Positions 1 to 37,823 of a stretch of DNA of 37,823 bases are shown one piece after another. The stretch covers positions 1-37,823 of the IMG/VR virus record IMGVR_UViG_3300032236_001215. One strand, 5' to 3'. The stretch comes from a virus. Numbering within the stretch: position 1 is the first letter of the stretch; the number at the start of each line of letters is the position of its first letter. The notes beneath the pieces are model-generated. The model saw only the letters and a program-made list of their open reading frames with translations, did no database searches and was not told where the DNA came from. The translations under genes were made by a program, and so were the position numbers.

Positions 1-597
1 ACTGTCCAAAGCACCATACATTTACTGACTGCTTATCCTAATGCTAAAATGGTTTATGTTAGTAGCAGTATGGTTTATGGTGATTGGAGCGGTGAAATCG
101 TAGAAGATGCACCACTTAAACCTATCAATGATTATGGTAGGGCTAAAAAAATGTGTGAAAAACTTGTTAGAATTATCGCACAGAAATGGGTAATCATTCG
201 TCCTACTGCTGTATATGGTAATCGTGATGATGGCAATCGTGTTATCTCTAAATGGTTAAAGGCTGCTGCAAATCAAGAACCTATCCATGTAGATGATCCA
301 CAGGCTACACTTGATTTTACATATGTAGAAGATACTGCACAGGCTATAGCTAATGCTGCTATGTTTGACACACATAATTTTATTGCTAATGCAAGTTATG
401 GTAAAGCAAGAACACTGCAAGATGCTATCAACATTATTAAAGACTGGACCAATACCCAAAGCCAAATTGTTTATGGCGATGGTATTCCATGGAATATGCC
501 AAAACGTGGTTCTCTTAATACACGTAATGCTACTCAATATCTTGGTTACACTCCAAAGTTTAGTTTAGAAGATGGCATACAGAAACTTATTAAATGA
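1..597 (+). CDS. NAD-dependent nucleotide-sugar epimerase/dehydratase (SDR family), 5' partial
   Basis: The frame is open from base 1, so the gene begins before the window; only the last 198 residues are present. Seen: a strand-plus-serine motif (VYVSSSMVYG), then YGRAK, which supplies the Tyr-x-x-x-Lys pair of extended short-chain dehydrogenases, then RPTAVYG, the usual segment after the active site in GalE/RmlB-type enzymes. The N-terminal NAD-binding glycine motif would lie upstream and cannot be checked. Enzymes of this family act on nucleotide-activated sugars in the cytoplasm as 4-epimerases, 4,6-dehydratases or reductases; the exact reaction cannot be assigned. The stop codon overlaps the next start (ATGA), so it is co-translated with the aminotransferase. 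Family certain, substrate unknown. Confidence 0.88.
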   Translation, partial: TVQSTIHLLTAYPNAKMVYVSSSMVYGDWSGEIVEDAPLKPINDYGRAKKMCEKLVRIIAQKWVIIRPTAVYGNRDDGNRVISKWLKAAANQEPIHVDDPQATLDFTYVEDTAQAIANAAMFDTHNFIANASYGKARTLQDAINIIKDWTNTQSQIVYGDGIPWNMPKRGSLNTRNATQYLGYTPKFSLEDGIQKLIK

Positions 598-1661
598 ATA
601 TACCATTTACAGATTTACAATCACAATATGTAGAAGCAAAGAACAGCATTGATGCTGCAATTGCTCATACGATTGATACCAATAGTTTTATAACTGGACC
701 AGATGTTATTAAGTTTGAAAATACTCTTACTGAATATCTTGATGTGCCAGCAGTAGCCAGCACTGGTAGTTGCACAACAGCACTACAAGTAGCACTAAAA
801 GCATGTGGTGTTGGTAGCGGAGATGAAGTCATAACCACAAGCCATACGTTTGTAAGCACAGTAGAAGCAATTGTAAATGTAGGTGCAACTCCTATTATGG
901 TTGACATTGATGATTTTTATCATTTGCATCCAGAAGATGTTGAACAAGCTATTACACATAAAACAAAAGCTATTCTTGCAATGGATGCTTATGGGCAAAG
1001 TTGTGATATACATTCTTTACGAAAAATAGCAAATAAACATAATTTATTTTTAATTAATGATAGTGCACATAGTTTTGGTGCCGCTATTATGAATGTAGCT
1101 GACCTTAATTGCTTTTCATTTAATCCTATTAAGAACTTTGGTGCAATGGGTGATGCAGGTGCAGTAGCGGGTCGTGCTGATTTAATTGAACGTTGTCGCA
1201 TGTTTCGTGACCACGGACGTAATACCAAATTCGTATTTGAAGAAGTTGGTTACAATGCTAGAATTGATAATCTACAAGCTAACATCTTGCTTGCTAAACT
1301 TCCATACCTAAAAGGTTGGAACGAAGGTCGCAAGCGTGTTGCTGCAAGATATGATGATGCATTGGGAAAAATTGTAAAGACACCAAAACAATCTGGCATC
1401 AGTGATCACGTTTATTATGTTTATGTAATTGAAGTAGAAAATCGTGACAAACTTGCTGCATATTTAAAAGAAAATGGTATTGCTACTAATATTCATTATC
1501 CTATACCGTGCCACATGCAACCAGCATTTAAAAAATACAGTGAACCATTGCCGCTAACTGAATATGCTAGTGACCATATTTTAAGTTTGCCGTGTTATCA
1601 CACACTGACAGAAGCACAACAAGATTATATTATCAACAAGATTTGGGAATGGCAAGTATGA
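594..1661 (+). CDS. DegT/DnrJ/EryC1/StrS-family PLP-dependent sugar aminotransferase
   Basis: At 355 residues this is close to the usual family length. Seen: TGSCTTALQVAL (residues 57-68), the phosphate-binding segment; NDSAHSFGA (155-163), with the aspartate that contacts the PLP ring nitrogen; and SFNPIKNFGAMGDAGA, with Lys180 as the expected Schiff-base lysine. The family transfers an amino group, usually from glutamate, to a keto sugar nucleotide; some relatives are PLP-dependent dehydratases, but those replace the lysine, which is kept here. The start at 594 overlaps the previous stop by four bases, and the stop overlaps the next start the same way. With an SDR enzyme before it and a Gfo/Idh oxidoreductase after it, it fits an amino-deoxy sugar pathway. 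That pathway is inferred from neighbours. Confidence 0.93.
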   Translation: MNIPFTDLQSQYVEAKNSIDAAIAHTIDTNSFITGPDVIKFENTLTEYLDVPAVASTGSCTTALQVALKACGVGSGDEVITTSHTFVSTVEAIVNVGATPIMVDIDDFYHLHPEDVEQAITHKTKAILAMDAYGQSCDIHSLRKIANKHNLFLINDSAHSFGAAIMNVADLNCFSFNPIKNFGAMGDAGAVAGRADLIERCRMFRDHGRNTKFVFEEVGYNARIDNLQANILLAKLPYLKGWNEGRKRVAARYDDALGKIVKTPKQSGISDHVYYVYVIEVENRDKLAAYLKENGIATNIHYPIPCHMQPAFKKYSEPLPLTEYASDHILSLPCYHTLTEAQQDYIINKIWEWQV

Positions 1662-2533
1662 AAATTTGGCTTGTAGGCAGCGGGTATTGGGGCAGCAAGA
1701 TTGCAGCTAAATTAGAAAAGTTACAAATAGATTGCGCTATCATTGATATTAAAAATGGGCAAACGATTAGTGATATTGATACCGATGATCCAGTAATGTT
1801 AGCAACACCGCTATGGGATCACTATGAGCAAGCACTAGAACTTATTCATCGTGGTAATGATGTTTATATTGAAAAACCTGCTGCTGAAAACTATGATGAA
1901 ATAGCCAATTTAGTTAAAGCAACCAAAGATAATATTGTTATGGTTGGTCACATTTATATGTATAATCCAATCTTACATAAATTAAAATCTATTGTGGACG
2001 AAGGACGACTAGGTAACATACAATTTGTTAGTAGTGTCCGCACCAATCTTGGAATTTATCAAACTAAAACAACGCCGCTATTAAGTTTAGCACCACATGA
2101 TTTTACAATTGTAGATTATCTGTTAGGCGACTTACATGTTAGACGAGCACATGGTTTTAAATATAATAGTAGTAGTCCAAAGCATGATCGTGTAATGGTA
2201 AGCGGAACCAATTGGCAAATTGATGTAGGTTGGGCGCATCCTGAACGTAAACGTGAAGTTACTGTTATTGGTGATATAGCGCAAGCCGTATGGAATGATG
2301 ATACCAAAACATTAATCATTCATAAAAATACCGTTAATGATGGCAAGTTAATTGTTGATGAAGTTAAAGAAACTTGGCATTGGAAATCTGACGTAGACCC
2401 ATTACAAAATGAACTTGAACATTTTATTAAGTGCGTAACAGAACGTAAAAAACCAGATACCGATTTAACTTATGCAAGAAGAATTGCAGATTATCTGGAT
2501 ATCGCACAATTTTTAGTTGATGTTTCCGTATAA
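1658..2533 (+). CDS. Gfo/Idh/MocA-family NAD(P)-dependent oxidoreductase
   Basis: Read from the ATG at 1658, which forms an ATGA overlap with the previous stop, the protein is 291 residues. Upstream in-frame starts exist inside the aminotransferase gene but are less likely. Seen: VGSGYWGSK (residues 6-14), a Rossmann nucleotide-binding loop; YIEKPAA with the Glu-Lys-Pro motif (72-74) that carries the catalytic lysine; and GHIYMYNP (97-104), typical of the second domain. It is somewhat shorter than the 330-350 residues usual for the family, mainly in the C-terminal sheet. Members oxidise or reduce sugar nucleotides; WlbA-type enzymes work beside DegT aminotransferases in 3-amino sugar synthesis, a suggestive but unproven parallel. 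Its last 21 bases overlap the end of a gene on the other strand. Confidence 0.88.
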   Translation: MKIWLVGSGYWGSKIAAKLEKLQIDCAIIDIKNGQTISDIDTDDPVMLATPLWDHYEQALELIHRGNDVYIEKPAAENYDEIANLVKATKDNIVMVGHIYMYNPILHKLKSIVDEGRLGNIQFVSSVRTNLGIYQTKTTPLLSLAPHDFTIVDYLLGDLHVRRAHGFKYNSSSPKHDRVMVSGTNWQIDVGWAHPERKREVTVIGDIAQAVWNDDTKTLIIHKNTVNDGKLIVDEVKETWHWKSDVDPLQNELEHFIKCVTERKKPDTDLTYARRIADYLDIAQFLVDVSV

Positions 2534-4066
2534 TTCATTGAAGTAATTACGCAACCATTCCCAACGAAATGTATTGCGTCTTGTTTCATTATTGTCTTTA
2601 TTATTTTTATAAAATTCTGCGCCATCATTAGCACCACGTGTTGACCATTCAGCATATTTGCCTTGGGATTTTGTGCACCATACATGCAATCTATATTGTG
2701 TTTCTATACATGTTTTTGTATCATTAAATTCACTTAACTTGTGTGCTTCACGAAATGCTGTACGCCAAGTATGATATGGTGATGCATCAAAAGAACCATA
2801 GCAAGAAACAATGGGCACTACTTCATGGTCGAAACTCAATGTATAATCAGTACCAAACTCACCAAATGGCGGCGCATTTAATACCATATTGCGGTTGTAT
2901 AATATGATACCCATGTGCCCATAACGTAATCCGTTGACTGTATTCTCACTATAAAAGATATAATGTTTAGGTTTCTGCCAATAGTCAGCACCAATGTCAA
3001 AATTAAAATCTGGATGAATTTCAGTCTTGGCAAATACAGCATAAAAGTATGGCGTATCAGAAGCAGTTGCCGCCGCCTTAAGTGCGTTCTCCATACCACT
3101 GACGCCGTGAACTCGTTTGGCGTGAGGAAACTTGTTTATTAATTTATTCCAGTTTGCATCTGCTTCTGGTTCATCATAGCTTATAAAAATAATATCATTT
3201 AGATTATTGAAACCATATTCAGTATAATTCATTAAATGTGGATATTCATATAGTTCATCTTTTACGATACAATCTCTTGGAACAAGAACAGTGCTATTGT
3301 TTTTATTAAGACTTACGACTGGACGTTTTTCCCATAAACAAATATCTGGATAATCTATAAATCCAGTGGTTGAATAAACTGTGTATATTGAATTATTTCT
3401 TGGTGTTATTTTTAATTCTTGCGCTAAACTATCATGGGTAATCTTAATATTTGGCCAACGTTTACGTTTTACAGGTTCATGATTAAAATTATAGTTGCGC
3501 TCACCACGTTTATAAGCATCCACATTAATTAAAAATGTATCACCTTTTTCACATGTGCCACTTGGCCAACAATGAACATAGTTCATTTCATGGTTATTTG
3601 GTAGCCAATTAAAATTAAATTCCTCATATTCACAACAATCTGCAATAATCCATAACCATGGTTTTGTAGATTTTTTAACTGCACTATCGATTGCCGATTG
3701 CATAGTTGTTATTAGATGAACTTGGAAATCAACTGAATGTGGATTATCAAAACTACTCGTATTCAACAAACATGTATCATAATACTTTGTATCAATTGTG
3801 GGTATCATGTTATCATGGTGTACAGTTCCGTTATCATTATCCGTTGGTATCAACCATGTAGTATAATGCTGTGGATTATTGTGGCTAGGCCAAGCATGCT
3901 TGTATTGCAATTGATGGCGATTAGGCATCCAACGAAAATTAAATTTTGTATAATCTAATTGACGATGTGCAAGCCATACATATTCTGTTTTGCTAGACTG
4001 TTTGGCTTTTGTGATTAAACTCTCAATATCGCCATCATTATAATCATACCAAACTATATCAAACAT
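2513..4066 (-). CDS. Protein with three degenerate GT-A-like modules
   Basis: A 517-aa protein that I do not recognise by name. Internal comparison shows a repeated module. Segments near residues 27-60, 136-170 and 338-360 share an aromatic-rich strand followed by an acidic position and FNF(R/N)W(M/L)P or FNFD. The first two continue into matching (Y/H)xWPS stretches. The last module (about 292-480) is clearly paralogous to the protein at 11665-12603: both carry SY(D/H)EPxADANW, KRVxG, AAxAASxT, NGLxYG and WRxxFRE or WQAGFRE-like segments. That paralogue has a DAD motif where this one has VFAKTE, so the metal/nucleotide-binding DxD of GT-A glycosyltransferases appears lost in all three modules. 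It may be a glycan-binding or scaffold protein rather than an active transferase. It is last in its operon and starts within the end of the 372-aa gene. Confidence 0.7.
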   Translation of the reverse strand: MFDIVWYDYNDGDIESLITKAKQSSKTEYVWLAHRQLDYTKFNFRWMPNRHQLQYKHAWPSHNNPQHYTTWLIPTDNDNGTVHHDNMIPTIDTKYYDTCLLNTSSFDNPHSVDFQVHLITTMQSAIDSAVKKSTKPWLWIIADCCEYEEFNFNWLPNNHEMNYVHCWPSGTCEKGDTFLINVDAYKRGERNYNFNHEPVKRKRWPNIKITHDSLAQELKITPRNNSIYTVYSTTGFIDYPDICLWEKRPVVSLNKNNSTVLVPRDCIVKDELYEYPHLMNYTEYGFNNLNDIIFISYDEPEADANWNKLINKFPHAKRVHGVSGMENALKAAATASDTPYFYAVFAKTEIHPDFNFDIGADYWQKPKHYIFYSENTVNGLRYGHMGIILYNRNMVLNAPPFGEFGTDYTLSFDHEVVPIVSCYGSFDASPYHTWRTAFREAHKLSEFNDTKTCIETQYRLHVWCTKSQGKYAEWSTRGANDGAEFYKNNKDNNETRRNTFRWEWLRNYFNELYGNIN

Positions 4067-5177
4067 GACTATTGTAACCAGGCATCAAATAATTAATTTG
4101 GCGCTGTTCATGGTCTTCATCTGTCCAACTATAATCATATATTGCATGTTCACCATCAACTTCAAGACTATAGATATCTAGATAGTTACTCATGATATTC
4201 CAAATTTCGGCAACATCTGTTGTTCCAAAACTCATTTCAAAATCAATCTTACCAATCTCAAGATATCCAAGACTTAGATTGATGTCTGTTAAATCATAAC
4301 CCTCTCGCTGTAACCATGCGTTAAACTCATCAACTTCTTTGGTGTGCCATTCATGTTTGCCATAGCAAACATCACGACCCCATTCAATATCAAACTCACC
4401 ACTATAATATTGTAAATGTGTAATAGCATCGCATGTTGCTTGGTCTAATTGAGGCGCACCTTCATCACGAAATACTTCCATAAGAGTTTTACCGATCTGT
4501 GTCCAATGCATGTATACATGCCCAAATTTTCTATCATAGCCATTTGTTAAAAAACCACTACGATGCTCATCTGTCAGATTATATCGCTTGGCATTTAGGA
4601 ATGTCGTTATTTGTGATGGACGAACCCAATCGGGAGCATATCGTTCTTTACGAAGACTCAAGCACAGTGATTCAATTTCATGACAAAGATTGTTAATTTG
4701 CCGTATACTATATTTTACTTCTGGTGTTGCTAATTTATAATATGAACTTAAATTTTCAACAGTTCCTTGCAAATGTTCAAAATAATTATGAACAACATTC
4801 ATAACATCATGATTTGGACCACCACCCTGTTTTCCTATTTCATTGATGCCAGTAAAAGGCAACATTACATCATCTGGGGTATATCTAGTTCTAATAGAAT
4901 ACGAATTAAGACCTGCTGATTGCCAAACTCCAGTATCATTAAAATCGTTAATACGGGTAGTGTGTTTAACAAGTTGTTCTGAAAGATATTGTAGATTACG
5001 TTGCGTTTTTGGCCAACCGTGCCAACAATAATTTTTTTCGAGTTCACTATTTTTTTGTAATTCATTCTTAAGTGCCACTTCCCAGTCTTTGGCAAGCTGT
5101 GTATCATTGGGTTCAATGAATACAGGAAATACATCCGTTTTATCTAAAGGATTACGAAGGGTCATTACAACAGTCAT
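4059..5177 (-). CDS. Unknown protein in the radical-SAM operon, histidine-rich motifs
   Basis: A 372-aa protein with no family I can name. It sits between the last radical-SAM gene (ATGA overlap at 5174-5177) and the 517-aa GT-like gene (8-base overlap), so it is very likely co-translated with both. Seen: GGGPNHDVMNVVHNYFEHLQG (H-x6-H-x4-H spacing), then a helix with HEIESLCLSLRKE, then a later FGHVYMHW and a Glu/Asp-rich C-terminal half (DIEWGRDV, DEFNAWL, SWTDEDHEQ). The clustered His and acidic residues would suit a metal site, but this is a guess from composition. No signal peptide or membrane segment is visible. The first ATG at 5177 is preferred because of the coupling overlap; a second ATG lies at 5165. 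Confidence 0.72.
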   Translation of the reverse strand: MTVVMTLRNPLDKTDVFPVFIEPNDTQLAKDWEVALKNELQKNSELEKNYCWHGWPKTQRNLQYLSEQLVKHTTRINDFNDTGVWQSAGLNSYSIRTRYTPDDVMLPFTGINEIGKQGGGPNHDVMNVVHNYFEHLQGTVENLSSYYKLATPEVKYSIRQINNLCHEIESLCLSLRKERYAPDWVRPSQITTFLNAKRYNLTDEHRSGFLTNGYDRKFGHVYMHWTQIGKTLMEVFRDEGAPQLDQATCDAITHLQYYSGEFDIEWGRDVCYGKHEWHTKEVDEFNAWLQREGYDLTDINLSLGYLEIGKIDFEMSFGTTDVAEIWNIMSNYLDIYSLEVDGEHAIYDYSWTDEDHEQRQINYLMPGYNSHV

Positions 5178-6466
5178 ATATTATTCCACCAATCTAAGAC
5201 ATCGCCAGTTAGGATGTCATTTATTTTTATTTTAGCATCTTTGCGAATAGATTCCAATTTTAAAAGATGTGCCTTGCCTATAATTGCTTCTTGTTTATAG
5301 GTATCAGGAAACTGTTCTTCAAATGTTGGACGAGTTTTAAGATGTTCTAGTACATCCCATAAACTTTGTGTGCGACGAGTGATGAGCGGCTTAATACGAC
5401 TCTGTATACCCTCTAGAAGTGGTTCTAGGACTGTTCTAGGCAGTGCTAGGGGGCTGAGAAGTATGTCAGGAGAGAAAGCAAATACAACTTTGCTTAGTAG
5501 TTCTACATTTAGTTCATCAGCAAGATTGATGATATTTTCCAAATCAAATAGCCCAACGGTAGTAAGAGTAAAGTCGATACGCATCTGGCGAGGATGTCGT
5601 GACTGTTCAACGCCGTATCTAAAATTTTGTAAAAACATATCATAATCAAGACCAGTTCTAATATACTCACCGATTTCTCCTGTTCCATCTAAACTTGCAC
5701 ATATTTCCCAATGCGGAAAGTGCTGTAATAAATCCCAAAGTGTTCCATCTTTATCTTTTATATAACTTAAATTAGTATTATAACGCACACGAACTTGATC
5801 TGCGTAACCTAACTCAACGATGCGGCGCATGAATGTCCAGTGTTCATCATATAATAACGGTTCACCACCTACCCAATATATTTCACGTACACTTTTGTTT
5901 TCAATGGCTTGTTTGAACTCTGGTATAACCACATCACGAGTAAAGTCACGAATAGCATGGCGGTTCTTTGGTTGCATCCAATGATTCTTTGGGTTGGTTA
6001 AATCAACCATATTGTTTTTACGAACTTCAACTTCCCATGCCGAACTCAACATATCGCCGCACATGCGGCATTTGAAGTTGCATACATTACTATAACGATA
6101 ATCCCAAGAGATTGGTTCTAGGGTTGTATAACCTTCATCGTCAGTAGAAGATATAATATCCCCCCGTAAGTGACCAAAGAGATGAGCAAAGTAATCCCGA
6201 TAAACAGAAGTATTAAGTAACTTTTTATCGCATACTTCACATTCTTTAGGGACTGCTCCAGATAACCATTCTTTTCTAATTCTTCTAATATGTTCGCCAT
6301 TCCACCATTCTTTCAATGTTAGCGGATTAAATTGTCCATCGCCGCCAGCCGTGTCAATATACTGTTTAAAATTTTGCGCAGACTCACGAGAAGCACAGCA
6401 TAAGCGGCGCTCGCCTTGTGGCGAAATATACGTGTGCGTCCATGGTGCTAAACAAAAATCATTCAT
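5174..6466 (-). CDS. Radical SAM protein with N-terminal twitch-type cysteines (array member 5)
   Basis: The radical-SAM signature CNFKCRMC (Cys129, 133, 136, counted from the ATG at 6466) binds the [4Fe-4S] cluster that cleaves S-adenosylmethionine, and GGEP (200-203) contacts SAM. Ahead of this core is a second cysteine set: FCLAPW (Cys5), CC (23-24) and CEVC (76, 79). That pattern resembles half of a SPASM domain (twitch), placed at the N-terminus instead of the C-terminus. NCBI names a family of this layout as twitch-domain radical SAM proteins. A TTG at 6472 is an alternative start, but ATG 6466 gives the 8-base overlap seen elsewhere here and starts just before FCLAPW as in the next gene. 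Length is 430 aa. It has a longer C-terminal tail after its FPDTY than its sisters have after the matching site. Substrate unknown. Confidence 0.9.
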   Translation of the reverse strand: MNDFCLAPWTHTYISPQGERRLCCASRESAQNFKQYIDTAGGDGQFNPLTLKEWWNGEHIRRIRKEWLSGAVPKECEVCDKKLLNTSVYRDYFAHLFGHLRGDIISSTDDEGYTTLEPISWDYRYSNVCNFKCRMCGDMLSSAWEVEVRKNNMVDLTNPKNHWMQPKNRHAIRDFTRDVVIPEFKQAIENKSVREIYWVGGEPLLYDEHWTFMRRIVELGYADQVRVRYNTNLSYIKDKDGTLWDLLQHFPHWEICASLDGTGEIGEYIRTGLDYDMFLQNFRYGVEQSRHPRQMRIDFTLTTVGLFDLENIINLADELNVELLSKVVFAFSPDILLSPLALPRTVLEPLLEGIQSRIKPLITRRTQSLWDVLEHLKTRPTFEEQFPDTYKQEAIIGKAHLLKLESIRKDAKIKINDILTGDVLDWWNNI

Positions 6467-7658
6467 AGCCAATTGCCGCCGCTAACTCTGGATGATAATC
6501 TTTTAGATGTTGGTTGCGAAATCTATCACTATCTCGCAAAACTTGTTTAAGATAAGAGCAATCTGTTCCATCTCCGCTGTTCATAAACTGAATCAAATTT
6601 TTTATTTCATCATAAAAAATAGGCGGAATATCTGCCATTGATAGCTTATCGGTAATTAATTTTTTAGCAACACTATTTAAATTCTTAACACAAAAATGCG
6701 GAGGATCATGAACTACATTTAGATAATGATAGTTAAACATTTGATGCGGAACCCAGCGCAATATCTCATCTACATAATAAAAGTTAAGAGCATTTACTGT
6801 TAAACATAACTGCAGCACAATGTTTTTATTTTCATCTCGCAACTGCCTAAATTTAGTTAGATTGGCATTTACCACATTCCAATTTGCACCATATCGTTGA
6901 TACTCAAACCGTGGTCCCATATCATCAATGCTCAGTGCAATTTCAACTATTTTAAAATGTTTCCATATTTCGGTAGCATGTTGAGGAAATTGAGTGCCAT
7001 TTGTATTATAATGAATTTCTATATTGTTGGCATATCCACCATCAACTGCTGCTTGTAGAAAATCAAAATGTTCTGAAATAAGAAATGGTTCACCGCCCGT
7101 AAATTCAAGATAACGAATATGTGGCAATATGTTATTTAAATCTTCCCAAAATGCATCTACTTTACGGGGCCATTGTCCCTGTTTTAAAAAATCATTGGCT
7201 GGTCTATGATATTTACTTTGATAACTTTTATTAATTTCTATTTCTTCTTGTGCCCATTTTGAACTGCTAAAACTGCCACATATACGACATTTAAGATTAC
7301 AAATATTTCCCAGTTTCAAGTCAAGAAATATTAAATCACCATTATCTGGATTACTAAAATCAATATGCTGAACTAAATTATTAAGACGATGCCAACTATT
7401 TTGTCGCTTACTAGTGCGGCCGCTTGCTTCCTCACTCCAACAACGATTGCATACTTCTGGTTTTTCACCTTTTATAAAAGATTTTCTAAGATTTAATATA
7501 TAGTCGCCACTAAAAACATCGGTTAAAGTGGTATTTTCTATAAGCAAATCATTTCCATATTCATCTTTAATATTGTCATTTGCCAAACAACATACACGCA
7601 TTTGACCAAGTGGTGTTGTTTCCAAACTTATCCATGGAAGTATGCATAAATTATTCAT
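6459..7658 (-). CDS. Radical SAM protein with N-terminal twitch-type cysteines (array member 4)
   Basis: A 399-aa paralogue of its neighbours. Seen: MNNLCILPW with Cys5, then CC (23-24), then CNRC (70, 73), which together form the N-terminal twitch-like set; then the radical-SAM triad CNLKCRIC (120, 124, 127) and GGEP (188-191). The [4Fe-4S]/SAM core would produce a 5'-deoxyadenosyl radical, while the extra cysteines probably hold a second cluster for electron transfer or substrate contact. It ends with a short YHPEL-type motif found in similar form at the ends of the other members. No Shine-Dalgarno site is visible before ATG 7658; translation is probably coupled to the upstream gene through an 8-base overlap. 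Substrate cannot be read from the sequence. Confidence 0.9.
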   Translation of the reverse strand: MNNLCILPWISLETTPLGQMRVCCLANDNIKDEYGNDLLIENTTLTDVFSGDYILNLRKSFIKGEKPEVCNRCWSEEASGRTSKRQNSWHRLNNLVQHIDFSNPDNGDLIFLDLKLGNICNLKCRICGSFSSSKWAQEEIEINKSYQSKYHRPANDFLKQGQWPRKVDAFWEDLNNILPHIRYLEFTGGEPFLISEHFDFLQAAVDGGYANNIEIHYNTNGTQFPQHATEIWKHFKIVEIALSIDDMGPRFEYQRYGANWNVVNANLTKFRQLRDENKNIVLQLCLTVNALNFYYVDEILRWVPHQMFNYHYLNVVHDPPHFCVKNLNSVAKKLITDKLSMADIPPIFYDEIKNLIQFMNSGDGTDCSYLKQVLRDSDRFRNQHLKDYHPELAAAIGYE

Positions 7659-8922
7659 AGATATATCTCATTTCAGGTATGTATTCTAAAATGTTTTCGC
7701 TACGTATTTTATCTAGTTGAATAGTTTTTTCTACAAACTTGGGTATTAGATTGCTCTTATCATCTGCCATCATAAAGTTGATAGCACTTTCAAATCCAGT
7801 TGTTGCTCGTTTAAGGTGATCTTGGGGTTTAAGCCAATCAATATGTTCCAAATACATTTCTTGTATATCTACTTTGTATTGGAATGGTAATATGTCAATA
7901 CGATAGTGGGGTGGGTCTTGCAATATATTAATATTTAAATCTTGCGGTTTTAAAAACCCACGTTCTACCCAATCACGATGAAAAATTGGCAAGTGTAGTG
8001 CATTCATAATACTCAATGTAGGACTAATATAAAAATCTACCCGTGGACATATTTTTAACATTTCTTCACGATTGCGTTCAACATCCGCCCATACGGTATT
8101 CTTACGAATATACTCAGCGTGTTTACCCATCGCATCTAAACTTGCACCAACACTTACACTTTTAAATTCACGCCATAGTTCAAATACATTAGTTTTTTTA
8201 TAAACTGTTTGTGTAAAGTTAGTATTATATATAAGTCGAACATCGTGACGACCACGCTTGATGAGTTCTTTAAGCAAGCGATAATGTTCTTCCATGATAA
8301 GTGGTTCGCCACCAGCAAAATAAACTTGTTCGAGGTTATCAATTTGTGGTTCAAGCTGATTCCAAATATCATCTTCGCTGCGACCAGCAAAGTTAATACG
8401 TGTATTGTTTTTTGCCCAATCTTCACCAGCAAGTTTAACTTGATCATCATACCAATTACTACTAAAAATATGGCCACAACTGCGACAACGAAGATTACAT
8501 AAATTACTGAAACGTATATCCCAATAAATCATTTTCATTGGCGGCGTAGGATTATCAGTAAGTGCAATATGGTGCCCAAAATGTTTATTAGCACTCATGC
8601 GCATACTAAAGAAACCGTTATCTTCTTGTTCGTAGCATCGTGTGCAACCCTTTACAGCCTCACCTTTAAGCATTTTTGCACGAACATCTTGCATCTTTGA
8701 ACTATGCCAAATTTCTTCTAATGTATTATGGTGAGTATTGCCTACAAGTTCAGGCATTTCAGTATTGCAACAAGGATATGCTTCTCCTGTTGGAAAAGCA
8801 TGAAGGTGAATCCATGGATACATGCAAAATGATTTGTTCTCAAATATCAAATGTTTTTGAAAATCTGTTAGTTTTTCAATAGCAATGTTGATTGGTTCTT
8901 TACCGTTATAATTATATGCCAT
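7651..8922 (-). CDS. Radical SAM protein with N-terminal twitch-type cysteines (array member 3)
   Basis: A 423-aa paralogue with about 30 extra residues before the first cysteine. Seen: SFCMYPW (Cys33), CC (51-52), CTRC (93, 96), the SAM triad CNLRCRSC (142, 146, 149) and GGEP (204-207). The TLEEIW segment between the CC and CxxC pairs is the usual helix of SPASM/twitch domains, which strengthens the assignment. It ends IPEMRYIYE, similar to the PEL/PEM ends of its sisters. ATG 8922 overlaps the upstream stop by 11 bases and lacks an evident ribosome binding site. With the two genes downstream it forms one subgroup, defined by a double cysteine at the second position. Confidence 0.91.
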   Translation of the reverse strand: MAYNYNGKEPINIAIEKLTDFQKHLIFENKSFCMYPWIHLHAFPTGEAYPCCNTEMPELVGNTHHNTLEEIWHSSKMQDVRAKMLKGEAVKGCTRCYEQEDNGFFSMRMSANKHFGHHIALTDNPTPPMKMIYWDIRFSNLCNLRCRSCGHIFSSNWYDDQVKLAGEDWAKNNTRINFAGRSEDDIWNQLEPQIDNLEQVYFAGGEPLIMEEHYRLLKELIKRGRHDVRLIYNTNFTQTVYKKTNVFELWREFKSVSVGASLDAMGKHAEYIRKNTVWADVERNREEMLKICPRVDFYISPTLSIMNALHLPIFHRDWVERGFLKPQDLNINILQDPPHYRIDILPFQYKVDIQEMYLEHIDWLKPQDHLKRATTGFESAINFMMADDKSNLIPKFVEKTIQLDKIRSENILEYIPEMRYIYE

Positions 8923-10270
8923 TATACCAATATTCTAATTCAGGGAATGTTTCTATAAAATCTTTACCACGACGAGAATCATATTGTTCATAGAAATTTT
9001 TAAAATCTTTTTCTAAAACATCATTATGACTTGCACCATCGTGTGGAATAGTTGCCGTGCGTAGGTATTGTATTAATCTTTTGACATGTTCAATTTCCAT
9101 TTGGTGCAAATAACTTCCATGCTCGTGACGTTCTAAAAATTTTTCTAGTGCAACTGCACATTCTTCTTTAATACCATATGGCATTACAACTGGACTTTGG
9201 AAACTTGGAAAACGTAAAATGTTTAGTGTAATAGTTAAACTATCACGACCATAACCCATTTTAAAATCCATCATGTGTTCAAGAAATCTTGGCAGAGATA
9301 ACAAACACAATCCATTGATAGTTGCCATAACGTGTAATTGTTTGACCGCACCACTTTTTTGAAGGTAAACTAAATTATCAAACCATTGATAATAATTTAA
9401 ACCATCACGAATATATTCAGCCTGATCCTTAAATGCCTCACAACTTGTATAAACTTCTACATGCGGCAAGTCACGAATCTTATCTACAAACTCTACAAGT
9501 TTTTCTTGTTCAAGACCAAGGTTGCTGTTAATAGCAAGTTTAGTTTGGCTCTTACCACGATTGTTTTTAAACCAATCAAGCAGCTTCCAGGTGTGTCCAC
9601 TCATGAGAGGTTCACCGCCAGTTATGCGTAATTCACGCAGTGTCTTGTATAGGTCGGTTTCCCACCACTTAAAGAATGCTTCTACATATGGATTTGTATC
9701 AGTAAACCCATATAGCTGAGAAGAATCATGTAAATGGGTAAAATGATTGCGACCATCACTAACCAAATTATTGTATGGTCCATTATTTTTAATGTCTTTA
9801 ACCCAAGTAGTACTAAAAGCGGGATTACAATAGCTACAAGCAAAGTTACAAGTGCGATCAAATGCTATCTCCAATGTGCGAAGGTTTACGTCAGTTCCAC
9901 TCGGTAATTGAAATGCTGTGTTTAATTCTTCTTCACTATATATCATACTTTTGTAAGGACGATCACTGATAGCCGTTGAACTACTATCTTCAATACGCCA
10001 GCAATATTCACAACCACTTGGACGCTTACCTTGCTGCATTAGACGACGATGTTCTTTCTTCTCAGGAGTATTGTGAAGAGAAGCAGGATTAGCCAATACT
10101 TGTTCTACACTTACTTGATGTGGCAGTGGGTGGTGGCAACTTGTTGTTTGTCCACTACCCAACCAGATAGTAGCATTATACCATTTGGCACCACAAAAAG
10201 ATGCACTCTTAGTATCAAGCACACGTTGTTTATATTCTAAAAAAGATTCTTCTGGTTGCTTACTTCGCAT
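8912..10270 (-). CDS. Radical SAM protein, variant twitch-type N-terminus (array member 2)
   Basis: A 452-aa paralogue from a second subgroup shared with the gene just upstream. Seen: SFCGAKW (Cys26), SCHHPLP (Cys45, followed by two histidines where the other subgroup has a second cysteine), CEYCW (87, 90), radical-SAM triad CNFACSYC (141, 145, 148) and GGEP (218-221). A conserved SLHNTPEKKEHRRLM stretch precedes the CxxC. The C-terminus reads TFPELEYWYNGI, closely matching the upstream gene. Start ATG 10270 overlaps the previous stop by 11 bases. It is probably an iron-sulfur enzyme with two clusters; the Cys-to-His change could alter ligation of the second one. Substrate unknown. Confidence 0.9.
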   Translation of the reverse strand: MRSKQPEESFLEYKQRVLDTKSASFCGAKWYNATIWLGSGQTTSCHHPLPHQVSVEQVLANPASLHNTPEKKEHRRLMQQGKRPSGCEYCWRIEDSSSTAISDRPYKSMIYSEEELNTAFQLPSGTDVNLRTLEIAFDRTCNFACSYCNPAFSTTWVKDIKNNGPYNNLVSDGRNHFTHLHDSSQLYGFTDTNPYVEAFFKWWETDLYKTLRELRITGGEPLMSGHTWKLLDWFKNNRGKSQTKLAINSNLGLEQEKLVEFVDKIRDLPHVEVYTSCEAFKDQAEYIRDGLNYYQWFDNLVYLQKSGAVKQLHVMATINGLCLLSLPRFLEHMMDFKMGYGRDSLTITLNILRFPSFQSPVVMPYGIKEECAVALEKFLERHEHGSYLHQMEIEHVKRLIQYLRTATIPHDGASHNDVLEKDFKNFYEQYDSRRGKDFIETFPELEYWYNGI

Positions 10271-11699
10271 TATCTGCCCAATACTTACAGTTATTATACC
10301 ACTCTACCATTTCTGGAAAGGTTTGTAAAAAATTAGTTTTACGACGACGATCATGTTCATCAAAGAAACGATAAAAATCTGCCTGAGTTTTATTATCTTC
10401 ACGGCGATGTTCATGCATCCAATCTACAACACGTTGTAGTTTGGTTACTTCATAATCTTTAAACCCGTTAAATCTTGTATCAACTGTTTCTAACTGTGGT
10501 TGCATCCAATGAACAATATTCTGCAAGAACCAAGTATAACTTTCTGGTAGTATATCAATACACTGCCATGCTGGTTCACGCAATATCGGTGTATCAAACC
10601 AAATACGTTGATATGTTGTATTGTATTTGGAACGAAGTTCAAGAATCCATTGCATCAATTCTTGAAAACTTGTAATGTTTAACACGTTCATCGTAATGAT
10701 AAAAGTTATGCTGTTACGACCTGATATTTCTTCTAAGAACCGCTCAACATTGGACTGCATTAGTTTAAAGTCAAGACCATGGCGAGCATATTCAGCACGT
10801 TCTCCGTATCCGTCGATAGAAACGAACTGCATGAAATGCTCTAGCACATGGTTACCACACATGTGTTTAACATAAGTTAGATACTTGTCAAACACATATT
10901 CATCTTGGCTAAAGTTACTAGTCACATTAAGATGTAAATCTTTCTTTGGATTCTCCAACACATAATCAAATACACGATAGGTATTGCGGTCCATAAGCGG
11001 CTCGCCACCTGTCATGCGAAAATGTTTTAAGTTGGGGTAGAGTTCGGGCCACCATCGCCAGAACGCATCAACATAAGGATTATCTTCCCGATTCGGTATA
11101 GGTTTACGATCACCCCGAAAATAAGCAGGACTATTATGATTATTAGAGGTAGGATAAGCACCCAGATCATTTATTTCCTTCATCCATGAACTACTAAACT
11201 GTGGACTGCAGTATGAACAACTTAAATTACATGCACTATTAAAGTTTACTTCAACATAACTTGGATTAACATTCCATGTTAAGGGGTCTTGAACCAGAAT
11301 TGTATCAAACTTCTCAGCAGCCCAAGGTTCTCCGCTTCTGTAATGTCGGTCGGATAAGTTTCCCGTGGCTTCAACACGCCAGCAATATGAACATTCTTCT
11401 GGCTTCTCTCCACCAAGCATTCTTGCTCTCTGGGTCTTTTTATGTACGGTGTTATGGAGCGCACTGGGGTTATCTTGTAACTCATTGGCATCAATCCTAT
11501 GTAGTGGTGGATGATAACAACTGTTAGTATGACCAGTTGTTAAATGTAAACTTGTTTGCTGCCACTTTGCAAGGCAAAGAGCAGGTCCAAGTTTCTGTTG
11601 CATCTTTTCAGCAGCAGATAAAAAATCACTCTTTAACGTTTTATCTTCGTTAACTGTGGCACTATCACCAGAGTTGTCTAGCAGCACTTCGGATGACAT
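10260..11699 (-). CDS. Radical SAM protein, variant twitch-type N-terminus (array member 1)
   Basis: First of five consecutive radical-SAM genes in the direction of transcription. Counted from ATG 11699 (479 aa): LCLAKW (Cys42), SCYHPPLH (Cys61 plus His), CSYCW (103, 106), SAM triad CNLSCSYC (157, 161, 164) and GGEP (231-234). It is nearest to the next gene: both have the Cys-x-His-Pro pattern, ALHNT or SLHNT before the CxxC, a NPYVDAFWRWW or NPYVEAFFKWW segment, and an end of TFPEMVEWYN type. Other in-frame starts are ATG 11708 and TTG 11732; 11699 is preferred because AAAGAG lies about 9 bases before it. It overlaps the upstream gene by 35 bases. Confidence 0.88.
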   Translation of the reverse strand: MSSEVLLDNSGDSATVNEDKTLKSDFLSAAEKMQQKLGPALCLAKWQQTSLHLTTGHTNSCYHPPLHRIDANELQDNPSALHNTVHKKTQRARMLGGEKPEECSYCWRVEATGNLSDRHYRSGEPWAAEKFDTILVQDPLTWNVNPSYVEVNFNSACNLSCSYCSPQFSSSWMKEINDLGAYPTSNNHNSPAYFRGDRKPIPNREDNPYVDAFWRWWPELYPNLKHFRMTGGEPLMDRNTYRVFDYVLENPKKDLHLNVTSNFSQDEYVFDKYLTYVKHMCGNHVLEHFMQFVSIDGYGERAEYARHGLDFKLMQSNVERFLEEISGRNSITFIITMNVLNITSFQELMQWILELRSKYNTTYQRIWFDTPILREPAWQCIDILPESYTWFLQNIVHWMQPQLETVDTRFNGFKDYEVTKLQRVVDWMHEHRREDNKTQADFYRFFDEHDRRRKTNFLQTFPEMVEWYNNCKYWADNAK

Positions 11700-12603
11700 T
11701 TCCCACATCTCTTTCTGGTAACATAATATCAATATTCTGGTATGCTCGCTGATGTTTCTTATACCAAGAACTTTGTTCAGGAGACATGCTTATAATATCA
11801 AGATTTAAACGTTTACGCAATATATTTGCATACTGTTCGCTTCTTTGCAAACCATCATCTATTGTATATTGCCACAAGTTATCAAGTTTTTTAAAATCAC
11901 GAACTTCACGATAATCCCATTCATCAACAAACATGGTCATATGCGCACCTTGACGAGCACCCATTATTGCCCATTTACCAAACTCTACGTCCGCACCAAC
12001 AGTGCACCAAATAACAAGGTTAGCACGATTGCCGTGCCAAGTAGCTGTTTCAAATTCTTCTGGTGTAGGACGACGACCACGATCTAAACATAATTTTACA
12101 CCTTCACGAAATCCTGCTTGCCATGCTTGTTGTGGACTGCCATTTGGATCGGTTGTGCTCCACACATCATGCATTGCCCAATACTTGTCATCAAAACAAA
12201 ACTCAACAGCAGTGTGATTGCTGCCATCTGTTGCTTCATGAGTTCGCATATTATTGACAAATGTTTTTGTCCAACTACTAATACCGCCGTTACCATAGCA
12301 AAGACCATTGATAATATTCTTTGCTCTCCAACGAAATACGCAATCATCATTAAGATGATTTATACGCAATTGTTGATTAAAGAACTCTGGGTTTGGTAGA
12401 TTGTCAGCATCAATAAGAATAAATCGTTCTGTTTCACTAGCAGCCGCCGCTGCTTTATGTGCGGCATCACTGCCTTCTATACCATCAACACGCTTTGCCC
12501 ATGGTGCAAATGAACGCACATACGACCAATTTGCATCAGCATTTGGTTCGTGGTAACTTAAAAAGATACAATCTAATTCACTAATATCAACTAATTCAGA
12601 CAC
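11665..12603 (-). CDS. Glycosyltransferase-like protein with DAD motif (GT-A type)
   Basis: About 312 aa. The N-terminal half reads strand, SYHEPNADANW, KRVDGIEG, an alanine-rich helix, then RFILIDADNLPNP. The hydrophobic strand ending in Asp-Ala-Asp (about residues 65-67 from the chosen start) is the expected DxD metal/nucleotide-sugar site of GT-A glycosyltransferases. Later segments (INGLCYGNGG, WQAGFREG) are shared with the last module of the 517-aa protein at 2513-4066, which has lost the DxD. I chose the GTG at 12603 because AAGGA lies 7 bases upstream (12611-12615) and the overlap with the previous stop becomes 8 bases; an ATG at 12621 has no such site. Activity and acceptor are unknown. 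Confidence 0.78.
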   Translation of the reverse strand: MSELVDISELDCIFLSYHEPNADANWSYVRSFAPWAKRVDGIEGSDAAHKAAAAASETERFILIDADNLPNPEFFNQQLRINHLNDDCVFRWRAKNIINGLCYGNGGISSWTKTFVNNMRTHEATDGSNHTAVEFCFDDKYWAMHDVWSTTDPNGSPQQAWQAGFREGVKLCLDRGRRPTPEEFETATWHGNRANLVIWCTVGADVEFGKWAIMGARQGAHMTMFVDEWDYREVRDFKKLDNLWQYTIDDGLQRSEQYANILRKRLNLDIISMSPEQSSWYKKHQRAYQNIDIMLPERDVGNVIRSAARQLW

Positions 12604-12835
12604 TTTTCCATCCTTGTGCATTGGGATAACCAGCGTTTACTGGAAACTGATAATCATCATGCAACGTATAATAACTTGTTCCACCACGTTTCAATACAAT
12701 TTGTGTTGGAAACTTTGGTGATGCAAAAATAGGTTTAGGTGGTGGGTTAGGATCATTTGGTTGCACCATCTTGGCAAGTTCACGCTCAAACTCAGCCCAC
12801 CATTCAACTTCTTCTGGCGTTAAATTCATACTCAT
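12596..12835 (-). CDS. Small hypothetical protein, 79 aa
   Basis: A short acidic-then-proline-rich protein: NLTPEEVEWWAEFERELAKM, then a PNDPNPPPKPIFASPKFPT stretch, then a C-terminal half with LKRGGTSYYTLHDDYQFP. I recognise no family. The frame is open further upstream to 12910, but those starts lie deep in the neighbouring gene. The ATG at 12835 (or the ATG two codons later at 12829) gives a more ordinary overlap, with a weak GGATAG upstream. It lies between two GT-A-like genes, and its stop overlaps the start of the DAD-motif glycosyltransferase. No cysteine and no obvious leader/core layout are visible, so I do not call it a peptide precursor for the radical-SAM enzymes. Confidence 0.6.
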   Translation of the reverse strand: MSMNLTPEEVEWWAEFERELAKMVQPNDPNPPPKPIFASPKFPTQIVLKRGGTSYYTLHDDYQFPVNAGYPNAQGWKSV

Positions 12836-13646
12836 ATCTATCCAATAACTCATCATTACAAAAGGTTTTGTCAACATAATGTAGCGGTCTTGATTGTTTA
12901 TAATGCCCAATCGTTGGAATAAAATCAGGTTGAATATCCCAATGTAATTGTTCTTGCCAAGGTTGTTTGCTTGGACAATGCTGCAATTCAGATTTCATAT
13001 GCACAAAACCAAATCCAGTATCACGTGGTTTTATATCTAATATTTTTAACGCAAGAGCATATACTTCATCAGTGCGTGGTTCATCATACCGACAATTGAC
13101 AAGATAATTGTCACGATAATAATCCCAGTCGTCTATGATAAAACGCATAGTGTCGTATACTTCTTTACATGCCATATCATAGGTAAAGTAAGTCCAAGCA
13201 CTGTATATGTTTGGCATTAGATTTTCATCAAATTGCTGACGATATTTGCGATTATCAATTACATGACCATCATAGGTATAAACACTTTGTGTAAAACTAT
13301 ATGTAAATTGTGAATAGGTATTCCATAACCAACTTAAATCTGTTGTGAATAACATATCACATTCTGTTTTAATCGTGCTTTTATATGGACTATAAGCAAA
13401 TACTTGACATTCATTCTGCATCTTGATCTTGCTATTTTGAGCAAGGTCATGCTTTAACACGATAATATCATTAAAGACAGCACGATGTGCATCTGTTACT
13501 TGTTCATGCGTTTCTTTATCTACTATAACGGCAAAATTATTATCTAGACTCTGTGTAAGTTTGCAACTTAAGGCTTGTAGATATGCCATCCGTAAATAAT
13601 CTACATCACCGTTATTCTGTGCGATACAAAGATAACCACTGCTCAT
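12804..13646 (-). CDS. Glycosyltransferase-like protein, GT8-like fold suspected
   Basis: A 280-aa protein. Seen: MSSGYLCIAQNNGDVDYLRMAYLQALS at the N-terminus, which looks like the first strand and helix of a nucleotide-diphospho-sugar transferase; AVIVDK, a second strand; and STIKTECDMLFTTDLSWLW (about residues 90-108), where Glu-Cys-Asp-Met sits where GT-A enzymes have DxD. Near the C-terminus GFGFVHMKSE matches the position of the metal-binding histidine of GT8-type enzymes. The next gene upstream has the same layout with a better DGD motif, so the two are probably distant paralogues. Start ATG 13646 shares one base with the previous stop (TAATG). The ExD variant leaves catalysis uncertain. 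Confidence 0.65.
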   Translation of the reverse strand: MSSGYLCIAQNNGDVDYLRMAYLQALSCKLTQSLDNNFAVIVDKETHEQVTDAHRAVFNDIIVLKHDLAQNSKIKMQNECQVFAYSPYKSTIKTECDMLFTTDLSWLWNTYSQFTYSFTQSVYTYDGHVIDNRKYRQQFDENLMPNIYSAWTYFTYDMACKEVYDTMRFIIDDWDYYRDNYLVNCRYDEPRTDEVYALALKILDIKPRDTGFGFVHMKSELQHCPSKQPWQEQLHWDIQPDFIPTIGHYKQSRPLHYVDKTFCNDELLDRYEYEFNARRS

Positions 13647-14416
13647 TAAAATTGATCCTTGTTCATTAGGTGTAGGTCAACACCACTTATACTATTTGCA
13701 TACACTTTATCAGTTATATAACGATAAACAAGTTTATCATCTTCAAATCGTTCATAGTCTATTTGTGCATCACAGTTGATAAGTGGGTAATTTTTAAAAC
13801 CATAATCTCGCATACCATATCCACCCATAAGATGTAGCGCAACAGAAAATATAAAATCATTACGAATTGGAGCACGACGATAGCCATATATTTCACTATA
13901 ATATAGATAATGTTCTTGAACGTGTTTAGCCATTTCAAATATACGATGTGATTCGTCGCATTTATTAAAAATACAAACGGTTGCCCAATACATATCAATC
14001 TGCGTATTACCAAGTTTAAATGTTTCTGTCTTTCGATTTACGGGACTATAAACTTGCTTATTCATTATAAAATCTTTGCTACAATGTAGATGCGGCAGAA
14101 GATTAGGTGTGCATAAAAAATAATCACCATCAATGATTAACGTTCTATCATATGGGCTTAAATCATAAAGTCTTGTTCTAACAAGATTGCGCCAAGTATA
14201 ATCTTTTTCATTTTGTGTACGCCAATTACCACCAGGTTTTTCAACAAGAATGCGTCTGTGTTGCCCAATATCACCATCTATTCTATCGGTTACAATAGTA
14301 ACAGGAATGTTTAGGTGTTTAGCAACACGGTTAGCCGCTATTATTGCCATATCAAAGTAGATATAGTTCTCATTATCAAAAGCAGCAATAAGGCAACCTT
14401 TAGAGTTGTTTGGCAT
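13646..14416 (-). CDS. Glycosyltransferase-like protein with DGD motif (GT8-like)
   Basis: About 256 aa from ATG 14416, which has GAAGAT a few bases upstream and a 17-base overlap with the previous gene. Seen: GCLIAAFDNENYIYFDMAIIAA, a first strand and helix; IPVTIVTD, a second strand; YDRTLIIDGDYFL (about residues 89-101), a strong match to the hydrophobic-strand-plus-DxD core of GT-A transferases; and LHLMNK near the C-terminus, in the place of the GT8 metal-binding His. These enzymes transfer a sugar from UDP- or similar donors to a glycan or protein. Donor and acceptor cannot be told. The ORF extends upstream to 14452, but without an ATG of comparable quality. Confidence 0.72.
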   Translation of the reverse strand: MPNNSKGCLIAAFDNENYIYFDMAIIAANRVAKHLNIPVTIVTDRIDGDIGQHRRILVEKPGGNWRTQNEKDYTWRNLVRTRLYDLSPYDRTLIIDGDYFLCTPNLLPHLHCSKDFIMNKQVYSPVNRKTETFKLGNTQIDMYWATVCIFNKCDESHRIFEMAKHVQEHYLYYSEIYGYRRAPIRNDFIFSVALHLMGGYGMRDYGFKNYPLINCDAQIDYERFEDDKLVYRYITDKVYANSISGVDLHLMNKDQF

Positions 14417-14741
14417 TACGAATCTTCGTAAACTCTTCGTATTCTGCGGCAAACTCGTTCATGACTTCCCACCAACGGCGCTGACAAATATATAACAGTT
14501 CATGCGGAACAACCTTGACGGGGACATCATATGCATCCATCATAAAAATTACACCATCCCAATCTTTCCAATTTGGTCCAAACCATGAATGTAAGAAAGC
14601 AATAAGTTCTTGGGTTACAATAAACATACCGCCATTATAATTCACGGTCATTCGTGATTCAATGGCAGTATTGATGTTTTGTTTTGCCAGTTCACGGTCA
14701 TACGCTACTCTGGCTGCATCACGCAATTCTTCTGTGTTCAT
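14400..14741 (-). CDS. Hypothetical protein, first gene of the radical-SAM/GT operon
   Basis: A 113-aa soluble protein, no named family. Seen: a helical N-terminus (EELRDAARVAYDRELAKQN), then NYNGGMFIVTQELIAFLHSWFG, then DWDGVIFMMDAYDVPVKV and a C-terminal helix rich in aromatic and acidic residues. The balanced, non-repetitive composition supports a real gene. It is the first gene downstream of a strong sigma70-type promoter whose predicted start point is the A of this ATG, so it may be read from a leaderless mRNA. No Shine-Dalgarno site is present. An internal ATG at 14651 also lacks one. Its stop overlaps the next start by 17 bases. Confidence 0.72.
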   Translation of the reverse strand: MNTEELRDAARVAYDRELAKQNINTAIESRMTVNYNGGMFIVTQELIAFLHSWFGPNWKDWDGVIFMMDAYDVPVKVVPHELLYICQRRWWEVMNEFAAEYEEFTKIRNAKQL

Positions 14742-14747
14742 GTGAGA

Positions 14748-14776
14748 AGTATAACAGATTAGTTAAGTGTTGTCAA
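14748..14776 (-). promoter_or_regulatory. Sigma70-type promoter for the radical-SAM/GT operon
   Basis: On the minus strand TTGACA (14776-14771) is followed by a 17-base spacer and TATACT (14753-14748). This is a full match to the -35 consensus and five of six for the -10, at ideal spacing, in the short gap between two genes. Six bases (TCTCAC) separate the -10 box from ATG 14741, placing +1 on the start codon itself. It would let host RNA polymerase transcribe region 2 independently of the late structural block upstream. Confidence 0.7.
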
Positions 14777-14777
14777 A

Positions 14778-15668
14778 TTATGCTTGGTTGTTAACCGTAT
14801 TAGTAGTAGTTGGAGTTCCCCAAGTATTTGTAAGATAAGTTGTTTCTGGATAGGCAATGTTAATATAAGCAACAGATGTTCCAGTAACTTGATAACCAAA
14901 AGTATTAGGGTCAGCATCAGTTAGCACCAAGGAAATAGTAATAGTACCAGTACCATTATAACTAATATTCACATCGATACGATTATTATTATAGTTAGTG
15001 TTACCAGTACCAGTTTCAGTCATTGAAAGGTATGTTGCTGGTGTAGAGGTTAACTGATAAAATCCACTGGTGCTCAAATATGTTCCACGAGTATATGTAC
15101 CAACTGTTCCGTTGTGCAACGATGAACCAGCATAAATGTTAAAACTTGTAAATCCAGTATTAACAAAACTGTTCCAAGTAGTAGGTGACAACGTATTACC
15201 ATTTGAAACAAGTTGTATAGTTCCGCCAGCATTGAAGAAATAACGAGCATTATTATCACTTGCAAATGCAATTGTCCACGTCTTGGTTGATGCACTTATC
15301 CAAGATGATGCATTGCTAGTTGATGCATAGGCTGTAGTTGCGCTATATGCATAACCTGTAAAACGATTATTTTGTAAACTTGTAATTGCAGTATCAACTG
15401 CACTCAAATAAGTTATAATACTACCGCTTGTTGGCTGTGAAGGAATACCAGTAGTATTGTTAAATTGGTGTTGTTGCATACTACTCATACGAGCAATAAG
15501 GGTAGCCCAATCACTAGCAGGAACTACGACACCAGCACTATTGGTTGCAACCGTTGAAGATTGTCCATAACCATAACTACCAGACCCTGTTCCCCATAGC
15601 TGATTCACACTCGCTACACGAGTGTTAAAGTCTGTTACTTCGATTAAACCACCACTAGAATATGCCAT
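14778..15668 (-). CDS. Virion structural protein (tail or fibre-associated)
   Basis: A 296-aa protein. The N-terminus (MAYSSGGLIEVTDFNTRV, then VNQLWGTGSGSYGYGQS) is a type I know from virion proteins of T4-like marine phages; a helical linker (WATLIARMSSMQQHQ) follows. From about residue 110 it is a Ser/Thr/Asn/Tyr-rich beta protein with TITISLVLTDADPN near the end, like small tail or neck-fibre proteins. No enzyme motif is seen. It is the last gene of the structural block. A late-promoter core lies 20 bases before its start, overlapping the previous stop codon. The stop (TAA at 14778-14780) is immediately followed by the sigma70 promoter of region 2. Confidence 0.75.
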   Translation of the reverse strand: MAYSSGGLIEVTDFNTRVASVNQLWGTGSGSYGYGQSSTVATNSAGVVVPASDWATLIARMSSMQQHQFNNTTGIPSQPTSGSIITYLSAVDTAITSLQNNRFTGYAYSATTAYASTSNASSWISASTKTWTIAFASDNNARYFFNAGGTIQLVSNGNTLSPTTWNSFVNTGFTSFNIYAGSSLHNGTVGTYTRGTYLSTSGFYQLTSTPATYLSMTETGTGNTNYNNNRIDVNISYNGTGTITISLVLTDADPNTFGYQVTGTSVAYINIAYPETTYLTNTWGTPTTTNTVNNQA

Positions 15669-15688
15669 GTCTTAAAGTTCCCACATGG

Positions 15689-15695
15689 TATTTAT
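15689..15695 (-). promoter_or_regulatory. T4-type late promoter core
   Basis: ATAAATA on the minus strand, 20 bases before ATG 15668; the stop codon of the upstream gene lies inside it. T4-like phages use TATAAATA as the only late promoter element. The first T is replaced by C here. The same 7-mer at similar spacing precedes two other structural genes, which supports function. Confidence 0.5.
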
Positions 15696-16084
15696 GATGC
15701 TGTTACTACAATTTCAATTAATTGTGTACTACTATCTGTAATGTTGGCAAGAGATTTACCAATAATGCAACCAGGAACATATTTTGTTTGGTCAAGTTTT
15801 TGTCCGATGCCTTCTTTATTACTGGTAACAACGCAGTCACCAAAACTAATTGGACCCTGAACATAGCAACCAATTCTACCACTAACAGCAACAAGGCGAT
15901 GTGGATTTTCTCCAAAATCACAAAGTCCTATTTCAGCATTACTATAATCAGTAGTAACGCCAATTACTTTAGGGTCATGTGACTTTTTAGAGATGGTCAT
16001 CTCATCATGACTTCCATCTAACACTACTAAAAAATTGTTGTCATATTCAAATCTGTTAGCTAAAGGTATTGCAATTGTTGACAT
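15692..16084 (-). CDS. Stand-alone homologue of a fibre C-terminal domain
   Basis: A 130-aa protein. Its layout matches the last ~120 residues of the 500-aa fibre protein at 19879-21381: an early strand then GxxxEM or GxAEVT; a strand with IGV(T/I)(T/S); (V/L)xGR(I/V); (G/V)P(I/V)xxGDxxV or KGDSL; and a final hydrophobic strand. Here the segments are DGSHDEMT, VIGVTTDYSNAEIG, VSGRIGCYV, GPISFGDCVV and IGKSL. In phage fibres such domains resemble the peptidase-G2/maturation type that can act in trimer formation; the match is from memory and catalytic residues are not assigned. It has a strong ribosome site, AAGGA six bases before ATG 16084. It may form a separate tip or a chaperone for the neighbouring fibres. 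Confidence 0.72.
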   Translation of the reverse strand: MSTIAIPLANRFEYDNNFLVVLDGSHDEMTISKKSHDPKVIGVTTDYSNAEIGLCDFGENPHRLVAVSGRIGCYVQGPISFGDCVVTSNKEGIGQKLDQTKYVPGCIIGKSLANITDSSTQLIEIVVTAS

Positions 16085-16093
16085 ATTTTATCC

Positions 16094-17287
16094 TTAAGGT
16101 GCGATATTTGCCATGCTATAAGCACCAAGATATGAACTACCGCCATCATAAGTGATGAATGATATAACATCACGATATGATACAGTTGGTGTTAGTACTG
16201 GTGCCTGACCATAACTCCAACGAACAGATGCTGGATATGTAAGATTATAGCTTCCACTACCACCTTGTGTTGCTACAATTGTAACAGTTTGTGCTTTACC
16301 ACTTGGTGGTGGGTTACTGAATGAAAGTGTGCAGTTTGCAGTTAATGTAATTGTATGAACATCACTTACACTCCAATCAACAGTATAAGTTGAACCTACG
16401 CTGCCAACAACATTAACGTTTTCTATAACACGACTAAACACGGCACTATTAGGTGTTAATGTTCCAATAGCACCATTGAACGTGCTGTTGACATTAGGTG
16501 CTGTAATTGTTCCACTACTGGTTAAACTTGTTAGTGTTCCTACACTTGTGATATTTGACTGTGTAGCATATGTAACAGTGTTTGCATTATAAAGAACGCT
16601 GCCAACAATCGGAGTTGCAACAGTCAATCCAGTTAAAGTTCCAAGACTTGTAATATAAGGTTGTGCGTTTTGGATAATTGTTCCACTGATTGTAATATTA
16701 CCAGCAAAAATAGTTGAGTTAACATTATAACCAGGTAGAATAGTTGCAAAACCAGTAATTGGACTTTGTGGCGTAAATGTGGCATCTTTACTTAAAATAC
16801 CAGTTAAAGTATTTCCAACATAGAAAGCTAAAACAGTATGTGTTGAACTTGTATTATCCGTAATTGTTAATGCCGTGGCAGTTGTTTGTTGCTGTGAACT
16901 TGTATAACTTGGACCAATAAGCAACCAACTACTACCATTATAAAGATAGAGTTGAGCATCATCACTCTTATACCACAAATCACCAGCAATACTACTACTT
17001 GTTGGTGCACTTGTGCTAACTGTAGCACCGCCAATGGTTTTAAAAGTTGTTCCATTATAAACTTGTAGGTTATTGCTAGTTGTGCTCCACCATAACTGAC
17101 CAGTTACGGGATTTACTGGCTGTGCAGGACCAGCAAAATTCTGCATAATATTAATTAAATCTTGTTCAATTATTTGACCATAATTTGGATAGTTTTTACC
17201 AACAAGAGTTAAACTTGTTGAACTATCGGTTGCACCATTTTGAATGGTAATTGGTGTGCGGTTGACTACGGTTAATGTATATGACAT
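16094..17287 (-). CDS. Tail fibre protein with shared N-terminal module
   Basis: A 397-aa protein. Residues 1-125 hold a module common to three fibre genes here: SLTLVGKNYPNYGQ, a helix ending in NF, then two LWW/LWY units (GQLWWSTTSNNLQVYNG and GDLWYKSDDAQLYLYNGSSW). The middle is Thr/Ser/Asn beta repeat of fibre-shaft type, including FNGAIGTLTPNSAVF. The last ~90 residues (DVHTITLTANCTLSF, PPSGKAQTVTI, YPASVRWSYGQAPVLT, ITYDGGSSYLGAY) match a widespread phage fibre C-terminal domain. It is likely a trimeric tail fibre acting in adsorption, with the N-terminal module docking it to the tail. A late-promoter core is located 21 bases upstream. Confidence 0.85.
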   Translation of the reverse strand: MSYTLTVVNRTPITIQNGATDSSTSLTLVGKNYPNYGQIIEQDLINIMQNFAGPAQPVNPVTGQLWWSTTSNNLQVYNGTTFKTIGGATVSTSAPTSSSIAGDLWYKSDDAQLYLYNGSSWLLIGPSYTSSQQQTTATALTITDNTSSTHTVLAFYVGNTLTGILSKDATFTPQSPITGFATILPGYNVNSTIFAGNITISGTIIQNAQPYITSLGTLTGLTVATPIVGSVLYNANTVTYATQSNITSVGTLTSLTSSGTITAPNVNSTFNGAIGTLTPNSAVFSRVIENVNVVGSVGSTYTVDWSVSDVHTITLTANCTLSFSNPPPSGKAQTVTIVATQGGSGSYNLTYPASVRWSYGQAPVLTPTVSYRDVISFITYDGGSSYLGAYSMANIAP

Positions 17288-17308
17288 ATTTTAAAACCTG
17301 TTTAACAT

Positions 17309-17315
17309 TATTTAT
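17309..17315 (-). promoter_or_regulatory. T4-type late promoter core
   Basis: ATAAATA (preceded by G) on the minus strand in the 39-base gap before ATG 17287, 21 bases upstream. It marks the start of a possible late transcript for the third fibre gene and the genes after it. Confidence 0.5.
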
Positions 17316-17326
17316 CGGTTTATGGA

Positions 17327-18064
17327 TTACTTTTTGCTTACGAGATTATCACGATAATGACTCTCATGAGTTTTTAATTGTTTTTGCGTTTTTTCAAGTT
17401 CTGCATAGTCTTTTTTAGAAAAAACTTCTACAATATTGCTTGTTAGTAAACTATCTCGCTTGATTGGTATTGCTTGAACAAGTGGTGTTCCACTTTCTAA
17501 AATACCCGTAAAATTTGGTTGATTGAAAAAGAATGGGAAATTAATAAAGTTATCATACACATCTGTATCAACCAAACCACCAATGCACGTAAATCTTGAT
17601 TCTTCACGATTTATAGGTGGTATGAAAAGTGTGCTCCAACCTGGCGGTGTTTTAATTTTCCAATAATTTATAAACTTCATAGGAGGAAAATTTTCTTTTG
17701 GATTAGGAACACGCTCACTTGTAATTTGATTTTTACCGTGAGTTCCTACTATATCTTTATAAAATTTACTGAAGTATTCTAATCCACTAGCATCATCATT
17801 GGTAGTAAACTGTATATCTGCAGCCAGTGGTATAATATAACCAACAGTCATTGCATCAAGGAATGGAACACAACGTTTTACAGTGCTACCATTTAACTTT
17901 TCTTCATTGTTTATACGCATTGGTAGTGCTTTAAACCAATCGGGTATAAACTTTTTGCTTGGGTATGGTTTTGGGATAATATCCCAATCTTCTTCCATGC
18001 AACTAAAGCGAATTTGATTATTTTTACCGAAAAAATGTTTTAACATTAAGTTAGTTTTGCCCAT
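17327..18064 (-). CDS. DUF6065-like protein
   Basis: A 245-aa protein. The arrangement W(D/N)IIPKPYPSKKFIPDWFKALP, then TVKRCVPFLDAMTVGYIIPLAADIQF, then FINYWKIKTPPGWSTLFIPP, is what I associate with DUF6065, a family found in phages and bacteria with no established function; this is recall, not a search. The C-terminal 50 residues are charged and helical. It is encoded among fibre genes but does not look like a fibre. ATG 18064 overlaps the previous stop by 14 bases; an alternative ATG (MLKHFFG) lies six codons later with no better ribosome site. Gene is secure, family moderately so, role unknown. Confidence 0.72.
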   Translation of the reverse strand: MGKTNLMLKHFFGKNNQIRFSCMEEDWDIIPKPYPSKKFIPDWFKALPMRINNEEKLNGSTVKRCVPFLDAMTVGYIIPLAADIQFTTNDDASGLEYFSKFYKDIVGTHGKNQITSERVPNPKENFPPMKFINYWKIKTPPGWSTLFIPPINREESRFTCIGGLVDTDVYDNFINFPFFFNQPNFTGILESGTPLVQAIPIKRDSLLTSNIVEVFSKKDYAELEKTQKQLKTHESHYRDNLVSKK

Positions 18065-18257
18065 TACCCTTTTTATATATGATGGGTTGATTGGACTCTA
18101 CATATTTTTTGGCGTTTTCTACATCTTTTAAACCACGAAGAATGTGATCATCATGTAGGCTAAAATGCAAATTGGCAATCCATTCACGCAATTCTTTGGG
18201 TAATTTATCAAAGCATTGCATGACGATTGCCATTCTGCGTGTGTCCATCTCGGACAT
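18051..18257 (-). CDS. Small hypothetical protein, 68 aa
   Basis: A short helical protein: MQCFDKLPKELREWIANLHFSLH, then a charged helix (ILRGLKDVENAKKYVES) and a basic end. The LPKELREWIAN segment looks like a small motif seen in phage hypothetical proteins, but I cannot name the family. ATG 18257 shares one base with the upstream TAA (TAATG), and its stop lies inside the next gene's start region, so all three small genes here are translationally linked. No membrane segment. Confidence 0.65.
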   Translation of the reverse strand: MSEMDTRRMAIVMQCFDKLPKELREWIANLHFSLHDDHILRGLKDVENAKKYVESNQPIIYKKGNGQN

Positions 18258-18565
18258 TAGAGTTTGCTCAGTTCTTCCAAGTTACCACTAACAATTTCAT
18301 TATATCCACTTAAGAATACTGGTCTACTGTTGTAATTGTCATCAATTTCCGTATAATGAACAAATGGAAATCTATTGAGATTCATACCTGGTACCCAAGT
18401 ATTGTAATTTGCAAACAATTCATCATGCTGACCAGGTTCATAGTATGATAGATGTTGAAAATCAAGATTCTTTTCTTTCATCCAATCATATGCAGCACGA
18501 CATTCACCATTATCATTTGATAAACCTGTTACTAAACAAATATCTTTAATTTTTAATATACTCAT
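18257..18565 (-). CDS. Glutaredoxin-like protein lacking a CxxC site
   Basis: A 102-aa protein. Order of elements: a first strand (DICLVTG), a single Cys at residue 22 (ECRAAYDWMKEKN) at the start of a helix, a second strand (DFQHLSYYEPG), then RFPFVHYTEID, with a Pro before a strand as in the cis-proline loop, and a C-terminal LSGYNEIVSGNLEELSK matching the GGYxxL end of glutaredoxins. The second active-site cysteine is absent, so it could be monothiol or non-catalytic. GAGGA about 9 bases before ATG 18565 is a good ribosome site. A redox protein in a fibre block is unexpected; phage genomes do carry glutaredoxins, usually for ribonucleotide reductase. Fold assignment is tentative. Confidence 0.6.
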   Translation of the reverse strand: MSILKIKDICLVTGLSNDNGECRAAYDWMKEKNLDFQHLSYYEPGQHDELFANYNTWVPGMNLNRFPFVHYTEIDDNYNSRPVFLSGYNEIVSGNLEELSKL

Positions 18566-18580
18566 AATTTGTATCCTCTA

Positions 18581-19879
18581 TTATTGGTTAGACCAAGAAA
18601 TAGTCATAGAACCATTGTTACCACTATTACCGCTATTGCCAGATGTACCTGTAGAACCCGTAGCACCAGTAGACGCACCTGTTCCACCTGCACCACCACT
18701 ACCGCCACTTCCACCGCTTCCACCGTTACCAGCAGAACCTATTGTTACTGTGTAAGTTGTAAATGGTCTTACAGTTACGGTTGTAGTGGTAGAATTACTT
18801 GTTGCAGCATTGGCACCATTTCCAGCAGAAGCGGCATAGTCACCTTGCGTTCCTACACTACCTACACCACCATTACCTGCACCAGTTCCATTCGATCCTG
18901 CATTACCTGCTGCACCACTAGTGCCTGCGTTTCCAGATGCACCGTCATTTCCAGTAGATGATCCATAACCTGCTGCACCACCAGTTCCAGCACTTGCGCC
19001 ATTAGTATTACCAGCAGCACCTGGATTGCCAGCACTACCACGACCGAGTGTGTTGTAGGCACCTCCAGCACCGCCGCCGCCGCCGCCGCCGCCAGCTTGT
19101 CCTGCATTACCTGGTGTACCAGCATTGCCAGCACTGCCACCAGTGCCACCAACACCACCAGCACCACCAGCACCGCCTGTGCTACCATTACCGCCAGTGC
19201 CGCCATTATTTCCGTAGAACGAAGCTATGCCAACAAGTGATGTTGCATTACCTGCATTGCCTGCTGCGCCACTACTTCCAGTTGCGCCCTGTAAACCACT
19301 ATTACCAGAAGTTCCACCGTTACCAGCAGTTCCGCTTGTGCCAGAATTACCAGCGGCTCCTGCGCCGCCTCCGCCACCGCCACCGCCGCCTCCACCGCTG
19401 TGGAATACCATTGTTCCATTTGTTCCGTCAGTGCTACTATCACCACCAGCACCACCATTACCACCAGCGCCATTACCACCAGCACCACCGTATGCACGAC
19501 CCCATTCGTTGGCATAGTTTTGACCTGCGCTACCAGCATTTGCGCTATTACCACCTGCGCCACCTGTGCCACCCGCACCTTCATTAGTTGTGGTATAACC
19601 CGTAGATGTTCTTACACCTTGTCCAAAACCACCGCCTTGACCACCAGTTCCACCAGCACCACCGCTGCCAGCTACGCCATTTGTGCCAGCGTTACCACTA
19701 TTACCACGTCCACCTTGTCCGCCTTGTCCACCAACGCCGCCGTTGCCACCGTTGCCACCATTACCGCCAACACCAGTTATGCTAACACGTCTTACACCAA
19801 ATGGTGGTGTCCATGTAGTGCTGCTGTTAAAAGTAACTGATCCAGCATTTACACGTGAAGAAAGAAATATACTTCGCAT
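18581..19879 (-). CDS. Glycine-rich adhesin-like tail protein
   Basis: A 432-aa protein. A short lead (SVTFNSSTTWTPPFGVRRVSITGVGG) opens into about 320 residues dominated by Gly with Ala, Ser, Asn and Thr, in GGxGG, GNxG and collagen-like GxxGxx patterns, with runs of up to eight or nine glycines. Then TTTVTVRPFTTYTVTIGSAG, another glycine tract, and a terminal SMTISWSNQ. The frame around the tract (a strand with Trp-Thr before it, PFTTYTVTIG after it) is typical of phage glycine-rich tail proteins. In phage S16 a polyglycine-II adhesin (gp38 type) caps the long tail fibre and contacts the receptor; a similar role is plausible but not shown. The start shares one base with the stop of the 500-aa fibre gene (TAATG), with GGTGA upstream. 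Confidence 0.8.
   Translation of the reverse strand: MRSIFLSSRVNAGSVTFNSSTTWTPPFGVRRVSITGVGGNGGNGGNGGVGGQGGQGGRGNSGNAGTNGVAGSGGAGGTGGQGGGFGQGVRTSTGYTTTNEGAGGTGGAGGNSANAGSAGQNYANEWGRAYGGAGGNGAGGNGGAGGDSSTDGTNGTMVFHSGGGGGGGGGGGAGAAGNSGTSGTAGNGGTSGNSGLQGATGSSGAAGNAGNATSLVGIASFYGNNGGTGGNGSTGGAGGAGGVGGTGGSAGNAGTPGNAGQAGGGGGGGGAGGAYNTLGRGSAGNPGAAGNTNGASAGTGGAAGYGSSTGNDGASGNAGTSGAAGNAGSNGTGAGNGGVGSVGTQGDYAASAGNGANAATSNSTTTTVTVRPFTTYTVTIGSAGNGGSGGSGGSGGAGGTGASTGATGSTGTSGNSGNSGNNGSMTISWSNQ
19071..19093. repeat. CCG trinucleotide run inside the glycine-rich gene
   Basis: A perfect (CCG)7-plus-CC run on the plus strand, read as GGC glycine codons on the minus strand. A second impure CCG/CCA/CCT run lies at about 19364-19398. 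Both encode polyglycine. Because the unit is three bases, slippage would change the number of glycines without breaking the frame. Confidence 0.8.
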
Positions 19880-21381
19880 TATAGTATCACCGCCTCAATC
19901 AATCCAATATCTGTATTGGTATAATTTTCTAGTGCAATTGCAAAAGTTGTTGCTGTAGTTTCTGCTTGTGAATATGCAATTCCATGTGCAGTGCCAGCCA
20001 AGGAATCACCTTTTTTAACTGGTCCCAATACCTTTACTGGAACACGACCCTTAAGTGCAACATAAACACCACCATCAAGATCACTATTCATCTTATATGC
20101 TGGATATTCACTAATTACACCAATTGCACGAATACTACCACCGTTATGTTGAGTAACTTCTGCGCTACCACCGACCATCATAACAGTTCCGACTTTATAT
20201 TCTGTATCAGGTAAGTATTTTTCGGCCAAATCGGCATATTTTGCAGTGGTTGATGTTCCGTAAAAATTTGTTCCGTAAAAACTGCCAGCATAAATGTTAT
20301 TAAAATACTGACTACTTGCACTACCAATATTAATAGTTGCATTAGCACTTGGAAGAATAGCACCGCCAATAGTCAATCCACTTAATGTACCAAATGTTCC
20401 ACTATATGTTGGAAGATAGGCAGCAACTTGAGTATTGCCATAGGTTGAACTTGCAAATGTAACACCGTTTGCCCAATAATAAGCAGCACTATAAGTTGCA
20501 GTATTTGCTATATGATACGCACCATAAACATTTGCAGTTTGTGCAGTAATATTACCAGTAGCAGCAATTGTAGTAAATGCACCGCTATTTGCAGTGTTAG
20601 CACCGATTGCACCAGTTAGATAGCCAATATGTTGACCGCCACTGCTTGTTGTAATACTTGTAGCAACAACAGTATTTGGAGCGTTTGCACCAATTGCTCC
20701 ATTAAAATATCCAATTACTTGTCCAGAAGCAGTCAATGTTCCACTTGTTGTAAGAGTAGTAAATGCACCACTGTTTGGAACATTGGCACCTATTGCACCA
20801 GTGTGATAACCAACAAGTTGTCCACCGCCAGTTGCATAGAAGTTATCAGCTGCGGCATCGTTATTAATTGTTGTTCTGCCAGTTACTGCACCAATGCTTA
20901 CAGTTGTAGCTGCGCCACCGATATTAACTGTAGTAGAGTTTGCATTATAAAGATTACCATAGGTAGATGTAGTGAATATATCACCACCGTTTACATTTAT
21001 GTCACCAGCAAATATACCAGTGGTGCTATTAAAATTTGTAATTGTAGCATTTGTTGCGGTCAATGAACTTAGTGTAACAGCGCCATTAACATTTAATGTT
21101 GCCAAATTACCATAAACGGTTTGCCAAGTACTACCATTATAAACATTTAAAAATTTATAAGTGCTATCCCACCATAATTGTCCTTGAACTGGATATGGAG
21201 GAGGATTGGCACTATCACTGCTAAAGTTTTCCGTTAACCAAACAAAGTTTTGGTTAAAATAAGTTCCGTAATTGGGCAAACTTTTACCCAAAAGCGTTAG
21301 ACTAACTGCGTTAGTATTAGCAGTACTGTCGTTGACAGTGTATGTTACAGTTCCTGCAAAGTTTCTAATGTTATATGACAT
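19879..21381 (-). CDS. Tail fibre protein with shared N-terminal module and maturation-type C-terminus
   Basis: A 500-aa protein. Residues ~26-90 are the shared module (SLTLLGKSLPNYGT, ENF, GQLWWDSTYKFLNVYNGSTW). The shaft is Thr/Asn/Gly-rich beta repeat. It includes three copies, ~30-32 residues apart (about 184-270), of an IGYxxGAIGANxxN unit, two ending SGAFTT. Residues ~383-500 start ADLAEKYLPDTEYKVGTVM and continue with GGSAEV, AIGVISEYPA, GVYVALKGRVPVKV and KKGDSLAG, a C-terminal domain common in marine T4-like fibres and similar to the peptidase-G2/IMC-type fibre-maturation domains. Self-cleavage is possible but not shown. The same domain occurs free-standing at 15692-16084. Late-promoter core 16 bases upstream. 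Confidence 0.85.
   Translation of the reverse strand: MSYNIRNFAGTVTYTVNDSTANTNAVSLTLLGKSLPNYGTYFNQNFVWLTENFSSDSANPPPYPVQGQLWWDSTYKFLNVYNGSTWQTVYGNLATLNVNGAVTLSSLTATNATITNFNSTTGIFAGDINVNGGDIFTTSTYGNLYNANSTTVNIGGAATTVSIGAVTGRTTINNDAAADNFYATGGGQLVGYHTGAIGANVPNSGAFTTLTTSGTLTASGQVIGYFNGAIGANAPNTVVATSITTSSGGQHIGYLTGAIGANTANSGAFTTIAATGNITAQTANVYGAYHIANTATYSAAYYWANGVTFASSTYGNTQVAAYLPTYSGTFGTLSGLTIGGAILPSANATINIGSASSQYFNNIYAGSFYGTNFYGTSTTAKYADLAEKYLPDTEYKVGTVMMVGGSAEVTQHNGGSIRAIGVISEYPAYKMNSDLDGGVYVALKGRVPVKVLGPVKKGDSLAGTAHGIAYSQAETTATTFAIALENYTNTDIGLIEAVIL
20570..20829 (-). repeat. Three-copy ~93-base repeat in the fibre shaft
   Basis: Three related copies begin near plus-strand positions 20570, 20660 and 20756. 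Each encodes an (I/V)GYxxGAIGANxxN unit; the two outer copies also share SGAFTT. The 90- and 96-base spacing means 30 and 32 residues per unit. This is tandem duplication within the beta-shaft, not a mobile element. Confidence 0.7.
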
Positions 21382-21397
21382 GCTGTTTACCCAATAT

Positions 21398-21404
21398 TAT
21401 TTAT
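21398..21404 (-). promoter_or_regulatory. T4-type late promoter core
   Basis: ATAAATA on the minus strand, three bases after the stop of the C1q-like fibre gene and 16 bases before ATG 21381. Its upstream flank (ACCA) is the same as that of another ATAAATA at 23006-23012. Confidence 0.55.
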
Positions 21405-21407
21405 TGG

Positions 21408-22349
21408 TTAAGCAACTAATCTTATACTGAGGGTTGAGTTGTTATTGTCAATTTGACCGTTTGAATCAGCAGCCATGATTAATTGCAATGTATCGCCAAC
21501 TGCACATTGTACATATCCAGTAGCAATCATTGGTGTATCAAAACTTTCACTCGTAATACTGGCTGGATTTTGTGCTTGACAACTAATATAAGTTGTTACA
21601 CCGTTCTTCCACCATTCAATCTTTTGATATGGTGCTGGTGTGCTATTATAACCTAAACTTATTGCAGTTCCAGTTACTTGATAAATTCCAGCTACTGGGC
21701 AAGTAAAAATACCAGTGCTACCATTAAAATAACTGCCAACATTAACTGATACTGTTGCTGGTATTACTGTTTGTGGAGTTAGTAATCCACTACCAGTAAA
21801 AGGTGTTCCAGTTGCAAAACCATATGCCTGAACAACAGGATTGTAAGCAGCATTTACACGACCATTAGCATCAACTGTAAACACATTGTTGCCGCCGATC
21901 TGCACGATAAAGCTATTTGTTCCACTAACACGATTTAAACCATCATTGGTAGTCTGTGGACCGATTGTAATCCAATTACGATTATCATAATATTTTAACT
22001 GTTGATTTGTGCTATCCCACCAGAAATCATTTTGCTGTGGACTGCTTGGAGTTGAACTACTATAAAGAATATTAGCAACATCTTGCCAATAATTGCTTGC
22101 GGCACCACCACGATAATACTTAATTACATTATTGCCACTATCATACCACAATTGTCCAACAAGCGGATAGTTTGGACTTGTAGTATTTGCCCAATTTTCT
22201 AACATACTAACCAAATCTTGGTTTAACAACTGACCATAAGTTGGAAAGTTTTTACCAATAAGCGTTAAACTTGTTGATGTAGTATTAATTGTACCATCGC
22301 TGATTGCAGTTAAATTGGCACCGTTTGTATAGTTAATATAAAAAGTCAT
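21408..22349 (-). CDS. Tail fibre protein with shared N-terminal module and C1q-like C-terminus
   Basis: A 313-aa protein. Residues ~26-130 are the shared fibre module with two units: SLTLIGKNFPTYGQ, GQLWYDSGNNVIKYY, and NDFWWDSTNQQLKYYDNRNW. From about 175 to the end it reads like a C1q/TNF-type jelly-roll: VGSYFNGSTGIFTCPVAGIYQVTGTAI, a central EWWKNGV, then TGYVQCAVGDTLQLIM and STLSIRLVA. The GxFTxPxxGxYxV and GDxLxL segments are the recognisable C1q signs. Such heads form trimers at fibre tips and could bind the receptor. ATG 22349 follows the previous stop after three bases; CAGG lies 8-9 bases before the start. Confidence 0.83.
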   Translation of the reverse strand: MTFYINYTNGANLTAISDGTINTTSTSLTLIGKNFPTYGQLLNQDLVSMLENWANTTSPNYPLVGQLWYDSGNNVIKYYRGGAASNYWQDVANILYSSSTPSSPQQNDFWWDSTNQQLKYYDNRNWITIGPQTTNDGLNRVSGTNSFIVQIGGNNVFTVDANGRVNAAYNPVVQAYGFATGTPFTGSGLLTPQTVIPATVSVNVGSYFNGSTGIFTCPVAGIYQVTGTAISLGYNSTPAPYQKIEWWKNGVTTYISCQAQNPASITSESFDTPMIATGYVQCAVGDTLQLIMAADSNGQIDNNNSTLSIRLVA

Positions 22350-22352
22350 GCG

Positions 22353-23039
22353 TTATACCTGCGAACTTAAGTTGGTTAATGTTTGAACACGAATCGTGTA
22401 ATCAATTTGTATAAGACGATTCAAACTCTTTTGAATAGGATGGAAAATAACGTGAGTCAACAAGTTACCCTTATCAACCGTTGAACCATTCCAACTTTTA
22501 ATACCAAGTTCGTCAAACACAAACGTATCATTAAAGTTTGTGGTGTTATCAAATGCCTGTTGACCACTTGGTTCACCATAATCAAGTGTGCAAGTAATAA
22601 AGATATCACTATAAACTGTACCAGCAGTGTGGCGAATTTCAATCTTATTGCGTGTTGGATCATTATTGTAAATGCTATAATTGTCAACAACCTTGTAATA
22701 AGTTTGATTATATAATGCGCTGTTGCTGCCAGTAGTATTTGTTGGTAGATATGTAATAACACCAGTTGGGTCTACAGAAGTTCCGCCATTGCCGAATGCC
22801 ATTTCATGAATCCAACCTTGTTGTGCATTGCTTACACTTTGTGCAAGTGCATAACTGAAGTTTTCATAGTGAATAGCATTGCGCTTGTTTACAAATACTT
22901 CACCACTTTGCGGGTCAAATATCTTTATATGTCCACTTAGGGCAATACCACCACGTTCATTAGGCTGATTCATTTTCTGTTTTCCACTATCTATACCAGT
23001 AGATGTATTTATTGGTTTAATTTGCTCTGGTTTTTTCAT
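22353..23039 (-). CDS. Virion structural protein, 228 aa
   Basis: It contains GHIKIFDPQSGEVFVNKRNAIHYENFSYALAQS, a segment I associate with conserved structural proteins of T4-like marine phages, followed by a beta-rich body (MAFGNGGTSVD, IEIRHTAGTVYSDIFITCTLDYGEPSG, FVFDELGIKSW) and a strand-rich end (IQIDYTIRVQTLTNL). FDELGI-type segments are frequent in phage tail proteins. ATG 23039 shares one base with the stop of the giant gene (TAATG), and AAGG lies 8 bases upstream. A second ATG at 22973 starts just before the conserved part and has a late-promoter core 32 bases before it, so a shorter form is possible. Likely a tail or baseplate-associated component. Confidence 0.75.
   Translation of the reverse strand: MKKPEQIKPINTSTGIDSGKQKMNQPNERGGIALSGHIKIFDPQSGEVFVNKRNAIHYENFSYALAQSVSNAQQGWIHEMAFGNGGTSVDPTGVITYLPTNTTGSNSALYNQTYYKVVDNYSIYNNDPTRNKIEIRHTAGTVYSDIFITCTLDYGEPSGQQAFDNTTNFNDTFVFDELGIKSWNGSTVDKGNLLTHVIFHPIQKSLNRLIQIDYTIRVQTLTNLSSQV
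23006..23012 (-). promoter_or_regulatory. Possible late promoter core inside a coding region
   Basis: ATAAATA on the minus strand within codons 10-12 of the 228-aa gene. It has the same ACCA upstream flank as the core at 21398-21404. It could drive a transcript for the fibre genes downstream or a shorter form starting at ATG 22973. In AT-rich DNA this 7-mer also occurs by chance, so support is weak. Confidence 0.3.
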
Positions 23040-26000
23040 TACTGTGACCTTATAAACTCTGCATATGGGGTTGTTGAGTCTTGTAGACTTGTGCCAATCC
23101 CTTGAATCATTGTTCCTTGTCTTATATAACTATTTGCAGCAACCAACATTTTATTTGATACACCTTGATTTACAGTAACAGTATCAAGAATCTGTAGATT
23201 TGCATTAGCATTTACAGTTTGATTACTGCTAATTCCAATAACAATGTATGGCGCAGCATTACTTACATTGGTAATAGTAGTTGATGGATATAAGTTACCT
23301 CCAACAATTTTTTGACCAATCATTACATTGCTTACAGTTGTATAAGTGTTGCTTATATAAATGTTACCATTACTACTAGTAATATTTGCAAGTGCAAAAG
23401 TTCCTAAGTTTACATTGCTATTAATAATAACACTGTTTCCACTTATTACATAATCGCTATTTGCTGCAAGTGTTGTTGAATTTTTAACAACACTTACTTG
23501 AACAACTGCATTTGCACTATTATTCATGATTGGAACAAGTGGTAGGGTTCTATTAACGATATTATTATTGGTATAACTGTTAGCATATGTTGTAAACAAT
23601 CCACTACTGATATAAGTTGCAACAGGTGTTTGAACATAAGTTTCACGTGTATTAGGTATTTCTAATGTGCTACTGCTATCATAAACGGCGGTGCCTTTTA
23701 CAGTTAGATTAGGTGTGCCAGTACCAGCAGTTCCACGACGCAGATTACCTAAACGATTATTAACACGATCCAATATGCCATAAGAAATACGCTCACCATT
23801 AATAATAACTATACCAGCATTGTTAGCAGTGTTACCAGGTGATTGCAGATAATTTACATTATCAACATAAATGTAACTGGCATTTGCAGCTAAGTTTTGT
23901 GTTAGAATAGGTTTCTTTGACTTTACACCATAAATTCTTGTATTTTCACGCATATCCTTGAATATTCTGTATTCAAGAGTGCTTTGACGCACTGGGTCAC
24001 CAAATACACGAACAGTGATAACACTGGTAGCACTGATATTAAGTGCAGTATCCAACACGATTGTAGTTGGAGTTACCAATTTGAAATCACGATATGGTAA
24101 TAGTGGAAAACCACCAGTTGTAAATGGTGCTTTGTGTGTAATATAAATTTGATTAATATTTGTTACAGCACGTGGTAAAGTATAATATACTGCACCAATA
24201 TAACTGCTTAATTCATTATCAAATCCAACACTATCAAATCCAGTAGTATCAAGACCGTTATCAATAACGCTAGTTGAACTTGTGCTACCGCTGAATAATT
24301 TAGTATACTGCTCATTAGGATCATGATTGCCTTGTGTTAATACAGTAAGTTTACTATTATTAGTAATGGTCACTTGTGGACTAATCCACAATTGGTTACC
24401 ATAAATCTTAAAGTCACACTGGCTGCTATCACTTATTACAATTCTTGCACCACTTGTTGGAGCATTGGTAAATTGTATAACTGGTGTAGCTGTATTTGTT
24501 GGATCATGATAAACAGTATAATCTTGATTAAAGACCTGTGTTACGCCATCAACTACAACTATAATTTCAGGATCAACAATATTTGCAATTGTTTCAACCC
24601 AACTATTAGTCATGCTAAAATTAGTAGTTACGCCATCACCAAAATAATAACTTTGTTGTGGTGGTAGTAAATCACTGCCGTTTAGACGAACAATCGGGAA
24701 TGAACTTACAGGTTCAACATAAAATTCTGCACGGTTTAACGTAAAATTATAGTTTATTGGATAAGTTGCATTTGGAATGACAAATGTTTGCTCATACCAT
24801 TCGCTATATGCTGTAGTTCCAATTGCTACATTATAAAGATGAATTTGAACATAATCGTTTGCATTTGGCGCAGTATTAAATCTTACAGCAAGTAGCGTTC
24901 TGCCGTTTTCAAGTTTGTTTACTAAACTCCAGTTGGTTACCAATTGTCCATTAATCTTTACATATGCTTGTTGGATTGGCGTTGTAACAAAATCTGGAAT
25001 ATCAAAATCCGTTTGCACGCCATCTGCATAAAAATCAAGATCGTCAACTGGATTTATACCATCACTACCAATCATCATAACATAAAAGAATGTTCCAGTT
25101 GCTGGTGTATAAATTGTTGTGATTGTCTTTGCTTGATAGTTAACTGTATAGTGATATGTTTCAGCAATTGGTCCTAAGTTACGATCAATCACATAGAACT
25201 TTTCAATGCCACCTTGTGGTAATGTTACACCAGTTATTGCTGGATCAAAACTAAATGTATTGCTACCAACATAGTTGCTTGTAAAGATCATAATATCTGG
25301 TCCACCATTGCGGTCAGGCAATGTATTGACCTTGATATCTAATGTATCAACAAGTTGACCAGGCACTAATTCTTCTGGCGCATGACTGCTATATGTGTCA
25401 ATGAATCCGCCACCAACAACATCAATATCTTGCGGACGCAGACCTAAACCAGTATCGGTAAACAAACTGCGAATGATGGTATCTTCACTTTGAACACCAT
25501 AAATGTCAACTACATTTTCACCATCTTTAGTTGAATAATCATATGGAATATAGTCATAGTAGTTAACATCATAACCTGGAACTTGATTAAATCCTGGTCC
25601 AATTACTTGATTACCTGGATAGTAGATTCCTGTCATAACTTGTGCAAGGTCACGACCTGCCATACCACTTAATGGTGCATAGTAAGCCCACACACGGTCA
25701 CAAGCATTATCTAACCATATACCGCTATAAGTTGACATGTTAGTAGTGCTAAATGTTAATCCGCTTGTAAATGCAGTAGTAACAACATAGCTACTATTAT
25801 TGTAAACAACAATATCATTTAAATTATAAGTTGTTTTTGGATACCAAACCTTAACAATCAACACTAAGAATTTTGTAGCATCAAAAGTAGAACCACTGGT
25901 ATGTGCTGTAATGCATCTATATGGTGTTGCATTATGAACAATTGTATCGTTCACAGCATAACTTGTGTTGGCTGTCCAATCTCGTATATTGTTGAAATAT

Positions 26001-29000
26001 TGATTGCGATCAAACTTTATTGTTGCATTCATATTTCTTGAAAAGCTGCTGCCTATTACTGCTTCAGCCTTGGCTCCAACACCAATACCATAAATTTCAA
26101 TGTTAGCATATGTATAATCTTGACCAGATTTGATAACTTCTATATAGTAAACACTACCATTAAGAATATATGGCTTAACAACAGCGCCAGTTCCATCACC
26201 AATAACAACAGCAGTAGTTGAACCATCATAACCAGCGCCGCCACCAACCATTGTAACAAGATCAATACCATATTTGTGATTGTTTAACCATGGTTGATAA
26301 ACTGCTGTATTATTCAATGTATCAGTGTCAATGCTATTACTTAATTGTGGACTACGATATTGACCAGTTAAGCTATTTTTATATGGTTGTAAATCAAAGT
26401 CGGTGATGCTTGCATATGCTGTATCAATATTATTACCGTTATCATATATTGCAACATATTGTTTTATTTTTGTATGATATGGTTTAACTTCATTAAAGAA
26501 GTCAGTAACCGTGTTTTCTGGTTGTGGCAGATACACAGGAAGTTGATCAAGACCACGAACACGATGATACAGGTCAACTAGACTTGTTTTCATCATCCAA
26601 TCTGTTTGTTGGTGTTGACTTGCTACAATATCAATAAGCAGTGCAATAGATTCTTTGTATTCACTACGATATTCATTGATAAGAAGATAATCACGAATTA
26701 CAGCAAATATAGTACTGAACTCAAGACTGCTATCGGTATCAAATCCTACACTTTGGAAACTACTTGTTTGGAATCCTTGTGCGGCCGCAGCAAGATTATA
26801 AAGATTTGAAGTAAATTGGATAGTTGCATTTTGTTGTGCAACCAATTCAAGATCATTTGTGTTTACAAGAACTAATTTCCAACCACCACTATTACTATTA
26901 GTAACATAAATCAAATCATTTACATTCAATGTTAAATTAGCAATGTCATTTTCAGTTGTTACAGTATGGTTTACTGGTGCTTGTGAATTATATTTTGTGC
27001 TATACCAATCAGCATATGTCCAATAATCATTTACATTGTAAGTTTGAACACGAACATATTCCCAACGTCTTGCATAACTTACCGTGTTAAAAACCAGTTT
27101 GAACAAACTCCAACCGTTATTATAACTGTTGCTATCTTGTAGAACAAGAACTTGTGTTCCAATAGGATAAGCAACGGTGTTGATATAACTCAATTCTGTT
27201 AAGTTATTAACAGTTAGTGTGTATTCAGTTGAGCTAGGTATTGGATCAATATTGTTTAACTGAGCAATAGCATCACTGCGTGTCAGTACCATTGGATATT
27301 TGATACAAATCTGGTTGATTTTTTCAATGAACAACATACGTGCATAGTAATTGTCTTTGAATAGGCTTTGACGTAAATCAACACTCATGCCATACTTTTG
27401 ACCGATAGGAAGATTAAAGTCTGGAACAATACGACCGCTAACATCTTGTCCTGTTAAACTATCGTTTAACTTATTCAAGAACTCAATTGCAACGCCTAAA
27501 TCACTGCCATCATCAAACATAGTCCATTCACCATGGATAAGTTGTGGTTCAAGAGTGTTTTTGTATTCAATAGCAAGATTAGTATCAACGCTTACAAGAT
27601 TCTGTGAGTTAAAGATACCAATAGCGTTCTTGTTGATTACTGCCGCAAATGGTTCATTATTATTACGTGGACTTATAAGCGCAGTTTGAATCTCACGTGC
27701 ACTTGGACGTTTTGTATTTGCAAGAATACTATTCTTTACCCAAAAATAGTATTTGGTAACTGCTTGTCCAGTTTTTTCGTCAATTGTAATTTGTGAACTA
27801 TAAACATCATTGATTGTATAGAGTGGTGTATTACTTGCGCTGCTGCCCATATAATTCTTTGGTTGAACATCGCTTTCAATCCACTCATAAATGTTAATGG
27901 TGCTTGCTGGGAAAGCAAGACCCCAGTAGTTAAAACGTTGAACATTATCACCTTGCGTATTATCGTAATACTTGATGCTATTGATATCCCACCAAAGTTT
28001 ACCAACTTGTTCACTGCCCCAAGCATTCTTGCGGTCATAGCTGAAACTAATAGTTGTTGGAACTTGATTGTAAACAGCAGGATCATAGTTAACTGTGTAA
28101 TCAATATAACTTTCACTGCTGTTTGGCAGATAACCATGTGGTAAATCAAGCACTGGTAATTCAGTAATTAATCTTGCTGTGGTGCTGTTATAAAGGTAAA
28201 CACGGTCAATATTGCGACTGTCATAGTTAACACCACCACTGCGAATAGTTTGCCATACAGGTGCAGCATTGTGATTATAATAGATATACATTGCACCAAC
28301 TGGATTGCCAAGCAGATGTGCATGTGGTGCACCAACCATTAAGAAGTTATCACTAATGTCTACGCCACTTGCATAACGGTCATAGCTGTTTGCAAATTGA
28401 TCTTGAACGAGACTTGCATAAGCAAAGCTACCATAGTTTGTGGCACTTTCATTTGCAACTGCTTGATATTCATAAAGATGCGCTGCGCCGCTGCGATATA
28501 CAGTATCACGGAAACGTGTTCCGTAACGGTCAAATGTAGTGTTCTTACTATCGAATGTAACTGTTGTTTTTGTATTTGATAGCGTGCTACCAACAACCAT
28601 ACTATTTGCATCTGGACTTAGTGCAAGTATTTCACCAAAACGTGCAGTGTCTTGTGCAATTGGATTAGTAAATTTTTGAACCAAGTTCCACTGTGAAATA
28701 CCAAATGTTCCAAGAATATCACTGCCATCATTGCGTAAACGTAACATTGGCACTGCAGTTGTATCACTGCTACTAATATAGATAGCACCATTTGGTGTTT
28801 TGCCAGCAGTAACATATGGTATGTTAGCATTGTTTATTGTTGTTACTACTTGGTCAACATTGCTTCTATAATAAATCGGAGCATATGGTGGTCTAAAAGT
28901 TTGACCAAATGTTACAAGATAATCATTGATTCGTATTGTACTGTTTGCAGCAATGCTCCAACCAGTTTTACTACCAACTACATTACCATACATTCTTGGT

Positions 29001-32000
29001 GTATTAATTAAACGGAATACAGCACCATTCTGTGTGCTGCTTGTAGCATAACCAGGCGCACCACTAAATGCAGTAGTTCCATCACGGTTTATCTTAGCAG
29101 CAGTACCATAGTTGCTGTTTTCTTGTCCAACGTCGGTATAACTGATTACAGTATTAACAAACTGATTTGTTTCTACACGAACAATACTACCACGTTGCGG
29201 TGCTGCAGCAAAACTAACTTGATTTGTAGTATAATTAAATGCGGCAACTGTATCAACACCATCAACTGTTACACTTGGATGTGTAATAAGATTTGGTGTT
29301 GTGATTGTTGTAAGACTACTAAGCGCATTACTTAATTGGAATGTTGTAGCACTGCCATTTGCAACAAATATTTCAGCAGTACGGTCAAAGATATAAGTCT
29401 TACCACTATTTGCAAGAGTTGTTACGCTGTTTACGCTACTATTAGCTGCACCAATGACAACAACACTGCCATCATAGTTTGTGCTTACACTGCTGCCAAA
29501 ACCACTTGCATCAGGGTCATCTGTTACTATGCGATTAACTTCTGCATAATGGTCTTCATAAACAAGATTAATAATATCACTTGCACTCGGTGCGATATCA
29601 AATGTAATGATATCTTGACCAGGTGTTTTAATATAATCATAGTTTGGTATTTTAAGAACACCATTTACATAAACTTTAATATCAAGTGCGCTACCAGTTG
29701 AGCCGCTTGGATAACTAAAACTGGTTTGTGAACCGTCACCTTGACGCAGACTACTGTTTGCATTGACATATGTATATTTGTAAACATACACACTATTTGT
29801 TGTTGGTTCACCAACATACAACCATTTACCATCGCCACTTGTGCTAATGCTATAACCAAAATTACTTGTAGGTTTAACATTTGGATAGATTGCAATTTTT
29901 GTAGATGCACCAATGTTTACATTGTCACTTACACCAAGAATGTTATAAGCAGAACCAATAAACAAATTACTGATTACAGTACCATTTGCTAAACTTGGAC
30001 TAATAAATGGTTGACCATTTGCAACGCCATATAGACTTGTAGCACCACTTACAATAAAGTGGTTATTAGAACTGGTAGCAACACTGCTAACACCGCTTTG
30101 AACAACACCAGCATTGGTGCTTACGAATGTTAATAAGCTACCACTTGGAACAGTTACGTTGCTACTTAATGTAAGAACTTTGTAACCAGTGATGTTACTG
30201 ATGTTTGCGATATAAGTTCCACTTGGAATACCATTACCAATAACAGGCATAGTGTTTGCCATAATACCAGTAATACTTTGTCCAGTATTACCGATATAAA
30301 CATTAGCGTTGGCACTTGTAACGTTTGCATAAAGTGTAGTATAAATGCTGCTGTTTGCTTGTAGTATTGTAGCAGAAGTGCCATTGGTTACACTGTAAAT
30401 GCTGCTATTACCATTTGATGCAGAAAGAACAATGTCATTAGTTGTTGCTTTAGTTGTAATGCTTGTAATAACTGTGCCAGCATTTACACCTAAGCCACCA
30501 ACACCCATGCCAACCTTGAAGTTAGCTACACTATAGCTTGCTTGAGCAGCAATATTTGCAGTGCTATCAAAACTATAAACTGTTGTGAGCAAAATGCTAT
30601 TATTTGTTTGACTAAATCCAGCACTGATAGCATAAAGATTGTCATAGTGAATTGCTTGTGTTAGTTTAACTTGCTGACTGTTTACGTTAGCTGCATAAAC
30701 AATACCTTTGTATGCACTTGGTGCACTTACAATAGCATAGTTACTATCATTGATATCAACATTTGCACCAAAGGTCGTGATACGACTGTCTGGCGCAAGA
30801 ATACCAATTTCTTGGAATGAATTATCTTCACGTTTACCATATACGAAAGCACTGCCAGTTCCGTTTTTAACACTTGCGCCAACAATGGCAAAACCTTGTG
30901 TTGAATTAATTCTTACACTGCTACCAAAGTTATCACTTGGTGCGGTGAATACTGGACTCTTTGTTTGTGTATAAACCCAACTATTGCTGTTTTGTAGCAC
31001 ATTATAACCATCAGGTCCGTTATCAATATAAACAATTTCATTGTTATTCCAACCACGAACAGGAACAAAATTAGTAAAATCATTTGCGGTTGTATAACGA
31101 ACATCTACTAGTTTATAAAGTATTGCACTGAGTGCGCCAGTTCCAATAGTTGTATTATCAGCAATCTTTACATTAAATGTTGTATTAGTAACGCTTCTAA
31201 CACGATAGAAGCCACTCATGTCAGTGACATTACCGCCAGTTGTTGGCGCAGAAAGACGACCATTCTTTAACATAATATAATCATATTGACTTAAATTATG
31301 TGGTAGATTTGTAGTGAACTGCAATTCAGTTGGACTCAATTGATTAATATAAGTTACAAATACTTGACCAGTTTGGCTTAAACGATATACACCCCATTGA
31401 TTAGCACTATCAGCGGCGACCCATACTTTACTGCCTTCACTTAGTATAGTATTAAGTGCGCTTATGTTGTAAATCTTATTGATATCGTAAACAGTTGCGT
31501 CAACATCATTTGGATTTACTGGACCAGCAGTAGGTATAACTTGTTTATTGTTTTGTGTCTTTGCAAATATGTCTGGTGTATATGCACGTGGCTTATATAA
31601 CAAATCACTTGGCTTAATTGTATTAGTATCAGCAATGCGTTGGTCATGTTGGTTAATAAGTTCAAATAGGTATTGATTATTAATTGTAATTGCGTTACCG
31701 ATATTAAATTCTAACTTATCGTTCTTGTTTGTGCCACCATAGCTGTCAAGTTTAATTGCCCATTGTTCAACCAACTTGATATCACTGTCAATACGTTTTT
31801 GCTTGTTACGAAGATAAGCATTGAGAACAGCCTGTGTTCCCTTTTGACTTACCATACCAAGATAAAATTTATATTGGCTTGTATTATCCAAACCTAAATC
31901 AGCAAAGTATTGGCGTGGACTAAATCCTGTTTCGCTCTTGCTTAACAAATCAGCAGCACTATTAAGATCAGTTGTATCTGGATCATGGAAGTTGACGAAC

Positions 32001-35000
32001 TGTGCCGCACCCGATGCCATGTTTGGAATAAGGTTTTTGCTTAGTAAATCGCCATTAATTAGATACCAACTACTACTTTTAAATTGTGCAGTACCTGGTA
32101 TAAAATCTTGTGCACTATAATACTGATTCTTGAATAGAATAATATCGCCTTTATAATAATCAGTATAAGCAACCCACTGTGGAATATCACTTACGTTTAC
32201 AAAGAAACCAGGTGCGTATAGGCTACCATTCCAATCATTGGTTTTTGCGCCATCAAGACGTAAACGGAATTGGCGACTACCAACTTGTTCATCATAAAGA
32301 ATATCATTAAACACAGTACTGTTATCAAGTATAAGTGTATGCTCATACTGAATAATTGTCAAATCAATAAGATGCACACCTTTTTGTGCGTTCTTTAATT
32401 CAAGTTGGAATAGATTATCATCACGATACACACGATAATCACTACCAGTTAGCGTAACGTTATCACTATTAATAACTTTAGTATAATTGTTTGTGTTTGA
32501 TAGCGTATCAACAACACCAAATGCACTTACAAATTTAATATTTGTACCAGCAGGAGTTAAGGAAATAATTGTATCATTGCCCCACTGTTGTTGGTTCCAG
32601 AATAAAAATTCTTTTGCACCTAGAACCCAATCACTTTTAGTAGTCTTGTCACTCAACAGTTCGTCAAATGCAAAACCCTGTGATTCAAGATAACGACCAT
32701 AACTTACAAGAAAATCAACTACTTGTTGTTTTGTGTTAAAGATACTGCCATATGGGTAACTATAAACATTGTCGCTGCTATCTTGATATACAATAGCACG
32801 TTCATTACCAACACTAATAGTATAGTTGTTATTGCTTACACGACTTGGAATAGTTAAGAAGTATGGACGTTCACGATCAAATCCACTTACTTGATAACCA
32901 TTTGTAACTTTCTGCACAATAACTGCACTATACACAGCACGTGCAACAGGTGCACTCTTTGTTACTTTAACAGTATAGTTTTCTTGTGGAATAATAACAC
33001 TGCTGTTTGTGCTTTGTGGACTTACTTGGTCAGCAACAATAGTTAGATAACTCTTATCAGTAAAAGCACCCATCTTGTAAACAAGATTGAATGTACTATT
33101 CTCTGCTACATTGATCCAGTTTTCTGTAATATCAAGATTATTGTTTGTTAGATAATCACGCAACCAAACATTGTAACCAGGAATAAAATCAGCGTCACCC
33201 GTTGCACTAAAATCAAATTGACGATTATTATACTTCTTGTTAATGAACTGGTTTAACAGTGAATTATAAGCAAGGTCACGAGTATTATACTTTAGTGCAG
33301 TCCATTCTGCTGGCTTAGCAAGACACCATGCCATCATAACAGCAAATGGATAATCTACGCTACGACGCCATGCAGTTTCTGCTGGACTTTGGTCACCTAC
33401 TACCCAATTCTGTGCAGCATAATTTGCATCATAGTTGCGCAATACTGAAAAGTTTGGATTCAATAAATTACCATGTTCGTCAACAGGAATAATACTTGTT
33501 AAACCAGGTCTTGCATAGCGAGTATTGTAGTATGCAGCATTTGGATTACCGTTATAAACATAACCAGCTTCAAGATCACTCCATAACACGCCGTTTTCAC
33601 TGGTATATGGTGCTGGTCCATAACGATTCTGCCACCATGATGGCTGTTGTGTAAAACCTAACATTTCCCATGGTTTAGTATGCGGATGATCAGTATCATA
33701 GAAATACTTGTAGATACCACGCCAATAACCTGGCACTGGGTTTCCAAATAGTTTATCTGTGCCAGTTGCATAGTTAAATGTAAATGGATCACCTGTGATG
33801 GTTGAATTAGTAAAGATATCGACATTGTTAATATGTGCCCAACGCAAATATGATGGTGCAAGTAGCTGTGTCCATTCATCAATTGAATAATTAGTAACAC
33901 GGAAAGCGCCTGGCACAACACTGCTTAAATCAACATCGCTGTCTTCAGCATATGTTGTAGTAATATTATTGTAAACACGTTTTTCAAACTCAAGTAGAAT
34001 ATTATCACGATAATCACCAAACCCTTTTGTGAAACTACCATCGTGACCAATAACACCAATGGTTGGCGTTACATAGGTATTATCTGTCAGTATTTCAGGC
34101 TTGAACTTTGGATACATGCCAAGTTTAGTTGGCGTTGAAGGAATATTACAACCTTGTGTGCTAGTATATTCATATACTTCAACTTGATCATTACGAACAA
34201 GTGTGACACTATCATTAATAGTAATTGTGCGATTGCCAATAGTATAATCAACATTCTTAAGTAGCAACACACCGTTAAGATAAACTAATAGTGAACGATA
34301 ACCTTTATTATCATCTGCAAAATCTTGTGTAAGATTATAACGACGATATGTTGTGTTCGCAACTGTATAAACATTCTTGATAAAATTAGTACCAAAACCA
34401 AGCATATCAGTATAATAGAATGGCTGACCAATGTTAGCTACTTTATTAAATTCTGCTAGTACCATATCCAAACTATCACGATAATCTTTTGGATTTGGAA
34501 ACTCTGTACTACTGATATAATTCAGTAACTGATTTTTAAAGATGTTATAACTATCACTAGCATAACGAATAAATTGTAGTGGGTCTACATCATGATCAGC
34601 AAACAGCAGTGCAGATGGTCGCATACTTGCACTGTGTTGTAGCAATTTACCACCAACATAATTGTAGTTTAAGTCACGGAAGTTATTTGCACCAGCAGGT
34701 TCACCAACAAGGTCTAGCAGATTGTTACCAATTTCAATCAAATGGTTACGAACTTGACCTAGTGTAATAGTTGTAAATTCTGTGTTCTCACTGTTGTTAG
34801 TGAGATTGCGTGGCATAGTATATGTTTCTTTATAAACGCTACTTGTGCCATAAATTTTAACAAATACACGATCATCAACATTCAAGTCTTGATCAAAGAG
34901 AATAACACTTGTTGTGCTACTTGTTTTAAGTGTATAAGTTGTATTTGATTGTAGTGCACCATTTACATAAACAAATATATTGTTTTCATAATAGCTGTTA

Positions 35001-37732
35001 TCATACACAACTTTAAGATCAAAGTTATTAAGTTGAACTGCACTTGCAGTGAAAACTTTTGTAATGTATTGTTTAGACTTATCACTTACACGTGACCAAC
35101 CGTTTGCGAGAGTATAGTTGTTCCATCCAATGATGACAGCAGCAAAACCTTGGTTAATGCTTTCTTTTTGGTCAACTTGATTTAAACTATAATTGAATAC
35201 ATCGGTTTGATAAAAGTTTTTGAAAACAATATCACCAAGATTACCAATACTCTTGTATACAAGTGGAAAACCTAATTCACTATCACGCTTTCCAGTTCCA
35301 ACCGCATAACCAAATAATTCACTACCATTAAAGTCACTACTTGCATAAACTGTTTGGTTACCAAAACTGTAACCATTTTTATCAATGATGTCAAACAGTG
35401 GAAATTGTGGGCGGCTATTACGTATTTGAGCAATTTTCCATTCACCATCTACATAATAGAACATGTTGCCTTGATTGGTAACACCTTCCATTGCAACAAC
35501 ACTATCACCATTCGTAAATGTTTTGATAGGAACAAGATGTATTTGGTCGTAACTGTTATCAAAAGTAATTGTAGTAGTAGCAGGCACATCTTGTGTTAAG
35601 TTATTGCTAATATAAACACGGTCGTAAACAGAATCAATGCTTATAATTGTAGTATAATTCGGAATACCTAGTCCAGTAACATGCTGTCCCACTGCAAGAT
35701 GTGCAATATCATTAATGTTAAGATAGTTATTGCCATTATTAGAAAATGCATTAGTATTTTTATTATAGGTTGCACTTGCACGTGTTTTGTTATTTTGTAC
35801 ACGATATAATGTAGCACGTTTTACAGGATCGGTTTCTTGTGTAAAGATAACACTTAAGCCATTTAGTAGCTGTATGCCATCACTATTATAAACACCGTTT
35901 GTTTTTACTGCATAACTGTTGAAACCTTCTACTTGTGAGAAAGCACTTGTAGTAACACTATCAATACAAGTAACCGCACCTGCATAGTTTGTTCCATAGT
36001 TATAAAGTTTAAGATTTGGTGAGAACTCAACGATTGGACGTTTTGCTTGTTGGTTACTATCAAAGCTGTAGTTTACATTGTTATAGTTTGCTGCTGCTTG
36101 TAGCACATCACGATGAAACCAACGGTTATTACGACTCCAACTATTGCCATCTACACTTGCACGATTGATTGTTATATAATCTTTTTGTTCAGGACTATTT
36201 GTAGTACCATCAAACCCTGTGCCATCAGCATCATAACCACGACTGTTACCGAATGAACTGCCAAGATTAGTATTAATTGTTTCTGGTGTAACAAGATCAC
36301 TATATTTTATAAGTTTAATCGCATTACCCACGCCTTCAACAATATATTCGTTGCCTTGGTATTCTTGTGGCACAACAACACCAGTGAACTTTACTTTAAG
36401 TCCGCTTGTAAATTGTACACCGTTTGGACTTGTATAGTTTTTGCGACCAATAATATCGTTGACATTTAACAAACTATTTGGTTGTGGATCAACTAATTGA
36501 ATCTGTCCATATACCAATGGATTTGTAGCGTCAACATAATATAAAAGACTTTGTGCAGCACTTAGAGTAGGAAACTTTTGAACTATACCAAACAAATCTT
36601 TGTATGCATAAACGTGACCATATACATCACCCTGTGTAACAAATACCTTGTTTAACACTGTCCAATCAGTGAGATATGTTAAATTCATTAAACGATAATC
36701 AGGTGCAGTTGGATCATTGCCAACGTTAATACGCCACACACCGCCCCATTGTGTAGGATCAACATCACCCCAACCAGTTGTGCTTGTTAGCACAATATAC
36801 TTGCCATCAAATGCACGAACACCATCTAAACTATTTGACAAAATAAATGAATCATAATTTTGTCCTTGTAATTGTTCATATGTAATATTATCAACAATTA
36901 AATCAACAGTTTGACTAAGTGTTGGATAGTTAATAAGATAATCTTGTGCTGTGCTTAGTGGAACCGTAAAAGTAATTGTTCCGCTTTTTGCTCCGTTATC
37001 GCTAACACCTAATACATCACGTGTTGAAATATTATTCTGGACGCTGCTTTCACCACTGGTTCCAATTTCAGTTTGAATCCAGAAATCTGTATCTTGGTTT
37101 ACATAAAAGCTATAACTGCCACCACGAACTAGTGTAAGTGTAGGATTAATAACATTTGTATAACCATCTACACTATAACCTGTTGCACCTAGTGCAGCAC
37201 TTTGTAATTCGGTTTCATTGTTAGTAACATAACTGTTACGATGAATATAAAAATCTTTTTGTGTAGGTGTGTTTTCTGCAGTAACATCAACTGTTAGTGG
37301 ACCACCTGGCACCCAATAATACTGACGATAGTTGGTTAACTTATCGAGATCAATAAAACCATTATAGCTATAATAACGATTGCTGAATAATCTATCATGA
37401 TTGTTGTTTAAGCCACCATCAGCAGCAATTTGATTTAGTAAATCAACATAATTATAAACATTATCAATCTTGTATGTATTTGTGCCATATTGACGTTTCT
37501 TGATTACAACGCCTGGTTCTAGTTGATAGAACTGGCTGTAGCTATCGTTTTCATTAATATAGTAATCATCTTTATTGAAAACAGGACTTTGGTCCTGTTG
37601 TCCAATATAACCATACATCTTCTTAAGACTTGGCTCCTGAATCAGTGGGTCCATAGTGGCATTTAAGAATCTACGATTGCTTAAAGTTCTGAAAGTTTGT
37701 GGTAAAAAGTTTTCACTTTTACGTTTTGCCAT
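23039..37732 (-). CDS. Giant modular virion/tail protein, 4,897 aa
   Basis: One uninterrupted frame of 14.7 kb. The N-terminal part (QTFRTLSNRRFLNATMDPL; YYSYNGFIDLDKL; YYWVPGG) looks like proteins of marine T4-like phages. A helical stretch lies at about residues 980-1110. HTKPWEMLGF, WWQNRYGPAPYT and LWSDLEAG occur near 1330-1390. Sugar-binding-type WxxxxxYxxGDxVxxxxxxY units appear near 1855, 3920 and 3965 (CBM5/12-like). Seven FG-GAP-like repeats run from about 2265 to 3140. FFNEVKPYHTKIKQYV is near 3750. At least six 'VNG' fibre units (VYVNG, VYLNG, KINGQ, VVDGV), several after DGxxTxF, occur near 915, 1146, 2690, 2820, 4255 and 4400. INGERISYG with GNLRRGTAGTGTP is near 4640-4670. No protease or lysozyme motif found. 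Probably a baseplate-attached or tail-fibre component; exact position unknown. AGGGA lies 9 bases before the ATG. Confidence 0.85.
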   Translation of the reverse strand: MAKRKSENFLPQTFRTLSNRRFLNATMDPLIQEPSLKKMYGYIGQQDQSPVFNKDDYYINENDSYSQFYQLEPGVVIKKRQYGTNTYKIDNVYNYVDLLNQIAADGGLNNNHDRLFSNRYYSYNGFIDLDKLTNYRQYYWVPGGPLTVDVTAENTPTQKDFYIHRNSYVTNNETELQSAALGATGYSVDGYTNVINPTLTLVRGGSYSFYVNQDTDFWIQTEIGTSGESSVQNNISTRDVLGVSDNGAKSGTITFTVPLSTAQDYLINYPTLSQTVDLIVDNITYEQLQGQNYDSFILSNSLDGVRAFDGKYIVLTSTTGWGDVDPTQWGGVWRINVGNDPTAPDYRLMNLTYLTDWTVLNKVFVTQGDVYGHVYAYKDLFGIVQKFPTLSAAQSLLYYVDATNPLVYGQIQLVDPQPNSLLNVNDIIGRKNYTSPNGVQFTSGLKVKFTGVVVPQEYQGNEYIVEGVGNAIKLIKYSDLVTPETINTNLGSSFGNSRGYDADGTGFDGTTNSPEQKDYITINRASVDGNSWSRNNRWFHRDVLQAAANYNNVNYSFDSNQQAKRPIVEFSPNLKLYNYGTNYAGAVTCIDSVTTSAFSQVEGFNSYAVKTNGVYNSDGIQLLNGLSVIFTQETDPVKRATLYRVQNNKTRASATYNKNTNAFSNNGNNYLNINDIAHLAVGQHVTGLGIPNYTTIISIDSVYDRVYISNNLTQDVPATTTITFDNSYDQIHLVPIKTFTNGDSVVAMEGVTNQGNMFYYVDGEWKIAQIRNSRPQFPLFDIIDKNGYSFGNQTVYASSDFNGSELFGYAVGTGKRDSELGFPLVYKSIGNLGDIVFKNFYQTDVFNYSLNQVDQKESINQGFAAVIIGWNNYTLANGWSRVSDKSKQYITKVFTASAVQLNNFDLKVVYDNSYYENNIFVYVNGALQSNTTYTLKTSSTTSVILFDQDLNVDDRVFVKIYGTSSVYKETYTMPRNLTNNSENTEFTTITLGQVRNHLIEIGNNLLDLVGEPAGANNFRDLNYNYVGGKLLQHSASMRPSALLFADHDVDPLQFIRYASDSYNIFKNQLLNYISSTEFPNPKDYRDSLDMVLAEFNKVANIGQPFYYTDMLGFGTNFIKNVYTVANTTYRRYNLTQDFADDNKGYRSLLVYLNGVLLLKNVDYTIGNRTITINDSVTLVRNDQVEVYEYTSTQGCNIPSTPTKLGMYPKFKPEILTDNTYVTPTIGVIGHDGSFTKGFGDYRDNILLEFEKRVYNNITTTYAEDSDVDLSSVVPGAFRVTNYSIDEWTQLLAPSYLRWAHINNVDIFTNSTITGDPFTFNYATGTDKLFGNPVPGYWRGIYKYFYDTDHPHTKPWEMLGFTQQPSWWQNRYGPAPYTSENGVLWSDLEAGYVYNGNPNAAYYNTRYARPGLTSIIPVDEHGNLLNPNFSVLRNYDANYAAQNWVVGDQSPAETAWRRSVDYPFAVMMAWCLAKPAEWTALKYNTRDLAYNSLLNQFINKKYNNRQFDFSATGDADFIPGYNVWLRDYLTNNNLDITENWINVAENSTFNLVYKMGAFTDKSYLTIVADQVSPQSTNSSVIIPQENYTVKVTKSAPVARAVYSAVIVQKVTNGYQVSGFDRERPYFLTIPSRVSNNNYTISVGNERAIVYQDSSDNVYSYPYGSIFNTKQQVVDFLVSYGRYLESQGFAFDELLSDKTTKSDWVLGAKEFLFWNQQQWGNDTIISLTPAGTNIKFVSAFGVVDTLSNTNNYTKVINSDNVTLTGSDYRVYRDDNLFQLELKNAQKGVHLIDLTIIQYEHTLILDNSTVFNDILYDEQVGSRQFRLRLDGAKTNDWNGSLYAPGFFVNVSDIPQWVAYTDYYKGDIILFKNQYYSAQDFIPGTAQFKSSSWYLINGDLLSKNLIPNMASGAAQFVNFHDPDTTDLNSAADLLSKSETGFSPRQYFADLGLDNTSQYKFYLGMVSQKGTQAVLNAYLRNKQKRIDSDIKLVEQWAIKLDSYGGTNKNDKLEFNIGNAITINNQYLFELINQHDQRIADTNTIKPSDLLYKPRAYTPDIFAKTQNNKQVIPTAGPVNPNDVDATVYDINKIYNISALNTILSEGSKVWVAADSANQWGVYRLSQTGQVFVTYINQLSPTELQFTTNLPHNLSQYDYIMLKNGRLSAPTTGGNVTDMSGFYRVRSVTNTTFNVKIADNTTIGTGALSAILYKLVDVRYTTANDFTNFVPVRGWNNNEIVYIDNGPDGYNVLQNSNSWVYTQTKSPVFTAPSDNFGSSVRINSTQGFAIVGASVKNGTGSAFVYGKREDNSFQEIGILAPDSRITTFGANVDINDSNYAIVSAPSAYKGIVYAANVNSQQVKLTQAIHYDNLYAISAGFSQTNNSILLTTVYSFDSTANIAAQASYSVANFKVGMGVGGLGVNAGTVITSITTKATTNDIVLSASNGNSSIYSVTNGTSATILQANSSIYTTLYANVTSANANVYIGNTGQSITGIMANTMPVIGNGIPSGTYIANISNITGYKVLTLSSNVTVPSGSLLTFVSTNAGVVQSGVSSVATSSNNHFIVSGATSLYGVANGQPFISPSLANGTVISNLFIGSAYNILGVSDNVNIGASTKIAIYPNVKPTSNFGYSISTSGDGKWLYVGEPTTNSVYVYKYTYVNANSSLRQGDGSQTSFSYPSGSTGSALDIKVYVNGVLKIPNYDYIKTPGQDIITFDIAPSASDIINLVYEDHYAEVNRIVTDDPDASGFGSSVSTNYDGSVVVIGAANSSVNSVTTLANSGKTYIFDRTAEIFVANGSATTFQLSNALSSLTTITTPNLITHPSVTVDGVDTVAAFNYTTNQVSFAAAPQRGSIVRVETNQFVNTVISYTDVGQENSNYGTAAKINRDGTTAFSGAPGYATSSTQNGAVFRLINTPRMYGNVVGSKTGWSIAANSTIRINDYLVTFGQTFRPPYAPIYYRSNVDQVVTTINNANIPYVTAGKTPNGAIYISSSDTTAVPMLRLRNDGSDILGTFGISQWNLVQKFTNPIAQDTARFGEILALSPDANSMVVGSTLSNTKTTVTFDSKNTTFDRYGTRFRDTVYRSGAAHLYEYQAVANESATNYGSFAYASLVQDQFANSYDRYASGVDISDNFLMVGAPHAHLLGNPVGAMYIYYNHNAAPVWQTIRSGGVNYDSRNIDRVYLYNSTTARLITELPVLDLPHGYLPNSSESYIDYTVNYDPAVYNQVPTTISFSYDRKNAWGSEQVGKLWWDINSIKYYDNTQGDNVQRFNYWGLAFPASTINIYEWIESDVQPKNYMGSSASNTPLYTINDVYSSQITIDEKTGQAVTKYYFWVKNSILANTKRPSAREIQTALISPRNNNEPFAAVINKNAIGIFNSQNLVSVDTNLAIEYKNTLEPQLIHGEWTMFDDGSDLGVAIEFLNKLNDSLTGQDVSGRIVPDFNLPIGQKYGMSVDLRQSLFKDNYYARMLFIEKINQICIKYPMVLTRSDAIAQLNNIDPIPSSTEYTLTVNNLTELSYINTVAYPIGTQVLVLQDSNSYNNGWSLFKLVFNTVSYARRWEYVRVQTYNVNDYWTYADWYSTKYNSQAPVNHTVTTENDIANLTLNVNDLIYVTNSNSGGWKLVLVNTNDLELVAQQNATIQFTSNLYNLAAAAQGFQTSSFQSVGFDTDSSLEFSTIFAVIRDYLLINEYRSEYKESIALLIDIVASQHQQTDWMMKTSLVDLYHRVRGLDQLPVYLPQPENTVTDFFNEVKPYHTKIKQYVAIYDNGNNIDTAYASITDFDLQPYKNSLTGQYRSPQLSNSIDTDTLNNTAVYQPWLNNHKYGIDLVTMVGGGAGYDGSTTAVVIGDGTGAVVKPYILNGSVYYIEVIKSGQDYTYANIEIYGIGVGAKAEAVIGSSFSRNMNATIKFDRNQYFNNIRDWTANTSYAVNDTIVHNATPYRCITAHTSGSTFDATKFLVLIVKVWYPKTTYNLNDIVVYNNSSYVVTTAFTSGLTFSTTNMSTYSGIWLDNACDRVWAYYAPLSGMAGRDLAQVMTGIYYPGNQVIGPGFNQVPGYDVNYYDYIPYDYSTKDGENVVDIYGVQSEDTIIRSLFTDTGLGLRPQDIDVVGGGFIDTYSSHAPEELVPGQLVDTLDIKVNTLPDRNGGPDIMIFTSNYVGSNTFSFDPAITGVTLPQGGIEKFYVIDRNLGPIAETYHYTVNYQAKTITTIYTPATGTFFYVMMIGSDGINPVDDLDFYADGVQTDFDIPDFVTTPIQQAYVKINGQLVTNWSLVNKLENGRTLLAVRFNTAPNANDYVQIHLYNVAIGTTAYSEWYEQTFVIPNATYPINYNFTLNRAEFYVEPVSSFPIVRLNGSDLLPPQQSYYFGDGVTTNFSMTNSWVETIANIVDPEIIVVVDGVTQVFNQDYTVYHDPTNTATPVIQFTNAPTSGARIVISDSSQCDFKIYGNQLWISPQVTITNNSKLTVLTQGNHDPNEQYTKLFSGSTSSTSVIDNGLDTTGFDSVGFDNELSSYIGAVYYTLPRAVTNINQIYITHKAPFTTGGFPLLPYRDFKLVTPTTIVLDTALNISATSVITVRVFGDPVRQSTLEYRIFKDMRENTRIYGVKSKKPILTQNLAANASYIYVDNVNYLQSPGNTANNAGIVIINGERISYGILDRVNNRLGNLRRGTAGTGTPNLTVKGTAVYDSSSTLEIPNTRETYVQTPVATYISSGLFTTYANSYTNNNIVNRTLPLVPIMNNSANAVVQVSVVKNSTTLAANSDYVISGNSVIINSNVNLGTFALANITSSNGNIYISNTYTTVSNVMIGQKIVGGNLYPSTTITNVSNAAPYIVIGISSNQTVNANANLQILDTVTVNQGVSNKMLVAANSYIRQGTMIQGIGTSLQDSTTPYAEFIRSQ

Positions 37733-37735
37733 TTA

Positions 37736-37823
37736 TTAATATCCCTGATACAGATTTACGCCAGCACTATTAATGCCACTCAATACACTTTGAACTATTT
37801 CTACATTATCAACAGTTGCAGCA
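37736..37823 (-). CDS. C-terminal end of an upstream gene (partial)
   Basis: The minus-strand frame is open from the window edge to TAA at 37736-37738, giving 28 residues: TVDNVEIVQSVLSGINSAG followed by VNLYQGY. A second in-frame TAA (37733-37735) follows directly, then the ATG of the giant gene. The tight spacing (3 bases) and double stop favour a real gene end rather than chance. The fragment is too short to assign; given the position, another structural protein is likely. Confidence 0.6.
   Translation of the reverse strand, partial: AATVDNVEIVQSVLSGINSAGVNLYQGY

Follow-up and report, generated by a model that had tools for sequence, protein, structure and literature searches.

The viral DNA stretch analyzed here (the window; positions 1 to 37,823 of IMG/VR record IMGVR_UViG_3300032236_001215) carries five consecutive radical SAM genes, E, D, C, B, and A, whose minus-strand open reading frames (5174-11699) overlap successively by 8-14 bases. 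The mechanical reading frame of E opens at a TTG at 11732, with the ATG at 11699 being the likelier start. All five proteins, over nearly the full model, exceed the curated cut-off (170 bits) of the NCBIfam model NF033640 (N_Twi_rSAM), and none matches PqqE or other cofactor models. Among the Pfam models, Radical_SAM (PF04055) matches all five proteins, D and E below its curated cut-off and the other three above it, whereas SPASM (PF13186) matches the N-terminal stretch, ahead of the core, above cut-off in A and C and below it in B. The coordinates, motifs, and NF033640 scores (286-402 bits) thus uphold the five overlapping paralogs with N-terminal auxiliary cysteines described in the first-pass annotation. 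The features of the window are collected in Table 1.

Table 1. Features of the window, with coordinates, strand, and supporting observations
Feature	Coordinates	Strand	Observations
E: N-twitch radical SAM enzyme 1	10260..11699	-	NF033640 338 bits; own clade, SH-aLRT 100; model pLDDT 83
D: N-twitch radical SAM enzyme 2	8912..10270	-	NF033640 306 bits; own clade, SH-aLRT 91
C: N-twitch radical SAM enzyme 3	7651..8922	-	NF033640 402 bits; PF13186 at residues 33-97; own clade, SH-aLRT 99
B: N-twitch radical SAM enzyme 4	6459..7658	-	NF033640 339 bits; own clade, SH-aLRT 99
A: N-twitch radical SAM enzyme 5	5174..6472	-	NF033640 286 bits; PF13186 at residues 7-82; own clade, SH-aLRT 86
x: partner protein, function unassigned	4059..5177	-	after A in 112/113 loci; model pLDDT 90.7
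t1: C-terminal half homologous to t2	2513..4066	-	32% identity over 211 aa
t2: GT-A-like protein, DxDN motif	11665..12621	-	weak GT2 matches; before E in 84/84 loci
g1: GT8-like protein	12804..13646	-	before t2 in 74/74 loci; glycogenin match non-significant
g2: GT8-like protein, g1 family	13646..14452	-	before g1 in 59/59 loci
s: small protein directly after v, candidate fiber chaperone	14400..14741	-	after v in 41/42 loci
v: fiber-like, cassette-dedicated, putative favored acceptor	14778..15668	-	array radical SAM gene in 55/56 v loci
Tail-fiber block upstream of cassette	16094..22349 (16094-17287, 19879-21381, 21408-22349)	-	PHROG matches
Virion structural protein of 4897 aa, far side of fiber block	23039..37732	-	phrog_10938, 1049 bits

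In each of A-E, the cysteines are laid out as C-x17/18-C(C/H/Y) and then CxxC before CX3CX2C, followed by GGEP, and alignments of 67-79 loci per group showed the twitch-type cysteines N-terminal to CX3CX2C to be invariant. The complete ordered pattern C-X9-15-G-X4-C / CX2C / CX3CX2C / GGEP is present in 72/72 B, 75/75 C, 78/78 D, and 78/78 E rows; only 19/67 A rows carry it, a shortfall that reflects the frequent absence of the glycine from A, in which the cysteines are retained throughout. By comparison, the core plus GGEP alone arose by chance in 1 of 200,000 shuffles of C. In classical SPASM and twitch enzymes (BtrN, MoaA, SkfB, and PqqE), the auxiliary cysteines follow the core, whereas in A-E they precede it. 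This placement, emphasized at first pass, is confirmed, although it is not new as such, being the curated NF033640 layout. That model, however, names a layout and no function, and we found no known function for the N-twitch family, whereas the present genes form five fixed orthologous subgroups within one ordered cassette.

Pairwise identity among the five enzymes is about 21-30%, each falls in an ancient clade of its own, and their dN/dS values lie between 0.05 and 0.25. Recent duplication is ruled out by the tree, the motifs, and dN/dS, and decay by the intact, conserved cluster motifs together with the same two measures; the objection that the five might be recent duplicates with inactivated cores therefore fails. 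These sequence comparisons support the view that A-E are five diverged, active-looking, non-interchangeable enzymes with separate conserved roles, as the first-pass annotation had proposed, and these roles may correspond to five steps. Exactly five radical SAM genes were counted in 44 of 60 complete loci, a copy number so nearly constant that it varies too little to track the glycosyltransferases.

The gene order v-s-g2-g1-t2-E-D-C-B-A-x hardly varies among 120 distinct IMG/VR loci, which disposes of the suspicion that the neighborhood is not conserved. Besides the adjacencies in Table 1, E-D was found in 102/104, D-C in 115/119, C-B in 113/120, B-A in 113/117, and s-g2 in 42/42 cases. When t2 was searched for independently of the radical SAM genes, E was present in 56/58 loci, and the same approach with v recovered an array gene in all but one locus. 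We had expected v to occur also in phages without the array, which is practically never so. The cassette v, s, g2, g1, t2, E, D, C, B, A, x, t1 is best explained as translationally coupled. Its carriers, uncultured aquatic viruses that infect bacteria, form a large group with adjoining tail-fiber genes, and x is encoded in at least 560 IMG/VR stretches; to judge from published accounts of islands of this kind, the carriers are probably T4-like phages. In a tblastn search of 50,697 phage records, no isolated phage was hit by E, x, t2, v, or s, and C retrieved from these records distant radical SAM proteins only, mostly of Vibrio phages.

The GT-A-like genes noted on both sides of the array proved to be constant partners, but their assignment is weak by sequence. 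While t2 has a mean column identity of 58%, GT2 models matched 3/20 members only (best E 0.0045); the sole match of g1, glycogenin, lies below significance (E 0.17-0.36); and g2 gave a GT2 match in one member (E 0.16). Glycosyltransferase activity of g1, g2, t1, and t2 is thus putative. Searched by profile against PDB, x, t2, and g2 gave nothing significant. The x protein combines a barrel with helices in which N127/H130/E134 and N162/H166/E169 are conserved. Foldseek with the x model gave nothing below E 0.001, and cyclophilins made up almost the whole of the top VIA rows (Z up to 8.6, ∼135 residues aligned), a weak resemblance that hints at a cyclophilin-like barrel in the model.

Upstream of the cassette, the proteins at 16094 and 19879 match PHROG tail fibers, and the protein at 21408 shares their N-terminal domain. 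The v protein of the window had no PHROG match and s had matches below significance; from its position and look, s may be a fiber chaperone. With dN/dS of 0.19-0.39, v is among the fastest-evolving genes, whereas the enzymes are among the slowest; within the same pair, C is 94% identical and v 46%. These observations bear on whether the enzymes directly modify amino acids in v or in a different virion protein, as SPASM maturases do, with the glycosyltransferases then adding sugar to the altered residues. The SPASM-like N-terminal domain, the dedication of v to the cassette, and the weak likeness of x to a peptide-binding fold speak for such chemistry, as does the E model, whose nearest fold is the RiPP maturase SkfB (Z 13.6, 236 residues). 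That ranking is not discriminating, however, as the sugar-acting BlsE and DesII lie within about one Z unit of SkfB. Moreover, no short precursor peptide was found beside the array (among ORFs of at least 80 aa, s is the only recurrent short ORF in the core families), and most bacterial relatives of E occur without v, which was found in 1/291 genomes. Because the radical SAM enzymes are far more conserved than v, an invariant small substrate fits better than sequence-specific modification of v, and we consider direct protein modification rather unlikely. The first-pass ranking of carbohydrate first and protein second keeps its order, carbohydrate still being the better guess, but a virion protein stands nearer to first place than proposed, v being at the head of the cassette.

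Pieces of the cassette also occur in Bdellovibrionota, a lineage of predatory-bacteria relatives, where E is present in 74/291 genomes overall but in 18/19 genomes with x (hypergeometric 5e-11, kinship uncorrected) and in 16/18 with t2 (8e-9, likewise uncorrected). One chromosome (G001) carries orthologs of all five enzymes, which are the nearest bacterial rows of all five clades; t2, x, and v are undetectable in that genome, indicating that the enzymes do not strictly need these partners. Another Bdellovibrionota chromosome carries v-s-g2-g1-t2 followed by radical SAM genes in phage order. A flagellin gene lies beside E in one genome only, and the link was set aside as too thin. In a tally without a matched control set, GT2 genes neighbor A, D, or E in 9/148 cases and sugar epimerase genes in 3.

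The bacterial relatives often lie near surface-polysaccharide genes, and without v, which would suit a cassette that remodels a host-envelope glycan (O-chain or capsule) by the same chemistry and so excludes competing phages. Pelagimyophages offer a parallel: in the excerpted text of a 2020 report (PMC7029224), radical SAM cassettes of the host recognition cluster receive a passing remark only, and the GT8 genes of the same island are read in this way; the fixed gene order, the five ortholog groups, and the bacterial relatives are not described in that excerpt. Against host-glycan remodeling, v stands first in the gene order and accompanies the array in nearly every phage locus, neither a flippase nor a ligase was recognized in the cassette, and the fiber-operon position suggests action at virion assembly. 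We judge this explanation fairly unlikely, on a par with direct protein modification.

The converging sugar-nucleotide genes (49-2533), taken at first pass as a pathway link, lost that standing, as they are optional: epimerase-like, aminotransferase, and oxidoreductase genes occur in 32, 27, and 6 of 81 loci, respectively. Other optional genes are, by PDB homology, a carbamoyltransferase, an amidinotransferase, MetK, and an MTA/SAH nucleosidase, the latter two in 13-14 of 60 loci. Loci with the nucleosidase average 5.71 radical SAM copies versus 5.15 without it (one-sided p 0.02). One optional family (355 aa), judged by eye to be a glycosyltransferase, matched nothing significantly in PDB and was dropped as evidence. 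The amidinotransferase, the TobZ/GdmN-type carbamoyltransferase, and the DegT aminotransferase are typical of pathways to a diffusible aminocyclitol- or guanidino-sugar-like molecule that, rather than a polymer, could be made in infection and hit competitors or host metabolism. A module of similar flavor is known from Campylobacter phages CP220 and CPt10, in which five radical SAM genes, an amidinotransferase, and two nucleotide-diphospho-sugar transferases form one block, interpreted in 2010 as an exchangeable module (PMC2853527). The CP220 amidinotransferase resembles the optional one of the present loci (E 7e-11), but the radical SAM proteins of that block are core-first, three being related to an accessory family (family 26) of the present loci, and profiles of A-E, t2, x, g1, g2, s, and v found no match in it. 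Given that the genes in question are optional, whereas the fiber-like v and s are constant and the cassette sits in the fiber island, a small-molecule product appears improbable.

Complex phage DNA modifications elsewhere use glycosyltransferases together with radical chemistry, and DNA-base hypermodification or a boost to host metabolism through PQQ or SAM-cycle auxiliary genes has likewise to be weighed. In the Lake Baikal population VP_139, a T4-like phage, a radical SAM gene, MetK, and an MTA/SAH nucleosidase were read as host-metabolism auxiliary genes (PMC7678222). In the present loci, however, A-E all belong to NF033640, MetK and the nucleosidase are optional helpers, and the linkage is to fiber genes and not to DNA metabolism, making this the least credible of the explanations considered.

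Outside these loci, the isolated Vibrio phage K566 (OZ196521) carries four N-twitch radical SAM genes interleaved with two Pfam-grade GT8 genes and a GT4-like gene. Its radical SAM proteins form a separate clade, and the compared stretch contains no t2, x, g1, g2, s, or v; K566 is an independent coupling of N-twitch radical SAM enzymes with GT8 enzymes.

Decoration of a surface structure is the most likely role of the cassette. We tentatively favor, as quite possible yet short of probable, a tailoring line in which the five enzymes modify a sugar or glycoconjugate built by the glycosyltransferase-like enzymes, with v as the favored acceptor. Each enzyme would cleave AdoMet at its CX3CX2C cluster to yield a 5'-deoxyadenosyl radical, which would take a hydrogen off a substrate carbon, while the N-terminal cluster may (i) accept the electron, as in BtrN, or (ii) position the substrate. 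With one distinct step or position per enzyme, the set would act as a line on a single sugar or glycoconjugate, which g1, g2, t1, and t2 would build or attach, with x as a putative partner of the line. The optional carbamoyl- and amidinotransferases could make the end product differ from phage to phage, and MetK and the MTA/SAH nucleosidase, where present, would supply AdoMet and probably clear spent 5'-deoxyadenosine. Attachment to v would then give a chemically altered phage fiber. Speaking for the tailoring line are the family and motifs of the enzymes, the gene order and linkage, the joint occurrence of E, x, and t2 in Bdellovibrionota, the GT2 and epimerase neighbors there, the optional genes together with the higher copy number beside the nucleosidase, the strong conservation of the enzymes relative to v, and the K566 cluster. 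Counting against it are the glycosyltransferase assignments below significance, the G001 quintet without t2, x, or v, SkfB as the top fold of E, and the optional sugar-nucleotide genes.

Although radical SAM enzymes are sensitive to oxygen and costly, a fixed set of five is kept together with its own fiber-like protein, which indicates that the product repays the expense. The broader proposal, an undescribed five-enzyme assembly line common to aquatic phages and Bdellovibrionota that places a new decoration on the dedicated fiber protein v, is one we hold with low confidence; if true, phages would gain a coat of variable chemistry, of use in receptor binding or in evasion. The N-twitch family, for its part, now has five ortholog groups with constant partners and relatives in bacteria, as well as a model that can be cultivated, Vibrio phage K566, and the long-standing question about the role of radical SAM genes in phages becomes directly testable. 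Should the product be found on virions, it would represent a new class of virion modification.

The five overlapping genes at 5174-11699, which the first-pass annotation had read as consecutive radical SAM (rSAM) paralogs, were confirmed as such: all five proteins exceed the 170-bit cut-off of NCBIfam NF033640 (N_Twi_rSAM), scoring 286-402 bits, with consistent but weaker Pfam support. The array is transcribed from E to A; the window, a virus record, spans 37.8 kb at 36.4% G+C.

Coordinates of the five array genes
Gene	Position	Strand	Product
A	5174-6472	minus	N-twitch radical SAM enzyme
B	6459-7658	minus	N-twitch radical SAM enzyme
C	7651-8922	minus	N-twitch radical SAM enzyme
D	8912-10270	minus	N-twitch radical SAM enzyme
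E	10260-11699	minus	N-twitch radical SAM enzyme

Alignments across 67-79 loci retained C-x17/18-C(C/H/Y), CxxC, CX3CX2C, and GGEP in every one of the five groups, with 96-159 positions per group at least 97% identical, and the ordered cysteine/GGEP pattern was present in all complete B, C, D, and E rows. The first four cysteines fit the published SPASM motif, CX9-15GX4C-gap-CX2C (PMC6231123), but precede the core here, whereas in SPASM enzymes they lie behind it. The inactivated cores that the first-pass annotation had allowed for were not found, as CX3CX2C and GGEP are conserved across groups. A decayed array or a chance motif was rejected, since the motifs are kept per group and dN/dS is 0.05-0.25 against relatives L006, L009, and L014.

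Scanning IMG/VR with C gave 80 loci, and with x, the partner protein beside A, 80 further loci out of at least 560 relatives. Their gene order is near-invariant, v-s-g2-g1-t2-E-D-C-B-A-x (v, fibre-like; s, small protein; g1 and g2, GT8-like; t2, GT-A-like), which bears out the conserved neighborhood on which the first reading had depended. Exactly five rSAM genes occur in 44 of 60 complete loci, and more than five in 15. To test whether the linkage arose from rSAM- or x-based retrieval, v and t2 were searched independently; an array rSAM was present in 55 of the 56 v loci with sufficient downstream sequence, and E in 56 of the 58 t2 loci. The rare exceptions, L393 and L404 (v-s-g2-g1-t2 without the full quintet) and L292 (v without the array), are informative on the dependence between cassette genes. 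Optional insertions include core-first rSAM families 26 and 34 (L018 5342-6406; L080 2455-3303), the former similar to Campylobacter phage CP220 enzymes. A MetK and MTA/SAH nucleosidase pair, also optional, suggests heavy AdoMet consumption.

Judging from family membership, each core would cleave AdoMet to a 5'-deoxyadenosyl radical that abstracts hydrogen; in BtrN-like enzymes, an electron is thought to pass to the auxiliary cluster (PMC9012708). Strict one-of-each conservation suggests a different step per enzyme. The substrate would be a sugar or glycoconjugate, to which the constant GT-like partners, the optional carbamoyl- and amidinotransferases, the glycan genes lying close to the bacterial counterparts, and Vibrio phage K566, where rSAM and GT8 genes are clustered independently, all point. 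The dedication of v to the cassette makes it the candidate acceptor. Against this mechanism weighs the GT assignment of g1, g2, t1, and t2, which is unproven by sequence. Further, E is closest in fold to a peptide maturase, with sugar enzymes almost tied and fold being no proof of function, and the Bacteriovoracaceae chromosome G001 keeps the quintet, but t2, x, and v were undetected in that genome. For these reasons, we regard the full mechanism, a five-step rSAM line acting on a sugar or glycoconjugate with v as acceptor, as tentative and somewhat short of an even chance. Some glycan or glycoconjugate tailoring, taking this explanation jointly with its host-surface rival, is moderately probable.

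Upstream of the cassette are tail-fibre genes and the gene for a virion protein of 4897 aa, a fibre-side layout similar to the pelagimyophage host recognition cluster (PMC7029224). Three minus-strand fibre genes (16094-17287, 19879-21381, and 21408-22349) share an N-terminal domain, the last with an additional C1q-like match. The 432-aa product of 18581-19879 (minus), mostly glycine-rich runs, resembles phage tail-tip polyglycine adhesins, and no family match to it was found. The gene at 17327-18064 (minus) encodes a phrog_7084 protein with a below-threshold DUF6065 match; a similar-looking family (24) adjoins x in several other loci.

In an unrooted 170-row tree (quick method), phage A, B, C, D, and E each formed one clade (support 86, 99, 99, 91, and 100), and G001 supplied a close bacterial row for all five, clustered between obg and lgt. 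Among 291 Bdellovibrionota genomes, E-type genes occur in 74, D-type genes in 26 at a strict threshold (12 well above the rest), and A-type genes in 12 (six clearly above the others, each of these also carrying D and E); x occurs in 19 and t2 in 18, almost all E-positive. Since the phage clades are surrounded by diverse bacterial E and D sequences, an origin in bacteria is plausible. In genome G167, a chromosomal stretch adjoining the housekeeping genes pheST and trmD carries v, s, g2, g1, one gene, and t2 (L224 13389-17800, G167:C21), followed by rSAMs in phage order; v was absent from all other genomes of the 291. The v-to-t2 part may be a prophage remnant, given that the contig ends a few kilobases downstream. 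In a Bdellovibrionia chromosome (G002:C1, ~745-775 kb, L182-L184), roughly a dozen N-twitch rSAM genes form an island together with one amidinotransferase-like gene and additional radical SAM genes. An E-type gene adjoins flagellin genes in L208 9000-13000 (G060:C2), and a flagellin gene lies within ~10 kb of t2-E in L214, both possibly by chance.

Phage rSAM modules are already known: Campylobacter phages CP220 and CPt10 (2010) carry rSAM genes in bulk, five per exchangeable module with an amidinotransferase (PMC2853527); marine T4-like genomes carry many, 12 in one (PMC5332604); pelagimyophages carry them in bulk (PMC7029224); and Lake Baikal VP_139 carries them with MetK and a nucleosidase (PMC7678222). 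The CP220 enzymes are core-first, unlike the N-twitch layout here, and lack a profile-level match to A-E. In the open-access literature, we found no earlier description of this fixed set of five N-twitch enzymes, of the fibre-like protein dedicated to it, or of its relatives in bacteria. In the isolated Vibrio phage K566 (L240, OZ196521.1 152572-171750; 8977-17764), two GT8 genes and one GT4-like gene are interspersed among four N-twitch rSAMs near pagP, and this phage provides a cultivable model of rSAM-GT coupling.
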